In this document: positions 1-64,000 of the stretch, one piece after another
Layout: every line of letters begins with the position of its first letter
Numbering within the stretch: the stretch's first letter is position 1
Assembly (NCBI RefSeq): GCF_018499875.1
Contig: NZ_JAHBAY010000011.1
Location: 186,001 to 250,000, forward strand
From: Kineosporia corallincola
GTDB taxonomy: Bacteria > Actinomycetota > Actinomycetes > Actinomycetales > Kineosporiaceae
Reading direction: 5' to 3'
Length of the DNA: 64,000 nt
The notes under the pieces: generated by a model
The model's input: only the letters and a program-made list of their open reading frames with translations
The model's database searches: none
What the model was told of the DNA's origin: nothing
Made by a program: the position numbers and the translations under genes

Positions 1-52
1 CGGGCCGGCCGGCGGGCCGCTCGGAGTACGTCATGACCACCCAGCCTAGGTG

Positions 53-1348
53 CTACCGGCCCAGCTCGCGCTCCTCCGGGTGACGCTTCGAGCTGGAGTC
101 CGCGGTCGGGCTGGCCTCGGTCCCGGCCTCGGGCGAGGGCGGGGTGCCGAACGCCGGGCTCATCGGCGGGGCGGCCTCGCCCTGGCCGACGATCACGGTG
201 CGCGGCGTGGAGTGCATGTAGATGCCCTCGCGGGCGAAGCGCAGGCGGATGCGGCGGCGCATCTCCCGGGCGACCGGTGCGGACTGGTCCGGGTAGGTCT
301 TGATCACCATCCGCACCACCACGCTGTCCTGGGTCATCGTCTCGACGCCCCACAGCTCCGGGTCCTCCATGATCACGGCGCCGTACTTCGGCTCGGCCCG
401 AACCTGGGCCGCGATCTCCTCGAGCAGGTCCTCCACGTGGTCGATGTCTTCGTCATAGGCCACGTTCACGTCGAGCACCGCCCGGGACCAGCCCTGCGAG
501 TGGTTGCCGACCGACAGGATCTCGCCGTTGCGGACGTACCAGACCGTGCCGTTGAGGTCGCGCAGCTGGGTGACCCGCAGGCCCACCGCCTCGACCACAC
601 CGCTGGCCTCACCCACGTTGACCGAGTCGCCCACGCCGTACTGGTCCTCGAGGATCATGAACATGCCGGCCAGCACGTCGCGCACCACGCTCTGCGCGCC
701 CAGGCCGAGGGCCACACCGATCACGCTGAGGCTGGCCAGCAGCGGCGTGATCTCCACGCCGATCTCGTCGAGCACCATCAGCCCGATGACGATGAAGATG
801 ACGACCGTGGTCACGCTGCGCAGCACCTGGGCTAGCGTGCGGGCCCGGGCCAGCCGGCGGGTCACCATCGGCGGGGTGGCGGCCTTCACCCGGGCGTCGT
901 CCCGGCTCTCCTCGGCGGCCTCGCCGGTCTCCCGGCCCGGGGCCATGGTGCCGTTCGCGACCCGGTCGGCCAGCCGGCCGATCAGCCGGTGCACCACCTT
1001 CCGGATGGCCCAGCCGATCAGGACGATGAACGCGATCCGCAGCGGGGTGCCGAGGAAGAAGTCCAGCCACTGGCCGAGCCGGCTGCTGCCGGTCACCCGG
1101 AGGGTCAGGCCGCAGATCGAGAAGTCGTCCCGGGAACAGGTCTGGGTCTCGGTGCGGGTCTGGATGTCGGTGAACGCGCCGGTGATCTGGTCGGACAGGG
1201 AGGTGGCGCTCGGGCTCGCGGTGGCGGTGGCCGTCGCGCTGCCGGTCGGGGTGGGGGTCGGGGTGCCGGTGCCGGTCGGATCGGGGGTCGACGATGCGAT
1301 CAGCGCGCTCAGCTGGACGTGTGCGGCGACGAGTGGGGCGGCGAACAT
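53..1348 (-). CDS. MscS-family mechanosensitive ion channel
   Basis: 431 aa. It probably forms a tension-gated channel in the cytoplasmic membrane that relieves osmotic downshock. The N-terminus (about residues 1-50) has a hydrophobic start followed by a Pro/Thr/Ser-rich stretch, probably an extracytoplasmic linker. Hydrophobic segments follow near residues 95-115 and 185-205. The pore-lining helix shows the MscS pattern of small residues (ITPLLASLSVIGVALGLGAQ, about 200-220), followed by the cytoplasmic beta domain with GDSVNVGEASGVVE. The C-terminal 40 residues are acidic/polar and look disordered. The ATG start is supported by the hydrophobic N-terminus. The family call is secure; gating properties cannot be read from sequence. 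It is transcribed alone, with its promoter in the 163-bp gap before the next gene. Confidence 0.9.
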   Translation of the reverse strand: MFAAPLVAAHVQLSALIASSTPDPTGTGTPTPTPTGSATATATASPSATSLSDQITGAFTDIQTRTETQTCSRDDFSICGLTLRVTGSSRLGQWLDFFLGTPLRIAFIVLIGWAIRKVVHRLIGRLADRVANGTMAPGRETGEAAEESRDDARVKAATPPMVTRRLARARTLAQVLRSVTTVVIFIVIGLMVLDEIGVEITPLLASLSVIGVALGLGAQSVVRDVLAGMFMILEDQYGVGDSVNVGEASGVVEAVGLRVTQLRDLNGTVWYVRNGEILSVGNHSQGWSRAVLDVNVAYDEDIDHVEDLLEEIAAQVRAEPKYGAVIMEDPELWGVETMTQDSVVVRMVIKTYPDQSAPVAREMRRRIRLRFAREGIYMHSTPRTVIVGQGEAAPPMSPAFGTPPSPEAGTEASPTADSSSKRHPEERELGR

Positions 1349-1511
1349 TCGGCCGAGATTATCGCCGTCAGGTGACGGTGGAGAAACCTGGTTCGGTCGA
1401 TTTCCGGACGAACCCGCCGCGGTTCACAGCTTGTCGGGGGCGAACGCATGAGGGACGACGGGGAGCCCGGCCCGGCGCCCCGCCGTCCACGGGGCGCCGG
1501 CCTCGGGTGAA

Positions 1512-3698
1512 CTACCGGTCCCGCTGGTTCAGGTCCAGTCCGGTCTGCGCGGCCAGGAACGTCATGGTGTCGGTGGACAGGGCGATCGTGCGGGACAGCG
1601 CCCGGGCACCGTGACCGACGTCCTTCTCCCGGCGGATCAGGACCGGCCGGGCCTGCGGGTCACCGGTGGTGGCGTGCTGGAGCGCGGCGCACAGCTTGCG
1701 GGCGTGCAGCGGGTCCACCCGGGTGTCGCCGTCGAACACGGTGAACAGCGTGGCCGGGTAGTCCACACCCTCGCGCACCCGGTGATAGGGCGAGTAGCCG
1801 AGCAGCCAGCCGAACTGCTCCGGGTCGTCGGCCGAGCCGTACTCCACGTTCCAGGTGGCGCCCAGGCCGAACTTCTCGTAGCGGATCATGTCGAGCAGCG
1901 GCGCCGAGCAGACGATCGCCCGGTACAGCTCCGGGCGCTGGGTCAGCGCGGCTCCCACCAGCAGCCCGCCGTTCGATCCTCCCGAGGCCGCGAGCTGTGC
2001 GCTCGTCGTCCACCCGTTCTGGATCAGGTGCCCGGCGGCGGCGTGGAAGTCGTCGAAGACGTTCTGCTTGAGGCCGAGCATGCCGGCCCGGTGCCAGTCC
2101 TCGCCCTCCTCGCTGCCGCCGCGCAGGTTGGCCACCGCGTACACGCCGCCGGCCTCCGCCCAGGCCAGGATGCCCGCGGAATAGCCCGGCGTCATCGGCA
2201 CGCCGAAGCCGCCGTAGCCGTAAAGGATGGTGGGGCGCGGGTTCCGGGGCCCGCCGGACTCGTCCAGCAGGTCGGCGCGCGAGGTGACGAACATCCGCAC
2301 CGTGGTGCCGTCGGCCGAGGCGTACTCGATCTGCCGGGTGACCACCTCCGGCACCGCCACCGTGCCCGGCGGGGTGGCGTACAGCTCGACCCGGCCGGTC
2401 AGCCCGTCGAGCCGGTACACGTGCGGCGGGGTGACGTGATCGGTGTAGGTGAACCAGCACTCGTGCCCGCCCTCGGGCCGGGACACCAGACCGCCGACGG
2501 TGCCCACGCCGGGCAGCTCGATGCTGCCGCTCGCCCCCGGGTAGCGGGAACCGGAGTCCAGGTCGTGCACGCTGATCTCGGAGACCGCGTGCCGGGTCCA
2601 CTTCGCCAGCAGCAGCGGGCTGTCGATCAGCTGCTCGCCGTCGAGCACCGTGTAGTCCTGGAGCACGGCCTCGTCGTGCTGCGGGATCAGGTCGCGCCAG
2701 TGCTCCGGGCCGGGCTCGCTGGGGTCGGTGACGGCCAGCCGGCCGCGCGGCGCGTCCAGGTCGGTGAACACGTAGAGCCGCCCGTCGCGGCCCACGTGCG
2801 CGCCGAACTGCGCGTCGAGACCGGTGGCGACGGGGCGGAAGTCGGGCTTGAGGTGGGCGCCCGGCGTGGCCAGGTCGGCGATCCAGGTGTCGTTGCGCGG
2901 CGCCGTGCCGACCGCCGCCGACACGATCAGCCAGCGCCCGTCGCGCGACAGGCCCACGCCGAAGTAGGTGCGCGGGTCGTGGCCGTCGCCGAATACCTGC
3001 ACGTCGTGCGCCGGGTCGGAACCCACGCGGTGCAGCCAGATTCGCCGGTGGTACTGCTCCTCGCCGGCCGGCACCTCCTCCGGGGGCAGGCGGCGCACGT
3101 AGAAGAAGGCCGGCACCCGGCCCTCGCCGTCGGCGGCGGGCAGGCCGCCGGGGATCCACGAGACGGGGGAGTAGCGGGCCCGGTCGATCGGGCCGTCGAC
3201 CAGCTCGCCGGTGGTGACGTCGACGATGCGCAGCACGCTCTCCTCGGTGCCGCCCTCGGAGAGCTGGTAGGCCAGCAGCGTGCCCTCGCGGTCGGGCTGC
3301 CAGGCGTCCAGGGTGGTGGTGCCGCTGCCGTCGATCGCGATCGGGTCGACCAGGGCGCGGCGGCCGTCCGACGAGGAGTCCTGCACGTAGAGCACGCTGT
3401 GTTCCTGGCCGGGCTCGCGGCGCATCGAGAACACCCGGCGGCCGCGCCAGATCGGCACCCCGACCACCCCGGCACCCATCAGCTCGCCCAGCCGGGCACC
3501 GAGCCGTTCCCGGCCGGGCCAGCCGGCCGAGGCGGTGGCGAAGAGCTCGTCCTGCTGCTGCGACCAGGTGACCGTGCGCTCGTCCGCGGCGTCCTCCAGC
3601 CAGCGGTACGGATCGGCCACCGGCCTGCCGTGCAGATCCTCGACCAGGTCGAGGCGCGGGGCCGGGACGACGGGGGCGGCGGAGGACGGGTTACTCAT
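1512..3698 (-). CDS. S9 family prolyl oligopeptidase
   Basis: 728 aa from the ATG at 3698; the open frame runs further upstream but that part has no family resemblance. It is a serine peptidase that cleaves short proline-containing peptides. The N-terminal two thirds form the beta-propeller gate, opening with the family pattern VADPYRWLED near residue 25. The C-terminal alpha/beta hydrolase carries the nucleophile in GGSNGGLL, the Asp in DGDTRVDPLHA and the His in KDVGHGA, so all three triad residues are present. No signal peptide is visible, so it is probably cytosolic. It is divergent from malQ with about 106 bp between the starts. Confidence 0.93.
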   Translation of the reverse strand: MSNPSSAAPVVPAPRLDLVEDLHGRPVADPYRWLEDAADERTVTWSQQQDELFATASAGWPGRERLGARLGELMGAGVVGVPIWRGRRVFSMRREPGQEHSVLYVQDSSSDGRRALVDPIAIDGSGTTTLDAWQPDREGTLLAYQLSEGGTEESVLRIVDVTTGELVDGPIDRARYSPVSWIPGGLPAADGEGRVPAFFYVRRLPPEEVPAGEEQYHRRIWLHRVGSDPAHDVQVFGDGHDPRTYFGVGLSRDGRWLIVSAAVGTAPRNDTWIADLATPGAHLKPDFRPVATGLDAQFGAHVGRDGRLYVFTDLDAPRGRLAVTDPSEPGPEHWRDLIPQHDEAVLQDYTVLDGEQLIDSPLLLAKWTRHAVSEISVHDLDSGSRYPGASGSIELPGVGTVGGLVSRPEGGHECWFTYTDHVTPPHVYRLDGLTGRVELYATPPGTVAVPEVVTRQIEYASADGTTVRMFVTSRADLLDESGGPRNPRPTILYGYGGFGVPMTPGYSAGILAWAEAGGVYAVANLRGGSEEGEDWHRAGMLGLKQNVFDDFHAAAGHLIQNGWTTSAQLAASGGSNGGLLVGAALTQRPELYRAIVCSAPLLDMIRYEKFGLGATWNVEYGSADDPEQFGWLLGYSPYHRVREGVDYPATLFTVFDGDTRVDPLHARKLCAALQHATTGDPQARPVLIRREKDVGHGARALSRTIALSTDTMTFLAAQTGLDLNQRDR

Positions 3699-3804
3699 GG
3701 CTGACACAGTAGGCACAGTAAGGCCCGAACTCTGGCAGGATTCTGCGAAGACCCGAACCAGCCTTTGAACCGCCTCCTTGAACCGACACGACGGAAGCAC
3801 AAGG

Positions 3805-6183
3805 GTGACCGAGCAGCGACCCCCTCAGGACAGCCCCATCGGCCCGGACGACGAGGGCTCCGTGTACGACATCAGCGCGCCCACCCCGCCCGCCGGGATC
3901 GCGCTGGGCGTGCCGAAGAGCGAACCCGCCTTCCTCCGGCCGAAACTGGTGGACGGAAACCTCGACCTGGACGCCCCCGCGCCCGACGAACTGGTACAGC
4001 TCGCCGACGGCCTCGGCGTCGCCACCGAGTTCAAGGACTGGAAGGGCAAACAGGTCCCGGTGGCCACCCGCACCATCTGCGGTGTGCTGGAGGCACTGGA
4101 CATGCCGGTGCGCACCGGCGTGCACGTGCGGGCCGCGCTCGCCGAGCTGCGCCGCCGGCCGTGGATGAAGATGCTGCCCGACGTCACCGTGGTGCGGGAG
4201 GGCGACTCCACCGTCGTTCCGGTGCACATCGACGCCGAGCTGCCGCTGCACCGGCTGGAGGTGCGGCTCGAGACCGAGGACGGTTCGCTGCTGACGCTGC
4301 CGCTGGCGGCCGATCAGCCCGCGCCCGACGAGGCCCGGGCCACCTTCGACGGCCGCACCCTGCGCCGGGTGAACTTCCTGGTGCTGTCGGACATCCCGAT
4401 CGGCTACCACACGCTGTGGGCCCGCTATCAGCCGCAGGCCCGGCACCCGGGCAGTGAGAACCCGGCGGCCACCGACGAGACCTTCCGGCCGTTCATCGTC
4501 ACCCCGCGGCGCCTGGAACTGCCCGCCCCGGTGGCGGAGAGCCGGGCCTGGGGCTTCATGACGCAGCTGTACTCGGTGCGCTCGTCGCGGTCCTGGGGTC
4601 TCGGCGACCTGGGTGACCTGGCCGAGCTGACCGGCTGGAGCGCGCGGGCGGGCGGCGCCGACTTCGTGCTGGTGAACCCGCTGCACGCGGCCGAGCCGAT
4701 CGCCCCGATGACGCCGTCGCCCTACCTGCCCACCACCCGGCGCTTCTTCAACCCGGTCTACCTGCGGGTGGAGGACATTCCCGAGGTCGCCTACCTGGCC
4801 TCCACCGAGCGGGCGATCATCGAGTGGCAGGCCGAGGCCATGCGGGCGCTGAACACCGACCCGCGCGAGCTCGACCGCGACGCCGTGTGGGAGGCCAAAT
4901 CGGCTGCGCTGCAAACGGTCTTCGAGTTCCCGCGCAGTCGCGAGCGGCAGGCCTCGTTCGAGGCGTACTGCGTGCGTGAGGGCCAGGGGCTGGAAGACTT
5001 CGCCACCTGGAGCGCGCTGGCCGAGCGGTACGGGCTGCCCGCCGCGGACTGGCCGGCGCACCTGCGCGACCCGCACGGCGAGGCGGTGGCGCACGTGCGC
5101 GAGGAACTCGCCGACCGGGTGGAGTTCCACCGCTGGCTCCAGTGGTGTCTCGACCAGCAGCTGGCCCGGGTGGCCGAGGTGGCCCGGGACGCGGGCATGT
5201 CCGTCGGCGTGGTGCACGACCTGGCGGTCGGCGTGCACCCGGACGGCGCGGACGCCTGGGCCCTGTCCGACGTGCTGGCGATGGGCGTCACCGCGGGCGC
5301 CCCGCCGGACGCGTTCAACCAGCAGGGCCAGGACTGGTCGCAGCCGCCGTGGCGGCCCGACCGGCTGGCCGAGCTGGGCTACGCGCCCTACCGCGACATG
5401 CTGCGCACGCTGCTGCGGCACGCCGGCGCGCTGCGGATCGACCACATCCTCGGCCTGTTCCGGTTCTGGTGGGTGCCCGAGGGCAACTCCCCGGCCGACG
5501 GCACCTACGTGCGTTACGACCACGAGGCGATGATCGGCCTGCTGGCCCTGGAGGCGCAGCGGGCGGGCTGTTTCGTGGTCGGCGAGGACCTCGGCAACGT
5601 GGAGCCCTCGGCCCGGGAGTACCTGAAGGAACGCAGCGTGCTGGGCACGTCGATCCTCTGGTTCGAGCGCAACTACGAGGGCGACGGCAAGCCGCTGCCG
5701 CCCGAGGCCTGGCGGGAACTCTGCCTGGCCACCGTCACCACGCACGACCTGCCGCCCACCGCGGGCTATCTGGCCGGTGAGCACATCGAACTGCGGGAGC
5801 GGCTGGGCCTTCTCACCCGCACCTACGAGCAGGAGGCCGCGATCGACGCGGCCGAGCGGCAGGACGTGCTCACCCAGCTCACCCGGCTCGGGCTGCTGAA
5901 GATCGGTCCCACCGAACGCGACAAGGTGGAGGCGCTGCACGTCTTCCTCACCATGACGCCGTCGAAGCTGATCGGGGTGCAGCTGGCCGACGCGGTCGGT
6001 GACCGGCGCACGATGAACCAGCCGGGCACCAACGACGAGTACCCGAACTGGCGGCTGCCGATGGCCGACGGCGTGGGGCAGCCGGTGCTGCTCGACGACC
6101 TGATGGACTCGGCCCGGGTGCTGGGCCTGGTGCGCACCATCGACTCGCGGCTGCACCCGAACGACTGGATCGAGCCGGCGTGA
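3805..6183 (+). CDS. malQ: 4-alpha-glucanotransferase (amylomaltase)
   Basis: 792 aa, GH77 family. It transfers maltodextrin segments between alpha-1,4-glucans in maltose and glycogen metabolism, in the cytoplasm. The nucleophile region RIDHILGLFRFWW, the acid/base region GEDLGNVEPSAREYL and the TTHDLPPTAGY motif are all intact. The N-terminal ~150 residues are the extra domain usual in actinobacterial MalQ. The GTG at 3805 is preferred because GGAAG lies 7 bases upstream; a TTG at 3778 would add nine residues. Its TGA overlaps the GTG of the next gene in a GTGA tetramer, suggesting translational coupling. Confidence 0.95.
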   Translation: MTEQRPPQDSPIGPDDEGSVYDISAPTPPAGIALGVPKSEPAFLRPKLVDGNLDLDAPAPDELVQLADGLGVATEFKDWKGKQVPVATRTICGVLEALDMPVRTGVHVRAALAELRRRPWMKMLPDVTVVREGDSTVVPVHIDAELPLHRLEVRLETEDGSLLTLPLAADQPAPDEARATFDGRTLRRVNFLVLSDIPIGYHTLWARYQPQARHPGSENPAATDETFRPFIVTPRRLELPAPVAESRAWGFMTQLYSVRSSRSWGLGDLGDLAELTGWSARAGGADFVLVNPLHAAEPIAPMTPSPYLPTTRRFFNPVYLRVEDIPEVAYLASTERAIIEWQAEAMRALNTDPRELDRDAVWEAKSAALQTVFEFPRSRERQASFEAYCVREGQGLEDFATWSALAERYGLPAADWPAHLRDPHGEAVAHVREELADRVEFHRWLQWCLDQQLARVAEVARDAGMSVGVVHDLAVGVHPDGADAWALSDVLAMGVTAGAPPDAFNQQGQDWSQPPWRPDRLAELGYAPYRDMLRTLLRHAGALRIDHILGLFRFWWVPEGNSPADGTYVRYDHEAMIGLLALEAQRAGCFVVGEDLGNVEPSAREYLKERSVLGTSILWFERNYEGDGKPLPPEAWRELCLATVTTHDLPPTAGYLAGEHIELRERLGLLTRTYEQEAAIDAAERQDVLTQLTRLGLLKIGPTERDKVEALHVFLTMTPSKLIGVQLADAVGDRRTMNQPGTNDEYPNWRLPMADGVGQPVLLDDLMDSARVLGLVRTIDSRLHPNDWIEPA

Positions 6184-6869
6184 AGCCGCGCGGACGGTCC
6201 GGGGCGCAGGGGCCCCGGATCGGCGAGATCCGGCTGCCCGGGCTGGAGTCCGGTGATCCGGCGGACCTGACCCGGGAGGCCCGGATCGACGGGCTGGCGT
6301 TCGAGGGCGTCGAGTGCGGGCAGCTCGACCTGACCGGCTCCGTGGTGATGGAGTGCTCCCTCACCGACGTCGGGGCGGACGAGGCCGACCTGCGCTCGGC
6401 CAAGCTGCGCGACAGCCTGCTCACCCGGGTCCGGTTCCCCTCGCTGCGGGCCGGGCGCGGCGACTGGCGCGACGTGCGGGTCGAGGGGGCCCGCATCGGC
6501 TCCGCCGAGATGTACGACATCGGCTGGAACAGCGTGCATTTCGTGGACTGCAAGCTGACCTACCTGAACCTGCGCGGTGCCACGCTGCGCGACGTGGCCT
6601 TCACCCGGTGCTCGATCGAGGAGCTCGACCTGGCCGGGGCCTCGGCGCAGAACGTGGCGTTCTCCGGCAGCACCGTGCAGTCCCTCGACGTGCAGCGCGC
6701 CGAGCTGGGGGCTTTCGACCTGCGTGGTGCCGAGCTGCACCGGCTCACCGGCCTGGACCGGCTGGGCGGCACCGTGGTCAGCTCCGCCCAGCTGTACCAG
6801 CTGGCGCCGCTGCTGGCCGCCGGTCTCGGCATGACGGTCGACGACTCGGCGCCGCCGGAGATCCGCTGA
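6180..6869 (+). CDS. Pentapeptide-repeat-like protein
   Basis: 229 aa. The start codon overlaps the malQ stop by four bases. The protein consists largely of A(D/N)LxxxxL-type five-residue steps (for example CGQLDLTGSVV, ADLRSAKLRDS, LNLRGATLRDVAF, LDLAGAS), which fold as a right-handed quadrilateral beta-helix. No signal peptide or catalytic motif is seen. Members of this family include DNA-gyrase mimics and many proteins of unknown role. Coupling to malQ may only reflect operon structure. Function unknown; the fold assignment is fairly sure. Confidence 0.8.
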   Translation: MKPRGRSGAQGPRIGEIRLPGLESGDPADLTREARIDGLAFEGVECGQLDLTGSVVMECSLTDVGADEADLRSAKLRDSLLTRVRFPSLRAGRGDWRDVRVEGARIGSAEMYDIGWNSVHFVDCKLTYLNLRGATLRDVAFTRCSIEELDLAGASAQNVAFSGSTVQSLDVQRAELGAFDLRGAELHRLTGLDRLGGTVVSSAQLYQLAPLLAAGLGMTVDDSAPPEIR

Positions 6870-6886
6870 CCGATGGCGGTTGTGCG

Positions 6887-7906
6887 GTGAGGCGGTGGTT
6901 CTGGTGGCTCGCGGCCGCCCTGGCGGTGGTGCTGGCCGGGGTGGTGGCGGGTGTCGTGGTGCTGCGGGACGGGGAAGAACCGGTGGTGCAGGCCACGCCC
7001 ACCGGCCCGGCCCTGGGCGTCTTCCTCAGTACCTCGCCGTCCGACGTCGAGCGGTTCGGCGACTGGCTGGGCCGCGACGTGGACTACGTCATCGACTTCT
7101 CGATGCGCCGCACCTGGGACGACATCGCCGAGCCGGATTACTGGCTGGAGACCTGGCAGGACACCGGCTACCGGATGGTCTACGGGCTGGCCATGCTGCC
7201 CGAGGACGAGAAGCTGGACGTGTCGCTGGCCGCCGGGGCGCAGGGGCGCTACAACCGTTACTTCCGGCAGCTCGCCGAGAACCTGGTGGCCCACGGCCAG
7301 GGCGACGCGATCCTGCGGCTGGGCTGGGAGTTCAACCTCGGCGCCTGGCGCTGGCACCCGGGCGACGCCGAGGACTTCACCGGCTACTGGCGTCAGGTCG
7401 TCACCACGATGCGCGCGGTGCCGGGGGCACAGAACCTGGAGTTCGACTGGAACGTCAGCAACGGCGGCAGCCGCTACGACTCCACCCGGTTCTACCCGGG
7501 TGACGACTACGTGGACTACGTCGGTGTGGACGTGTACGACATCTCCTGGTCGAAGGGCACCTACCCGTACCCGGCCGAGTGCGACGCGGCCTGCCGCCTG
7601 AAACGGCAGAAGGCGGCCTGGAACAGCACGATGAACGCGAAGTTCGGCCTGGCCTTCTGGTCGGCGTTCGCCCGGTCGAGGGGTAAACCGCTGACCCTGC
7701 CGGAGTGGGGGTTGTGGGACCGGCCGGACGGGCACGGCGGCGGTGACGACCCGTACTTCGTCGAGCGGATGCACGACTTCATCACCGACCCGGCCAACAA
7801 CGTGGCCTACCAGGCCTACTTCGAGTTCGACGTGGGCGCGTCGGGCGACCACCGGCTGTCGCAGATGACGGAGTCCGGGACGATCTTCAAACAACTGTTC
7901 GGATAA
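6887..7906 (+). CDS. Membrane-anchored GH26-like glycosidase, paralogue 1
   Basis: 339 aa from a GTG at 6887; the open frame continues upstream but the hydrophobic anchor begins here. One transmembrane segment (about residues 5-25) follows an Arg-Arg start, so the catalytic domain should be outside the cell. The domain resembles GH26 (beta-mannanase clan A). Putative acid/base Glu148 sits in LRLGWEFNLGAWRWHP and nucleophile Glu273 in LPEWGLWDRPDG. Substrate unknown: mannan, beta-1,3/1,4-glucan or a self-made exopolysaccharide are all possible. Closely related genes lie directly downstream (8011-9237) and at 58939-60756. The ribosome-binding site is weak and the start is the uncertain part. 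Confidence 0.82.
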   Translation: MRRWFWWLAAALAVVLAGVVAGVVVLRDGEEPVVQATPTGPALGVFLSTSPSDVERFGDWLGRDVDYVIDFSMRRTWDDIAEPDYWLETWQDTGYRMVYGLAMLPEDEKLDVSLAAGAQGRYNRYFRQLAENLVAHGQGDAILRLGWEFNLGAWRWHPGDAEDFTGYWRQVVTTMRAVPGAQNLEFDWNVSNGGSRYDSTRFYPGDDYVDYVGVDVYDISWSKGTYPYPAECDAACRLKRQKAAWNSTMNAKFGLAFWSAFARSRGKPLTLPEWGLWDRPDGHGGGDDPYFVERMHDFITDPANNVAYQAYFEFDVGASGDHRLSQMTESGTIFKQLFG

Positions 7907-7933
7907 GATCTTCCGTTTTCCCTCCGGACAGAT

Positions 7934-7958
7934 CGGGCATCACTACACTTTTTGCCCG
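7934..7958 (+). terminator. Short inverted repeat after GH26-like gene 1
   Basis: The arms CGGGCA and TGCCCG face each other across a 13-base loop that ends in a run of T. It lies 28 bases after the stop codon of the first GH26-like gene and about 50 bases before the second. It could be a weak terminator or an operator for the downstream gene; sequence alone does not decide. Confidence 0.35.
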
Positions 7959-8000
7959 TGAGTCCCGACTGTCACGTCGTCCAGGGGGAGTAGGAGTCCG

Positions 8001-8018
8001 GTGCCTGTTCATGCCTGA
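8001..8018 (+). other. Possible 5-codon upstream ORF overlapping the GH26-2 start
   Basis: A GTG preceded by GGAG at 4 bases spacing opens a mini-frame (V-P-V-H-A-stop) that overlaps the ATG of the glycosidase at 8011 in another frame. From the same GGAG the main ATG lies 14 bases away, unusually far. The same arrangement precedes the paralogue at 58939. It may couple or regulate initiation. This is an inference from sequence only. Confidence 0.35.
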
Positions 8019-9237
8019 GTACCACCCTGATCGTCGACCTCCGTCCTCCCGGCGTCCCAGCTTCCACGACCTGGTGCCCGAGAACGAGCGCCACCCGGCC
8101 CCACAGCGCTCCTTCCGCGAGGTCCGGGCCCGTCGCAGCCGGCTGCCGTGGATCGCCGCGGTGCTGGCCCTGCTGGTGGTGGCCGGTGGCGTCGGGATCG
8201 CCCTGCGCCCGCACGACGAGCCGCGGCGGGCCACGGGGGCTACCGGGGTCACGGCCTCCGCCCCGCCCGCCGACACCGGTGAGCAGGCCCCGGCCGCACC
8301 GCGAAAGACCACCGGGGCCGAGAAGAACGTGTCGCTCGCCGTGTTCCGCAGCGCCTCACCCGCCTCGGTGGGCCAGTTCAGTGACTGGCTCGGCCGTGAC
8401 GTCGACTACGTGGTCGACTTCTCCCGCCGCCTGAGCTGGGACCAGATCGCGAATCCGATTGACCACCTGAGTCTTTGGCGCAACTCCGGCTATCGGGTGG
8501 TGTACGGCGTGGCGATGCTGCCGGAGGCCAGGAGCGACACCTCGACCATCGCGGCGGGAGCTCGGGGCGAATACGACCAGTACTACCGGACTCTCGCCCA
8601 GAACCTGGTGAGATACGGCCAGGGAGACGCGATTCTGCGGCTGGGCTGGGAGTTCAACGTGGCCAACTCCACCTGGCACCCCGACGACCCGCAGGAGTTC
8701 ATCACCTACTGGCGCAACATCGTGCGCACGATGCGCGCGGTGCCGGGGGCGCAGAACCTGGAGTTCGACTGGAACGTCAACAGCGGCGGCGACAGTTACG
8801 ACTCCACGGTGTTCTACCCCGGCGACAAGTACGTGGACTACGTCGGCGTGGACGTGTACGACATCGCCTGGGCCGACGGCACCTACCCCTATCCGACCGG
8901 CTGCGGCGCGCCGTGCCGGCGCCAGCGCCAGGAAGCGGCCTGGAAGGCGGCCCTGAACGCCAGGTTCGGGCTGATCTTCTGGTCCGACTTCGCCGAGGCC
9001 AGGGGCAAGCCGATGTCGTTCCCGGAGTGGGGACTGTGGGACCGCCCGGACGGTCAGGGCGGCGGCGACAACCCCTACTTCATCGAGCAGATGCACGACT
9101 TCATCGACAACCCGCACAACAACGTGGCCTACCACGCCTACTTCGACTACGACGTCGGCGAGAAGGGTGACCATCGGCTGGCCTCGTTCCCGAAGGCCGG
9201 CAAGAAGTTCGCCCGGCTCTTCGGGGAGCAGACGTGA
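8011..9237 (+). CDS. Membrane-anchored GH26-like glycosidase, paralogue 2
   Basis: 408 aa. About 45 basic/polar cytoplasmic residues precede a single transmembrane helix (about residues 48-66), then a Pro/Thr/Ala linker to about residue 105 and a GH26-like catalytic domain. Putative catalytic Glu214 (RLGWEFNVANSTWHP) and Glu339 (FPEWGLWDRPDGQ) are conserved with the preceding paralogue. Whole stretches such as MRAVPGAQNLEFDWNV are identical to gene 1, so the pair looks like a tandem duplication with divergent N-termini. The extracellular substrate is unknown. The start is fixed by the ATG; the nearest purine-rich box is unusually distant (see the upstream mini-frame). Confidence 0.85.
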   Translation: MPEYHPDRRPPSSRRPSFHDLVPENERHPAPQRSFREVRARRSRLPWIAAVLALLVVAGGVGIALRPHDEPRRATGATGVTASAPPADTGEQAPAAPRKTTGAEKNVSLAVFRSASPASVGQFSDWLGRDVDYVVDFSRRLSWDQIANPIDHLSLWRNSGYRVVYGVAMLPEARSDTSTIAAGARGEYDQYYRTLAQNLVRYGQGDAILRLGWEFNVANSTWHPDDPQEFITYWRNIVRTMRAVPGAQNLEFDWNVNSGGDSYDSTVFYPGDKYVDYVGVDVYDIAWADGTYPYPTGCGAPCRRQRQEAAWKAALNARFGLIFWSDFAEARGKPMSFPEWGLWDRPDGQGGGDNPYFIEQMHDFIDNPHNNVAYHAYFDYDVGEKGDHRLASFPKAGKKFARLFGEQT

Positions 9238-9257
9238 CGATCCTGATGATTCCGAGT

Positions 9258-9279
9258 CCGGTAAACAGTCTGTTTCCGG
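9258..9279 (+). terminator. Imperfect dyad between GH26-2 and the secreted peptide
   Basis: CCGGTAAACA is followed after three bases by TGTTTCCGG, giving a hairpin with one bulge 20 bases after the glycosidase stop. It may terminate or attenuate transcription before the small peptide gene, or be an operator for it. Confidence 0.4.
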
Positions 9280-9342
9280 TGAACCGCGCAGCCGGACCGT
9301 TCGTGTGGAAGCTGATGCATTCCCTACACGAAGGAGTTCTCC

Positions 9343-9498
9343 ATGCGTCGTGCGACCGCATGGGCCGCGATTCCGGCCCTGCTGCTGACCCTGGGGTTGG
9401 CCGGTGCAGCGTCCGCCACCGCCTCCGCCTCATCCGCCGCCGTCTCGACATGCAGTGACCCGGACGCCCTGTTCGACCTCGAGGGCAATCCCTGCTGA
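9343..9498 (+). CDS. Small secreted two-cysteine peptide (51 aa)
   Basis: An ATG preceded by AAGGAG at 6 bases, one of the best ribosome-binding sites in the window. The 51-residue product starts MRRATAW, has a hydrophobic core (IPALLLTLGLAGAASA) and Ala-X-Ala signal-peptidase sites between about residues 25 and 33. The predicted mature part is about 15-20 residues, acidic, and bounded by two cysteines (C37 and the final C51), so a disulfide loop is possible. The last coding residue is Cys. A perfect 14-bp hairpin follows 19 bases after the stop. I do not recognise a family. It could be an extracellular signal, a bacteriocin-like peptide or a structural peptide; none is supported specifically. 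Confidence 0.75.
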   Translation: MRRATAWAAIPALLLTLGLAGAASATASASSAAVSTCSDPDALFDLEGNPC

Positions 9499-9517
9499 TC
9501 GGTGCCGCCGGCTGAAC

Positions 9518-9551
9518 GTCTGGGAACCCGGATCGCTCCGGGTTCCCAGAC
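9518..9551. terminator. Strong hairpin terminator, convergent
   Basis: A perfect 14-bp stem (GTCTGGGAACCCGG and its complement) with a 6-base loop lies between the small peptide gene and the convergent pepN stop at 9567. There is no long T run, which is usual in high-G+C actinobacteria. It probably serves both strands. Confidence 0.88.
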
Positions 9552-9566
9552 ATTCACGCGGCGACG

Positions 9567-12122
9567 TCAGCCCTGGAGATCACGTGCCTGGGCCCGGCCG
9601 GCCCGCTCCACGGCGTCCCGGCCCTCCACCACCAGACGGCGCAGCGCCGGCTCGGCGTCGGTGCCGTCCAGCCAGGTCTGCGTGGCCGCCAGCACTTCGG
9701 TGACCGGCTGCCCCGAGGGGTACAGCCCGGTCGCGATCTGGGCGGCCATCTCGCTGGTGCGCTCCGCGTACAACCCGGACAGCGCGGCGAAGTACGGCGC
9801 CACGTAGGGCGCCAGCAGGGCCCGGTCGTGCACCCGGCTGAAACCACCGATCACGGCCTGCTGCACGGTGTTCGGCAAATCGCCGTCCTCCACCACGCTC
9901 TTCCAGGCCGCCGCCTTGGCCTCGGCGGTCGGCACCGCGGCCCGGGCCGCGGCGGCGTGCACCCGGCCGGTGGCCGTGTCGTCGCGGGCCAGCTCGGCGG
10001 TGATCTCCGGCTCGCCGGCCAGACCACCGGCGACCAGGGCGGTGAGCAGCCCCCAGCGCATCTCGGTGTCGACGGCCAGCCCCTCGACCACCAGGTCGCC
10101 GGACAGCAGGGCGGCGATCGCGCCGAGCTGCTCCTTGGTGCTCGCGTGCGCGGCGAACGAACGGGCCAGCAGCAGCTGCGTGTCGCTGCCCGGCTCGGCC
10201 GTCTTCAGCAGGGCGAGCAGCCGGTCCGCCGCCGCCACCGAGGTCTCCTCGCGGAACTCCGGCGCGACGTACGACTCCAGCGTGGCGGAGAGCTGGCGCA
10301 GCAGGGTCTGGGCCACGCTCGGGTCGTCGACCGAGGCGATGTGCGACAGCACCAGGTCGGCGAAAGTGCGCGCGGGCAGCTCGGCGTCGCGGGTCATGTC
10401 CCAGGCCGCGCCCCAGATCAGGGTGCGGGCCAGGGAGTCCTCGAAGTCCGAGAGGTGACCGATCGCGGTGTCCAGCGACCCGGCGTCCAGGCGAATCTTG
10501 GTGTACGCCAGGTCTTCGTCGTTGATCAGGATCAGGTCGGGCCGGGCGCTGCCGGTCAGCTGCGGCACCTCGGTGAGCTCGCCGGTGACGTCGAGCTCGA
10601 TCCGGGTGGTGCGGCGCAGCCTGCCCTCCACCAGGTCGTACCCGCCCACCACGAGACGGTGCGGACGCAGGTGCGGGTACTCGGCGGTGGCCTCCTGGGC
10701 GATCGCGAAGCGGGTGATCACCCGGTCCTCGCCGGTCTCGATCACCGGGCGCAGGGTGTTCACCCCGGCGGTCTGGAGCCAGGCCTGCGACCAGCTGTCC
10801 AGGTCGCGGCCGCTGGTCTGCTCCAGGTGCCCGAGCAGGTCCTTCAGTGTGGTGTTGCCCCAGGCATGGGTCTTGAAGTACTGCCGCAGCCCGGCGTCGA
10901 AGTCGGCCTGGCCCACCCAGTGCACCAGCTGCTTGAGCACGGAAGCGCCCTTGGCGTAGGTGATCCCGTCGAAGTTGACCTCGACGTCTTCCAGGTCGCG
11001 CATGTCGGCGACGATCGGGTGGGTGGAGCTGAGCTGGTCCTGCCGGTACGCCCAGGACTTCTCCGCGCTGCTGAAAGTGGTCCAGGAGGTGGCCCACTCG
11101 GTGGCCTCGGCCTGGCAGCGGGTGCTCGCGTACTCGGCGAACGACTCGTTCAGCCACAGGTCGTCCCACCAGCGCATGGTGACCAGGTCGCCGAACCACA
11201 TGTGCGCCAGCTCGTGCAGGATGGTCAGGGCGCGGCGCTCGATCAGGGCCTTCGGCACCCGCGAGCGGAACACGTAGACCTCGGTGATGGTGACCGTGCC
11301 CGCGTTCTCCATCGCCCCGGCGTTGAACTCCGGCACGAACAGCTGGTCGTACTTGGGGAACGGGTAGTCGCAGTCGAAGGTCTCCTCGAACCAGGTGAAC
11401 CCGGCCTTGGTGATCGCGATGACGTTGTCGGCGTCCAGGTGCTCGGCCAGCGACTTACGGGCGAACACGCCGAGCGGGATGACCCGGCCGTCACGCACCG
11501 TCAGCTCGTCGGTGACCCGGTGGTACGGGCCGGCGACCAGCGCGGTGACGTAGGGGCTCATCAGCTCGGTGGGAGCGAAACGCCACACCGAGGTGGTGCC
11601 GTCGACCGGCTCCGGCTCGACCGCGGTGGCCACCGTGACCACGTGCCAGTGGCTGGGGGCCTTGACCGTCCAGGTGTACACGGACTTCAGGTCGGGCTGG
11701 TCGAAGCAGGCGAACACCCGCCGCGCGTCGGCCACCTCGAACTGGGTGTAGAGGTAGGTCTCGCCGTCCACCGGGTCGACGAAGCGGTGCAGGCCCTCGC
11801 CGGTCTGCATGTACTCGCCGTCGGCCACCACCCGCAGTTCGTTGGCGCCCTCGACGATGCCGGGCAGGGCGATCCGCGCGGTGCTGACCACCTCGGCCAC
11901 GTCCAGCGCGGTGCCGTTCAGCACGACCTCGTGCACGGTCGGGGCGATCAGGTCGATGAACAGATCGGTGGACGGCGTGGGGCCGCTCGTGAACTTCACC
12001 GTGGTGACGGACCGGAAGGTGTCGGGACCGGTCGTCAGGTCCAGGTCGATGTCATACGACTGCACCGTGAACGCGGCGGCGCGTGCGGCAGCCTCGTCGC
12101 GGGTCAGGTTCGTACCGGGCAC
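9567..12122 (-). CDS. pepN: Aminopeptidase N (M1 zinc metallopeptidase)
   Basis: 851 aa, normal length for actinobacterial PepN. It removes N-terminal residues from peptides in the cytoplasm. The substrate-binding GAMEN motif lies near residue 270, followed by the zinc motif HELAHMWFGD and the third ligand Glu in LWLNESFAEY (HExxH-18-E). A C-terminal ERAP1-like helical domain fills the last ~300 residues. The start is GTG with GAGGAGGA upstream. No signal peptide. Divergently transcribed from the reductase gene at 12368, with a 245-bp intergenic region. Confidence 0.96.
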   Translation of the reverse strand: MPGTNLTRDEAAARAAAFTVQSYDIDLDLTTGPDTFRSVTTVKFTSGPTPSTDLFIDLIAPTVHEVVLNGTALDVAEVVSTARIALPGIVEGANELRVVADGEYMQTGEGLHRFVDPVDGETYLYTQFEVADARRVFACFDQPDLKSVYTWTVKAPSHWHVVTVATAVEPEPVDGTTSVWRFAPTELMSPYVTALVAGPYHRVTDELTVRDGRVIPLGVFARKSLAEHLDADNVIAITKAGFTWFEETFDCDYPFPKYDQLFVPEFNAGAMENAGTVTITEVYVFRSRVPKALIERRALTILHELAHMWFGDLVTMRWWDDLWLNESFAEYASTRCQAEATEWATSWTTFSSAEKSWAYRQDQLSSTHPIVADMRDLEDVEVNFDGITYAKGASVLKQLVHWVGQADFDAGLRQYFKTHAWGNTTLKDLLGHLEQTSGRDLDSWSQAWLQTAGVNTLRPVIETGEDRVITRFAIAQEATAEYPHLRPHRLVVGGYDLVEGRLRRTTRIELDVTGELTEVPQLTGSARPDLILINDEDLAYTKIRLDAGSLDTAIGHLSDFEDSLARTLIWGAAWDMTRDAELPARTFADLVLSHIASVDDPSVAQTLLRQLSATLESYVAPEFREETSVAAADRLLALLKTAEPGSDTQLLLARSFAAHASTKEQLGAIAALLSGDLVVEGLAVDTEMRWGLLTALVAGGLAGEPEITAELARDDTATGRVHAAAARAAVPTAEAKAAAWKSVVEDGDLPNTVQQAVIGGFSRVHDRALLAPYVAPYFAALSGLYAERTSEMAAQIATGLYPSGQPVTEVLAATQTWLDGTDAEPALRRLVVEGRDAVERAGRAQARDLQG

Positions 12123-12367
12123 AGGGTCCTCCTCGGTGGGGCGTCGCAGAACCGGCGGCGAGGGGTGCCGGGTCTCGGCCCTCCGCCCCGGTCACCGGCG
12201 TGGCGCTGGGGTGCGATTTGCTCAAGCCGGATCCTCTCACTACCGGTGAGCGGTCGTCCTGGCGGTGTGCGGCGATGTGCGGCCCGGCCGGGATGACACG
12301 CGCGGGGAGCGGTGTTGTGGTCGCTCGGGAACCCGTCCCGTCCATCTTCACCGAGAGGCCTCCACCG

Positions 12368-12979
12368 ATGAGCGAACGCGCCACCGCCGACTTCTGGTTC
12401 GACCCGCTGTGCCCCTTCGCCTGGGCCACCTCCCGGTGGATGCTCGAGGTCGAGAAGGTGCGCGAGGTCGACGTGAAGTGGCACGTCATGAGCCTGTCCG
12501 TGCTGAACGAGGGCCGTGACCTGCCGCAGGACTACCGCGACCTGATGGACCGCGGCTGGGGCCCGGTCCGGGTCGTCATCGCCGCCCGTGAGCTGCACGG
12601 CGAGAAGCACGTGAAGCCGCTGTACGACGCGATGGGCGCGCAGATCCACTACAAGAAGGAGAAGGACTACTCCGTCGTCATCGAGAAGGCTCTCGCCGAG
12701 GTGGGCCTGCCGGCCGACCTGGCGAAGTACGCCACCTCGGACGAGTACGACGAGCAGCTGCGGGCCAGTCACTCCGAGGGCATCAGCAAGGTGGGTGAAG
12801 ACGTCGGCACGCCGGTCGTGGCGTTCAACGACACCGCCTTCTTCGGCCCGGTGATCACCCGGGTGCCCACCGGTGAGGACGCGGGCAAGCTCTGGGACGG
12901 CACCCTGCTGGTCTCGTCCAACCCGTACTTCTTCGAGCTCAAGCGCACCCGCACGGAGTCGCCGCAGTTCGACGTCTGA
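12368..12979 (+). CDS. Rv2466c-like mycothiol-dependent reductase (DsbA fold)
   Basis: 203 aa. It closely matches the Rv2466c family, thioredoxin-fold enzymes that use mycothiol to reduce disulfides or nitro compounds. The N-terminus FWFDPLCPFAW, the WGPVRV segment, GEDVGTPVVAFN with the cis-Pro, and the C-terminal FFELKRTRTE are all family hallmarks. The active-site motif is CPFA rather than CPWC, so only one cysteine is available and a monothiol (mycothiol-mixed-disulfide) mechanism is expected. Start chosen at ATG 12368, where similarity begins; the frame runs further upstream without similarity. Cytosolic, monocistronic or followed by rpiB after a hairpin. Confidence 0.88.
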   Translation: MSERATADFWFDPLCPFAWATSRWMLEVEKVREVDVKWHVMSLSVLNEGRDLPQDYRDLMDRGWGPVRVVIAARELHGEKHVKPLYDAMGAQIHYKKEKDYSVVIEKALAEVGLPADLAKYATSDEYDEQLRASHSEGISKVGEDVGTPVVAFNDTAFFGPVITRVPTGEDAGKLWDGTLLVSSNPYFFELKRTRTESPQFDV

Positions 12980-12989
12980 GTCGCCGGGG

Positions 12990-13031
12990 GTGTGGTGCTC
13001 CCGGTGAGAGTCCGGTCCGGGAGTGCCACAC
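12990..13031 (+). terminator. Hairpin between reductase gene and rpiB
   Basis: A 15-bp stem (two positions would be G-U wobbles in RNA) with a 12-base loop starts 10 bases after the reductase stop and ends 8 bases before the rpiB ATG. It can terminate the first gene. Because it abuts rpiB, the rpiB start would have to be read from a transcript that begins inside or just after the hairpin. Confidence 0.65.
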
Positions 13032-13039
13032 TGGGCACC

Positions 13040-13510
13040 ATGCGCGTCCATCTGGGTTCCGACCACGCGGGTCTGGAACTGAAGCAGCATCTGGCCAAGC
13101 ACCTCGGCGAAGCCGGGCACGAGATCATCGATCACGGTCCGCACCAGTACGACCCCGAGGACGATTACCCGCCGTTCTGCCTGCGGGCCGGCGAGGCCGT
13201 GGTGGCCGACCCGGGCAGTCTCGGCGTCGTCATCGGTGGCTCCGGCAACGGCGAGCAGATCGCCGCCAACAAGGTGAAGGGTGTCCGGGCCGCGCTGGCC
13301 TGGAGCCTGGAGACCGCCCGGCTCGGCCGTCAGCACAACAACGCCAACGTGATCGCCGTCGGCGGCCGCATGCACTCGCTCGACGAGGCCACCGGCTTCG
13401 TCGAGGCGTTCCTGGCCGAGCCGTTCAGCGAGAACCCGCGGCACATCCGGCGGATCGACCAGCTCAGTGGCTACGAGACCACGGGCGACCTGCCGGCGCT
13501 GCCCGAATAA
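13040..13510 (+). CDS. rpiB: Ribose-5-phosphate isomerase B
   Basis: 156 aa, usual length. It interconverts ribose-5-phosphate and ribulose-5-phosphate in the pentose phosphate pathway. The N-terminal MRVHLGSDHAGLELK motif, the anion hole GGSGNGEQIAANKVKGVRAA and the RQHNNANVIAVGGR segment are characteristic. The actinobacterial type uses Glu (in SGNGE) instead of the Cys of the E. coli enzyme. The ATG at 13040 is chosen because the family begins with exactly this motif. No ribosome-binding site is visible, so the message may be leaderless. Confidence 0.95.
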   Translation: MRVHLGSDHAGLELKQHLAKHLGEAGHEIIDHGPHQYDPEDDYPPFCLRAGEAVVADPGSLGVVIGGSGNGEQIAANKVKGVRAALAWSLETARLGRQHNNANVIAVGGRMHSLDEATGFVEAFLAEPFSENPRHIRRIDQLSGYETTGDLPALPE

Positions 13511-13553
13511 GGCACTCTGATTACTCATCGTGGTTATTTGGTTACAGTCTGGC

Positions 13554-13559
13554 TAAGAT
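13554..13559 (+). promoter_or_regulatory. -10 element for the PP2C phosphatase gene (leaderless)
   Basis: TAAGAT fits the actinobacterial TANNNT -10 consensus and ends six bases before the ATG at 13566, so the transcript would begin at or next to the start codon. No clear -35 is present at 17-18 bases. Confidence 0.5.
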
Positions 13560-13565
13560 CGGGCT

Positions 13566-14765
13566 ATGGCCACGTCGAACCACGGCTCGTCGCGGCTGCC
13601 CGGGCCCCGCACCCCGGGGTCTGAGCAGCCGCGCCCGGCATCCGCGTCCCCTCCGGCGGCGCGGACGGCCGACCGTCGCGTGGATCCCGGCATCAGCCTG
13701 CGCCGGTGGATCGACCACGGCAGCCGGCCCGGGCCCCGCCGGCTCTGGCTGAACGCCACGGCGGCCCTGGTGTTCGCCCTGGTCGCCGAGTACGCCCAGA
13801 ACTTCCTGCCCGCCGCCTGCGTCGGGCTCTTCCTGGTGCTCGGGTCGGCCGTGGTGCGCCCCCGGCACCTGGTGCGTGACGCCGCGCTGATCGCCGTCAT
13901 CGTGCTGATCGTGCTCACCCTGACCGGCCAGCAGTTCTGGTCGCTCCTGCCGGTCACCATGGTGCTGCTCGGGGCCGTGCTGATCGGCTGGATCCAGCGC
14001 CGCGAGCGCGACGCCGCCGAATCCGGGCTGGGCGCGCTGCACACCGCCGACGCGGTGCTGCTCGACCTGCGCAACGAGATGCTGATCCGCTCGGCCGGGC
14101 CCCGGCTGCCGGACGGCTGGCGCTTCGACACCGACCTGCGCCCGGCCCACGGCGACACCTTCAGCGGCGACTTCCTGGTCACTCAGCAGCCCGGCCCGGA
14201 CGCCCTGGAGGTGGTGCTGGTCGACGTGTCCGGCAACGGCTACCGGGCCGGGGCCCGGGCCCTGCTGCTGGCCGGGGCGATGCGGGCCCTGCTCGACGCC
14301 GTCCCCGCGTCCCGCTTTCTGGCCACCGCCAACCACCACGTGGTGCGGCTGGGCAGCGAGCTGCTGCAAGAGGGGTTCGCCACGGCCGTGCACGTCAGCC
14401 TGGACCTGGTCGGAGGCTGGTTCGCGGTCACCGGCGCCGGGCACCCACCGGCCGCGCACTACCACGCCGGGTCCGGCCGCTGGGAGGTGCTGGACGGCGA
14501 ACAGGGGCCCGCGCTGGGGCTGATCGCCGATGCCGCCTACCCGGCGACCCGGGGCCGGCTGGAGCGCGGCGACGCGCTGATGCTCTACACCGACGGCCTG
14601 GTGGAGAGCCGGTGCCTCGACGTCGGGCGCGGGATCGACCGGCTGGTCGGCCGCGCCGACCCGCTGATCGCCCGCGGGGTGGAGGGGGCCGCCGCGCACA
14701 TCACCGGGGCGATCCGGACCGAGGACGGCGACGACCGGGCGCTCATCATCATCAGCCGGGGATGA
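13566..14765 (+). CDS. PP2C/SpoIIE-type Ser/Thr phosphatase, membrane-bound
   Basis: 399 aa. Residues 1-50 are polar; hydrophobic segments near 58-80, 88-102 and 105-140 probably span the membrane. The C-terminal half is a PPM/SpoIIE phosphatase: GDTFSGDFLV, VVLVDVSGNGYRAG, TGAGHPPAAHY and LMLYTDGLVES carry the metal-binding Asp/Gly pairs. Such proteins usually dephosphorylate anti-anti-sigma factors in partner-switching circuits. No cognate anti-sigma or STAS gene lies next to it, so its partner is elsewhere. The 5-prime end looks leaderless. Confidence 0.88.
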   Translation: MATSNHGSSRLPGPRTPGSEQPRPASASPPAARTADRRVDPGISLRRWIDHGSRPGPRRLWLNATAALVFALVAEYAQNFLPAACVGLFLVLGSAVVRPRHLVRDAALIAVIVLIVLTLTGQQFWSLLPVTMVLLGAVLIGWIQRRERDAAESGLGALHTADAVLLDLRNEMLIRSAGPRLPDGWRFDTDLRPAHGDTFSGDFLVTQQPGPDALEVVLVDVSGNGYRAGARALLLAGAMRALLDAVPASRFLATANHHVVRLGSELLQEGFATAVHVSLDLVGGWFAVTGAGHPPAAHYHAGSGRWEVLDGEQGPALGLIADAAYPATRGRLERGDALMLYTDGLVESRCLDVGRGIDRLVGRADPLIARGVEGAAAHITGAIRTEDGDDRALIIISRG

Positions 14766-14809
14766 GAACGTCGCTCAAGCGGGGGGCAGGTGGGTCCGAG
14801 TAACCGGAT

Positions 14810-15928
14810 GTGCTGACCCGACGCAACCATCGTCCCCTGGTCCTCGGCATCTCCGTCGCGTCCGCGGCGGTGGCCTCGGTGGCGGTCTCGGCCGCGCTGT
14901 CCGCCCCGCCCTCGCACGCCGACTCCCCGCCGCCCGGGCGGGTGCTCTACGTGTCACCGGAGGGCAGCGACGGCACCACCCGGATGGCGGCCGGGCGGCA
15001 CAGCCCACTGGCCACGATCACCAAGGCGATCAAGCTGGCGCAGCCCGGCGACACGATCGTCGTGCAGGGCGGCACCTACGTGGGAGCCGCCGGGTACGGC
15101 GCCTCCCCGGGCCGGGCCGACGCCCCGATCCGGCTCCAGAACGCGCCCGGCGAGCGGGTGGTCATCAAGGGGACGCTCCAGCTGGAGAACGCCGACTACT
15201 GGCGGGTGAGCGGCATCGACGTCACCCGCAACCCGGCCGACGGGCGCAAGGAGTTCCTGGTCAAGTTCGACGGCGGCACCGGCTGGGCGTTCGTGAACTC
15301 CGAGGTGTGGGGATCCGTCGGGGTGTCGAACGTGATGGTCAGCGCGTCGAAGAAGAACGGCGTGCCGAAGAACTACCGGATCGCGGACAACTGCATCCAC
15401 GACAACAACGCCGACGGCGACGCGTTCATGAACTACCACAACATCTACCTGATGCCGGGGTACCGTTCCGGACCGGGCGTGATCGAGCGGAACGTCATGT
15501 TCAACGCGGAGAACGGAGCCGCGGTGAAGGCGGCCGGCCCGACCTCCGCCACCGGCGCGGGCGACGTGACGATCCGCCGCAACACCATCACCCGGGTCGC
15601 CGCCGGGGTGATCATCGGCTACGCCAGCCGCGGGGTGCAGGTGCGCAACAACCTGATCGCCCAGCAGCGGATCGAGCCGCCGGCCGGGGCGCAGTGGGTG
15701 AAGAACTATGACGCCGCGGTGATCGGCAACCACGTCACCGGTTCGGGCAACAAGGTGGTCAGCACGGCCCTCTCCGGATTTCCCCGGCTGGTCAACAACA
15801 CTCACGACTCCTCCCGCCCGGTCAAGGGCGCTCTGACCCAGCGGATCACCCCGAAGTTCAGCGGCAAGGTGTCGTGCAACGGCTTCCGGACGGTCGGGGC
15901 CGCGTCGAGATACGGCCGGTGGTCGTGA
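14810..15928 (+). CDS. Secreted right-handed beta-helix protein
   Basis: 372 aa with a Sec signal peptide (RR, hydrophobic core to about residue 30, Ala-X-Ala near 35). The mature part begins VLYVSPEGSDGT and continues with SPLATITKAIKLAQPGDTI, the opening typical of DUF1565/pectate-lyase-like beta-helices, followed by repeated V(I)xxNxI strands (IRRNTITRV, VRNNLIAQQ). It is probably an extracellular polysaccharide-binding or -cleaving protein; no catalytic residues can be assigned. The start is GTG, weakly supported. It is convergent with the LysM-BTAD gene, only six bases apart. Confidence 0.8.
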   Translation: MLTRRNHRPLVLGISVASAAVASVAVSAALSAPPSHADSPPPGRVLYVSPEGSDGTTRMAAGRHSPLATITKAIKLAQPGDTIVVQGGTYVGAAGYGASPGRADAPIRLQNAPGERVVIKGTLQLENADYWRVSGIDVTRNPADGRKEFLVKFDGGTGWAFVNSEVWGSVGVSNVMVSASKKNGVPKNYRIADNCIHDNNADGDAFMNYHNIYLMPGYRSGPGVIERNVMFNAENGAAVKAAGPTSATGAGDVTIRRNTITRVAAGVIIGYASRGVQVRNNLIAQQRIEPPAGAQWVKNYDAAVIGNHVTGSGNKVVSTALSGFPRLVNNTHDSSRPVKGALTQRITPKFSGKVSCNGFRTVGAASRYGRWS

Positions 15929-15934
15929 TTCTCG

Positions 15935-18900
15935 TCAGAAGGTTCCCGAGGGTGCCTGCGCGCTCCCGGCCAGGTGGTCGATGAGCGTGGCGGTCTCGGG
16001 CTCCATGTCCACCCCCGACGACGCCAGCACGAACCGCACGTGCTCGGTGACGTCGTGCAGACGGGACGGGCCGCCGAGCGCGTACTCGGCGCGGATGATG
16101 TAGCGCCACAGGTGCTGCGCGTGCGGCACCGCCCGCAGCCCCGCGGTCGCCGCCTGCTCCACGGCCAGCTGGTCGCCGTCCTCGGAGCTGATCCGGCACA
16201 GCCGGCTCGCGGCGTCCAGAATCAGGTGCTCCGCCTGACGTTCCGTGCCGGTGCGCGGCAGCCAGGTGTAGGTGCCGTGGGCGATGCCGCCCACCAGCGG
16301 GCCGCGCACCAGGTGCAGGGCCCGCACCAGCAGGTCGCGCTCGCGGGACCGGTCGCGGGTGCGCTCTGACCGGTTCAGCAGGGTGCGCAGCACGTCCCAG
16401 TCGCAGGGCACCTCGGCGGCCAGCCGCAGCCGGCCGTCCGAGCCCTCGCGCAGCCGGGGGTGGCCCGACGGGTCCCGGCCCAGCCACTCCCGCACCTCGG
16501 CGAGCATGTCGTCGCGCACGTCGGCCGTGACGCCACGCGGCCAGATCGCCGCGCCGAGCACGGTCGGGTGGGTGCCCGCCGGGTGCAGGGCCAGGTAGGC
16601 CAGGATCTCCTCGGCCACGGCCAGGCGCCGCGGGTCGATCGTGCCGGGGGCCTGCACCTCCACCTCGCCGACGATCCCGACCCGCACCGCGGCCTGCGCC
16701 CAGGTGATGTCGTCAGTCTCCACCACGCCGTCGGGACCGTCCGGACCGACCACGCGCTCGCCCTCCGGCCCGGTCGCCGTCGGCAGGTCGGGAGTGCCGG
16801 CCGAGACGAACAGCGAGTGCAGGCGCTCGATGCTGCCGTCGCCCAGCCGGTTCGCGGTGACCTGCAACGAGAGTTCGTCGCAGGTGAGCACACCCGCGTC
16901 GTCCACCCGCAGTCGCCAGCGGGCACCGGGCAACTCGCCGGTGACCACCACGGCCAGGTCGGCGCCCCGCCCCACCACGGTCTGGAGCCGGGACGCCGTC
17001 TGCACGTTCAGCGGCGCACCGTAGATCGCCACCCGCTCGGGCCGGCTTCCCGGCACCGGGCCGCCGGTGAGGATCTGCACCGGGCCGGTACGGGGCATCC
17101 GGGTCGAGCCCTGTTCCAGTTGCTCGGTCAGGGATTTCGCGCCGGTGCAGGGGATCAGCCGGCCCGCCGCGATGGCCGGCAGTGCCGCCGGAAGGTCGGC
17201 CGTGAGCACCTCGATGCCGCGCGACCAAGGGTTGCCGGCCAGACCCAGGGCCAGGGCCCGGACCACGGACGCCGCCATCGCCGGGGTGCCCACCACCGCG
17301 ACCGGGCCGGCCGCCGCACCCAGGTTGATCAGGGCGTCCCGGCCCTGGTGGTCGCGCCCGACCGAGGCCAGCAGCGGGTAGGCGCTGTCGCCGTGCGCCA
17401 CCAGGTGCTGGGCGTCGGCGTAGGTGAGCCGCCAGCGCAGGCCGTCGTCGAGCCCGGCCCAGGGCGGTGGGGCGGACGCGTGCGCCATCGTCAGCAGCAG
17501 GTCCAGGCCCTCGTCGTCGACCACCGCGCCGTACGCCTGGGGCAGCGGGAGCTGCGCCTCCCGGCAGGCCCGGGGCAGCGACCGCAGGGCCAGGTCGAGC
17601 AGGGCGCCGCGGTCGGCGTCCGCGCCGGTGCGCAGCCACACCTCGGTCTCCCGCTCGAACTCGCCCGGCTGGTCCGGCCCGCCGCGCCGTCTGCGGCGGA
17701 TCAGCAGCAGCGTGCCGAGCAGCGCCGCCGTCACCAGACCCGCCCCGATCAGCTCGGCCGGCAGCTCGGAACCGTCACTCCGGCTGGTGTTTCCGTCGGT
17801 CACGGGGGTCGAGGGGGCGGTGGTCTCGTTGGCGCCCGGGGCGCTTGTGGACGACGAAACACCCGTCCCGGCCTCCAGATCCGTGGCCCCGGCGCCGGGA
17901 GTGAGCGCGGCGCCGGGCGACTGCGACTGCGACGCCGCCCGGCCCGGGCTCTGGGTCTGGCTCTGCGCCGGGCTCTGGGTCTGCGGTGGGCGGGTGGTGG
18001 TTGTGGTGCCGGCGCCCGGGGAGGAGGCCGCGGACGATGCCGCGCCGGCCGACCTGGAGCTCGGGGACGCGCTGTTCGCGGCCACGCCGCCGGGGGCGGT
18101 GGTGCCGCGCGGTGGGGTGGGATCGGTGGGCAGTACCGCCTGGCCCTGGCCGATCACGTCCGGGTGCTGCGCCGAGACGTAGCCCGGATCGCCCGCACTC
18201 GGCATCCGGCCGGTGGCGGAACGGGCCGAGCCGTCGGAAGAATCGGCCGATCCGCCGTCCGCGCCGGTGCCGGAGCCGGACGCCGCGCCCGACCCGGTGC
18301 CGGAATCAGAGCCGGTGCCCGACCCGGTGCCGGAATCAGAGCCGGTGCCCGAGCCCGAGCCAGAACCCGAGCCCGAGCCAGAACCCGAGCCCGAGCTGTT
18401 GCCCTGCCCGACCCCGGAACCCGAACCGGTCCCCTGACCCGCCGCCGAATCCGACGAGCCCGCACCGGAACCCGAGCCCGCACCGGAACCCGCACCCGTC
18501 CCGGAACCCGCACCCGATCCCGAACCCGCACCCGATCCCGAACCCGCACCGGAATCCGAACCCGAAGCCGCCCCGGAACCCGCTTCCGAACCCGATCCTG
18601 CCCCCTGCTGCCCGGAACCGCCGGCGCCCTTCTGCCCGCCCTCCTGAGCCTCGGCCCCGGAACCTGACTGCTGCCCGGATCCCTGCTCCCCGCGTCCCTC
18701 GTCGGCACCGGAAGCCGCCCCCGAACCAGCCCCCGAACCGGCTCCCGAACCCGAGGCCGCGCTCCGGTCGGCCACCCACCGGGACACCCCGACGGCGTCC
18801 TCCGGCATGATCAGCCGCCAGCCCGGCTGGATCAGCCGGGCCAGGTGCAGGGTGCGCCCGTCGGGCTGGATCCGGCCCTCGTTCAGCCGGTAGATCTCGT

Positions 18901-19693
18901 GGTAGCGCCGCCCGTCACCGAGATGGCGCTCGGCGATCTCCCAGAGGGTGTCGTGGTGCCGGCCGGTCGGCGTCTCCACGATGTAGACCTTGTGCCCGTC
19001 CAGAGCCAGCTCGTCGCGGCTGAGCTGCCCGCTGGACTCCCGCTCGGCCTGCGCCGCGGCCCGGCGCGCGGTCGCCGCCTCGGCCGCCGCCTGCCGCGCG
19101 GTGAGCTGCCGGTTGGTGGAGTGACCCACCGGTTCGGCCGCGGGCGCCGCGGTGTTGGCGTCGAACACGTAGAACGTGTCCGGGTCGGCCGATCCGGCCG
19201 CCGCGGCGGCGGACACCGAGGTGCCGGGCCGGACCGAGGCCAGGTCGGCGCGCGGCGCCGCCTGCGCCACCCCCATCTGCCCGGCCATCACGCCGACCAG
19301 CAGCATCGACCCGACCAGCCAGCGGGCCAGCCGCTGGCTCGGCCCGGACAACGGCACCGGCGCCGCCAGCACCCCGCCGCGCAGCGCGGCACCCAGCTCG
19401 ACCAGCACGCAGACCACGAACTGGAGCCAGGCCAGCGCCGCGACCACGACCAGCACCGCCAGCACCTGGTTCATGCCCAGCGTGCCGGTCAGGCTGAGGG
19501 TGTCGGTCAGGCCGTCGTCCCGCAGAACCGGCGCGGCCAGCACGTACAGCCCGGCCGGCAGACCGGCAATCAGGCCGAGCAGTGCCAGTGCCGAGAACAG
19601 CGCGCCGATCCTCGATCGCCGTGGCGCGAACGGTGCCTGCTGCTGGAACCGGCCGGCGCCCGTCGTCGGCTGGTTCGCTGAATGCGCCGTCAT
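15935..19693 (-). CDS. LysM and BTAD domain membrane protein of the Tad operon
   Basis: 1252 aa, last gene of the Tad operon; its ATG overlaps the preceding stop (ATGA). N-terminal transmembrane helices lie near residues 30-55, 75-100 and 125-145. A LysM domain covers about 235-290 ([20 protein letters not shown]). A Gly/Ser/Ala low-complexity region follows from about 310 to 480 and a Pro/Ser/Thr-rich stretch to about 640. Another transmembrane helix near 655-675 ends in RRRRR. A cytoplasmic region leads to a C-terminal bacterial transcriptional activator domain (about 1080-1250). The layout suggests a wall-binding sensor with a cytoplasmic regulatory-type domain. No DNA-binding winged helix is recognised, so a role as transcription factor is not shown. 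Proteins of this architecture recur beside actinobacterial Tad genes. Confidence 0.82.
18291..18350 (-). repeat. 30-bp exact tandem repeat in the Gly-Ser region
   Basis: Two identical 30-bp copies (18291-18320 and 18321-18350) encode part of the Gly/Ser/Thr linker of the LysM-BTAD protein. They sit in a longer run (about 18250-18600) of imperfect 6-bp steps. The unit is a multiple of three, so copy-number change would keep the frame. Confidence 0.9.
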
Positions 19694-20121
19694 GGCAAGC
19701 CCTCCCCGGTGATGCCCACCGCCGGCCTGGCCTGGCCCTGGGCGGTCACGGTGAAACTGTTGAAAAAGATCAGTGACAGCAGCGCGGTCTTCTGCTCGAT
19801 CGTCGCCCGCACCGCCACGTGCCCGGTGTCGGCCGTGATGCTCACGCCGGACGCCGGATAGTCCCGGGCGGCCAGGAATCTCGCGGCCGCCGCCTGGGCC
19901 GCGTCCGGATCCACGAGGACCGTCCCGTCCGCGCGCAGGGTGTCCACCTGGATCTCCCGGGCTCCGGCACGCGCGGCCTGCTCCACGTCGTCCGTCACCC
20001 TCTGGCGCGCGTTGATCGCCAGCCCGCCGTCCACCACGAGACCGGCCAGGACCAGCAGAACCACCGCGAACGCCACCACGAAAACCGTTGCCTGGCCGGA
20101 GTCGTCACGCCGTCTCGTCAC
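19690..20121 (-). CDS. TadG-like pilus assembly protein
   Basis: 143 aa with a GTG start overlapping the upstream stop (GTGA). The N-terminus RRDDSGQATVFVVAFAVVLL is the TadE/TadG-like prepilin-type segment: a short basic leader, Gly-Gln, then one hydrophobic helix. The rest is a short extracytoplasmic domain. It probably acts as a minor pilin or assembly factor of the Flp pilus. It is much shorter than the TadG of Gram-negatives, as is usual in actinobacteria. Confidence 0.85.
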   Translation of the reverse strand: MTRRRDDSGQATVFVVAFAVVLLVLAGLVVDGGLAINARQRVTDDVEQAARAGAREIQVDTLRADGTVLVDPDAAQAAAARFLAARDYPASGVSITADTGHVAVRATIEQKTALLSLIFFNSFTVTAQGQARPAVGITGEGLP

Positions 20122-20540
20122 GGGTTGCCTCCGGTGCGCCGGTAGATGTCCAGCGGAGCCGAACTGCTGGCCCGCACCGATACCGAGCCCGGGAGCCCGA
20201 GCAGACCCAGATCGTCCACCGGAACCCGGCAGCTCAGTTCCGTCTCGATCGTGCCACCGGCCACGAAATCACCGCTCAGCCCGACCGTCTCGCACACCCA
20301 GCGGCCGCCCAGCGAGGCGTTCGCGGTGCGGGCGGCCGCCGCGGCCGCCGACCCCTGGTCACGTTCCAGCGACGCCGCGCGGACCGCGTCCCGGCTCGCC
20401 GCCTCCACATCGCCGCGCACCGCCACGTAGCGGCCGAACGCCACCACGAGCAGCATGAAGGCCACGAGAACCGGCGTGATCAGCACGATCTCGACCGACA
20501 TCGCGCCGGTGTCCCCGGACGTCCCACGAAGGTTTCTCAT
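20118..20540 (-). CDS. TadE-like minor pilin (second copy)
   Basis: 140 aa, coupled on both sides by four-base overlaps. A basic leader is followed by GAMSVEIVLITPVLVAFMLL, the TadE pattern in which Glu sits at position 5 after the cleavage site. The remaining ~100 residues are extracytoplasmic and hold two cysteines (CETVG and ELSCRV) that could form a disulfide. Minor pilin of the Flp/Tad machine. Confidence 0.87.
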   Translation of the reverse strand: MRNLRGTSGDTGAMSVEIVLITPVLVAFMLLVVAFGRYVAVRGDVEAASRDAVRAASLERDQGSAAAAAARTANASLGGRWVCETVGLSGDFVAGGTIETELSCRVPVDDLGLLGLPGSVSVRASSSAPLDIYRRTGGNP

Positions 20541-20935
20541 AGGTCCGGCCGGAATTCCTCGACGGGCCCCTGCACGACCTGCTCGATCCGCACCCCCGGG
20601 ACGCCCGGCACCACCTGGATGCCCCGGCCCGTCACCACGGCGCGCACCTCGTCCGGCCCGGCCATGCTGACCTGCACCGACACGTCCTCGATCACGCCGC
20701 GGCCGACCTGGGCGGCATAGGCCCGGCCGCGCGCCTCGGCGGTGCCGATCGCCGCGGCACCACCACCGGTGCGGGCCACCCGGGCGGCCTCCCGGGCCGC
20801 CGCCGACGCCGCCTGGTTGCCGAGGAACAGCAGCGCCGCCTGCACGGTCGCGAAGATCACGAACAGCAGCAGAGGCATGTACAGGGCGAGCTCGATCGTG
20901 CTGGCACCCCGGTCCCGGTGGGCCCGACGGATCAG
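20537..20935 (-). CDS. TadE-like minor pilin (first copy)
   Basis: About 132 aa. The TadE signature RGASTIELALYMPLLLFVIF lies about 11 residues from the proposed start. In this frame no ATG, GTG or TTG occurs between the body of the pilin gene and the signature. The best guess is a CTG at 20935 that overlaps the pilin TGA as CTGA, imitating the NTGA overlaps seen elsewhere in this operon. A much earlier GTG inside the pilin gene is the alternative. Function as for the second copy. Confidence 0.75.
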   Translation of the reverse strand: MIRRAHRDRGASTIELALYMPLLLFVIFATVQAALLFLGNQAASAAAREAARVARTGGGAAAIGTAEARGRAYAAQVGRGVIEDVSVQVSMAGPDEVRAVVTGRGIQVVPGVPGVRIEQVVQGPVEEFRPDL

Positions 20936-21180
20936 ATGCCGCCGGTGTCGAGGTTGATGCTGTCGGCCTTGTCGCGCAGCTTCTGGAGCAGCACGGCGCC
21001 GACCGCGGCCGCGATCCCGACCAGCAGCGCCGAGATCACCACCCACTCCACGACCGAGGCACCGACGTCCCCCGGCCCGTGGATCTGCCGGGCCCGCGCC
21101 CGGTCGACGCGCCGGCGAATGATCAGTTCCGCGTACCCGGCTACCGATGCCGGACTGAAGCGGAACGGTCCGCTCTTCAT
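20932..21180 (-). CDS. Flp-type pilin precursor
   Basis: 82 aa. A 39-residue polar leader ends GDVG, followed by ASVVEWVVISALLVG, matching the class III (Flp) prepilin cleavage site Gly / Ala with Glu at +5. One hydrophobic helix and a short tail with KLRDKADSIN follow, typical of Flp pilins. Start ATG with GGAG 9 bases upstream. A 31-bp gap separates it from tadC, the largest gap in the operon, and may hold an extra promoter or processing site for high pilin expression. The prepilin peptidase is not in this window. Confidence 0.85.
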   Translation of the reverse strand: MKSGPFRFSPASVAGYAELIIRRRVDRARARQIHGPGDVGASVVEWVVISALLVGIAAAVGAVLLQKLRDKADSINLDTGGI

Positions 21181-21211
21181 GAGTCGTCTCCTTCATCAGT
21201 CGATCCGTCGA

Positions 21212-22150
21212 TCAGGTTCCGCTCAGCACCCGGACGATGGCCGGGTAGATGAGGAAGATGAGAAACCCCACCGCCAGCAGGAGCTGGGCGATGAGCATGG
21301 ACTGCGAGCGCGCCTGCGCCCGCCCTTCGGCGTCGGCCATCTCGCGCCGGCGCATCGACGCCGCCCGGGCCGCGAGCGACTCGCGCACCTTGGCGCCGTC
21401 GTCCGCGACCAGTTCCAGGGCGGCGCCCAGATCGCTGAGCTCGGCCACCGCGGTCTCCTCGCCGAGCCGGCTCAGGGCCGACCACGGGGTGACGCCCTGG
21501 AGCCGGGCGATCGCCAGGGTGTCGCGCAGCCGCACCATCGCCCAGCCGTCACTGACCGAGGCCGCGGAGTTCAGGGCCTCCGGAACCCCGCGCCCGCCGG
21601 ACAGATTCAGCGCGACCAGGTCGAGGAACGAGCCGACCACGTGCCGGAAGTCGCGGCGCCGCACGGTGGCCCGCTGGCCGGCCTGGAGCGTCGGCAGCAT
21701 GGCGCCGATCACCAGGCCGCTGATGCCGAGGAACACCGGCGTGGTCACCGGCAGGCCACCGACCAGCCCGACCAGCAGCCCGCCCAGCACGAACGGCACG
21801 ACCGCGCCCAGCGCGGCACCGAGAAGGCTGTACGCCAGGTGGTTCTCGATCGGCCGGTCGATCAGGGAGAGGTCGGCGCGCAGCCCCGCGGGCAGCCGGA
21901 TCCCCGAGAGCTCCAGTTGCCGCCGGATCCCCCGGCCCACGGACGACGTCACACCGGCCCGGCCCGAGGCCGCACCCGCGCCGCCGGCATTCTCCGCCGG
22001 GGCGTTCTGGGCCTGCTTCTGCCGTTCGGCGTCCAGCGCCGCGAGCGTGGCGGGGGCACCCACCCCGCGCATCGCGGGACGGGAGTAGGCGACCACCAGC
22101 AGCAGCACACCGGCCCCGGCCAGGGCGCCGGCCAGCACGATCGCGATCAC
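21212..22150 (-). CDS. tadC: TadC-like type II/IV secretion F protein
   Basis: 312 aa, GTG start overlapping the tadB stop as GTGA. A T2SSF domain with N- and C-terminal transmembrane helices (near 1-22, 110-150 and 290-310) surrounds a cytoplasmic helical region (VGSFLDLVALNLSGGRGVPE). It is the inner-membrane platform protein of the Tad pilus, pairing with TadB. Confidence 0.9.
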   Translation of the reverse strand: MIAIVLAGALAGAGVLLLVVAYSRPAMRGVGAPATLAALDAERQKQAQNAPAENAGGAGAASGRAGVTSSVGRGIRRQLELSGIRLPAGLRADLSLIDRPIENHLAYSLLGAALGAVVPFVLGGLLVGLVGGLPVTTPVFLGISGLVIGAMLPTLQAGQRATVRRRDFRHVVGSFLDLVALNLSGGRGVPEALNSAASVSDGWAMVRLRDTLAIARLQGVTPWSALSRLGEETAVAELSDLGAALELVADDGAKVRESLAARAASMRRREMADAEGRAQARSQSMLIAQLLLAVGFLIFLIYPAIVRVLSGT

Positions 22151-23046
22151 CGGGCACCCCCCTCGGCCGACGGGGCGGTGTGCATGAACCGCTCCGGAAG
22201 GTCGTACGAGGCAAGCTGTTTCAGCCAGAAGAAGCCCGCGCCGAAGAAGCCGACCACGATCGCCAGCACCACCTGGCCGCCCGGATGCTGGTACGGCTCC
22301 ACGTATCCGGGGTTGAAGGTGCGCAGGCCGAGCACGAACAGCAGCGTCACCGCCACGACGATCTGCACGCTGCGCCGGGTGGCCGCCCGCCCGGCCGTCA
22401 CCCGGCCACGCATCTCCACCTCGGCCCGCACCGAGTCGGCCAGGCTGGTCAGCACGTGCCGCAGGCCCGGCCCACGCAGCCGGGAGTTCAGCAGCAGCGC
22501 CGCCACCACCAGGTCGGCGCTGGCGTCGTCCAGGTCGTCGGCCAGCCGGTGCAGCGCCGTGGGCAGCGGCACCCGCACCCGCAGCCGGTCGGCCAGGGTG
22601 ATGATCTCGTCGGCGATCGGGGCCGGCGCGGCCCGCGACGTCGCGATCACCGCCTGCTCCAGACCGACCGCGCCGGCGATGGTGTCACGCAGCGACTCGG
22701 TCCACAGGGCCAGTGCCTCCAGCCGGTCGGCCTGCTGCCGCTCCTCCCGGGCCCCGCCCATCAGGGCGGGCCAGGCCAGGATCATCGTCACCGCGGCGAT
22801 CGCGGCCACCGGCCAGGCAGTGACCAGCAGGGTGAACACCCCGGCGAGGACGGCGATGGGCAGGCGGGTGCCGAAGCCCCTCAGCCGGCGGGAGGCGCGC
22901 CGGCCCAGGGACCGGTCGTCGGTTCCGGCGGTGCCGCGTTCCCGCCGGATCAGCGCGTCGATCAGCAGGGCCAGGCCGCCGCCGGCCAGGGCCCCGGCCA
23001 GGAGCACGCCCGCGAACGGGGCGGAGGAACTCAGCGACTCGATCAT
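22147..23046 (-). CDS. tadB: TadB-like type II/IV secretion F protein
   Basis: 299 aa from the ATG at 23046, which overlaps the tadA stop (ATGA). Transmembrane helices lie near residues 10-28, 60-95 and 240-275. The T2SSF core has the usual helix with W.ESLRDTIAGAVGLEQAV. Platform protein, partner of TadC and of the ATPase. The frame stays open far upstream through tadA, but that part is antisense-free shadow and not homologous. Confidence 0.9.
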   Translation of the reverse strand: MIESLSSSAPFAGVLLAGALAGGGLALLIDALIRRERGTAGTDDRSLGRRASRRLRGFGTRLPIAVLAGVFTLLVTAWPVAAIAAVTMILAWPALMGGAREERQQADRLEALALWTESLRDTIAGAVGLEQAVIATSRAAPAPIADEIITLADRLRVRVPLPTALHRLADDLDDASADLVVAALLLNSRLRGPGLRHVLTSLADSVRAEVEMRGRVTAGRAATRRSVQIVVAVTLLFVLGLRTFNPGYVEPYQHPGGQVVLAIVVGFFGAGFFWLKQLASYDLPERFMHTAPSAEGGAR

Positions 23047-24368
23047 CCCGGCCACCCGCCCTGGGCCGGCACGCTCATCGCCGGGTCGTACCCGGCCCGG
23101 ATCAGCTCGTCCACACAGGAGATCGGCGCCGCGGGCTCGGCCCGGCCGTCCGCGCCGGCCTGGAACACCTCGCTGGACAGCACCCGCCCGTCCACGCCGT
23201 TGACCTCGCGCACGCTGGTGACGATGCGGCGCAGGCTGCCGCCCTCGGCGTAGTCGTTGCGACGTTCCACGAACACCACGAAGTCGATGGCACCCGCGAT
23301 CAGCATCATCGTGGCGTCGGTGGGCAGTCGCTCGGCGGACTGGATGGCGTAGGTGCAGATCCGGTTGAACACCTCGATCGCCGAGTTCGCGTGGATGGTC
23401 GACAGCGAGCCGTCGTTGCCCTGGCTCATCGCGTTGAGCATGGTGACGATCTCGTCGCCGAGCACCTCGCCGACGATCACCCGGCTCGGGTTCATCCGCA
23501 GCGAGCGGCGCACCAGGTCGGCCATCCCGATCGACCCCTGGCCCTCGGAGTTTGGCAGCCGTTCCTCCAGCGGCACCACGTTCGGATGCAGGTCGGTGAA
23601 TTCGCCCAGCCCCAGCTCCAGCGAGCGTTCCACGGTGATCAGCCGCTCCTGCGGCGGGATCTCGTGAGCCAGGGCACGCAGCAGGGTGGTCTTGCCGGCG
23701 TTGGTGGCCCCGGCGATCATGATGTTCTTGCGGGCCAGCACGGCGGCGGACAGGAACGAGGCCAGTTCCGGCGTCAGCGACTCGTTCTTGACCAGCTGGT
23801 CCAGCGTCACCCGGCTGAGTCGCGAGCGCCGGATCGAGATGGCCGGCCGGGGGCAGACCCCCATCACCGCCGAAAGCCGGGACCCGTCGGGAAGTCTCAG
23901 GTCGAGCTGCGGGTTGGCGACGTCGAACGAGCGGCTGGTCAGGCCGGAGTAGGCGCCGAGCAGCTGCACCAGCTCGATCAGCTCGTCGTCGGACTCGGCC
24001 ACCGGTGGCACGGCCATCTCGCGGCCGTCCGCATAGCCCACGAAAACCTGGTCGCAGCCGTTGATGTCGATGTTCTCCACGAGCGGGTCGTCGAGCAGGG
24101 GCTGAAGCCGCCCGACCCCGAACAGCGCCGCGTGGATGCCCTCGGCGAGCTCGGTCTCCTCGTCCACCTCCGGCGGGGTGCGGCCCAGCGAGAGTTCCGA
24201 CCGGGCGTGCAGATCCAGCACCCGGCCGATCACCGCCCGGGCGTACTGCCGCTCGTCCTCGGCGCTCATCGGCGGGGCGCCGGTCAGGGCGTCCTCGCGG
24301 CGTTGCTGGGCGAGCAGGTCCGCGACCTCCTCGCGCAGCCGTCGCACCACGCGCTGGTCGATGGCCAT
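23043..24368 (-). CDS. tadA: TadA/CpaF-type secretion ATPase
   Basis: 441 aa. It powers assembly of the Flp pilus from the cytoplasmic side. Walker A is GATNAGKTTLLRALA, the Asp/His boxes follow, and SRVIVGEVLGDEIVTMLNAM with GSLSTIHANSA is the usual Walker B/His box of the CpaF family. The N-terminal domain has the ENIDINGCDQVFV segment seen in the family. The start overlaps the tadZ stop by one base (TGATG). Confidence 0.95.
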   Translation of the reverse strand: MAIDQRVVRRLREEVADLLAQQRREDALTGAPPMSAEDERQYARAVIGRVLDLHARSELSLGRTPPEVDEETELAEGIHAALFGVGRLQPLLDDPLVENIDINGCDQVFVGYADGREMAVPPVAESDDELIELVQLLGAYSGLTSRSFDVANPQLDLRLPDGSRLSAVMGVCPRPAISIRRSRLSRVTLDQLVKNESLTPELASFLSAAVLARKNIMIAGATNAGKTTLLRALAHEIPPQERLITVERSLELGLGEFTDLHPNVVPLEERLPNSEGQGSIGMADLVRRSLRMNPSRVIVGEVLGDEIVTMLNAMSQGNDGSLSTIHANSAIEVFNRICTYAIQSAERLPTDATMMLIAGAIDFVVFVERRNDYAEGGSLRRIVTSVREVNGVDGRVLSSEVFQAGADGRAEPAAPISCVDELIRAGYDPAMSVPAQGGWPG

Positions 24369-26731
24369 CAGCGATCACCCCCGGCCCGGTCGACGCCGTC
24401 GTCGCCGCCGTCGTCGTTCCCGGACCCGGTGCCGGGGTTCTCCATCGGCTCGTACGGGTCGCGGATCGGGCTTACGGATGCGGTGTCCCGGTCCTCGTCG
24501 TCCGTTCGTTCCCATCCGGTCGGCTCGGGGGCAACGGTTTTCGGCCCGACGGTGATCGGTTCGACGGCGATCGGCCCGGAGGCCGGCCCGGCCACCGGGT
24601 GCTCACCGGTCTGCCGCTCCCGGGTGTGCCCGGCCCAGGTGCCGGAGCCGTCGGCACCCCGGCGTGCGCGGTCGCGGATCTCCCGCAGCAGGGCGGTGTG
24701 GTCGGTGGGCATGAAACGTGCGGGTCCGGGGGTGTCGGCCGAGTCGGTGAAACCTGATGACGACGAGAGCACCGACGACGGCACCGCCGTCGGAACCGCG
24801 GGTGGCAGGGGCGAGAGCTGGGACGGCGGGACGTCCGGCGCGATCCATCCGGTGCCCCCGGCCCGGAGGTCGCCGGGCGGCTCGGTGCGGTCGGCCGGCG
24901 CACGGGACCCGTGCAGGTTCACCACCTGACCGGTGCGCCCGGCCTCGTCGGTGGTGGCCTCGTCGGTGCTGGGAGTGTCTGCGGTGGTGCGGATCTCGCC
25001 GGTGACCGGGTTCTCGACGGGAGACGGTTCGGGGTCGTGCGCGGGGGCATCGTCCTGGCGAAGCCCGAACTGCTCACTGCCGAAGGGGCCGTAGCCGAAC
25101 CGCCGCGCGTCCCGCGGGCGATCGGCACCCGGCGGTGGGATCTCCTGCGGCTGCCGCCGGGGAAGCGGTGGCGGCTCGGAGGATCCCGTTCCCGGAACAC
25201 CGCGCTCGTCGGGACGGTCGGGGTGGTCGGGACGGTCGGGGTGGTCGCGCAGCGCGCTCCAGGCGTGCTTGTCGGACGTGGTCTGCGGATTTGCGGTGCG
25301 GTGCTCCTGGAGCCAGGTGCCGGACGACGGCGTCCCCTCATTCACCCGGGACCCGGAAATCCCGGTGTCGTAGTCGGTCTCGGCCTCGTCCGAGGGCATC
25401 ACGTGCCGTCGGGCCCGGCGGCGCTCCGAGGTTTGCAGGGCGGACGGGTCGCGCCCGAGGGCCGCGCGGCGGGACCGGGTGTGCCGCAGCTCGTCGGTGT
25501 TCTCGTCGGCGAACGCTTCCGGTGGTGTGGTGAGCCCGGCGAATCCCCGCACCGGGGCGGCGGGTCGCTGCGCGGTCTTTTCGTCGTCCCCCATTGAAAG
25601 GTCGCTCAGGGGGCCCTGTTGTGGCGCGTAGACGCTCGGGGGGACGGTGAGCGGCAGCAGTTCCGGATCTTCGTCGACGGGTGGAGAGTCGCCGAAGAAG
25701 GAGTTGGGGCGGCGTTCCTGATCCTGTTCCCGGGTCTGGGGCCGGGTCTGCGCCTGCGCGCCGACGGGGACCGGCTGGGCTGCGGAAACCCGTGACACCG
25801 GAACGGGTTCCGGTGTCACGGCCTCGACCGGAGCCGGTCTGGTCTCGCTGGGTGCGACCGGGGGCGGCGGTTTGAGGGCGGCCGCCCGTGCGGGAGGTGT
25901 GGACGTCACCGGGGCCTGGAGCTCCGGGATGGTGCCCGCCAGCAGGCTCACCGACGGCAACAGCGAGCGCACCGAGCGGATCAGCGTGGAGCGGGCCAGC
26001 CTGCTGCGGTTCATGCCGCGCAGGGCCTCGGCGCCGCGCTGGTCGAGCGCCATCGTGCCGAGCACCGGCACACCGACGCCGGAGGAGTGCAGCAGTTGCT
26101 CGGTGCGGCCGGCCACGGCCCGGTCGCGCTCCGGGGCGACCAGCACCACACCGATCTGCGCGCGTCCGGCGAACCGCCCCGGCACTGCACTGTTCAGGAA
26201 TCGCAGGCGCTCCCGCAGATGGGCGAGTTCCTCGACTTCCGGCCTGGCCACCACGATCACGGCGTCGGCCTGGTGCACCACCGGCATGGTCGGGGCGGAC
26301 GGGCCGACCCGGCCGCAGTCGGCGTACACCGTGCGCCCGGCCTCCGACAGGGCGCGGGCCAGGGGGCTCCAGAGCGGGCCCAGGCCGGTGGCCTGTTCCG
26401 GTCCGTTCACGCCGAGCAGGAGGTCCAGGCCGCCGCCGGTGACCTGGAGGTGGTCTTCCAGCCGGGTCGGGCCGGCCGGGCCGGTGCCCGCCTCGACCGA
26501 GGGCAGCCAGCGCTGGCCGGGCAGGTCGCGGCGCAGGCCGGCGACCAGGGAGAGCAGGCCGAGCTCGGCGTCGAGCGGTGCGCCGTCGGGACGGCGGTAG
26601 CGCAGCCCGAGGTCACCGCCGTCCGGATCGAGGTCGGCGGCGACGGCGCCCGGGGTGAGGGCGGCGAGCGCGACGGTGAGCGTGGTGACGCCTGGCGCGC
26701 CCTTGGCGGAGACGAGGACGACGAGGGCCAT
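24368..26731 (-). CDS. TadZ/CpaE-like ATPase with long disordered tail
   Basis: 787 aa. Residues 1-250 form a MinD/ParA-like ATPase with the deviant Walker A KGAPGVTT at residues 10-17 and a LLLGVNGPEQATG-type core; this is the TadZ/CpaE localisation factor that positions the pilus machine. Residues ~260-787 are Pro/Arg/Glu-rich and low in complexity, with no recognisable domain and many charged residues. The tail is far longer than in typical CpaE. The start overlaps the preceding stop by one base. Confidence 0.85.
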   Translation of the reverse strand: MALVVLVSAKGAPGVTTLTVALAALTPGAVAADLDPDGGDLGLRYRRPDGAPLDAELGLLSLVAGLRRDLPGQRWLPSVEAGTGPAGPTRLEDHLQVTGGGLDLLLGVNGPEQATGLGPLWSPLARALSEAGRTVYADCGRVGPSAPTMPVVHQADAVIVVARPEVEELAHLRERLRFLNSAVPGRFAGRAQIGVVLVAPERDRAVAGRTEQLLHSSGVGVPVLGTMALDQRGAEALRGMNRSRLARSTLIRSVRSLLPSVSLLAGTIPELQAPVTSTPPARAAALKPPPPVAPSETRPAPVEAVTPEPVPVSRVSAAQPVPVGAQAQTRPQTREQDQERRPNSFFGDSPPVDEDPELLPLTVPPSVYAPQQGPLSDLSMGDDEKTAQRPAAPVRGFAGLTTPPEAFADENTDELRHTRSRRAALGRDPSALQTSERRRARRHVMPSDEAETDYDTGISGSRVNEGTPSSGTWLQEHRTANPQTTSDKHAWSALRDHPDRPDHPDRPDERGVPGTGSSEPPPLPRRQPQEIPPPGADRPRDARRFGYGPFGSEQFGLRQDDAPAHDPEPSPVENPVTGEIRTTADTPSTDEATTDEAGRTGQVVNLHGSRAPADRTEPPGDLRAGGTGWIAPDVPPSQLSPLPPAVPTAVPSSVLSSSSGFTDSADTPGPARFMPTDHTALLREIRDRARRGADGSGTWAGHTRERQTGEHPVAGPASGPIAVEPITVGPKTVAPEPTGWERTDDEDRDTASVSPIRDPYEPMENPGTGSGNDDGGDDGVDRAGGDR

Positions 26732-27453
26732 CAGTTGCCCTTCGTGGAGGCCCCGCGTTCCAGCAGCACGAGGCTGATCTGGTCGGCGGCGGCCGCGGCG
26801 GCGACCTGCACTGCCTCGTTGCGGGTGACGATGAGTGTGACGACGGTGGAGTTGTCGCCGCCGGAACCGAAGACGCCGTCCTCGGAACCCTTCACGGAGC
26901 TGACCGTGGCCTTGGCGGCGATCTCCGAGCCCTCGCCCTCGACCGCGCGGACCACCTGCACCACGTCGCCGGCCTCCAGGCCGCCGGCCGGGAAACGGCC
27001 GATGCTCAGCGGCACGCCGACCGCGGCCTTGTTGCCGTCGAGCATGCTGCTGGTGACCAGCATGCCGGGGTCGATCAGCCGGCCGGGCGGGATCTCGGTG
27101 CCGGCGAACCGGCCGATCACCTGGTCGGCCTGGTCGGCGGTGATCACCGCGACGCCGTCCGAGGCGACCTTGGCGACGGCCAGGTTGTCGGCGGTGATCT
27201 GCTGGCCGGCGACGATGGTGGTGCGGGCGACCAGGACGTCCGCGCGGTCGTCGAGGCGCAGCGCGAGCAGCCCGGCGACGGCGGCGCCGAGCACGATCAG
27301 CAGCACCGCGAGCACGGCGAGGCCGGGGCGGCGGGTGCCCGGGGGACGGGGCAGCCGGTCGCCGGAGCCGGGCGTGGAGGGGCGCCCCCGCGCCGCGTCG
27401 GGCTTGTTGCCGGACTCCCGGGACCGGACGTCGATGCGTTCCTGCGTGCTCAA
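26731..27453 (-). CDS. SAF domain protein (CpaB/RcpC-like)
   Basis: 240 aa from a TTG at 27453, which has AGGAG 5 bases upstream; a GTG at 27471 would add six residues but lies before that box. A proline-rich N-terminus is followed by a transmembrane helix (about residues 40-60) and an SAF domain (LVARTTIVAGQQITADNLAV, GRFAGTEIPPGRL). CpaB/RcpC proteins sit outside the membrane and stabilise the pilus channel. First gene of the Tad operon; the promoter should be in 27454-27741. Confidence 0.85.
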   Translation of the reverse strand: MSTQERIDVRSRESGNKPDAARGRPSTPGSGDRLPRPPGTRRPGLAVLAVLLIVLGAAVAGLLALRLDDRADVLVARTTIVAGQQITADNLAVAKVASDGVAVITADQADQVIGRFAGTEIPPGRLIDPGMLVTSSMLDGNKAAVGVPLSIGRFPAGGLEAGDVVQVVRAVEGEGSEIAAKATVSSVKGSEDGVFGSGGDNSTVVTLIVTRNEAVQVAAAAAADQISLVLLERGASTKGN

Positions 27454-27741
27454 CAGATCTCCTCGTGCCACCCAGGTGGATCGGTTCCGGATGGTTTGTT
27501 CTTGATCTTGCGGTCTGGTCTGATTAGCGAATCCGACTACGCAGTCGACACATCCTGATGCAGTTCGCGATCACCCGTGACGCCAACGATCTAGGCAATC
27601 CACGAAGGGTGACGATAATGCCACCTTGACGCACCTTATGCACTAATCAGGATGTGATGGTTAGGAAACGTTTGATGCACCGATTCGGGTCAGGTAAGCG
27701 ATAAGTCCTACTTGCGAGTAGTCAGAGAACCGGAGCCAGGC
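27454..27741. promoter_or_regulatory. Divergent regulatory region of the Tad locus
   Basis: 288 bp between the divergent Tad operon and the lipoprotein gene, noticeably richer in A/T than its surroundings. It contains a perfect 11-bp inverted repeat (CACATCCTGAT at 27549-27559 and its complement at 27646-27656) enclosing a second inner pair (TCACCC / GGGTGA). Promoters for both directions must lie here, but no -35/-10 pair is convincing. Confidence 0.6.
27549..27656. repeat. 11-bp inverted repeat with 86-bp spacer
   Basis: CACATCCTGAT and ATCAGGATGTG are exact complements. They could be two half-operators for a looping regulator or the outer stem of a structured leader RNA for either divergent gene. 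Confidence 0.7.
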
Positions 27742-28470
27742 ATGAGGCGCCGAGCAGGCGTGATCTTCGCGGTCGTGACGGCGGTCGCGGTGTCCGGGGC
27801 AGCCCTCGTCGGCTGCGGCTCGGACAACCCCTACGAGCTGCCCGAATACCGGGCGGGCCAAGACCCGGGGTCGTCGGGCGGCGGGTCCGTCGACGCCGCC
27901 TCCGAGTCCTCCGGCGACGCCACCTCCACCCCCGCACCGTCCGGCTCCGGCCCGATCCCCACGGTGTCCCGCGAGGCCTCCCCGCCGTCCACCGACGTCA
28001 CCTACACGCCCGCCGATGCGCAGGGGCAGGGAGCCTGGGTGGAACGGGGCAAGATCCGCGCGCGCAACCAGAAGGCCAAGGCCGCGGTGGACGCCGTGGT
28101 GGGTTACGTCGCCCAGCGGGTGCGGCTGTCCAACACCTGGACGGTGGACGAGGACGCCCTGGCGGCGGTGGCGCAGGGGCAGGCCCTGACCAGTGCCCGG
28201 GAGCGCGCGGAGACCCAGGAGGCCGCCGGGCGCAGGTCGGTCGGCCGGTTCGTGGTGAACGTCTCGTCGGTGAAGGTGAACGGCGACGTCGCCACCGTGA
28301 CCGGCTGCCATTTCGATTCCACCTCCGAGGTGGACCAGAACGGCTACGTGCTCGTACCCCCTCCCGGAGGAGTCCTGATCACCATGGAAGTGAAGCTCTC
28401 GCAGGGTGTCTGGCGGGTGACGTCCTGGCCTGCCGAAGACGTCCCGACGTGTAGTGCGGCGAAGAAATGA
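27742..28470 (+). CDS. Lipoprotein beside the Tad locus
   Basis: 242 aa from the ATG at 27742 (GGAG 8 bases upstream). The signal peptide ends in the lipobox LVGC, so it should be a membrane-anchored lipoprotein. A Ser/Gly/Pro linker (about 35-100) precedes a compact domain (about 110-240) that starts ARNQKAKAAVDAVVGYV. No known family is recognised. The stop overlaps the next start (ATGA), so it is co-expressed with the secreted protein downstream. Confidence 0.78.
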   Translation: MRRRAGVIFAVVTAVAVSGAALVGCGSDNPYELPEYRAGQDPGSSGGGSVDAASESSGDATSTPAPSGSGPIPTVSREASPPSTDVTYTPADAQGQGAWVERGKIRARNQKAKAAVDAVVGYVAQRVRLSNTWTVDEDALAAVAQGQALTSARERAETQEAAGRRSVGRFVVNVSSVKVNGDVATVTGCHFDSTSEVDQNGYVLVPPPGGVLITMEVKLSQGVWRVTSWPAEDVPTCSAAKK

Positions 28471-29507
28471 GGCGGCTGACCTGGCTGGCCGCCGCGGCCG
28501 CCACCGTGCCCCTGGCCGTGCTGGCCCCGATCGGCGCCCGCGCCGACCAGGTCGACCCGGGCGGTGGCCAGGGCGGGTATTCGGTGTCGGTGCAGGTTCA
28601 CTTCAGCGGGAATGCAGCGCCCGGTGGGGGTGGCGGCACCACGATGGCGGTGAACTTGCACCCGGTCTGCTGGTGGGAGCCGGCGCCGGGTGACTACCAG
28701 AACGCCGCCGCGATGCTGGAGTGGTACGACGGGGTGACGGGCGGGGTGCAGACCAGGGGCATCCTGAGTACCTACGGCCCGCGTGAGGACTGGGAGGACG
28801 CCGTCGCGCGTGAGGAGGCCGGCCAGGACCTGTCCTGGTACAAGGCTTTCTGCTACGACCCGCGCGATTACGTCGACTACGGGCTGCCTTCCAGCGAGAC
28901 GGGTGACACCGACCCGTTCGACGGAGTGGCACCGACCTGGGAGTCCTACCTGTACCGGGCTTTCGGGGCCGGTGAACCGATTCCCGCCCCCATGGTGACC
29001 CCTGACGAGCTGGCCGAGGCGGCCCGCGACAACATGGAGATCCCCGACCCGGAGATCGACCGCAACCCGAAGGTGCACGACACGGACGACGCCACGCTGG
29101 TCGGCCTGCCCACGTTCTTCTGGGTGACCAATCCGGCCTCGGTCGGCGGTGCGGAAGGTACCCGGTTCATCCGGGCCGAGGTGGTGGGGGCGGGCGCCGC
29201 GGTCTGGGCCGAGGTGACGGCCACGACTTCCGGCCTGACTCTGGCCTGGCCGGGAGGAAGCAGGACCTGTGCTCCCGAGGTGGCGCTCAAGTCCTACACC
29301 CAGGGTATGAGCGAGAACGGCGCCTGCACGGTCGAATTCCAGCATGCGTCGACCGGTTACCCCGGTGGGTACCCGGTGGCGGCCAGCACGGCGTGGACGG
29401 CGGCATGGGTGGGCTCGGACGGCGGCGGTGGTGCTCTGGCGCCGCTCGCCAACGAGGTCACCGAGCTGATCCCGGTGGCCGAGGTGCAGAACATCGTGGA
29501 GCCGTAA
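28467..29507 (+). CDS. Secreted protein of unknown function
   Basis: 346 aa with a clear Sec signal peptide (MRRLTWLAAAAATVPLAVLA, cleavage near ARA-DQ). The mature part is rich in Trp, Tyr and Gly and has four cysteines (VCWWEPA, FCYDPRD, TCAPEV, ACTVEF) that may form two disulfides. There is no transmembrane segment after the signal, so it is probably exported. Coupled to the lipoprotein gene. It may be a surface partner of the pilus locus; that is only contextual. Convergent with the next gene, 3 bp apart. Confidence 0.78.
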   Translation: MRRLTWLAAAAATVPLAVLAPIGARADQVDPGGGQGGYSVSVQVHFSGNAAPGGGGGTTMAVNLHPVCWWEPAPGDYQNAAAMLEWYDGVTGGVQTRGILSTYGPREDWEDAVAREEAGQDLSWYKAFCYDPRDYVDYGLPSSETGDTDPFDGVAPTWESYLYRAFGAGEPIPAPMVTPDELAEAARDNMEIPDPEIDRNPKVHDTDDATLVGLPTFFWVTNPASVGGAEGTRFIRAEVVGAGAAVWAEVTATTSGLTLAWPGGSRTCAPEVALKSYTQGMSENGACTVEFQHASTGYPGGYPVAASTAWTAAWVGSDGGGGALAPLANEVTELIPVAEVQNIVEP

Positions 29508-29510
29508 GGG

Positions 29511-31271
29511 TTATCCGAGGCGGGACGGCGCCGGGAATCCGACGTCGTCCCACCCGATCGGCCAGGCCAGCGGCTCGGCGGGCGGGGTCGGGTCGGGTCG
29601 CTGGCTGACCGTGGCCATGCGCACGGCGGCGAGCGAGCGGGAGAGGCGGTCGGCCCAGGCGCTCTCTACCAGGTCGGGCCGGACTCCGCCCAGCACAGGG
29701 GATTCCGCCCGGCGGAGGGCGATGCTGCCCTCCGAGCCGCAGAGCACGACGGCGCGGCAGAGCTCCGGCAGGGCCTGCTCCTCCTCGTCCAGGCAGATCG
29801 CGTGCACGCCGGCGTTCTCACCCTCTTCCAGCAGGGGCAGCACCCCCGGGATCCCGGACAGCCGGCGGATGCCGTCGAACACCACCAGCACCTCGGGCGA
29901 CGCGGTGACCCGCTGGCCCGGCGGCCGGCGGTGCCGCAACCGCTCGTCGACCAGGCTGCCGAGCTCCAGCAGCCTGCGCTCGATCGAGTCGTGGTCGTTG
30001 CCGATCAGCACCGACACCCCGGAGGCCTCGTCGGGGCGGGCATGAGGGAGCCGGGAGACCCATTCCCAGCGCCGCCGGGACGCGTAGTCCTGGCCCGTCA
30101 GCACCGTGATCCGCAGCTCGCGGGGGGCGTGGAAGGCCGCGCACTGGGCCACGAGCCAGCGCGCCGTGGCGTGCATGACCGCGGCCTTGCCGGTGACCCC
30201 GAGCACCCCCACGGCCTGGAGGTTCAGCGTGACCGGGACGTCGGGCAGCAACGACGGCAGGGGCTCCTGCGCCTGGGTGTGCCAGCGGGTGCGGCCGACC
30301 CGCAGCGGGGACCCGGAGTCGCGGTCGTCGATCACCGTGCGTGGTGGCTGTGGAGCCAGACCCAGCCTGAGCTGGAGCCAGTCGTCGTCGAGCGGCAGGC
30401 GCTCCCACAGCCGACGCCCCGGCCCGACCGCGGTGAGCAGCGTGAGCGCCGGGTCGGGGGTGGCCTCCCGGCGCTCCTCGGTCTCCTTGGCCAGGGCGGT
30501 CAGGATCTCCTCGCGGGCCCGCTCCCGGTCGCGCAGCCACTTGTTCAGCAGGCGCCGCTGCTCGGTGCCGGGGATGGAGCGGCCGCTCGGCGGGCGCGGC
30601 GGCAGCACGAACCGGGCCCCGCTGCGCGGCCGGGCGGACCGGGTGTGGCGGAACAGCTGCCATCCCAGCCCGGTCTCGTCGGGCTGGGTGTCGGCGTCGG
30701 GTTCGCTCACCGTGGTCAGCTCCAGCACCGTGCCCGCCGCCTGGAGGTAGGTGCCGCGCGGCCACGGGCAGCGCTCCGTCTTCTCTTCTCCGGCCAGCGT
30801 GAAACTGGTTCCGGCGCCGGGGATCACCTCGACCGCGCCGCCGGGCCGGGCGCTCAGGGTGAGCGCGTCGGCGGCCAGGTCGGCGTCGGGCAGGTCGAGA
30901 CCGGGCGCCTCGTGCCCGATGACGGTCTGCCCCAGCCCGAGCCGGTGCACCCGCCCCGCGCCCGGCCCGTTGACCACCCGGATCTCGGCGACGCCCGAGG
31001 GCCGGGTGACCGGCTGCTCCTCGTGCTCGTGCAGCTCGACGATGCTGCCCGGCCGGATGCCCGCCGAGCGCAGCGTGTCGTGCGGCTCGGCCCGGCGCCC
31101 GTCGACCCAGACCGGCACCCGCGCCGACTGGGCCACGAGCGTCTCGTCGTCCAGAGCTGCCAGCAGGTGGGGCATCAGGGCGGCCAGGTCGGAGTCGGGA
31201 TGCGCGTCGACCAGTGCCTCGGTCTGGGTGCCGGCGGCCCTGCCGTCCCGCAGTGTGACAGCGAACCTCAC
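29511..31271 (-). CDS. Truncated FtsK/EccC-like protein without motor domains
   Basis: 586 aa from the GTG at 31271 (GAGGGGG upstream); the frame is open further upstream without similarity. Residues 1-85 look like the ubiquitin-like (YukD) fold and about 95-190 like an FHA domain (GAGRVHRLGLGQTVIG). About 260-560 resembles the N-terminal FtsK/SpoIIIE region of EccC-like proteins (VTLNLQAVGVLGVTGKAAVM, ASPEVLVVFDGIRRL). In relatives this is followed by two or three ATPase domains with Walker motifs. Here the frame stops at ...FPAPSRLG, just where those should begin, and the convergent secreted-protein gene occupies the space. It is a stable half-protein or a truncation remnant. Confidence 0.7.
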   Translation of the reverse strand: MRFAVTLRDGRAAGTQTEALVDAHPDSDLAALMPHLLAALDDETLVAQSARVPVWVDGRRAEPHDTLRSAGIRPGSIVELHEHEEQPVTRPSGVAEIRVVNGPGAGRVHRLGLGQTVIGHEAPGLDLPDADLAADALTLSARPGGAVEVIPGAGTSFTLAGEEKTERCPWPRGTYLQAAGTVLELTTVSEPDADTQPDETGLGWQLFRHTRSARPRSGARFVLPPRPPSGRSIPGTEQRRLLNKWLRDRERAREEILTALAKETEERREATPDPALTLLTAVGPGRRLWERLPLDDDWLQLRLGLAPQPPRTVIDDRDSGSPLRVGRTRWHTQAQEPLPSLLPDVPVTLNLQAVGVLGVTGKAAVMHATARWLVAQCAAFHAPRELRITVLTGQDYASRRRWEWVSRLPHARPDEASGVSVLIGNDHDSIERRLLELGSLVDERLRHRRPPGQRVTASPEVLVVFDGIRRLSGIPGVLPLLEEGENAGVHAICLDEEEQALPELCRAVVLCGSEGSIALRRAESPVLGGVRPDLVESAWADRLSRSLAAVRMATVSQRPDPTPPAEPLAWPIGWDDVGFPAPSRLG

Positions 31272-31414
31272 CTGACCCCCTCGTACCCGCCGTGCGAAAG
31301 CCCGCGCCTGAGCGCCCGAATATGCCACGCCCACGCCATACGTACCAGTCTGTTCGTGTTCAGTCGGGCACAAAGGGTGGCTAAATCCAGGTAACCGCTC
31401 GATCGGGCAGCCGG

Positions 31415-31831
31415 TCAGCGCGGCGGGGCCCACAGCGAGCACTCCACCCGGATGACCGTGTCGACCACCGAGCCCAGCGCCCGTTCCAGGTCGTCGTCGG
31501 GGGCCTCGTGCCGGTCGAGCCAGAGCTGCACCGGCCGCCCGCGGAAGATGTCGTGATGCGGCTCCAGGTCGAAGTCCTCGGCCTCGAGCAGCTCCTGCCC
31601 GAGGGAGACCAGGCCCCCGGCGAGCAGGAAAGTCAGCAGTGCCCAGTCGGTCTCGGTGCCCGCCGTGAAATGTGCCGGTGGGTCGGCGAACAGCTCGGGC
31701 AGCCCGGCCCACCACAGGCCGTTGGTGTGGATCCGGCGCAACCGGCCGGGCGGCCCGGTGACCACCTCGATCCGGATCTGCGGTGGGCGCCGGGCGCCGG
31801 ACGGACTGCCGGTGGGTGCGTTGTGCATCAT
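31415..31831 (-). CDS. Hypothetical protein upstream of the EccC-like gene
   Basis: 138 aa. Start ATG-ATG with GGAAGGA 7 bases upstream. It contains RRIHTNGLWWAGLPELFADP and ends DTVIRVECSLWAPP, with no signal peptide or membrane helix. I do not recognise the family. It lies 143 bp upstream of the FtsK/EccC-like gene on the same strand, so a link to that system is possible but unproven. Confidence 0.7.
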   Translation of the reverse strand: MMHNAPTGSPSGARRPPQIRIEVVTGPPGRLRRIHTNGLWWAGLPELFADPPAHFTAGTETDWALLTFLLAGGLVSLGQELLEAEDFDLEPHHDIFRGRPVQLWLDRHEAPDDDLERALGSVVDTVIRVECSLWAPPR

Positions 31832-31952
31832 GAAAAAGTCCTTCCCCCGTGGTCTTCCACACAGACCAAGGGTGGCCTCCCGGCACCCCGACCCGCTCCC
31901 GGCGTCCCCAGAAACCGGCTCTGTGGAAAGACTCCCGGTCCTGCCGACCGCT

Positions 31953-32366
31953 CTACCCGGACAGCAACGCCACCAGCTGGTCGAGCTGCTCGCCGGTGCC
32001 CTGCTCCATCACCGGGAACATCTCGTCCGAGATCTCGCCGGTGTATCGCTGCACCAGAAGGGTCTTCGCGTCGTCCTCACTGAAGGTCACGACGACCTCG
32101 CCGCCGTCCCAGCCGTACACCAGCCGGCCCGGCGGCTCGACCGTCCGGAAGACCATCTCGGAGGGGTACTCGATCCCGTCCGGATCAATCATGGTCAGCT
32201 CGAAGGAACCGCCTTCGCGCAGGTCCAGGTTGATCTTGTGGAGGGGCGCCACCAGCTCGCCGGGAGCCCACCAGAGGGCCAGCCGCTCCGGCACCGTGTA
32301 GGCGTCCCAGACCTCGCAGCGAGGGACCCCGACCAGACGGATGAGGATCAGCTCACGAACGGCCAT
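31953..32366 (-). CDS. SRPBCC (AHSA1/START-like) domain protein
   Basis: 137 aa from the ATG at 32366. The whole protein is one SRPBCC domain: AVRELILIRLVGVPRCEVWD, PERLALWWAPGE, REGGSFELTMIDPDG and PPGRLVYGWDGGE match the AHSA1 subgroup. Such small proteins bind hydrophobic ligands or act on stress; the ligand here is unknown. An upstream extension to 32468 is open but outside the domain. It is divergent from the PhzF gene by 100 bp. Confidence 0.88.
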   Translation of the reverse strand: MAVRELILIRLVGVPRCEVWDAYTVPERLALWWAPGELVAPLHKINLDLREGGSFELTMIDPDGIEYPSEMVFRTVEPPGRLVYGWDGGEVVVTFSEDDAKTLLVQRYTGEISDEMFPVMEQGTGEQLDQLVALLSG

Positions 32367-32466
32367 CGTCCCCGCACCTCCACGTAGCGTGACGGTCAGG
32401 CTAGCGGTCCAGTGGCCGGGGACTGGCCGTGTCACGGCCGGGCCACAGGCTGGCACGGTGGCTGCC

Positions 32467-33297
32467 ATGCGCAGATTCGCTCAGGTGGACGTGTTCACCG
32501 CGCGACCCGGCCGGGGCAACCCGGTGGCAGTCGTGCTCGACGCCGAGGGGCTCCCCGACGAGGAGATGCAGCGGCTGGCGCACTGGACCAACCTGTCGGA
32601 GACCACCTTCGTGCTCCCGCCGACCCGGCCGGAGGCCGACTACCGGGTGCGCATCTTCACCCCCGACCGTGAGCTCCCGTTCGCCGGTCATCCCACGATC
32701 GGCACCTGCCAGGCGCTTTGGGACGACGGACAGCTCGGTCCCGGCCCGTCCTGGGTACAGGAGTGCGCCGCCGGGCCGGTCGAGGTGCGCCGCCTCGACG
32801 ACGGTGCCCTGGCCTTCGCCGCCCCGGCGCCGGTGCTGGTGGAACCGCTCGCCGACGAGGAGCTGCTGGCGCGGGCCCTCGGCGGGGTGCGGCCGCACCG
32901 GCCCACCCTGATCGGGATCGGCCCGGTCTGGCTGACCGGGCGGGTGACACCGGCCGAGCTGGACGCGCTCGACCTGGACGCCGCCGCCTTCCGCGAGCTC
33001 GCCGAGGTCACCCCGGACGTCACCCTGTACGCCGTGGACCAGGCCGGTGACCTGCACGTGCGCTCGTTCTTCCGGGTCGACGGCGGGATCGCCGAGGACC
33101 CGGTGTGCGGTAGCGGCAACGCCTGCGTCGCCCGGCACGTGCAGCTCACCGCCCCTGACGCCCGGCTAGACGGCGGCTACCGTGCCTTCCAGGGCCGGCA
33201 CCGGGGACGCGACGGCCGGATCACCGTGGAGCTCGGCGAGCGGAACTGGATCGGCGGCCGGGCAGTCACCGTGGTGTCCGGCACGATCGCCGTGTGA
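32467..33297 (+). CDS. PhzF family isomerase/epimerase
   Basis: 276 aa, usual length. Two-lobed PhzF fold with the catalytic Glu in NLSETTFV and the motifs GRGNPVAVVLD, LPFAGHPTIGTCQAL and GGIAEDPVCGSGNACVA. PhzF itself isomerises a phenazine precursor, but most homologues have unknown substrates and no phenazine genes are nearby. Start fixed at ATG 32467 by similarity. Confidence 0.93.
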   Translation: MRRFAQVDVFTARPGRGNPVAVVLDAEGLPDEEMQRLAHWTNLSETTFVLPPTRPEADYRVRIFTPDRELPFAGHPTIGTCQALWDDGQLGPGPSWVQECAAGPVEVRRLDDGALAFAAPAPVLVEPLADEELLARALGGVRPHRPTLIGIGPVWLTGRVTPAELDALDLDAAAFRELAEVTPDVTLYAVDQAGDLHVRSFFRVDGGIAEDPVCGSGNACVARHVQLTAPDARLDGGYRAFQGRHRGRDGRITVELGERNWIGGRAVTVVSGTIAV

Positions 33298-33471
33298 GGG
33301 ATCGCTGAGAGCCCGCACCAGCCGGTCCAGTTCGGTCGGCATCGAGCATCTCGTCCATCACGGGCACCGTGATCACCGTTGATCAGCGCCCGGATCGACG
33401 GTGGGGACGCCGCGCTCCAGGCATCCCATGGGCGGGTTTGTTCGCCTCGGGCTATGTCATCCTCTCGTGCC

Positions 33472-33490
33472 TTAGGGTAGCCTCACCTAA
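33472..33490 (+). promoter_or_regulatory. IdeR/DmdR iron box, siderophore biosynthesis side
   Basis: TTAGGGTAGCCTCACCTAA matches the IdeR/DmdR consensus at 17 of 19 positions. An internal TAGCCT (33478-33483) fits a -10 element, so bound repressor would cover the promoter. The N-hydroxylase ATG is 93 bases downstream. Repression by Fe(II)-IdeR in iron-replete cells is expected. Confidence 0.88.
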
Positions 33491-33582
33491 GTAATCGCGG
33501 GTCACGGCCTGGCCGGCCCGGTGAAATGCTCGGTGCACTCATTGCGATGACGCACCTGATCGGTGCGTCCCGGAGGACATTC

Positions 33583-34983
33583 ATGAGCTCCCTGGCATCC
33601 GACGGACCGCCCACGGGAACGGCGGGCGATCCGTCCCAGCCGGTTCTCGACCTGATTGGGGTCGGGTTCGGTCCGTCCAACCTGGCCCTCGCGATCGCGG
33701 CGGTCGAGCACAACGACCAGGCTAACGACGCGACCCGGGTGGCGGTGCGGTTCTTCGAGCGTCAGCCGGCATTCGGATGGCATCGGGGCATGCTGCTCGA
33801 CGACGCCACGATGCAGGTCTCGTTCCTCAAAGACCTGGTCACCATGCGTAACCCGGCCAGCAGCTTCAGTTTTCTGGCCTACCTGCACGAGTCCGGCCGG
33901 CTGGTCGACTTCATCAATCACAAGACGCTGTTCCCGCTGCGGGTCGAGTTCCACGCCTATCTGGAGTGGGCCGCCGCCCGGGTGGCCGACCTGGTCGACT
34001 GGGGGCACGAGGTCACCGGTCTGGTCCCGGTGACGAGTGGTGACGAGGTGATCGCGGTCGACGTGACCGCGCGCGAGCTGCGGCCCGACGGTACCGGCCG
34101 CGAGGTCACCTACCGGGCCCGCAACGTGGTGATCGGCACCGGCCTGCGACCCCGTCTGCCGGAGGGTGTCTCGGGCTCCGACCACGTCTGGCACAACCAC
34201 CACCTGCTGCACCGGGTGGAGGAGATCGACGCGGACACCGCCCGGCGGTTCGTGGTGGTCGGCGCCGGGCAGAGCGCGGCCGAGGTGACCGCCTTCCTGC
34301 ACGAGCGGTTCGCCGGTGCCGAGGTGGTCTCGGTGTTCACCCGCTACGGCTACAGCCCGGCCGACGACAGTCCTTTCGCCAACCGGATTTTCGACCCGTC
34401 CGCGGTGGACGACTTCTACGCCGCCCCGACGGGCGTCAAGAAGATGCTGATGGACTACCACGGCAACACCAACTACTCGGTCGTGGACACCGAGCTGATC
34501 GAGGAGCTCTACCGCCGCTCCTACCGGGAGAAGGTCACCGGCCGCGAACGCCTGACCATGATGAACGTGTCCCGGGTGGAGGGTGTGCGGGAGCAGCCCG
34601 GCCGGGTCACCGTCACGGTGCGCTCGCTGACCAGTGACACCACCACCGACATCGACGCCGACCTGGCGGTTTTCGCCACCGGCTACGACCCGGTCGACCC
34701 GGTGCCGCTGCTCGGCGACCTGGCCGCGTTCTGCACCCCCGAGCCGGGTGGCCGGCTGCGGGTGCGGCGTGACTACCGGGTGGAGACCACCCCGGGCATC
34801 CGCTGCGGCATCTACCTCCAGGGCGGCACCGAGCACACGCACGGGCTGTCCTCGTCGCTGCTGTCGACGATCGCGGTGCGGGCGGGAGAGATCCTGACCT
34901 CCGTGGTGAGTGGTGCCGGCCGGGCCCAGCCGGCGGGTGGCGCGAAGGCGCCCGCCGCCGCGCTGCGCCGGCTGCTGCGGTGA
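33583..34983 (+). CDS. L-lysine/L-ornithine N-hydroxylase (siderophore)
   Basis: 466 aa, ATG with GGAGGA upstream. FAD/NADPH enzyme that N-hydroxylates the side-chain amine of Lys or Ornto start a hydroxamate siderophore. FAD site IGVGFGPSNLALAIA, NADPH site VVVGAGQSAAEVTAFL, the substrate loop and the late ATGY motif (VFATGYDPVD) are all intact, as is the C-terminal EHTHGLSSSLLS. Lys versus Orn cannot be decided. No acyl- or formyl-transferase that would complete a hydroxamate is in the window. First gene after the iron box, 43 bp before the NRPS. Confidence 0.93.
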   Translation: MSSLASDGPPTGTAGDPSQPVLDLIGVGFGPSNLALAIAAVEHNDQANDATRVAVRFFERQPAFGWHRGMLLDDATMQVSFLKDLVTMRNPASSFSFLAYLHESGRLVDFINHKTLFPLRVEFHAYLEWAAARVADLVDWGHEVTGLVPVTSGDEVIAVDVTARELRPDGTGREVTYRARNVVIGTGLRPRLPEGVSGSDHVWHNHHLLHRVEEIDADTARRFVVVGAGQSAAEVTAFLHERFAGAEVVSVFTRYGYSPADDSPFANRIFDPSAVDDFYAAPTGVKKMLMDYHGNTNYSVVDTELIEELYRRSYREKVTGRERLTMMNVSRVEGVREQPGRVTVTVRSLTSDTTTDIDADLAVFATGYDPVDPVPLLGDLAAFCTPEPGGRLRVRRDYRVETTPGIRCGIYLQGGTEHTHGLSSSLLSTIAVRAGEILTSVVSGAGRAQPAGGAKAPAAALRRLLR

Positions 34984-35026
34984 ACTGACCGGTCCGACAA
35001 GCTATTTCGCAGGTGATACCCAGGTG

Positions 35027-38000
35027 ATGGAACACGTCCGGCCGGTGACCCCGCTCCAGGAGGGGTTGCTGTTCCAGGTGCTGGCCCGGCGCGAGCGCGC
35101 CGACGTGCCGGATGTACACGTCGCGCAGCTGGCCCTCGACCTGCGGGGTGCAGTGGACCCGGGGCGCTGGCGCGCGGCCGCGCAGGCCCTGCTCGACCGG
35201 CATCCGGCCCTGCGGGTGGGGTTCCGGCAGGAGACGACCGGGCGGAGCGTGGCCGTGGCGGGGGAGCACGTGGTGCTGCCCTGGCAGGAGATCGACCTGG
35301 GGCACCTGTCGGCCCAGGGCTACGGGCGGGCCGCGCTGGACCGGGAACTGGCGGCGCAGACCGAGACCGACCTGCTGCGCGGGTTCGACCCGGCCGTGGC
35401 CCCGCTGCTGCGGGCGACGCTGTACCGGCTCGGGCCCGAGTGGTACCGGCTGGTGCTCACCCATCATCGGCTGGTGCTCGGGGCGGCGTCGATGCGGGCA
35501 CTGCTCGACGAGCTGCTGGCGTCGGCCGGCGCCGCGGTGCCGGTTCCGGAGGGCTGGACCTGCGTGGGGGATCCGGTTCCGGAAGACCGGACCGGTCTGG
35601 CCGGTGGGGTTTTCGGGGACGATCCGGAGCCGGGGTTCCCGGCGTACTCCGGAGCCGGCACGCTGATCGCTTCCGGTGCCGGGCATGATCCGGCCCAGTT
35701 GCCCGAACGGCTCGGTGAGGAGCTCGATCCTGCCACCACCGCGGCGCTGGCCGCCCTGGCCCACGAAGAACTGGTGACGCCCGAAGCAGTCGTGCGCGCG
35801 GCTTGGGGAATCGTGTTGTCGGCGCTGACCGGTACACCCGACGTGGTGTTCGGCACGATGGCGACCGTACGGCCGGAGCGGACCGGGCAGGACAGGCGGG
35901 ACGGGCGGGCCGAAACCGATGCGTGTGCCCGGGTCGGGCAGTTCGGTGTCGTCGTGCCGGTGCGCCTGCGGGTGGACCCGGCCCGGCCGACGGGCGACCT
36001 GCTGCGGGAGGCCGGCGGGGCCGGTGGGGCCGCCGAGCCCGGGGCCGTTCCGCCGATGGACCAGTTGTTCGACACCATGGTCGTTTTCGCCGGGCATCCG
36101 GTGAACGCCGGGCTGCCGCGTTGGGTGGACGACGTCGAGGTGGCGGACGCCGCGGTGCGGGACTTCTCGCCCTGTCCTCTCACCCTGATCGCGACGGACA
36201 GCGAAAGGCTGCGCCTGGAGCTGGTTTTTGCTCCCGGGGCGGTGGACGCGGTGCTGGCCGGGCGGGTGCTGGCCCGGTTCACCGGTGTACTTCGGCAACT
36301 GGCGCACGCTAGTATTCCCTCGGCCGGGCGGCTCGACCTGCTCCTGGAGGGGGAGAGGGTCGAGCTGCTCGGCCCTCGCACGCTGGGTGAAAACCCCCGA
36401 AACGTGCCGTCATCCATCATCGACGTGCTGCGTGAGCAGGCCCGGCGGCACCCCGATGCGGTCGCGCTGGTCACCGAGCAGCAACGGTGGACGTACGCGG
36501 AGCTCGACGACTGGTCCGGCCGGGTGGCTGCCGGGCTGTGCAATCTGCCCGACTGGGACGGTCACATCGTCGGCCTCCAGCTCCCCCGGGCCTGGATGCT
36601 TCCCGCCGCGCTGGCCGTGCTCCGCTCCGGTGCGGCGGCCCTGCTGCTCGACGAGGCCGCGCCGGCCGAGCGGTCCTACGCCATGCTGGCCGACGCCTCG
36701 CCCACAGTGGTGGTCCGTTCGGTGGAGGAGCTCGAGAACGCCTGGTTCGCGGCGTCTTCCGAACTTCCGGCGATCATTCCCGGCAGCCCGGCCCTGGTGG
36801 TGTACACCTCGGGTTCGACCGGTGAGCCCCAGGGCGTCGTGGTGACGCAGATGGCGCTGGCCAATCTGCTCGCGAGCCATCGTCGTCATCTGATGGTGCG
36901 GTACGGCACCCGGCTGCGGCTCGGGCAGGTGCAGCCGTTCACCTCCGACGCCTTCTGGGACCAGGTGCTGTGGATGCTCGCCGGTCACCAGCTGCACGTG
37001 ATCGCCGACGACGTGCACCGCGATCCGGAAACCCTGATCACCTATCTCGACCGGCACGGCATCGACGGTATCGACCTGACCCCGACGCACCTGCGGGAGC
37101 TGATCCCGGCCGGGCTGCTCGACGCGAACGCGGGCCGGCTGAAACTGCTCACGGTGGGCGGGGAACCGCTGGACCCGGCGCTGTGGCGGCGGATCTGCGG
37201 TGAGCCCGGGCTGCGGGTGCACGACCTGTACGGCGCGGTCGAGACAACGGTGGACGCCTGGGGTCGCCTTTCCGGTCCCTCGGGACGGCGGTCGGCCTAC
37301 CGGGTGGACGGGGTGCGCACCTATCTGCTCGACGCCGCGCTCCGCCCGGTCCCCGCCGGGGTGGTCGGTGAACTGTACGTGGCCGGAGCCGGTCTCGCCC
37401 TCGGCTACCTGGACCGCCCGGCGCAGACCGCGGCCCGTTTCGTGGCCGACCCGTTCCGCCCGGGGGAGCGGATGTACCGCACCGGCGACCTGGCTCGCCG
37501 GGGGGCGGACGGCGTGCTGGAGTTCGCCGGGCGCACCGACCGGCAGCTGAAGATCCACGGCCACCGGGTGGAACCGGGTGAGATCGAGGCCGCGCTGTGC
37601 TCCCTGCCCGGGGTGGCCCAGGCCGCCGTCGTGCTGCGCGAGGGCACGCTGACCGGGTACCTGGTGCGTCGGGGCAGTGGTCTGTTCAACGGGCCGAAAC
37701 AGCCCGGTCGGCCGGGTGAGGGGGGCACCCCGGCGGAGCTCCCGCGCGAGGAGACCGCCGGGCTGCGGGAACGGCTGGAGCGGGTGCTGCCCGGCCATCT
37801 GGTCCCGGAGCGCTTCGTCCGGCTGGCCGCACTGCCCCGCACGCCCGGCGGAAAGCTGGACGTCGCCGCGCTGCCGTCACCCCCCTCGTCGCAGCCGCCC
37901 GCCGTGCCACCCCGCACCGAGCGGGAGGCGTTGCTGGCCGGGGTCTTCGCCGAGATGCTGGGGCTGGAGCGGGTCGGCATCCACGACGACTTCCTCGCTC

Positions 38001-41000
38001 TGGGCGGGCATCCGCTGCTGGTGCTGCGACTGGCCGGCCGGCTCTCGGTGGGCCTCGGGCTGAAGGTGGGGGTGCGTGACATCCTCGACGCCCCCACGGT
38101 GGAGCGCCTGGCCCGGCGGCTGCCGTACGGTGACCGGCCCAGGCTGCGGGCCGGATCGGCGCCGAACTCCCCGGAACAGACCGAGCTCTCGCCCGCTCAG
38201 CGTCGTCCCTGGTCGGACTACCGCAGGTCGGGCCCGGACGGCGGCGCCAACGTCGCGATCGCCTGGCGCCTGATCGGGCCCCTCGACGTGGCCGCGCTGG
38301 GGGCGGCGGTGGCCGATCTGGCCCGGCGCCACGACCCGCTGCGCAGCGTGGTCACCGAGCACGACGGCGTGCCTCACCTGACGGTGCGCGACGAGGTGCC
38401 GGCCCTGCGGGTGATCGAGGCCGGTGGCGCAGGACGCCCCCGCCCGGCGCAGCGCCTGGCTGCCGAGGCCCGCTACGCGTTCCGTCCGGATCGCGAGATA
38501 CCGCTGCGAGTGACCCTTTTCCGGGTGGCCGAGGACGAGCACCTGCTGCTCCTGCTGGCTCACCGGATCGCCGCCGACGAATGCTCCGACGTGCCGCTGC
38601 TGACCGACCTCTCCCGTGCCTACGCGGCGCGCACCCGGGGCGAGGAGCCGCGGTTCGCGCCGCTGCCGGTGCGCTACGCCGACTACTCCCGCTGGCAGAA
38701 CGATCTGCTGGGTGATCCGGCCGACCCGGCCAGCCCGGCCGCGCGGCAGCGGAACTACTGGAGCCGGCGGCTGGCCGGGCTGCCCGACGAAATGACGCTT
38801 CCGGCAGACCATCAGGGACCGGTCACCGGGGCGGGTGGCGCCGAGTCGTTCGCGATCGGGGCCGCCGCGGCCGGGCGCCTGCGGGGTGTGGCCGCGGCCC
38901 ACGACGTCCCGGTGTCCCTGCTGTTCCAGGCCGCGGTCGCCGTGCTACTGACGAAACTCGGTGCGGGGAATGACATCCCGCTGGTCTCGCCGGTCAGCGG
39001 ACGGCGGGACCCGGCGCTGGAGGGACTGGTCGGGTGCTTCGGGAACGCGGTGGTGCTGCGCGCCGACACCTCCGGCGATCCGCTGCTGCCCGAGCTGCTG
39101 GCGCGACTGCGCGACACCGCCCTGGCCGCCGCCGACCGTCAGGACCTGCCCTTCGACGGCCCGGCCCAGGTGATGGTGACCTACCGGGCACAGGTCCGCC
39201 GGGCGCTGGATCTGCCCGGCCTGGGCTGTCTTCCGGTGCGGGTGGAGCGCGCCACGCCCCGGGCCGACCTGTGCTTCGGTGTCGCCGATCTGGGGCCGGC
39301 CGGGATGGAGGGGCTGATCGATTACAGCGCAGACCGTTTCGACCCACTGACCGTGGCCGCCCTGGGGTCACGGCTGGTGCGGGTGCTGGAGCAGATGGCG
39401 GCGGCGCCGGGCGCCCGGCTGAGCTCGTACCACGCGCTGCTGCCCGGCGAACGCGAACGCGTCACCGGCCGCTGGGCCACCGGCGGCCCGGTCTCGATCG
39501 ACATGATGGGCCTGTCGGTGGTCGACGTGGTGGCCCAGCAGGCCCGGCTCACGCCGCACGCCACCGCGCTGGTCACCGCCGCCGGCCGGTGGAGCTTCGC
39601 CGAGCTGGAGGCCTGGACCAACCGCGCGGCCCGGGTGTTGCTGTGGGCCGGGCCGTTACGCGGCCGTCTGGTGGCGCTGCACCTGGACCGGGCCTGGATG
39701 CTGCCCGCGATCCTGGCGGTGCTGAAGACCGGTGCGGCGTACCTCTCCCCGGAACCCGGCCAGGTGCCGCCCGCGGGTGCCGAGCCGGTGCTGACCCTGG
39801 ACTCGGCCGCCCTGCTCGACGGTGGGGAGAGCGACGCCCCGCTCACCGACGCCGAACGCGGCGGCCCGCTGGTGCCCGACCTGCCGGCCTGGGTGAGCGG
39901 CACCGGCGTGGTGGTGACGCACTCCGCCCTGGTGAACCTGGCCACCTCGCACCACGCCCGGCTGATGGGCCCGGACTCCTCGCGCTGCCGGGTGGCGCAC
40001 ACCGCCTCGTTCGCGCACGCCCGCTCCTGGGAACCGGTGCTGTGGATGCTGGCCGGGCACGAACTGCACGTGATCCCGGACGGTCCCGGCCTGGTCGCCC
40101 GGCTGCGCGACGCCCGCATCGAGGTGCTCGAGGTGACGCCGGCCCAGCTGGTCCGGCTGCTGCCGGTGGGTCTGCTCGGGATCGGGCTGAGCGTGCTGCT
40201 GATCGGCGACGGCCCGGTGGATCACGATGTGTGGCAGGGGGTCTGCGCGGTGCCGGGGCTGGTGGTGCACCAGCTGTACGGCAGCGCGGAGACGTCGGTG
40301 GACGCCTACGGCTGGCACGGGTACGCCAACGGCGGGCGTGCCGCCTACCGGCTCGACGGGGTGTGCACCTATGTGCTGGACGCGTCGCTGCACCCGGTCC
40401 CGGTCGGGGTGACCGGCGATCTGTACGTGGCGGGCGCCGGGCTGGCCTACGGCTATCTCGGCCGGCCCGGGCGCACCGCTTCGTGTTTCGTGGCCGACCC
40501 GTTCCGGCCCGGGCAGCGGATGTACCGCACCGGTGACCTGGCCCGGTGGACCACCGACGGCATGCTGACCCTGGTGCGGCGCCGGGACCGGCCGCCGGTC
40601 ACGCCGCTGACCCCGGCCGCGCTGCGGCTGCTCGGGACCGGCGGGCCGATCGGCGGGTTCAGCGGTTCCGAGGTGGTCCAGCTGCCGGCCGGGGTGGATC
40701 CGGACCGGTTGCAGGCCGCCCTGCGGGCCGTGGTGGCGGCGCATCCCGCCCTGCGGACCCGGCTCACCGGCGACGGGCTGGAGCAGCCGGACCGCTGGCA
40801 GGCCCCGCTGATCCGCACGGTGCCCGCCAGAGACCAGGACCCGCAGGAGCTCTGGCGGTCGATCTCACGCCAGGCCGGGCTGGAACGCGCCCGGCTGGAC
40901 CCGCGGGAAGGGGTGATGCTGACCGCGGTCCGGTTCGACCGGGGGCCCGACCACAGCGGCCGTCTGCTGATCGTGGCGAACCAGCTCGTGGTGGATAGTG

Positions 41001-42085
41001 TTTCGTGGCACGTTCTTCTGTCCGATCTGTCTCTTGCGTATTCCCAAACCCTCTGCGGTAATATCAATCTCGTGCCGGAGGGAACTTCCTTCCGGCACTG
41101 GGCCCGGCGCCTCACCGGTCTGGCCCAGGCCCGTGGACCTGAAATGCGGCAATGGTGCAAGATTCTCACCGCTGCGCCGAGGCTCCCGGTCGATCGTGAC
41201 GTCGACCCGGTGCTCGACCGTACGACCTCCCTCCAAGAGGTCGGCCGTGAACTGCCCGTCGCGAGAACGGATCAGATCCTCCATGCCGCCCCCCTGGCGT
41301 TCGGGGTGCCGGTGTGCGAGGTTCTGCTCACGGCGCTGGCTCTCGCGGTCGGTGATCTGCGCCGGCGGCATCAGGACCGCGGGGCCGGGCAGGGTCACGG
41401 AGGGGACGCCCGCGACGAGGGGAGTGCTGGCCCCTCGTCGTCCCTCCGTGGCTCTGCCCGGCTCCGCGGTGTGCTCGTCAGCCTGACTGCCGATGGCCGC
41501 AGCACCGAAACGGCCGACACCGCCGGCACAGCCAACGGCACCAATGCTGCCGGCACCTTCGACATCTCCCGCACCGTGGGCTGTTTCACCCACACGTACC
41601 CGGCTCACCTCGATCCCGGCGACGTCGACCTGGACGATGCCCTGGCCGGAGGCCCGGCCGCGGCCCAGGCGGTGACCAACGTGGCCAAGGCCCTGGCCGA
41701 GATCCCGGACGGTGGGCTCGGTTACGGCCTGCTGCGCGAGGTGAACCGGTGCACCGCAGGCGAACTCGCCCGTCACCCGGAGCCGCAGATCGGGTTCTTC
41801 TGGGCCGGGCGCACCGACTTCCCGGCCCCCGCCGACTGGTCGCCGGCGCCGGAGTCGGAGGCCGCCGGCGCCGAGTCCCCCGTGACCCAGGCCCTGGTCG
41901 TGACCGCCCGCGTCGAGGAACGCCCCACCGGGCCGCAACTCACCGTCAGCTGGGTCTGGCCGGAGGGCGTGCTGGACGCCTCCACGGTGGAGGACCTCGC
42001 CGACACCTGGCTGCGCGCCCTCACCGCGATCGGCCGGTGCGCCGCCCGTCAGCAGACCCCCGGACCGGCCCAGGAGCAGACATGA
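35027..42085 (+). CDS. Degenerate NRPS: C*-A-T*-C*-A*-E* in one open frame
   Basis: 2352 aa from ATG 35027 (GTG at 35024 possible; AGGTGA upstream). Domains: C about 1-450 with HHRLVLG at 146-152, where the usual Asp is Leu. Adenylation 1 about 464-950 looks intact, with [11 protein letters not shown] at 593, [25 protein letters not shown] and GGKLDVA. Carrier about 965-1030 has LGGHPLL: Pro996 replaces the Ser that carries phosphopantetheine. C2 about 1050-1490 has HRIAADE at 1179-1185: the catalytic second His is Arg. Adenylation 2 about 1500-1865 lacks the P-loop ([11 protein letters not shown]) and the late GRxDxQxK and Lys motifs, and no second carrier follows. The end, about 1865-2340, is epimerase-like ([16 protein letters not shown]) but HH is replaced by Asn1985-Gln1986. 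Seven kilobases without a stop or frameshift. It is expected to be iron-regulated with its neighbours. Confidence 0.92.
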
Positions 42086-42297
42086 CCAATCCGTTCGAGC
42101 ACCCCGACGGCGAGTACCTCGTGCTGGTGAACGACGAGAACCAGCACAGTCTCTGGCCGGGATTCGTCGAGGTGCCGGCCGGCTGGCGCGCGGTCGCCGG
42201 GCCGGGCGACCGCGCGTCGTGCGTGGACTACATCGAGACCCACTGGACCGACCTGAGGCCGAGAAGCCTGGCCGAATTCATGGACCCGAAGGCCTAG
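42082..42297 (+). CDS. MbtH-like NRPS chaperone
   Basis: 71 aa, ATGA overlap with the NRPS stop. The MbtH signature is complete: [29 protein letters not shown] and a C-terminal WTDLRPRSL. These small proteins bind adenylation domains and activate them. Its preservation next to an NRPS with one apparently intact adenylation domain suggests that domain is still expressed and folded. Confidence 0.96.
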
Positions 42298-42319
42298 TGA
42301 GTCCGAAGAGCCCCATGAG

Positions 42320-43411
42320 TCAGGCGCTCTCGTCCTCCACCTCGGTGGCCGGGTCGCCGTCCGCGGCCCGGGCGATCATCGGCACCAGGTTCTCGATCAG
42401 GTAGGGCACACTCAGCACGGTGGCGAACGAGGTGGCGCTGCCCAGCGTGGACTCCACACCGTCGTCCGAACCGTCGTTCAGGTACACGTCACCGCCGTTC
42501 TGGTACACGTCGAGCTTGTTGTAGAGGTTGTCGGCGGCCAGCCCGGCCTTGTCGGTCTTCGCGTTCGGCACCAGCCAGACCAGCGCGTCCACGTCGAGCA
42601 GGCCGACGCGCTCCTTGCTGATGTTCGCGCCGAACTCGCCGCCCACCGCGTCGGCCAGGCCCTTGGGCAGGGTGAGCCCCAGCGACTTCAGGAACTGACC
42701 CCGCGGGTCGTCCTCCGCGTACACGTAGTAGCCCTGGTAAAGCGTTGCCATCAGCCCGGTCTTGCCCTCCAGGCCGGGATTGGCCGAGCGGGCCGCGGCG
42801 AACTGCTCATTGACGTCGGCGACCAGCTTCTCGGCCGCCGCCGACCGGCCCACCGCCCGGCCCACGGTGGTGGTGATGACGTCCCAGGCCACCGCGTAGT
42901 CGTTGGCCCCCTCGGGAGCCGGCAGGGTGGGCGCGATCTGGCTCAGCTTGTCGTAGTCCTCTTGCGACACATCGGAATACATACCGACGATCAGATCGGG
43001 CTGGAGCGCCGCGATCTGCTCGAACTGGATGCCGTCGGTGTTGTCCAGCGAGGTGGGCAGGGCGGACCCGCCGAGCTTTTCCGTTGCCCAGGGCCAGATC
43101 TCGCCCTCGTGGCTGCCGAACCAGTGCGTGGTGGCGATCGGCACCACGCCCAGCGCCAGCAGCGCGTCCTGCTCGACCAGCCCGACCACCACCACCTTCG
43201 AGGGCGCGGCGGTGATCTCGGTGGTGCCGAACTTGTGCTCGATCGACACCGGGAAGGCGTCGGTGCTCGCGCCGTTCGTGGCGCCGCCCCCGGCGCCGGA
43301 CGAGGTGTCGTCGTCGCTGCCGCAGGCGGCCACCAGGGCGAGTCCGGCGGTGGCGAGGGTGGCGCCGAACGCCCGTCGGGACAGGACGGGCCGTGCGGAA
43401 CGCGGGGACAT
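42320..43411 (-). CDS. Fe(III)-siderophore-binding lipoprotein
   Basis: 363 aa. A signal peptide with SRRAFG (Tat-like) ends in the lipobox LVAAC. The mature part is a FepB/FecB-type periplasmic-binding fold: KVVVVGLVEQDALLALGV, the QFEQIAALQPDLIVG helix-strand unit and a C-terminal lobe. It captures ferric siderophore outside the membrane for an ABC importer. Last gene of the minus-strand iron operon; the matching permease in this window is broken, so it may use a permease encoded elsewhere. Confidence 0.92.
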   Translation of the reverse strand: MSPRSARPVLSRRAFGATLATAGLALVAACGSDDDTSSGAGGGATNGASTDAFPVSIEHKFGTTEITAAPSKVVVVGLVEQDALLALGVVPIATTHWFGSHEGEIWPWATEKLGGSALPTSLDNTDGIQFEQIAALQPDLIVGMYSDVSQEDYDKLSQIAPTLPAPEGANDYAVAWDVITTTVGRAVGRSAAAEKLVADVNEQFAAARSANPGLEGKTGLMATLYQGYYVYAEDDPRGQFLKSLGLTLPKGLADAVGGEFGANISKERVGLLDVDALVWLVPNAKTDKAGLAADNLYNKLDVYQNGGDVYLNDGSDDGVESTLGSATSFATVLSVPYLIENLVPMIARAADGDPATEVEDESA

Positions 43412-43465
43412 CGGAACCTCCGTGGTTAGGTGCGCGACAAGCTCACCGTCGTCCTCGATTTCGGG

Positions 43466-43933
43466 TCAGCGCACCAGCCGCAGGGCCCCGATCAGGTCGT
43501 TGTAGCCCGGCGGCGTCATCGACATGGGCAGCTTGACGGTGCACACCGGCAGGTCGACGCGGGGGATCAGCTGGGCCCGCCAGAAGTCCATGGTGCCGGG
43601 CTTGACCGCGGTGAGGTTGTGGCTCCACCAGTCGTCGAGCTCGATCAGCACGCTGCCGTCCGCCTCCAGCACGGTGGTCTCCGAACGCACCGCCAGCCGG
43701 GGCCCGCCGAAGTCGATGTCGCGGTAGAGCCAGCACGCGATGCCGCCGGGGCGGGGCCTTCTCACCGCCTCCGGCGCGGCGGCGACGGGCGCCTCGGCCC
43801 GGCGGCTGCTCATCAGCTGCCCGATGTCCACCCCCTCGGACAACCCGCCCGGGGCGGTGCCGGGCCGCTGCCGCGCACCCGCCCGTGACACCGCCCGTGA
43901 TGCTGCCTGTGATGCTGAGAACTGCCGATCCAC
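43466..43933 (-). CDS. Unknown protein in the iron operon
   Basis: 155 aa; GTG start with GGGAGG 7 bases upstream. No signal peptide or membrane helix. The N-terminal ~55 residues are Ala/Arg/Gly-rich; the rest is a compact domain with IACWLYRDIDFGGPRL, ELDDWWSHNLTAVKPG and a C-terminal NDLIGALRLVR. I do not recognise a family. Its place between the flavin monooxygenase and the siderophore-binding lipoprotein suggests a role in siderophore modification or handling. Confidence 0.72.
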   Translation of the reverse strand: MDRQFSASQAASRAVSRAGARQRPGTAPGGLSEGVDIGQLMSSRRAEAPVAAAPEAVRRPRPGGIACWLYRDIDFGGPRLAVRSETTVLEADGSVLIELDDWWSHNLTAVKPGTMDFWRAQLIPRVDLPVCTVKLPMSMTPPGYNDLIGALRLVR

Positions 43934-43991
43934 GCTGCTTCCTCCCGTCGGCGACCGTTGCCGGAGTCGACGGACGGGAGCGGCGGAAGGT

Positions 43992-45401
43992 TCAGGGTTC
44001 GCGGACCAGGGGTGGCACCGGATCGGGACGCCGGTGCCGCGCGGCCAGCAGCGACCGCAGCAGGATCCCCGGCCGGGCCAGTTCCGAGGGGTGCCGGAGC
44101 ATCTGCGTCACCTCGACGAAAACCCGGTTCACCGGTGCGTCGGTCATCGAGGCCGCGACCACCCGGGCCACCAGCCACCCGGACACCCGCTGCGCCAGGG
44201 TGCGGGTGCCCGCACCGGCGGCCGCGGCGGCGTCACCCGTGGTGGAGATCGACCAGGCGGCGTCCACCACCACCCGCTGGAGATCGAGGAACGCGCGGGC
44301 CGGGACATCCAGGTCGGGCTCCGAGCGCAGGAACAACGACAGCGCGCCGGCGTGCAGCGAGGCCGAGCTGATGCCCTGCGCGTAGAGCGGGTTGAACGAC
44401 GCCACGGCGTCGCCCACCGGCACCAGCCGCGCGGGAAGCCTTTCGCACGAACAGAAGTCGCGACGCCGGCTGTCGGCCTGGCGGAAGGTGGCGACCTCGC
44501 CGAGCATCTCGCCCTCGACCGCCCGGCCGAACGGTTCCGGGTGCTCGGTGCGGCAGCGGGCCACCATGTCGGCGGCCGTGCTGCCGGGCCGGAAGTCGCC
44601 GTAGCCGCCCTGCACCACGATGAACCGGTCGTTCTCCACGGCCATCGCGATCGCCCCGCTCGCGGCGCCGCCGTACTTGGACCCGGTCAGGTTCATCGCC
44701 AGGCCGACGCCGGGTGTGCCGGGCGGGCGGCGGAAGAACGCGGTGGCGTAGTTGACCCCGGAGATCACCCGGACCATCGGCGGCCGGTCCCAGCCCGCCT
44801 CCTCCAGCCAGTCGCTCACCCGGCTGGCCCGGCCCATGGCGTCCACCACCAGGTCGGCCGGCTCCACCCCGGAGACACCAGCGGACTCGTACGTCACGGC
44901 GGTGACGGCGGTGTCGCCGAACTCCAGGCCGGTGACCCGGCCGGTCAGGCTCTTCACGTTCGGGACCGCCCGCAGCTCGGCCCGGACCAGGTCTTCCAGG
45001 AACGGCCGGGTGAGAGCCAGCCGCCGCACGTCCGCACCGTTCACCCGGGGCACGCCGTCGTCGTAGACGGCCACCCGGTCGGTGGTGACCAGGCAGGCCC
45101 CGGCCTCGATCGCGCGGTCGGTGAAGCCCGGGAACCAGCGCTCCAGGAAACCGCCCCCGGCGGCCAGCAGCACGTGAGCCTGCCCGCCCTGCGGCACCCC
45201 CTTGCGCGGCACACCGCCCTCCGGCAGCTCGTCCCGCTCCATCACCAGCACCGTGGCGGCGTGGTCGGCCAGCACCCTGGCCGCCAGCAGTCCGGCGATG
45301 CTGCCGCCCAGCACCACGGCCGTGCCCAGGCTCTTCGCCGGGGGCGTGACCGGAGGACCGGCGGAGGTGATGGCGTGGAAGGTACTGGCCGCGGTGGTCA
45401 T
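43992..45401 (-). CDS. FAD-dependent monooxygenase (group A type)
   Basis: 469 aa. The Rossmann motif GGSIAGLLAARVLADHA starts near residue 30, followed by PRKGVPQGGQAHVLLAAG and the second FAD motif with GDAVASFNPLYAQGIS. This layout is shared by aromatic hydroxylases, epoxidases of the LasC/MonCI type and geranylgeranyl reductases. The substrate is unknown; the operon suggests tailoring of a secreted iron chelator. Only six bases separate its start from the upstream transporter gene stop, so the genes are co-transcribed. Confidence 0.85.
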   Translation of the reverse strand: MTTAASTFHAITSAGPPVTPPAKSLGTAVVLGGSIAGLLAARVLADHAATVLVMERDELPEGGVPRKGVPQGGQAHVLLAAGGGFLERWFPGFTDRAIEAGACLVTTDRVAVYDDGVPRVNGADVRRLALTRPFLEDLVRAELRAVPNVKSLTGRVTGLEFGDTAVTAVTYESAGVSGVEPADLVVDAMGRASRVSDWLEEAGWDRPPMVRVISGVNYATAFFRRPPGTPGVGLAMNLTGSKYGGAASGAIAMAVENDRFIVVQGGYGDFRPGSTAADMVARCRTEHPEPFGRAVEGEMLGEVATFRQADSRRRDFCSCERLPARLVPVGDAVASFNPLYAQGISSASLHAGALSLFLRSEPDLDVPARAFLDLQRVVVDAAWSISTTGDAAAAAGAGTRTLAQRVSGWLVARVVAASMTDAPVNRVFVEVTQMLRHPSELARPGILLRSLLAARHRRPDPVPPLVREP

Positions 45402-45407
45402 GTCCGA

Positions 45408-47258
45408 TTATTGCCAGTTGCCGGAATTTCCGGGCGGCTGCGAGCCGGATTTGCCCGAAGGTCCCGGCGATTCCTCCGGCACCTCCTTCGACGCATCCCT
45501 CGACGCATCCCTCGACCAGGCCCGCCACAGTCCGGCGTAGATACCCCCGGCCGCCACCAGCTCGTCGTGCGTACCGTGCTCGTCGATCCGCCCGGCCCGC
45601 ATCACCACCACCCGGTCGGCACTCGCGGCCTGGGTCAGGCGGTGGGCCACGACCAGCGCGGTCCGCCCGGAGAGTGCCCGTTGGGCAGCGCTTTCCAGCA
45701 CCCGGGCGCCGGCGCTGCCGGCCTCGGCGGTGGCCTCGTCGAGGATCGCCACCGGCGGATCGGCCAGCACCAGCCGGGCCAGGGCCAGCTGCTGGGCCTG
45801 CGCCGCGGTCAGCGCGTGGCCGCCGTCGCCGACCACCGTGTTCAGTCCCTCGGGCAGCCGCCGCACCCAGTCCAGGGCGTGCACCTGGTCCAGGGCGGCC
45901 TCCAGCTCGGCCGGCGAGGCGCCGGGCCGGGCCAGCCGCAGGTCGTCGGCCAGCGGCCCGGCGAACACGTGCACCTCCTGGGTGACCAGGGCGACGGTGC
46001 GGCGCACGGTGCCGGGGCCGAGCCCGGTGACGTCCGCGCCGCCGAGCCGGATGGTCCCGGAGCCCGGCGGGTGGAAACCCGCGATCAGCTTGACCAGCGT
46101 GCTCTTCCCGGCGCCGCTGGCCCCGACCACGGCCACCCGGTGCCCGGCCGGGATGTCCAGGTCGACGCCGGTGAGCACCGGGTGACCGTCGACGTAGGAG
46201 TGCCCCACCTGCTCCACCGTCACCGAGGCCCCGGTGATCGCGGGGCCGGAACCGACCGGGGGAGAGGGGATGTCGACCACCCCGACGAGCCGTGCCAGGC
46301 TGGCCGTGGCCGACTGCGCCTCGTCCAGCAGGAACAGGGCGGTGTTGACCGGCGTGAACAGGCCGTGGAAGTAGAAGGCGGCGGCCGACGCCGTGCCGAT
46401 CGACACCTCACCGGTGCGCACCAGCACGAAACCCGTGACCAGCACCCCGGACAGGCCGATGAACTCGGCCAGGTTCAGCCGCCCGAAGAAGCCGGTCTGG
46501 AGCACCACCCCGTCGAGCGAGCGGCCGACCGTGCGGGACGACGCCGCCGCGACCCGGGGCAGCTGCCGCCCGGTCAGCCGGAAGGCCCGCACCGTGCGGG
46601 CGTTGCCGATCGTCTCCAGCAGCTGTTGCTGCTGCTCGCCGGTCGCCACTCGTTGCTCCGCGTAGACCCGCCCGGCCCGGCGCAGGTACCAGCGCACGGT
46701 CAGCGCCTGCACCGGCGCGGCGAGCAGCGCCACCAGCAGGAAGCGCGGGTCGAGCACCCCGAGCGCGGCCAGGGTGAGCACGACCGTCAGCCCGGAACGG
46801 GCGAATTCGGGAACCGCCTCGCGCACACCCTCGCTGATCTTGGCGACGTCGTTGGTCACCCGGGAGGTCAGATCGCCCGAACCGGCCCGCTCCAGGTCGC
46901 CGGCCGGAAGCCGTAAGGCCTTCTCCACGAAGCGTTCCCGCAGCTCGGCCAGCGCGGACTCACCCGCCAGGGCCAGCTGGGCCATGCCGATCGGGGTGAG
47001 CAGCCCCTGCACCAGCGCCACCAGGGCGATGCCGGCCGCGGGCAGCACCAGGCCGGACGGCTCGCCGCCGGTGGCCACCACGTCGACGATCCGGCCGAGC
47101 AACGGCGAGCTGAGCAGCCCGGCCACCGTGGCCAGCACCAGCACCACCACGCCGGACAGGGCGGGCACCCGTTGCGGGCGGACCAGCTCGCGCAGCATCT
47201 GCCGGCAGCGCGCCGGGGTGGCGATCGGCAGACGGTAATCCGTTGCGGCAGAGGTCAT
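45408..47258 (-). CDS. ABC exporter half-transporter (canonical Walker A)
   Basis: 616 aa, one six-helix membrane domain (about 30-320) fused to an ATPase domain. Walker A is GASGAGKSTLVKLIAG; Walker B ends PPVAILDEATAEAG. The signature is LTAAQ instead of LSGGQ. Start overlaps the preceding stop (ATGA). With its partner it forms a heterodimer in which its Walker A pairs with the partner's intact LSGGQ. The context suggests siderophore export. The 28 C-terminal residues are Pro/Ser/Gly-rich and disordered. Confidence 0.9.
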   Translation of the reverse strand: MTSAATDYRLPIATPARCRQMLRELVRPQRVPALSGVVVLVLATVAGLLSSPLLGRIVDVVATGGEPSGLVLPAAGIALVALVQGLLTPIGMAQLALAGESALAELRERFVEKALRLPAGDLERAGSGDLTSRVTNDVAKISEGVREAVPEFARSGLTVVLTLAALGVLDPRFLLVALLAAPVQALTVRWYLRRAGRVYAEQRVATGEQQQQLLETIGNARTVRAFRLTGRQLPRVAAASSRTVGRSLDGVVLQTGFFGRLNLAEFIGLSGVLVTGFVLVRTGEVSIGTASAAAFYFHGLFTPVNTALFLLDEAQSATASLARLVGVVDIPSPPVGSGPAITGASVTVEQVGHSYVDGHPVLTGVDLDIPAGHRVAVVGASGAGKSTLVKLIAGFHPPGSGTIRLGGADVTGLGPGTVRRTVALVTQEVHVFAGPLADDLRLARPGASPAELEAALDQVHALDWVRRLPEGLNTVVGDGGHALTAAQAQQLALARLVLADPPVAILDEATAEAGSAGARVLESAAQRALSGRTALVVAHRLTQAASADRVVVMRAGRIDEHGTHDELVAAGGIYAGLWRAWSRDASRDASKEVPEESPGPSGKSGSQPPGNSGNWQ

Positions 47259-49033
47259 GACAGCACCGCCGATCGGTAGTCCGGGTCGGCCCGCACCAGG
47301 TCCGGGTGCCGCCCCTCGGCCGTGGCCCGGCCGTCGAGCAGCAGCACCACCCGGTCGGTGACCGCGAGCAGGGCCGGGCTGGTGGTCACCAGCACGGTGG
47401 TGCGACCGTGGCGCAGGTCGCGGATCCCGGCCGCGATCCGGGCCTCGGTGACGCTGTCGACGGCCGTGGTCGGGTCATGCAGCACCAGCACCGGCGCGTC
47501 CAGGTTGAGGGCCCGGGCCAGGGCCACCCGCTGCCGCTGGCCGCCGGAGAGGTTGCCGCCGCGCTCGGTCAGGATCGTCGCGCGACCGGCCGGCAGGCCG
47601 GCGATCACCTCGTCCGCGGCGCTCGCGGCCAGCACCCGGCCGGTGAAATGATCACTGCCGACGTCATTCTCGATGTTCTCCAGCAGGGGGCCGCCGAACA
47701 GCCCGGCGTCGTGCGCGGCCACCAGCACCCGGGCCCGCACCTGCTCGGGATGCAGATCGGAACACAGGACGCCGCCGAGCCGCGCGGTCCCGGCGTCCGG
47801 ATCGATCTCCCGGCCCAGGACCCGCAGCAGCACCGCGGCGTCCGCCGGGTCGCGTGCCACCACGCCGACGATCTCGCCCGGTTCCACGGTCAGGTCGAGC
47901 CCGTCCAGGGTGCCGGAGCGCACGGCCCGCAGCTCGACGCCGATCGACGCGTTCGGCCCGCCCGTCGGTTCCGCCGACCCGGTCCCGACCAGTTCCGGGC
48001 TGGACAGCACCTGCGCGACCCGCCCGGCGCTGGCCCGGCCGGCGGCCAGCTCCGCGCCGATCCAGGCGGACACCGACAGCGGGCTGAGCAGGAACTGTGC
48101 CAGGCCGATCGCGGCGGTCAGGTCGCCGATGCTGATGTCGCCGTCCAGGGCCAGTTTTCCGCCGGCCACGGCGATGACCGCGAGAAAGATGCCGGTCATC
48201 AGCAGCACCGCACCCTCGTAGGCGCCGCGCGCCCGGGCTGCCCGCACGGTGGCGTCGAGGGCCCGGCGGCTGGGCACCCGGTAACGCTCCACCGCGACCT
48301 GCTCGGCGCCGATGCCCTTGAGCACCCGCAACCCGGCGACCAGGTCGGCCGCCACCCCGGACGCCGCCGCGGCCTCCTCCTGCTCGGCCTCGCTGCGGGT
48401 CTCCAGCGGCCGGCCGAGCAGATGGGTCAGCCAGAGCATGGCCGGTGCCCCGACCAGCACCAGCAGCCCGAGCGGCAGGCTCACCCGCAACAGCGCCACG
48501 GCGCTCACCAGCACGGCGGTGATCTGGGCGAAGGCCATGGCCACCGCCGTCGCCACCGCGCCCACCCGCTGGGCGTCGCTGGTGGCGATGCTGGTCAGTG
48601 CGCCCGGCAGACGTCCCTCCTCGGCGCCGCCGCGGGCGTCGAGAACCCGCTCGGTCAGCCGCATCCGCAGGTCGTGGGCGGACCACTCGGCCACCGCCGC
48701 GAGCTTGCGGGCGCCCAGCCGGTAGCTGTTCGAGAGCACGGCGAAGAGCACGGCCAGCACGGCGATCCAGGTGAGCAGCCCGCCCAGCCCGTCGGTGACA
48801 TCACCGCGGCCGGCGACCGCCTCGTCCACCACCTTGCCGATCGCCACCGGGATCAGCGCCTCGCCGAACTGGTGCATCGACATCAGTACCGTGGCCGCCG
48901 CGAACAGCCGGGGGCGGCCCAGCACCGCCTGGCGCAGAAGCTCTTTCCCGGTGACAGTCGCGTCGTGGGTCTCACGGCTGGTTCTGCCGGTGACCGGAGC
49001 GGCCGCTCCTGACGCGGCACTGGACACGCTCAT
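47255..49033 (-). CDS. ABC exporter half-transporter (degenerate Walker A)
   Basis: 592 aa from the ATG at 49033. Membrane domain about 40-330, ATPase domain about 350-590. The P-loop position reads GVVARDPADAAVLLRVLG and lacks Gly-Lys-Ser/Thr, and the Walker B reads VLVLHDPTT with Asp for the catalytic Glu. The signature LSGGQRQRVALARAL is intact. This is the complementary half of the next gene, making one active and one dead ATP site. The start abuts an IdeR box whose TAGCCT lies eight bases upstream, so the transcript may be leaderless. Confidence 0.9.
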   Translation of the reverse strand: MSVSSAASGAAAPVTGRTSRETHDATVTGKELLRQAVLGRPRLFAAATVLMSMHQFGEALIPVAIGKVVDEAVAGRGDVTDGLGGLLTWIAVLAVLFAVLSNSYRLGARKLAAVAEWSAHDLRMRLTERVLDARGGAEEGRLPGALTSIATSDAQRVGAVATAVAMAFAQITAVLVSAVALLRVSLPLGLLVLVGAPAMLWLTHLLGRPLETRSEAEQEEAAAASGVAADLVAGLRVLKGIGAEQVAVERYRVPSRRALDATVRAARARGAYEGAVLLMTGIFLAVIAVAGGKLALDGDISIGDLTAAIGLAQFLLSPLSVSAWIGAELAAGRASAGRVAQVLSSPELVGTGSAEPTGGPNASIGVELRAVRSGTLDGLDLTVEPGEIVGVVARDPADAAVLLRVLGREIDPDAGTARLGGVLCSDLHPEQVRARVLVAAHDAGLFGGPLLENIENDVGSDHFTGRVLAASAADEVIAGLPAGRATILTERGGNLSGGQRQRVALARALNLDAPVLVLHDPTTAVDSVTEARIAAGIRDLRHGRTTVLVTTSPALLAVTDRVVLLLDGRATAEGRHPDLVRADPDYRSAVLS

Positions 49034-49034
49034 A

Positions 49035-49053
49035 TGAAGTAAGGCTAACCTAA
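49035..49053. promoter_or_regulatory. IdeR/DmdR iron box, bidirectional
   Basis: Read on the plus strand, 16 of 19 positions match TTAGGTTAGGCTAACCTAA, with the downstream half (AGGCTAACCTAA) perfect. Possible -10 elements face both ways inside it: TAGCCT on the minus strand and TAACCT on the plus strand (49046-49051). It would therefore control the exporter operon and the import genes together. Confidence 0.88.
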
Positions 49054-49118
49054 TGGTCTCGGGCGCGGCCGTGCCCTGCTGGATGCTGCCCGGTTCGTGA
49101 GTTCGTGAGGAGGACCAG

Positions 49119-49543
49119 ATGACCGCAGCAGCCGACGTCCCGGTCGAGTCCCGCGACCTGGGCTCGCGCTGTGGCAGGGCCGGCCCCTGAACCTGCTCTC
49201 GCTCGGCGACGAGACCGCCACCGCGCTGGGCGTTCCGGTGGAACGCACCCGTGGCGTGCTGTTCGCCTGCGCCGTGGCGCTGGCCGCGATCGCCACCTCG
49301 GCTGCCGGGCCGATCTCGTTCGTCGCCCTGGTCGCGCCGCAACTGGCCCTGCGGGTCACCCGCACCGCGGGGGCCGGGCCGGCCGGTGCCGCGGCGATGG
49401 GGGCGCTGCTGCTGGTGGTGAGCGACGGGGTGGCCCAGCGGGCGCTGCCCACCGGCCCGGTGCCGGCGGGCATCACCACCGGTCTGCTCGGCGGGGCGTA
49501 TCTGTGCTGGTTGCTGGTCCATGAATGGCGGAAAGGTCGTTGA
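49119..49543 (+). pseudogene. FecCD-type siderophore permease remnant
   Basis: A start with a good ribosome-binding site (GAGGAGGA, ATG 49119) opens a frame of 23 residues that ends at TGA 49190. In another frame, from about 49163 to 49543, lies the C-terminal third of a FecCD permease: LNLLSLGDETATALGV, ATSAAGPISFVALVAPQLA and a C-terminal WLLVHEW. The start belongs to a permease gene while the body is the end of one, so an internal deletion has fused them out of frame, removing roughly two permease genes' worth of coding. Translation from GTG 49238 could yield about 101 aa, but with too few membrane helices to form a channel. Confidence 0.85.
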
Positions 49544-49547
49544 TCGC

Positions 49548-50363
49548 ATGAGCAGGCTCCGTGCCGAGGGGCTGACCCTGAGCTACGACCAGCAGGTCGT
49601 GGTTGAGAACCTCGGGGTGAACGTGCCGGACGGCGAGTTCACCGTGATCGTCGGCCCCAACGCCTGCGGAAAGTCCACCCTGCTCAAGGCTCTCGCCCGG
49701 CTGCTCGGGCCGAGGGCCGGGCAGGTGTACCTGGAGGACAAGCCGATCGGCAGCTACTCCAGCAAGCAGGTGGCACACCGCCTGGGCATGCTGCCGCAGA
49801 GCCCGATCGCGCCCGGCGGCATCACCGTGGGCGACCTGGTGGCCCGCGGCCGCTACGCGCACCAGTCGCTGCTGCGCCAGTGGTCGAGCCAGGACGAGGC
49901 GATCGTGGTGGAGGCGATGCGGCAGACCAGCGTGCACGAGCTGGCCAAGCGGTACGTGAGTGAGCTGTCGGGCGGGCAGCGGCAGCGGGTCTGGCTGGCC
50001 ATGGCGCTGGCCCAGCAGACCCCGGTGCTGCTGCTCGACGAGCCCACCACCTACCTCGACATCACGCACCAGGTAGAGGTTCTCGACCTCTGCGCCGACC
50101 TGCACGAACAAGGCCGCACGATGGTGGCGGTGCTGCACGACCTGAACCTGGCCACCCGCTACGCCACCCACCTGATCGCGATGCGGGACGGCCGGATCGT
50201 GGCCGAGGGCGACCCGGTGCGGATCGTGACGGCCGAGATGGTGGAGCAGACCTTCGGGCTGAAGTGCCGGGTGATCCCCGACCCGGAGACCGGCACGCCG
50301 CTGATCGTCCCGGTGGACCGCGCGGTCCGCCGGGCCTCGGCGAAACAGGACCAGCCGGCCTGA
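49548..50363 (+). CDS. Fe(III)-siderophore ABC importer ATPase (FecE-like)
   Basis: 271 aa. Complete ATPase: Walker A VGPNACGKSTLLKALARLLG, Q-loop MLPQSPIAPG, signature LSGGQRQRVWLAMALAQQ, Walker B VLLLDEPTTYLDI and the switch His in AVLHDLNLA. This is the FepC/FecE subfamily for siderophore import. It starts five bases after the permease remnant. It may still serve a permease encoded elsewhere. ATG 49548 is chosen; an upstream ATG at 49521 lies inside the permease reading frame. Confidence 0.93.
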   Translation: MSRLRAEGLTLSYDQQVVVENLGVNVPDGEFTVIVGPNACGKSTLLKALARLLGPRAGQVYLEDKPIGSYSSKQVAHRLGMLPQSPIAPGGITVGDLVARGRYAHQSLLRQWSSQDEAIVVEAMRQTSVHELAKRYVSELSGGQRQRVWLAMALAQQTPVLLLDEPTTYLDITHQVEVLDLCADLHEQGRTMVAVLHDLNLATRYATHLIAMRDGRIVAEGDPVRIVTAEMVEQTFGLKCRVIPDPETGTPLIVPVDRAVRRASAKQDQPA

Positions 50364-50373
50364 GTTCCGCGGG

Positions 50374-50994
50374 TCACAGCCGCAGGAACTGCTCCACCAG
50401 CAGTCCGGCGCCGATCGCGGTCATCGCCACGCCCGAGCACCGCGCCACGAACCGCGCCGCCGCCGGGCGGGCCCGCAGCACCACCTTCGAGCCGGTCCCG
50501 ACCAGGCCGTAGACCACCCCGCACATCGCCATGTGCAGGCAGCCCAGGGTGATCAGCTGCGCGGTCAGGGGCCAGCCCGCGGACGGGTCGGTGAACTGCG
50601 GCAGCAGGGCCAGGAACAGCAGCAGGGCCTTGGGGTTGAACCCGCTGATCAGCGCGCCGCGCCCGGCCTGGCCCAGCCAGGAGCTCTGCGCCGAACGGGA
50701 ATCGGACTGCGGGGTGGGAGGATTCAGCAGTGTGGTGATGCCGAGCCAGCCCAGGTAGGCGGCCCCGGCCAGGGTGAGCACCGTGAGCGCGCCCGGCGTG
50801 CTGGTGATCAGCGCCGCGGCGCCGGCCGCCACCACCACGGTGATCGCGAGATAGCCTGCCAGCAGCCCGGACACGGCGGGCAGCACCGAGCGGTAGCGCA
50901 GGCCCGCGGTGATGGCGTAGGCCCAGTCCGCCCCCGGCGTCAGCACCAGGAGGAACGAAACCGCCCAGAACGCGGCGATCATCCCGAAGGTCAT
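50374..50994 (-). CDS. LysE family amino-acid exporter
   Basis: 206 aa with six predicted transmembrane helices. The LysE/RhtB features are present: an N-terminal LLVLTPGADWAYAITAGL, GALISGFNPKALLLFLALLPQF and a Gly-rich middle. It exports a basic or hydrophobic amino acid. Divergent from the Lrp/AsnC gene with a palindrome between them, the usual exporter-regulator pair. Confidence 0.92.
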   Translation of the reverse strand: MTFGMIAAFWAVSFLLVLTPGADWAYAITAGLRYRSVLPAVSGLLAGYLAITVVVAAGAAALITSTPGALTVLTLAGAAYLGWLGITTLLNPPTPQSDSRSAQSSWLGQAGRGALISGFNPKALLLFLALLPQFTDPSAGWPLTAQLITLGCLHMAMCGVVYGLVGTGSKVVLRARPAAARFVARCSGVAMTAIGAGLLVEQFLRL

Positions 50995-51011
50995 GTCTGC
51001 GACCCGCCTTT

Positions 51012-51030
51012 CACGTACTCCGACTACGTG
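51012..51030. promoter_or_regulatory. Candidate Lrp/AsnC operator
   Basis: CACGTA and TACGTG are separated by seven bases, and weaker symmetry (CTTT / AAAG) extends beyond. It lies 18 bases upstream of the exporter start and 79 bases before the regulator start. An Lrp-type protein binding this site would be in keeping with the pair. Confidence 0.5.
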
Positions 51031-51108
51031 AGGAAAGTACCGAGAAGAAGGCGGGAAGTGCTGCCCGGATCTGTCGGTCCAGAGGCTCGATGAGGTAAAA
51101 ATCAGGCT

Positions 51109-51561
51109 GTGGACGCTCTTGATCGCGAAATTCTTGCGCAGGTGCAGGCCGACGGCCGCCTGACGCTCACCGAGCTGGCCGACCGGGTGGGCCTGAGCGT
51201 GTCACCGGCACAGCGGCGGCTGCGGGCGCTCGAACGGGACGGTGTGATCACCGGATACCGGGCCCAGCTCGACCCGGCCAGTGTCGGCCTGGGTTTCGAG
51301 GCGCTGGTCTTCGTCACGCTGAACGACAGCAGCGCGAACACGGTGGCGGCGTTCGAGCAGGCCGTGGTCGACATCCCGCACGTGGTGCAGGCACAGCGCC
51401 TGTTCGGCACGCCCGACTACCTGCTGCGGGTGGTGGCCACCGATCTGACCGGCTACCAGCGGCTCTACGACAGCGAGCTGGCCACGCTGCCCGCGGTGCA
51501 GCGCCTGACCTCGACGCTGGTGATGAAGAGCGTGGTGGAGGGCCGCGGCCTGCCGTTGTAG
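51109..51561 (+). CDS. Lrp/AsnC family transcriptional regulator
   Basis: 150 aa, GTG start. N-terminal winged helix (LDREILAQVQADGRLTLTEL then SVSPAQRRLRALERDGVI) and a C-terminal RAM effector domain with the LFGTPDYLLRVV segment. It should sense an amino acid and control the divergent LysE-type exporter. Confidence 0.94.
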   Translation: MDALDREILAQVQADGRLTLTELADRVGLSVSPAQRRLRALERDGVITGYRAQLDPASVGLGFEALVFVTLNDSSANTVAAFEQAVVDIPHVVQAQRLFGTPDYLLRVVATDLTGYQRLYDSELATLPAVQRLTSTLVMKSVVEGRGLPL

Positions 51562-51579
51562 ACGTTGCGGAAAATTGAG

Positions 51580-51614
51580 GACGACGAGGAGCTCGTACGG
51601 AGCTCCTCGTCGTC
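51580..51614. terminator. Strong bidirectional terminator
   Basis: A perfect 15-bp stem (GACGACGAGGAGCTC with its complement) and a five-base loop lie between the convergent regulator and GH114 genes. On the minus strand the stem is followed by CTCAATTTT, a T-rich tail. Confidence 0.92.
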
Positions 51615-51631
51615 TTCAGGCGGGTTGTTCG

Positions 51632-52627
51632 TCAGCAGTTCTCGTAGTGGTAGGCCGAGTCGTCCGACGGCACCACGTCACGGTCGCGCAGGATCACCGA
51701 GATGTCTTCACCCTGCGCCTGGCAGGCCTGGGTGTAGGCGGACTCGTCGTTGTCGGTGTACTCGATCTCGTACACCTGGTCGCCGTAGATGTCGGTGTAG
51801 GCGTCACACTCGTCCCAGGCCTGGCACTCCTCGGCCACCGCGAAGTCGAAACCGGCTGTCTCGGCGTCACTCCGGTCGAGCTCGGCGGTGTTCTTCTGGG
51901 CGATGGCCAGGCCCGCGTCGTGCGCCCGGTCGGCCAGCAGCGCCGCGAAGGCCAGGTTGCCGGCCTTGGTCAGCAGCTTGTCGGAACGGGTGTAGGTGTC
52001 CAGGTTGTCCGGCTCGACGGCGTCGAAACCGGCTGCGGCGCAACCGTCGATCCACTCGCCCACGATGTCGGCCAGGGCCTCGCGATTGGCCGCCGTGGAG
52101 GTGTCGATCAGGTACTCGCCCGGCCAGTCGGCGTCTTCGAACAGCTTGCCGTTCTTCTTCAGCAGCAGGTCTTCGTGGCTGCCGGTCCAGAAGTCGGCAT
52201 CGCCCGGCTGCGTCTGGAAGGCGTTGACGTAGCAGATGTTGTATTTGCCCTGCGCCGGTTCCGCCTCGCGGTCGCGGTCGACGATCTGCACCGAGCTCGC
52301 CGGGGTGTAGGCCCCACCGATCTGGTAGTCGAACTGGCCGTCGGCCGGAGGCAGTGTGACCTCGGAATCCGTTGCCGAGGAGGAGGTCTCGGCCGGTGTG
52401 GCGGTAGTGGTGCTGCTGGCGGTGCTGCTGGGTTTCGCCATGGCGGTGGCCGTGCTGCCGGCGGTGCTGCTGGAGGTGGGCGTGGAGCGGCCCGGGGTGG
52501 ACCGGTCGTGCCCGCGCCACGGGTTGGCCGCGCTCGCCATGGTGTAGGAGCCGATGCCGACCAGGGCGACGACGGCGGCGACGGAGGCGACCGCCACCCG
52601 CTTACGGCTGCTGCGCTTGATGCTCAA
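51632..52627 (-). CDS. GH114-like secreted glycosidase (endo alpha-1,4 polygalactosaminidase type)
   Basis: 331 aa, TTG start with GAGGAAAGG close upstream. Signal peptide (KRSSRKR, hydrophobic core to about residue 30, Ala-X-Ala), then a Ser/Thr/Ala linker to about 95. The catalytic TIM-barrel domain has CYVNAFQTQPGDADFW, WPGEYLIDTS and the key FDAVEPDNLDTY with the proposed acidic catalytic residues. Family members cleave alpha-1,4-galactosaminoglycan. Export is expected. Another envelope/exopolysaccharide enzyme like the GH26-type genes. Confidence 0.9.
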   Translation of the reverse strand: MSIKRSSRKRVAVASVAAVVALVGIGSYTMASAANPWRGHDRSTPGRSTPTSSSTAGSTATAMAKPSSTASSTTTATPAETSSSATDSEVTLPPADGQFDYQIGGAYTPASSVQIVDRDREAEPAQGKYNICYVNAFQTQPGDADFWTGSHEDLLLKKNGKLFEDADWPGEYLIDTSTAANREALADIVGEWIDGCAAAGFDAVEPDNLDTYTRSDKLLTKAGNLAFAALLADRAHDAGLAIAQKNTAELDRSDAETAGFDFAVAEECQAWDECDAYTDIYGDQVYEIEYTDNDESAYTQACQAQGEDISVILRDRDVVPSDDSAYHYENC

Positions 52628-52882
52628 TGCCTTTCCTCACCCGGAACACCCCGCCTCGGGCTGACCCCTGGCGACCGGTGCCGGGCCGACCACGTGGTGG
52701 TTCGCCGGCTGAGTGCTCCGTGACCTCTCCAGGCTAGGAAGCCGAATGAGAGCCGGAGGTTAAGTCCCGCCTAGGCTTTCGTGTGGTTGCCCGGAGAGCG
52801 GTCCGGAATTGCCCGAAAGGCCAGAAGATCGGTGCTGCCCTCTCGGCCTGCGGACGCCCGGGCGAGCCGATAGACATGCCAC

Positions 52883-53860
52883 ATGGTTAGACCGAACGGT
52901 TTACCCAGGCTCCGACGCGTTGCCGGGTTCCTCTTTCTCGCAATCCTTTTCGTCGTCTGCTGGTCGTCCGGCTTCGTCGGCGCCAAACTCGGTGCCCAGG
53001 ACGCCGATGTGCTCACCGTGCTGATGTGGCGGTTCCTGCCGCTGGCCGCCGTGCTGATCCCGATCACCTGGGCGCGCCGCGAGCGGGTCGCCGTGCTGCG
53101 CCGCGACGAGCTTCCCCGCCAGATCGCGATCGGCGCCCTGTCTCAGTCCGGTTATCTGGTAACAGTTTACGGGGCGATCAGCCTCGGCGTCAGCTCCGGC
53201 ACCACGGCCCTCGTCGACGGTGTGCAGCCGCTCGTGGTGGCGGCCTGCGCCGGTCCGCTGCTCGGGGTCGCGGTGACCGGCCGGCAGTGGCTGGGTCTGG
53301 CCCTCGGCCTGATCGGGGTGGTCGCCGTCACCTGGGCCGATGCCACGGCGCCGGGCGGCTCGGCCCCGGTCTGGGCCTACACGATCCCGCTCGCCGGCAT
53401 GCTCTGCCTGGTCGCGGCCACCTTCCTGGAGCGCCGGGCCCGTGCCCGGGTGCAGCCGCTGCACGTGCTCACGGTGCACTGCACCACCTCGGCCGTGGTG
53501 TTCACCGGGCTGGCCGTGGCCGGTGGCGCGGCCACCGTGCCGGGCGACGCGCGGTTCTGGTTCTCCACCGCCTGGCTGGTGCTGTTCCCGACCTTCGGCG
53601 GGTACGGGCTCTACTGGCTGCTGCTCGACCGGGCCGGGGTCACCGTGGTGAACAGCCTGATGTTCCTGGTGCCGCCGGTCACCACCGCGTGGGGCGCCGT
53701 GATGTTCGGCGAACCGGTCACCCGGCTCACGGTCGGCGGGCTGGCCCTGGCCCTGATCGCCACCTGGCTCGTGGTGCGGAACCACGACCAGAACGAGAAC
53801 CAGGGACGACGCGAGGCCGCACCGGACGAGGCCCGGCCGATGGTCGCCACCACCGACTGA
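52883..53860 (+). CDS. EamA/DMT family transporter
   Basis: 325 aa with ten hydrophobic segments in two five-helix EamA repeats. Motifs WSSGFVGAKLG, GTTALVDGVQPLV and SLMFLVPPVTTAWGAVMFGE are typical. Substrate unknown (metabolite or amino-acid exporter). No good ribosome-binding site before the ATG. Separated by a 255-bp divergent region from the GH114 gene. Confidence 0.9.
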   Translation: MVRPNGLPRLRRVAGFLFLAILFVVCWSSGFVGAKLGAQDADVLTVLMWRFLPLAAVLIPITWARRERVAVLRRDELPRQIAIGALSQSGYLVTVYGAISLGVSSGTTALVDGVQPLVVAACAGPLLGVAVTGRQWLGLALGLIGVVAVTWADATAPGGSAPVWAYTIPLAGMLCLVAATFLERRARARVQPLHVLTVHCTTSAVVFTGLAVAGGAATVPGDARFWFSTAWLVLFPTFGGYGLYWLLLDRAGVTVVNSLMFLVPPVTTAWGAVMFGEPVTRLTVGGLALALIATWLVVRNHDQNENQGRREAAPDEARPMVATTD

Positions 53861-53979
53861 GCTTCCGCCGGAAGGCTCGGCCAGGCTCTCGCTTCCCGAT
53901 CCGGTCGAACACCGCCCGAAAATGTGATCTGGGATACAGGCGGCTTTTGCTATGTTCCCTGCCGGTAGCGTGAGCGGAG

Positions 53980-54480
53980 ATGCGTGAGCGACAACTGCGA
54001 CGGCGCTGCCGTGCCCTGCTGCGGGAACTGGACGTGCCTCAGCCGTTCGGTTCGCGTGAGCTGTGCCGGTGCCTGTCCGCGCACCGGGGGCGGCCGATCC
54101 GGCTGGTGCCGTTCCCGATCGAGTCGCCCGGCCCGTTCGGCATCTGGTTCAGCACCGACGCGGCCGACGTGATCATCTACCAGTCGCAGACCACCCCGGC
54201 CCACCAGGAGCACATCATTCTGCACGAGGTCGGCCACATCATCGCCGGTCACGACGGTGAGCAGCTGGCGGCGGGGGAGGCCGTGCGGGTGCACCGGCGC
54301 AGCGCCTACGACAACCGGCAGGAGCGCGAGGCGGAGCTGATCGCCACGATCCTGCACGAGTGGGCCGGGCGTTCCGACGGTCTCGGGTCGCGGGCAGCGG
54401 CCGACCCGGGGCTGGCCGGTCACGCCGCGGTGCTCGACCGGATCGGCCAGGCCCTGTCCGGCGGCGGTGGCCGGGGGTGA
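53980..54480 (+). CDS. ImmA/IrrE family metallopeptidase
   Basis: 166 aa. Zinc motif HEVGHIIAGH at about residues 80-89 with the third ligand Glu in REAELIATIL. Such peptidases typically cleave or inactivate a partner regulator, as ImmA cleaves ImmR. A TATGTT -10-like element at 53951-53956 lies a short distance upstream. The stop overlaps the next start as GTGA, and an HTH regulator sits at the other end of the module, giving an obvious candidate substrate. No signal peptide. Confidence 0.88.
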   Translation: MRERQLRRRCRALLRELDVPQPFGSRELCRCLSAHRGRPIRLVPFPIESPGPFGIWFSTDAADVIIYQSQTTPAHQEHIILHEVGHIIAGHDGEQLAAGEAVRVHRRSAYDNRQEREAELIATILHEWAGRSDGLGSRAAADPGLAGHAAVLDRIGQALSGGGGRG

Positions 54481-55676
54481 GAACCGCACTCTCGGTCGCG
54501 ATCGAGGTGGGGCTCTGGTGGGCGGTGGTGGTCAAGCTGCTGCACCTGCGGCGCACACCCGACGACCTGCCGCTGCGCGCGGTCACCGGGCTCTACGTGT
54601 GTCTGGCGCTCGGGCCCCTGGCCGCCATGCCCGGGCTGCACGACCTGGTCGAAGACGCCGTTCCCGGACTCTCCCGGCTCCTGCTGAACCTGCTCACGGT
54701 GACCGCCACGTACTGCCTGATGGCCTTCTACGGCCACTCGGTCGGCGGCCCGGGCACCGCCTCCCGCCTGCGGCGCCGGCTGATCGGCCTGCTCACGGTG
54801 CAGGCCGTGATGACGGTGGCCTGGGCCACCGCCCCGCTCCCGGTCCGGATCTCGCCGGCCGCCCTGGAGAACCTGGACGACCGGCACGGCGCCGTATTCA
54901 CCGTCGCCGCACTGGGTTACATGGGCTACGGCCTGACCTACGCGTTCCGCTGGTCCATGGTCTACGCCCGGGCCGCGGGCCGGGTGCGGTTGCGCACCAG
55001 CCTGCGGATCGTCTCGGTGGCGCTGGCCTGCCTGCTCACCGCCTGCCTGACCAAGGCCGGGGTGGCCCTGGCCCTCGGCGTGGCCGAGGGGCTGACCACC
55101 GACGATCCGGTGCTGGTCGGTCTGAGCCGGGTCTACCCGACGCTGGTTCTGCTGGGCACGGTGCTGCTCGCCGTCGGCTTCTGCTACCCGGCCGTGGCCT
55201 CACTGCCCGGCCGGATCGTGCGCTCCGGTGAACGCCGTCGTCTCCACCGCCGGCTCGGCCCGCTCTCGCAGCGCATGCGCGACGCCTTCCCGCACCTGGT
55301 GCTGAGCCCGGGCGGTGCGGTGCTGCCGGGCTGGATGCCCTGGACCTACCGGGCCTACTACCGCCGTGTGATCGAGATCCGCGACACGATGGTGCAACTC
55401 GCGCCCTACTACGACCCGGAACTGGCCACGGCCCAGGGGGCCGTGCCGGACGACGCCGCGCAGGTCCGGCTGATCGCCGTCCTCACTTCGGACGCCCTGC
55501 GCCGCAAGACGCACGAGCTGCCGGTGCCGCACCCCTACCCGTTGCCCGCGCTCGGCGGCGACGACCTGGACTCGGACGCCCGCTGGCTGGCCCGGCTGGC
55601 CGCCGAGCTGGAGCGGCTGGAACGTCAGTCGGCGGAACCGGTCTCGTCGAGCACGTCGAGCATGCGCAGCACCTGA
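54477..55676 (+). CDS. MAB_1171c-type membrane protein
   Basis: 399 aa from GTG 54477 (overlaps the peptidase stop). Seven hydrophobic helices in the first ~240 residues (near 5-18, 32-50, 58-80, 95-115, 130-150, 175-195, 215-235), then a cytoplasmic domain of about 150 residues with MPWTYRAYYRRVIEIRDTMV. This family is annotated only as a putative transporter; a receptor role is equally possible. It is translationally coupled to the ImmA/IrrE peptidase. The last 52 bases overlap the 3-prime end of the regulator on the other strand. Confidence 0.8.
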   Translation: MRTALSVAIEVGLWWAVVVKLLHLRRTPDDLPLRAVTGLYVCLALGPLAAMPGLHDLVEDAVPGLSRLLLNLLTVTATYCLMAFYGHSVGGPGTASRLRRRLIGLLTVQAVMTVAWATAPLPVRISPAALENLDDRHGAVFTVAALGYMGYGLTYAFRWSMVYARAAGRVRLRTSLRIVSVALACLLTACLTKAGVALALGVAEGLTTDDPVLVGLSRVYPTLVLLGTVLLAVGFCYPAVASLPGRIVRSGERRRLHRRLGPLSQRMRDAFPHLVLSPGGAVLPGWMPWTYRAYYRRVIEIRDTMVQLAPYYDPELATAQGAVPDDAAQVRLIAVLTSDALRRKTHELPVPHPYPLPALGGDDLDSDARWLARLAAELERLERQSAEPVSSSTSSMRST

Positions 55677-56062
55677 CGCCGCAGCTGCGGGCTCATCTCG
55701 CCGGCCCGCATGGCGATGGCCCGCACCTGGTGGTCGGCCAGCGCGCGGCGCCACTCGATCTCCTCGGCGTCCTCGCCGAGCAGGTACGACGCGGTCACCG
55801 GGGCGTCGTGCGCGGCCCGGTGCGCGTCGAAGAACCGGGCGATCGCCCGCACCACGGCGATGGTCGGGTTGGTGTTGGCGCCCGAGCGCAGCGTGGCCAG
55901 GTAGACCCGGGACATCGTGGTGTCGTGCGAGTCGTCCTCGCTGATCGCCCGGGCCACGTGGGGGGTGGAGAACTCTCGCCACACACCCTTCTCGTCGCGC
56001 TGGCCGACGGTGGCGAAGAGCTCGTTCAGCCGGTCGGCGAAGACCGGTCGGTGATCGGACAT
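55625..56062 (-). CDS. EspR-like helix-turn-helix regulator
   Basis: 145 aa from ATG 56062; upstream extension to 56125 is open but not similar. The layout resembles EspR and related XRE-like proteins: an N-terminal FADRLNELFATVG, a DNA-binding core with MSRVYLATLRSGANTNPTIA, and a C-terminal helical dimerisation domain (AIAMRAGEMSPQLRRQVLRM). Convergent with, and overlapping, the MAB_1171c-type gene by 52 bp. Probable partner or target of the ImmA/IrrE peptidase. Confidence 0.8.
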   Translation of the reverse strand: MSDHRPVFADRLNELFATVGQRDEKGVWREFSTPHVARAISEDDSHDTTMSRVYLATLRSGANTNPTIAVVRAIARFFDAHRAAHDAPVTASYLLGEDAEEIEWRRALADHQVRAIAMRAGEMSPQLRRQVLRMLDVLDETGSAD

Positions 56063-56513
56063 TTCACTAGCCCCCCGTCCAGTTCGTGGATGGCGATCAA
56101 CGGTAAAGCAGAATGTATGCCTCAATCTTCACCATCGCGACCTCGTACAGTATATTTATCGCCAGTGGGGGGTACGGCTCTCCTGGGCCGGTAGTTGTGC
56201 AGGTCATGGTGGTCATCGCGGTTCCGGTGGGGGTTACCGCGGAGATCGGAGGGGCCAGGTCTGCGCGCTCGGGCTCGGGAGGCGCCCGCGGCCGCCGGTG
56301 CCGGGCCCGATCCGGAGGGGGATCGGGACTCCGGCAACCGGCGGCCACCGGTGCTCCTGCCTGCTGCTTCGGCGGTGCCGTGCGGGGAGTGCGCGAGGAC
56401 CGTCAGGTGCACCCGTGGACCATCCGCACGGCTCCGGATCCGGACCCTGCTTCCGCAACCAACACCTTTAGTGAAAAGGTGTGGTTCGGCAGCCGCTGTC
56501 CTGGTGGGAGTAG
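56063..56513. other. 451-bp intergenic region between regulator and lectin gene
   Basis: Divergent promoters must be here. An A/T-rich patch with TATATTTAT (about 56151-56159) may hold the regulator promoter. The rest is G+C-rich with no credible small ORF. A long imperfect hairpin lies at 56457-56486. No RNA gene recognised. Confidence 0.5.
56457..56486 (+). promoter_or_regulatory. Hairpin/operator upstream of the lectin gene
   Basis: AACC-A-ACACCTTT and AAAGGTGTGGTT form a 12-bp dyad with one bulged A and a five-base centre, 28 bases before the ATG at 56514. It is an operator or a 5-prime-UTR structure; which one is not decidable here. Confidence 0.5.
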
Positions 56514-57437
56514 ATGGTGGAAACTCGGGAACTGAGTTCCGAGCAACACACGGAGAGTGACCTCGATCTGGGCGAATCCGCCCCGGCCGGGCCTGGTTCC
56601 GAGCCGCACCACCGCCTGCCGTTCGGGGTGTCCGCCCGTGGTCTGAAGGGTGCGGCCGCGTTCGCCGGCTTCGTCGGCGTGGTGGTGGCCGCCGTGATCG
56701 GTGGTGCGCTGGCGGTCGACTCGGTCGCCCGGTTCGACGACTCGCGGTTGCAGGACGGCGCGATGGAGACGATTCCGCCGCCGACCACCCCGGACTCCGC
56801 GGCGACGAGCACGCCTGAGGACGACGCGAAGACCGGCAGAACCGAGACCGCGGACGACACCCGCAAGACCGGTACCACCACGGCATCGCAGAAGACCACG
56901 GCCGACGACAGCGCGAAGAGTTCCTCGGGCGGTGGCACCAGGAAGACGGCCACCAGCGACGCCGAGGAGGACGGGGCGGCACAGCCGAAGACCCGTCAGG
57001 TGGTGCACGTGGCCGGTCTGGGTGTGATCAAGAACCTGAATACCGGCCTGTGCGTGGATCTGCCGGACGCCGGGGTGCCCGCGGCGGGTGGCGCCATCAG
57101 CGAGTACGAGTGCATCCCGGGTGCGGGCGACAACCAGGACTTCCAGGCCGTCGAGGTCGGCGACCAGGTGTGGCTGCGCAACCTGAAGAGCAACTACTGC
57201 CTCGACCTGCCCGGCGCGGAGGCCGTCGACCCGCTGACCGTGGTGCTCGCCAGTCCCTGCGTGCAGGGCACCAGCGACAACCAGATGTTCCAGGCGCGGG
57301 TGCAGGGCAAGGGTTTCGCGTTCGTCAACGTGAAGAGCGATCTGTGCCTCGACGTGGCCGACCCGGTGAACGGCAACCACAACCTGGTGCTGAACACCTG
57401 TTCCGGTGCGGGCAGCCAGGTCTGGGCGGTCAGCTGA
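56514..57437 (+). CDS. Membrane-anchored ricin-type lectin domain protein
   Basis: 307 aa. Cytoplasmic N-terminus of about 45 residues, one transmembrane helix (about 48-72), a Thr/Lys/Asp-rich linker (about 80-155), and a C-terminal beta-trefoil lectin domain with three repeats: GLCVDLPDAG, NYCLDLPGAE and DLCLDVADP, with DNQDFQA, DNQMFQA and SQVWAV in the Q-x-W positions. It probably binds galactose- or GalNAc-type sugars at the cell surface. GGGAG precedes the ATG. Confidence 0.87.
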   Translation: MVETRELSSEQHTESDLDLGESAPAGPGSEPHHRLPFGVSARGLKGAAAFAGFVGVVVAAVIGGALAVDSVARFDDSRLQDGAMETIPPPTTPDSAATSTPEDDAKTGRTETADDTRKTGTTTASQKTTADDSAKSSSGGGTRKTATSDAEEDGAAQPKTRQVVHVAGLGVIKNLNTGLCVDLPDAGVPAAGGAISEYECIPGAGDNQDFQAVEVGDQVWLRNLKSNYCLDLPGAEAVDPLTVVLASPCVQGTSDNQMFQARVQGKGFAFVNVKSDLCLDVADPVNGNHNLVLNTCSGAGSQVWAVS

Positions 57438-57535
57438 CCCGGTCGGCTGAGTCGGTCGGGGCTGAGGAAACACGGTTGAAAGGTGGGAATGTGAGGCATT
57501 CGTGAGGATTGATGTCTCCTTTGCCGGGATTCCCC

Positions 57536-57541
57536 TAGTCT
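57536..57541 (+). promoter_or_regulatory. -10 element of the D,D-carboxypeptidase gene (leaderless)
   Basis: TAGTCT fits TANNNT and ends seven bases before the GTG, so the message may start at the GTG itself. Confidence 0.45.
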
Positions 57542-57548
57542 TCGCTGC

Positions 57549-58721
57549 GTGAACACCCGTCTGCGCACCATCAAGAAGCGCTATGTCGCGATGGCCACGG
57601 CCGCCGTCGCCGTCGCCGCCGTGCCGGTGGTGCCCACCCTGGCCTCGGCCCAGCCGGTGGCGGCCACGGCGACCGCGCCGAAGCTGCTGGTCCCGGCCGG
57701 TCAGAAGGTGGCGGGGTCGACCGACATCTCCTGGCCGAGCTCGGGCCGCGCCCGCATCGAGGTGCCGGGCATCGGCACGATCGGCCAGAAGGGCAGCAGC
57801 ACCGAGTCGGTGCCGATCGCCAGCATCACGAAAGTGATGACGGCGTACACGATTCTGAAAGACCACCCGCTGAAGTCCGGGGCCAAGGGCCCGAGCATCA
57901 CGATCACCAAGGCCGACGTGAACTCGTACAACCGGCTCAAGGGTGAGGGCGCGGCCGTGGTCAAGGTGAAAGAAGGCACGAAACTCACGCAGCGCCAGGC
58001 ACTTCAGGGTCTGCTGATCCCGTCCGGCGCCAACATGGCCGAGACGCTGGCCCGCTGGGACGCCGGGTCCACCAGCAAGTTCGTCAACAGGATGAACGCC
58101 AATGCCAAGGCGCTGGGCCTGGACTCGACCAGTTTCGCCGACCCGACCGGGCTCAGCAGCGATTCCCGCAGCAGCACCGAGGACCTGCTCGACCTGGCCA
58201 CGGCGGTGATGAAGAAGGCGTCCTTCCGCGAGATCGTGAAGACCAAGAGCGTGAAGATCCCGCAGAACACGCTGAAGTCGACCAACAAGCTGCTCGGTGC
58301 CAACGGCGTGGTCGGCATCAAGACCGGCACCACCTACGCCGCCGGAGGCTGCCTGCTGTTCGCGGCGACCGACACGGTGGCCGGCAAGACCCGCACGATC
58401 TACGGCGTCATGCTCGGCGCCCGCGGCTCCGCCTACTCCACCAACGCGCAGAAGTTCAGCAAGGCCATGGTGATCGACGCCCGCAGCGAGCTGCGGCAGG
58501 TCACGCTGGTGAAGAAGGGCAAGGCCGTGGTCTCGGTGACCAAGAGCGACGGCAAGACCTACAAGTACGGGGTGAAGAAGACCGTCACCGCGGCCGGCTG
58601 GTCGGGGCTGTCGTACAAGCTCAGCCTGCCCTCCGGGCTGGCGGCGGGACAGACCCCGAAGCAGCTGGTGATCAAGTCGGGGTCGGCCACGATCAAGGCC
58701 GCGCTGGTTCCTCTGAACTGA
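57549..58721 (+). CDS. D-alanyl-D-alanine carboxypeptidase (PBP5-type serine hydrolase)
   Basis: 390 aa, GTG start. Signal peptide with Ala-X-Ala near residue 34. SxxK motif SITK with Ser92/Lys95 and KTGT later are intact; the middle motif reads PSGANMAETL where SxN would be expected to have Asn three residues into the motif. A C-terminal ~100-residue domain (after YGVMLG) is probably a membrane/wall-association domain. It trims peptidoglycan stem peptides. Classed as a family member with one atypical motif. Confidence 0.88.
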   Translation: MNTRLRTIKKRYVAMATAAVAVAAVPVVPTLASAQPVAATATAPKLLVPAGQKVAGSTDISWPSSGRARIEVPGIGTIGQKGSSTESVPIASITKVMTAYTILKDHPLKSGAKGPSITITKADVNSYNRLKGEGAAVVKVKEGTKLTQRQALQGLLIPSGANMAETLARWDAGSTSKFVNRMNANAKALGLDSTSFADPTGLSSDSRSSTEDLLDLATAVMKKASFREIVKTKSVKIPQNTLKSTNKLLGANGVVGIKTGTTYAAGGCLLFAATDTVAGKTRTIYGVMLGARGSAYSTNAQKFSKAMVIDARSELRQVTLVKKGKAVVSVTKSDGKTYKYGVKKTVTAAGWSGLSYKLSLPSGLAAGQTPKQLVIKSGSATIKAALVPLN

Positions 58722-58737
58722 GTGCATTTAACGCACT
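58721..58737 (+). terminator. Weak hairpin after the D,D-carboxypeptidase gene
   Basis: AGTGC and GCACT, with a seven-base loop and a following TTT, begin at the last base of the stop codon. It is a possible weak terminator. Confidence 0.4.
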
Positions 58738-58928
58738 TTCGGCAAAGGACGACGTCGGGTCGGCGGGCCCGGCGTTGTTACTTTTAGTCACGATCAAATT
58801 TTCGTCAAGCGAACGAAACGGGCCGATGCAGCCATTATCCTGCCGGTAAGTAATCAATCATCGTTCTGGTGACCCGCGAAATCGTTCCCCTGCGATCCGC
58901 TGAGTGAGGTCGCCGGGGCAGGAGGCCG

Positions 58929-58952
58929 GTGCCCGTCCATGCCTGTGTCTGA
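58929..58952 (+). other. Possible upstream ORF overlapping the GH26-3 start
   Basis: GGAG and a GTG at four bases spacing open a mini-frame (V-P-V-H-A-C-V-stop) overlapping ATG 58939, as in the paralogue at 8011. The sequence from GGAG through the ATG is nearly the same in the two genes. Confidence 0.35.
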
Positions 58953-60756
58953 TCGTCCCTCGCACCCTTACGGTCTCGACGCCACCGAGGAAGTGCTCCT
59001 GCCTCCGGAACCCCAGCCCGCCCCCGGCTCGCGCCGCGCCCGCCGCGCCCAGGAACGGCAGACGCCCCCGGCCGGCCAGCCGGCCCACCCCGTCCCGTCG
59101 GACGGGCCAGTCACCCGGGCCCAGTCGCTCGGGCAGACCGGGTCGGTCACACAGGCCGGGCCGGTCGCGCGGAGCCAGGCCGACCCAACTCAGTCGTCCA
59201 CGCAGGCCCAGTCGGTCGGGCAGGCCCCGTCGCTCGGGCAGACCGGGTCATTCACGCAGGCCGGGTCATTCACGCAGACCGGGTCATTCACGCAGACCGG
59301 GTCGGTCACGCGGGGCCGGGCCGCCGCAGCTCAGCCGGCTGTGCCGACCCCGTCAGCCGATCCGGTTCAGCCGACCGCTCCGGCCGGGCAGGCCCCGTCG
59401 GTCGGGCAGGCCGCGCAGCCGTCCCGTCCGCAGACCCGGCGGGCGCGGCGTGAGGCGGTTCCCTCGTCGGCCAGCCGCCGGGGCCGGCGCGACGCCGAGA
59501 AGACCGGCCAGGGCGCCCGCCGTCACCTGCCGCAGGTCGCGGCCGCCGCGCTGGGGGTGCTCGCGGTGCTGGGCGGTGTGCTGCTCGCCACCGACAAGCT
59601 GCCCGGCGGCGGCACCGACAGCGCCGCGGCACTCAGCGCCACCGCGGCCGACACCCAGCTGTACTCGCCGGCCGTCGAGAACATGACGGTGCTGGAGACG
59701 CCGGCCGCCAGCGCGTCCACCACGGCGGCCAAGAAGAAGGCGGTCGAGAAGGCCGCGGCCCAGGGCACCAGCAAGAAGGCCGCGGTCAAGGAGACCGCCG
59801 ACACCGCCAAGAAGAAGGCCGCCGCCTCCACCACGGTCGCGGCGGGCGGGCAGAGCACCGCCAAACTGGGCGTGTTCCGCGGCACCTCGCCGTCCGAGGT
59901 GAAGTCGTTCGCCGGCTGGCTGGGCGGCGACGTGGACTACGCGATGGACTTCTCCAGCCGCACCAGCTGGGACGAGATCGCCAACCCGACCTGGATGCTC
60001 AACGAGTGGAAGGGCTCGGGCTACCGCATGGTCTACGCGGTCGCCATGCTGCCCACGCAAGACGACTCGGCCACCATGGCGGCCGGCGCCAACGGTGACT
60101 ACGACGACTACTTCGCGACGCTCGCGAAGAACCTGGTCGACTACGGCCAGGGCGACTCGGTCATCCGACTCGGCTGGGAGTTCAACCTCGCGGCCTCGCG
60201 CTGGCACCCGGACACCCGGGCCAACTTCGTCGCCTACTGGCGCCACATCGTGCAGGCGATGCGCTCGGTGCCGGGCACCGACGGGCTCAAGTTCGACTGG
60301 AACCCGAACATCGGTGGCGAGACCTACGACCCCACGGACTACTACCCGGGCAACGGCTACGTCGACTACATCGGCGTGGACACCTACGACATCTCCTGGG
60401 TGGACGGTTCCTACCCGTTCCCGTCCGGCTGCGACGCCGCCTGCAAGCTGGAGCGCCGCAAGGTGGCCTGGAACAGCACGCTCAACGGCACCTTCGGCCT
60501 GAAGTTCTACGCCAACTTCGCGGCGAGCAAGGGCAAGCCGCTGACCATCCCGGAGTGGGGGCTGTGGGACCGGCCCGACGGTCACGGCGGCGGTGACAAC
60601 GCCTACTACATCGAGCAGATGTACAAGTTCATCAGCGACCCGTCCAACAACGTCGGCTACCAGTCCTACTTCGAATACAACCCGCCGGACACCGGTGACC
60701 ACGCGCTGTCCACGCTGACCACCGGCGGCAGCATGTTCCGCAAGCTGTTCGGCTGA
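58939..60756 (+). CDS. Membrane-anchored GH26-like glycosidase, paralogue 3
   Basis: 605 aa. The N-terminal ~190 residues are low-complexity Gln/Gly/Ser/Thr/Pro repeats with basic patches, then a single transmembrane segment (about 196-214), an Ala/Lys linker (about 250-310) and a GH26-like catalytic domain. Acid/base Glu414 lies in RLGWEFNLAASRWHP and nucleophile Glu539 in IPEWGLWDRPDGH. More diverged from paralogues 1 and 2 than those are from each other, but sharing whole blocks. A long cytoplasmic repeat tail is unusual for an extracellular hydrolase and suggests intracellular interactions. Confidence 0.87.
   Translation: MPVSDRPSHPYGLDATEEVLLPPEPQPAPGSRRARRAQERQTPPAGQPAHPVPSDGPVTRAQSLGQTGSVTQAGPVARSQADPTQSSTQAQSVGQAPSLGQTGSFTQAGSFTQTGSFTQTGSVTRGRAAAAQPAVPTPSADPVQPTAPAGQAPSVGQAAQPSRPQTRRARREAVPSSASRRGRRDAEKTGQGARRHLPQVAAAALGVLAVLGGVLLATDKLPGGGTDSAAALSATAADTQLYSPAVENMTVLETPAASASTTAAKKKAVEKAAAQGTSKKAAVKETADTAKKKAAASTTVAAGGQSTAKLGVFRGTSPSEVKSFAGWLGGDVDYAMDFSSRTSWDEIANPTWMLNEWKGSGYRMVYAVAMLPTQDDSATMAAGANGDYDDYFATLAKNLVDYGQGDSVIRLGWEFNLAASRWHPDTRANFVAYWRHIVQAMRSVPGTDGLKFDWNPNIGGETYDPTDYYPGNGYVDYIGVDTYDISWVDGSYPFPSGCDAACKLERRKVAWNSTLNGTFGLKFYANFAASKGKPLTIPEWGLWDRPDGHGGGDNAYYIEQMYKFISDPSNNVGYQSYFEYNPPDTGDHALSTLTTGGSMFRKLFG
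59239..59310 (+). repeat. Four 18-bp tandem repeats in GH26-3
   Basis: Four copies of CAGACCGGGTCATTCACG with one to three changes encode the hexapeptide Q-(T/A)-G-S-(F/V)-T. Related units continue upstream from about 59134. Expansion or contraction keeps the frame. Confidence 0.92.
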
Positions 60757-60760
60757 AACC

Positions 60761-60766
60761 TAGGCT
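60761..60766 (+). promoter_or_regulatory. -10 element of the sigma factor gene (leaderless)
   Basis: TAGGCT fits TANNNT, six bases before the ATG at 60773. It lies 16 bases after the stop codon of the glycosidase, so the sigma gene need not depend on read-through. Confidence 0.5.
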
Positions 60767-60772
60767 GCCGGT

Positions 60773-61708
60773 ATGCAGACCAGCCGGCAGACACCGTCCG
60801 ACGAAGAACTGGTCCGGTGTGCCCGCACCGGTGACATGACGGCGTTCGCGCTGCTCACCGAGCGGCACCGGGCCGGTCTGCGGGCCACCGCGATCGCTGT
60901 GCTCGGCTACACCGACGAGGCGGACGACGCGGTGCAGGACGCACTGCTCACCGCGCTGCGGCGGCTGGCGGACCTGCGGGACCCGGCTGCGGTGGGGCCG
61001 TGGCTGAAAGCCTTGGTGCGCAACAACTGCCGGGCCCTGCTGCGGGCCCGGCGCCCGCTGCCGGTGGGCGAGCCGGAGCCGTTGCTGCCGCCCGACCCGG
61101 ACCCGCTGCCGGAGGAACTGCTGGAGCAGGCGGCCACGGTGGACTGGGTACGGCACGCCCTGAGCGCGCTGTCGCCGCCGATCCGCGAGGTGATGCTGCT
61201 GCGCTACTTCAGCGGGGTGTCGTCGTACCGGCGGATCGCGGAGGTCTGCGGGATCCTGCCCGAGACGGTCGGCAGCCGGCTCCGCGAGGGCCGGCGCGAC
61301 CTGGCCCGGCGGCTGCGGGAGAGCGCCGACGCGGCCCACGACCAGGTGGCGGCCGAGACCGGGGCGTGGCGCCGGGAGTCCGCTCAGCTGATGACCGCGA
61401 TGTCGGAAGGCGGCTTCGGCCGGGTCGTCGACGACTGGTACCACCCGCACGCCTCGCTCCTGGTGATGGGCATCCTGCACGGCGACCGCAACCTGATGCT
61501 GGGCATGCTCGACTGGACGCTGGGGGCCGGGGTCGGGGTGCGTCTGCACGACGCCGCGGTGAGCCGGGACGTGTTGCTGTGGGAGGCGGACTTCCTGAAC
61601 CCGCCGTCCGATCCGGAGCACTGCCCACCGACCATGGCCTGCCTGTTCCGCCTCGACCAGGGACGCGTGGCTCACATGGGCATCGCCTACGGCGGTCACC
61701 GGGGCTGA
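60773..61708 (+). CDS. ECF-type sigma-70 factor with NTF2-like C-terminus
   Basis: 311 aa. Region 2 contains ATAIAVLGYTDEADDAVQDA; region 4 contains SPPIREVMLLRYFSGVSSYR then the recognition helix ILPETVGSRLREGRRD. A ~110-residue C-terminal extension (from about 200) resembles the SnoaL/NTF2-like extension of some ECF groups, which can control sigma activity in the absence of an anti-sigma. No anti-sigma gene is adjacent. Confidence 0.85.
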   Translation: MQTSRQTPSDEELVRCARTGDMTAFALLTERHRAGLRATAIAVLGYTDEADDAVQDALLTALRRLADLRDPAAVGPWLKALVRNNCRALLRARRPLPVGEPEPLLPPDPDPLPEELLEQAATVDWVRHALSALSPPIREVMLLRYFSGVSSYRRIAEVCGILPETVGSRLREGRRDLARRLRESADAAHDQVAAETGAWRRESAQLMTAMSEGGFGRVVDDWYHPHASLLVMGILHGDRNLMLGMLDWTLGAGVGVRLHDAAVSRDVLLWEADFLNPPSDPEHCPPTMACLFRLDQGRVAHMGIAYGGHRG

Positions 61709-61731
61709 GGTCGCCGCCCGGGCCGGGGATC

Positions 61732-61783
61732 CCTTTCTTTTTGACACCGGCCAGGCGCCCAGGGTGGTGTCAAAAACGAAAGG
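61732..61783 (+). terminator. Long hairpin after the sigma factor gene
   Basis: CCTTTCTTTTTGACACC at 61732-61748 pairs with GGTGTCAAAAACGAAAGG at 61766-61783: 17 bp with one bulged C and a 17-base loop. The A/T-rich base of the stem suits a terminator. It is 24 bases after the sigma gene stop. Confidence 0.75.
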
Positions 61784-61868
61784 AGGGACCGGACCCGGCC
61801 TGATGTCAGCACGCGCTGCCGGGTTCGGCATCCTGGGGTCCAGCAGTCCGATCCTGAGGAGGGCGCGC

Positions 61869-63017
61869 ATGCGCGCGGTGGTGTTCGAGGCGTTCGGTGA
61901 CGTGCCGCAGGTGCGGGAGGTGCCGGATCCGCAGGCCCCGGTGGGCGGGGTGGTCGTGGCGGTGGAGGCGACCGGGCTGTGCCGGTCCGACTGGCACGCG
62001 CTCGCGGGGCACGACGACGACGTGGTCCTGCCGCACGTGCCCGGCCACGAGTTCGCCGGGCGGGTGCTCGAGATCGGCCAGGGCGTCAGCGGGTTCGAGA
62101 TCGGGCAGCGGGTCACCGCGCCCTTCGTCTACGCCTGCGGGGTCTGCGCGCCGTGCCGTCAGGGTGACGGGCAGGTCTGCCTGGATCAGCGTCAGCCCGG
62201 CTTCACCCGCTGGGGATCGTTCGCCGGCCGGGTCGTGGTGGAGCGTGCCATGGTCAACCTGGTGCCGCTGCCCGACCAGGTGCCGATGGACGTCGCGGCG
62301 GTACTGGGCTGCCGGTTCGGCACCTCGTTCCGCGCCGTCACTCAGGTCGGCCGCGTGCGGGCGGGGGAGTGGGTGGCCGTGCACGGCTGCGGCGGGGTCG
62401 GGCTGTCGGCGGTCGCGATCGCGGTGGCGGCCGGGGCCCGGGTGGTGGCGGTCGACGTGTCTCCGCGAGCGCTGGAACTGGCGGTGAAGCTCGGGGCCGA
62501 GTCGGTGGTGCAGGCGCGCGGGGCCGAGCGCCCGGCCGTGGTGCCGGCCGACGACTTCGACGCCCTGGCGATGGCGGTCGGCGTGGCCGTCCGCGGAGCC
62601 GTGCCCGGCCGCGCGGACACCGGCCCGGCCCCCGACGTCCCCGCGCTGATCCGCGACCTCACCGCCGGCGGCGCCCACCTCTCGCTCGATGCCCTGGGCA
62701 GCCACGAGACCTGTGCCAACTCGATCCAGAGCCTGCGCCCGCGCGGCCGGCACGTGCAGGTCGGGCTGCTGCCGCCGGCGCTGGGGCTGCCGCCGGTGCC
62801 GATGCACACGGTCATCGGCCGCGAGCTGGAGGTGCTGGGCAGTCACGGTCTGGCCGCCCACGCCTACCCGCAGCTGATGGCGCTGGTGGCGAGCGGCCGG
62901 CTGGATCCGTCGTCCATGATCACCACGCACCTCACCCTCGACGAGGCGGGACCGGCGCTGGCCGCGATGGACACCCAGCCGCCGAGCGGCGTGGCCGTGA
63001 TCGACCCTCGCCGGTGA
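61869..63017 (+). CDS. Zinc-dependent alcohol dehydrogenase (MDR family)
   Basis: 382 aa from ATG 61869 (GAGGA upstream). Catalytic zinc ligands Cys38 (GLCRSDWH) and His60-Glu61 (GHEF) are present. The structural zinc site is the four-Cys loop CGVCAPCRQGDGQVC. The NAD(P) site is HGCGGVGLSAVAIAVAAGA. An extra ~40-residue Pro/Ala insert (about 240-275) follows the Rossmann core. Substrate unknown. The frame extends upstream of the chosen start without similarity. Confidence 0.92.
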   Translation: MRAVVFEAFGDVPQVREVPDPQAPVGGVVVAVEATGLCRSDWHALAGHDDDVVLPHVPGHEFAGRVLEIGQGVSGFEIGQRVTAPFVYACGVCAPCRQGDGQVCLDQRQPGFTRWGSFAGRVVVERAMVNLVPLPDQVPMDVAAVLGCRFGTSFRAVTQVGRVRAGEWVAVHGCGGVGLSAVAIAVAAGARVVAVDVSPRALELAVKLGAESVVQARGAERPAVVPADDFDALAMAVGVAVRGAVPGRADTGPAPDVPALIRDLTAGGAHLSLDALGSHETCANSIQSLRPRGRHVQVGLLPPALGLPPVPMHTVIGRELEVLGSHGLAAHAYPQLMALVASGRLDPSSMITTHLTLDEAGPALAAMDTQPPSGVAVIDPRR

Positions 63018-63095
63018 ACCGCCGACGCCCCACAGGGACCACCAGGAACAGGGAAAACGACCAGCGGTGACACGGACGTGACCAATGGGCAACCG

Positions 63096-63119
63096 CCGGA
63101 CGGGCAGGGGGCCGTCCGG
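63096..63119 (+). terminator. Hairpin after the alcohol dehydrogenase gene
   Basis: CCGGACGG and CCGTCCGG pair perfectly around an eight-base loop, 78 bases after the stop. Confidence 0.55.
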
Positions 63120-63259
63120 ACTGTGAGAGACTTTCCCCGCTCGGCCTGTTCGGGTGCGAGGTCCATCCTGTCTGATCCTGCCGTCCGGGGGTTCCGCTGA
63201 CGACACACGACGTCGTATTCGAGCCTTTCGAAGCATCGGCTCGATTCCGACTTGCTGGC

Positions 63260-63973
63260 ATGGCCGTTCACCTCTACACCGCGAGCGGCACGGTTCTCGC
63301 GTTCCTCATGGTGATCGCGGCCTTCGACGGCGATGCGATCAGGGCCCTGTGGATCAGCCTGGCGGCACTCGTCATCGACGGCACCGACGGCATGCTCGCC
63401 CGGCGCCTTCGGGTGAAAGAGACCATCCCCTCGTTCGACGGTGCCCGGCTCGACGACATCGTCGACTACATCACCTACGTCTTCGCGCCCGTCGTCCTGC
63501 TCTGGACCGGTGGCTACCTGCCCGACGGCATGCTCGGCGGCACCCTCGCCGCACTGCCGCTGCTGGCGTCCAGCTACCAGTTCTGCCGGGTCGACGCGAA
63601 GACCGACGACCACTTCTTCCTCGGCTTCCCGAGCTACTGGAACGTGGTCGCCTTCTACGTGATCGTGGCCGGGCTCGGTGCCACCACCACCGGCATCATC
63701 CTGGCGGTGTGCTCGGCGCTGGTGTTCGTGCCGATCAAGTACATCTACCCGTCCCGCACCCGCATCTTCCGCCGTACCAACCTGCTGCTCACCGCGGCCT
63801 GGCTGGCGGCCTACGCGCTGCTGCTGGCGCAGAAGTCCGACGGCGACGCGAGTTCCGTCATCATCTGGGCCTCGCTGCTGTACATCGCGTACTACGTCGG
63901 CAGCAGCGTCTATCTCACGCTCGTCGGCCGGTCCCGCCGGCCGGTGTCGCAGCCGGAGACCGTCGAGGCCTGA
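63260..63973 (+). CDS. CDP-alcohol phosphatidyltransferase (phosphatidylcholine-synthase-like)
   Basis: 237 aa, about seven transmembrane helices. The catalytic CDP-OH-P motif is complete: DGTDGMLARRLRV, then GARLDDIVDY. AVHLYTASGTVLAF at the N-terminus resembles phosphatidylcholine synthases. Relatives usually have a short stretch before this; here the frame is open upstream to 63176 but holds no ATG/GTG/TTG, so either it starts at ATG 63260 with no clear ribosome site, or at a CTG (63197, with GGGGG upstream). Membrane lipid synthesis. Confidence 0.85.
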   Translation: MAVHLYTASGTVLAFLMVIAAFDGDAIRALWISLAALVIDGTDGMLARRLRVKETIPSFDGARLDDIVDYITYVFAPVVLLWTGGYLPDGMLGGTLAALPLLASSYQFCRVDAKTDDHFFLGFPSYWNVVAFYVIVAGLGATTTGIILAVCSALVFVPIKYIYPSRTRIFRRTNLLLTAAWLAAYALLLAQKSDGDASSVIIWASLLYIAYYVGSSVYLTLVGRSRRPVSQPETVEA

Positions 63974-64000
63974 CCGCACCGCCGGGAAGAACCTCACCGA

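Follow-up and report, generated by a model that had tools for sequence, protein, structure and literature searches.

A fused, cut-down NRPS gene of Kineosporia with altered catalytic motifs and a possible pseudoenzyme-like character

Introduction

In the NRPSs of glycopeptides, the X-domain is an inactive condensation domain that recruits oxygenases. At the nucleic acid level, Rickettsia palindromic elements are palindromes of approximately 100 nt that lie in frame in coding genes. The X-domain of kistamicin carries the motif HRxxxDE, and that of teicoplanin reportedly carries the same motif (PMC6565677). Stand-alone A-T proteins complement inactive A domains in trans in albicidin and other systems (PMC8949500). 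Among titles and abstract openings of the open literature, we found no Kineosporia NRPS remnant and no selected inactive NRPS. Assembly-line genes are usually classed as either working or pseudogene. Here, we analysed an NRPS gene of Kineosporia corallincola and compared it among six genomes of this genus of soil bacteria (G000 to G005, with G000 as the genome under study).

Results

Organization of the locus

Uncut NRPSs were found in one of the six genomes, G003, and the gene was cut down in the other five. Within the window (the whole stretch of 64,000 nt that was analysed), the NRPS reading frame is open from GTG 34910 to 42085, and its likely start is the ATG at 35027; the encoded protein would be of approximately 250 kDa. 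The gene and its neighbours are as follows:

32341–33297, + strand, PhzF-family protein (Pfam)
33526–34983, + strand, Lys/Orn N-monooxygenase (MbtG/KtzI-like), upstream of the NRPS (PF13434, 361 bits)
35027–42085, + strand, cut-down fused NRPS remnant, C1-A1-T1-C2-A2 core-E (ORF translation, Pfam, comparison with G003)
42082–42297, + strand, MbtH-like protein, its start overlapping the NRPS stop (omega 0.087)
42320–43411, − strand, siderophore-type periplasmic binding protein (PF01497, 80.6 bits)

The best solved-structure match of the monooxygenase was MbtG (9nns, 584.8 bits), and the protein shared 79–84% amino acid identity with those of the five relatives, with an omega of 0.079. No P450 match was obtained by Pfam among 20 neighbouring ORFs. 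A PhzF-like gene near the monooxygenase was also present in G001, G003 and G004.

Catalytic motifs of the domains

The domains of the NRPS were assigned as follows:

35033–36391, + strand, C1 condensation domain, inactive by motif, HRLVLGA at 35465–35485 (Pfam, motif reading)
36410–37861, + strand, A1 adenylation domain, PQG within 36803–36838 and YGAVET at 37229–37246 (Pfam, motif reading)
37934–38122, + strand, T1 carrier domain, Ser replaced by Pro, CCG at 38012–38014 (Pfam PF00550, motif GGHPLL)
38162–39466, + strand, C2 condensation domain, HRIAADE at 38561–38581 (motif, structure-library matches)
39494–40561, + strand, A2 core lacking both P-loop and C-terminal subdomain (motif reading)
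40550–40600, + strand, approximate fusion junction of the NRPS2 A2 core and the NRPS3 terminal E domain (comparison with G003)
40598–42046, + strand, terminal E domain, NQLVVDS at 40979–40999 (comparison with G003, motif reading)

Translation, together with Pfam for the carrier, bore out much of the initial annotation, namely, the altered motifs of both C1 and C2, the single carrier with Ser replaced by Pro, an A2 without a P-loop, Asn-Gln in the terminal epimerase, an open frame without stop or frameshift, and an intact-looking MbtH partner. Three positions of HHxxxDG are changed in C1 (second His, Asp and Gly). The PP-binding match covers residues 970–1032 and is the sole such Pfam domain of the ORF; an overlooked second carrier, which had been considered, was not detected by Pfam. 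The P-loop position of A2 (39884–39916) reads WVSGTGVVV, and this domain ends soon past the A7 motif, before A10, the second carrier also being missing. In contrast to its earlier description as intact-looking, A1 has Gln in place of the invariant Lys of the P-loop (PKG to PQG) and an A5 motif changed from YGPTE to YGAVE (Pro-Thr to Ala-Val), while the A10 Lys is retained. The ORF thus falls short of a functional NRPS at the carrier Ser, the second His of condensation and the adenylation core motifs A3/A5/A10, and its descent from NRPSs is indicated by Pfam and PDB domain matches and by approximately 58% identity to G003. The AlphaFold models were of too low confidence to be informative, with a mean pLDDT of 49.5 for A1-T1 and 38.5 for A2-E (four sequences each).

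If the protein still worked as an NRPS, its carrier, A and C functions would have to come from other proteins in trans. This would accord with the known trans-complementation of inactive A domains (PMC8949500) and with the 21 of 25 condensation-domain matches of the genome that lie outside the NRPS ORF. However, the alterations extend to the carrier Ser, to A2, to E and to the second His of each C domain, so that nearly every step would need replacing, and we regard this explanation as very improbable.

Fusion junction and recurrence of losses

Residues 1–1854 of the window protein showed 58.6% identity to residues 8–1869 of G003 NRPS2, and residues 1844–2343 showed 58.3% identity to the end of G003 NRPS3. 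The junctions of G000, G001, G002 and G004 coincide at DG[VM]L, that of the window being slightly different (DGMLT versus DGVLQ/E elsewhere). The source genome is a draft of 53 contigs, as might favour an assembly or sequencing artefact, but the repetition of the junction and of similar losses in separate genomes makes such an artefact hardly credible.

Normal residues in orthologues had been proposed as a sign of strain-specific decay. This applies to the carrier Ser, which is normal in all four relatives with a carrier (G001–G004), and the change to Pro is therefore specific to the window lineage; most of the other losses recur in relatives. The second His of C1 is altered in all four cut-down copies with this region, the P-loop of A2 in four of four and the second His of E in two of two, and all three are normal only in the uncut G003. 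The C1 motif HQ is common to the sister species G001 and G004, both cut down, and the A10 Lys of A1 is lost in both G002 and G005. In C2, HRxxxDE is found in three of the four reduced copies (window, G002 and G004), the G001 motif being HHLAADD. Each reduced lineage also has losses private to it, and G005 has only a 768-aa NRPS fragment, with no MbtH at the locus. This recurrence rules out strain-specific decay as the whole story, except for the Ser to Pro and A1 changes.

We then compared motif residues with other invariant residues, using as the C/E motif reference six of the C/E domains of G003 NRPS2 and NRPS3 (two further ones did not fit the motif pattern), with that of NRPS1 left out. 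The second His was altered in 9/10 reduced C/E domains versus 89/410 other invariant cells (p 1.2e-5). With lineages pooled, altered motif cells of A2 amounted to 43/84 versus 59/312 other invariant cells (p 1.4e-8), and those of A1 to 13/190 versus 75/460 (p 0.001). Losses in the dead domains hit catalytic residues at a far higher rate than other invariant residues; in A1, the reverse holds. For the window alone, 10/21 family-invariant motif columns of A2 were altered versus 15/78 other invariant columns (p 0.012), and the corresponding cells of A1 were 5/38 versus 14/92. The earlier suggestion that A1 still acts is thus supported by motif conservation in the family, but not by the window copy.

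Selection on the protein

A per-domain dN/dS analysis, as had been recommended, gave M0 omega values of 0.11–0.27 (C1 0.20, A1 0.12, T1 0.11, C2 0.17, A2 0.15 and E 0.27), which are rough because the long branches approach saturation in dS; among the NRPS domains, G005 was included only in A1 (plus a partial C1 in branch tests), and the E alignment had three rows. By codon models, omega=1 was rejected in all six domains (2dlnL 107–828), the omega of five neighbouring control genes being 0.08–0.10. On the window branch, omega was 0.11–0.24 and the value of 1 was rejected in 6/6 domains (2dlnL 9.0–50.1); simulations run for two domains pointed to a neutral share of well under 20% for this branch. 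Plain recent decay, part of what was first proposed, is therefore unlikely.

The window ORF contains no stops, against approximately 46–128 expected on a neutral branch, and neither stops nor frame changes were found in ORFs of 1821–2406 codons in four genomes. Compensated frameshifts were sought in the window ORF and rejected, the tblastn matches of G003 domains being in the ORF's own frame; the extra matches across the window were one on the reverse strand at the palindrome and one weak reverse match elsewhere. The 28 indel runs relative to G003, and the chance figure derived from them, were not counted as evidence: the gaps are all multiples of three by construction, the codons having been aligned through the proteins. 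The locus thus does not behave as a neutral pseudogene, either in omega (0.11–0.27) or in stops and frame. By these statistics, and with lineages pooled, C1, C2, A2 and E would qualify as pseudoenzyme domains, with catalytic residues lost and the rest conserved by selection; A1 of the family does not, its motifs being the better-kept part.

Alternatively, the gene may be a slowly dying relic: the deletion was followed by loss of catalysis, a different siderophore removed the need for the pathway, and the conservation mostly predates each loss or reflects weak constraint since. This would explain the private losses, the reduction of G005 to a fragment and the IucA/IucC gene pair present in 6/6 genomes, the uncut G003 included. 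The rate of A1 also points this way, as it would under relaxation: omega was lower on the G003 branch (0.065 versus 0.132 elsewhere, 2dlnL 8.3), and the window value exceeded that of the background (0.186 versus 0.110, 2dlnL 5.5). On the other hand, stops and frame changes are lacking as described above, the losses in dead domains are concentrated in catalytic residues, and omega is well below 1 on terminal branches after the common losses, evidence that does not depend on the rooting. For G001/G004, sister species that diverged later than the cut, it was 0.18/0.14 in C1, 0.15/0.11 in C2 and 0.26/0.10 in A2, with omega=1 rejected (2dlnL 12.0–64.1); for A1 on the G002/G005 branches after the A10 Lys loss, it was 0.13/0.20 (2dlnL 19.8 and 8.2). 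The exceptions are the partial C1 (the part kept by G005) on the G002 branch (omega 0.43, 2dlnL 3.0) and T1 on the G004 branch (2dlnL 2.7), where omega=1 was not rejected. Taken together, we consider such a relic somewhat unlikely.

A conserved hairpin inside the locus

41379–41467, + strand, conserved 89-nt hairpin within the E-domain coding sequence (cross-genome comparison)

This hairpin was present in 6/6 Kineosporia genomes, including those that have lost the E domain. The search gave 11 matches in the six genomes, five of which fell on the opposite strand at the same sites. A dispersed repeat was ruled out, with one locus per genome in 6/6 and none in 32 other genomes. As a known RNA family, the hairpin gave eight Rfam matches up to E 5, mostly microRNA families, none of which reached the gathering score; as a phage element, it gave no match in viral contigs (one exact pattern). 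In G004 and G005, out-of-frame pieces of the E domain occur at or into the hairpin region, where the NRPS ORF ends.

Selection might act on nucleic acid or expression coupling instead of the protein, with the ORF kept open by the hairpin, by candidate internal promoters and by the stop–start overlap with mbtH. The genus-wide hairpin, kept even without the E domain, and the overlap agree with this, as do the peaks of synonymous conservation, of which only the C-A linker stretch (p 0.02) and the hairpin (p 0.04) exceed the gene-wide 5% level. Nevertheless, amino acid constraint extends across all six domains, far from such elements, and the ORF is retained in G001 and G004, where the overlap is absent; this explanation appears quite unlikely. 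Candidate internal promoters were seen in G001 and G004, by eye only.

Discussion

Simple recent decay does not account for the evidence, and neither does a working NRPS; the window protein does not build a peptide. The retained sequence constraint suggests a protein with a role other than peptide building. We tentatively favour, at close to an even chance, a fused, cut-down NRPS remnant of pseudoenzyme-like character, whose fold would be selected and whose chemistry would have been abandoned domain by domain. The ancestor may have been a multi-synthetase line for a siderophore of N-hydroxy-amino-acid type. The comparison with G003 shows that a deletion of approximately 14 kb (G003 coordinates) fused the A2 core of NRPS2 with the E domain at the end of NRPS3, probably as a single cut in the ancestor of the cut-down species, a point on which the trees disagree. 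In paralogue-rooted A-domain trees, G003 lies outside the cut-down copies (support 65% and 69%). The rpoB protein tree groups G003 with G000, G001 and G004 at 90%, with G002/G005 excluded, and the monooxygenase tree joins it to G002/G005 (84–100%). If the latter two trees are right, there was more than one cut, or the uncut form came back, and the loss in the window lineage could be later than assumed.

The statistics indicate that, after the cut, purifying selection continued to preserve the fold even as C1, C2, A2 and E gave up their chemistry. Selection for activity presumably persisted longest in the A1-MbtH pair and T1, given the conservation of A1 motifs in the family and the retention of MbtH; in the window species, even A1-T1 seems to have been relaxed, via the P-loop and A5 changes and Ser to Pro. 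The present protein is most likely non-catalytic, at most binding or adenylating an amino acid, and may be a scaffold beside MbtH and the N-hydroxylase. A more specific proposal is a giant, folded C-A-T-C-A-E pseudoenzyme scaffold whose active sites were disabled in several lineages, in which A1 with MbtH would bind an amino acid, the dead C domains (C2 having the X-domain-like HRxxxDE) would dock the N-hydroxylase and the hairpin would control mbtH or transcript processing; we consider it fairly unlikely.

Selection appears to act separately on fold and catalysis across the genus. The graded stages seen in the six species offer a natural series in which to study the possible uses of an NRPS protein without peptide synthesis. 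Genome mining could miscount this locus as a peptide-making cluster, and the hairpin can be tested in its own right.

Among known systems, the siderophore NRPS with MbtH and N-hydroxylase, represented by the uncut NRPS2/NRPS3 of G003, has the same order of monooxygenase, NRPS, MbtH and binding protein, with approximately 58% identity over the retained part. Compared with this line, the window is without approximately 14 kb and NRPS1, and the carrier, C, A2 and E motifs are lost. As in X-domains, C2 has HRxxxDE and an oxygenase gene adjoins; however, G003 combines the DE part with an unaltered pair of His residues (HHVAADE), C2 is outside the final PCP-X position and the 20 scanned neighbours include no P450. 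C2 was rejected as a true X-domain, its best matches being to ordinary condensation domains, with 5u89 (268 bits) and the PCP-C didomain 7kvw (218 bits) exceeding 4tx2 (184 bits); 4tx2 and 6m7l are X-domains. The locus resembles the albicidin type of system, with stand-alone A-T proteins and trans-complemented inactive A domains, in having one better-conserved A domain beside a dead one, but its carrier Ser is lost and no partner line was identified. Finally, the hairpin is, like Rickettsia palindromic elements, an in-frame palindrome of approximately 100 nt, but it occupies one locus per genome, is genus-wide and is kept when the surrounding coding sequence is deleted.

Genomic context of the NRPS reading frame

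The NRPS reading frame of Kineosporia corallincola (genome G000, an 8.2-Mb draft assembly in 53 contigs, of which the window covers positions 186001-250000 of contig C11) lies among the following features:

33526-34983, + strand, Lys/Orn N-monooxygenase gene (profile match), upstream of the NRPS and on the same strand
41379-41467, + strand, near-perfect 89-nt hairpin, inside the E-domain coding sequence
42082-42297, + strand, MbtH-like gene, overlapping the NRPS stop
after the MbtH-like gene, opposite strand, siderophore-type binding protein gene (profile match)

The nearest solved structure to the monooxygenase was MbtG, based on a structure-database match, and by gene content the neighbourhood of the NRPS remnant is of the siderophore type. 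A pair of IucA/IucC genes, which could be the source of a second siderophore, was found in all six Kineosporia genomes; since these include G003, the only relative with uncut synthetases, the pair by itself does not explain the cut. Beyond the binding protein, the segment 43992-49549 (− strand) encodes a protein whose flavin-monooxygenase-type matches were very weak (below the cut-off), followed by two ABC transporter genes. Elsewhere in the window, genes for TadE, two T2SSF and SAF-domain proteins (20118-27471, − strand) may form a Tad pilus cluster, and a 791-aa protein (29511-31886, − strand) gave a partial match to EccC of type VII secretion (112 bits against a cut-off of 509).

Origin from two synthetases

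The uncut set of G003 consists of NRPS1, NRPS2 (3511 aa), NRPS3 (open frame of up to 3647 aa) and then MbtH. The domain order of NRPS1 (L019:7342-12146) was read by eye as A-MT-T-E, with the frame broken at repeats: its E domain is interrupted at GEP and PTQEA repeats, giving two frames of 1320 and 236 aa, and this interruption is either real or a sequencing error. Compared with G003, the window protein corresponds to NRPS2 as far as the A2 core (58.6%), joined to the end of NRPS3 (58.3%), and NRPS1 was not found between the monooxygenase and the NRPS. The same NRPS2-NRPS3 fusion is present in G002, which shares with G005 an oxidoreductase-like gene pair adjoining the locus (L024:11231-14890). 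In G001 and G004, the NRPS ends at the common A2 position and most of E is gone, while a 768-aa piece with A1 is left in G005. The A1 search gave a match in six of six Kineosporia genomes; a wider contig scan detected 26 loci, three from Kineosporia and the other 23 at 23-43% identity.

Loss of catalytic residues

Re-reading of the translation bore out the altered motifs described in the initial annotation, except that A1, considered intact there, has both the P-loop Lys (to Gln) and A5 (GPT to GAV) changed. Orthologues with normal residues had been named as the finding that would mark a strain-specific decay; this holds for the carrier Ser, normal in G001-G004 and Pro only in the window, while most other losses recur in cut-down relatives. 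The second His of C1 is retained by G003 and has been replaced by Gln in G001 and G004 and by Arg in G002 and the window; that of C2 is lost in three of four reduced copies and that of E in two of two. The A2 P-loop is absent from all four reduced copies, with different gap lengths. In A1, G001 has PRA, the A10 Lys is Glu in G002 and G005, and the motifs of G004 are intact.

As reference, we used columns invariant among the paralogous domains of G003 itself (seven A domains; six C/E domains). In these comparisons, of which the p values are optimistic because the rows are related by descent, motif cells of A2 were altered in 43/84 cases versus 59/312 other invariant cells (p 1.4e-8), and the second His of the C and E domains in 9/10 copies versus 89/410 (p 1.2e-5), or 8/9 with the shared C1 change of G001 and G004 collapsed. 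The order was reversed in A1 (13/190 versus 75/460, p 0.001). For the window's own A1, conservation of the motifs was no higher than that of other columns (5/38 versus 14/92 altered).

Selection on the open frame

The initial annotation proposed recent loss or weak constraint as one reading, to be checked by dN/dS (omega) per domain. The values were well below 1 in all six domains, which argues against plain recent decay. One-ratio omega was 0.11-0.27 across the six NRPS domains and 0.08-0.10 in five neighbouring control genes (monooxygenase, binding protein, PhzF, MbtH and one that we take to be YqjF-like), with omega=1 rejected for each. On the window branch, omega was 0.11-0.24, with omega=1 rejected in all six domains, and 0.36 (omega=1 rejected) for the part of C1 also present in G005. 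Third codon positions were the most divergent in each pair and domain among those listed.

When the branch was simulated for A1 and C2, with four replicates of each scenario, omega came out at 0.08-0.17 under full constraint and 0.23-0.45 with the last fifth neutral, and the observed 0.19 (A1) and 0.20 (C2) lie between them; the estimator is rough, as fully neutral A1 replicates gave 0.77-0.95 and some neutral C2 replicates hit the upper bound. Protein identity to G003 also agreed with the constrained case. The window frame contains no stops, against about 46-128 expected on a neutral branch under a simple mutation model.

Evidence independent of the root came from G001 and G004, which share the cut-down form and the C1 HQ. 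Their sister relationship has support of 99-100 in the trees for the monooxygenase, A1 and C2-A2, 82 for C1, 98 for rpoB DNA and 59 for rpoB protein. On their terminal branches, which postdate the common losses, omega of C1, C2 and A2 was still 0.10-0.26 and omega=1 was rejected. Despite the common A10 Lys loss, omega of A1 was 0.13 in G002 and 0.20 in G005; for their common C1 part, it was 0.43 (omega=1 not rejected) and 0.33, respectively.

Timing of the deletion

A single deletion is favoured by the shared junction and by A-domain trees rooted with paralogues (65% and 69%). Against this count the rpoB protein tree, which placed G003 with G000, G001 and G004 at 90%, and the monooxygenase tree, which joined G003 to G002/G005; the rpoB DNA tree was not resolved. 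The window lineage may have undergone a separate deletion event, given that its junction is off by about a codon and that in G003 the letters beside one end resemble those beside the other. If that deletion were independent and late, earlier selection would account for part of the window's selection signal, and this uncertain timing is the main weakness of the case.

Conserved hairpin and linker

The hairpin (z −7.8 for a 111-nt stretch folded as DNA) was found at one locus per genome in all six Kineosporia genomes, coding or not, and was not found in 32 other genomes searched; an Rfam search gave no matches at the gathering score. In the window, G002 and G003, it forms an in-frame part of the coding sequence; in G001 and G004, it occupies the gap from the NRPS stop to mbtH, and in G005 it starts at the extreme end of the NRPS fragment. 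The surrounding E-domain sequence is gone in the latter three. The six copies aligned without internal gaps (mean column identity 86%), 206/210 pair cells were kept, and compensatory changes on both sides occurred in 6/35 pairs versus 2.3 in shuffles. At a guess, the mbtH transcript might be processed or controlled through it. The C-A linker (36323-36358, + strand) showed unusual synonymous conservation (gene-wide p 0.02), and the adjoining TAGTAT/TACTAT-like box, recognized by eye, is a possible candidate for an internal promoter.

Comparison with X-domains

Judged from its residues, with carrier Ser, His and P-loop missing, peptide building by the window protein is excluded for practical purposes. 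What is left is a large protein in which one adenylation domain is partly conserved, together with its MbtH partner and an N-hydroxylase. The X-domain, as described in two accounts (PMC6565677; PMC8949500), is an inactive condensation domain with HRxxxDE that is able to dock an oxygenase. Window C2 likewise carries HRxxxDE, but its best matches lie elsewhere and its assignment as an X-domain was rejected; the likeness is thus one of mechanism, by analogy, rather than of membership.
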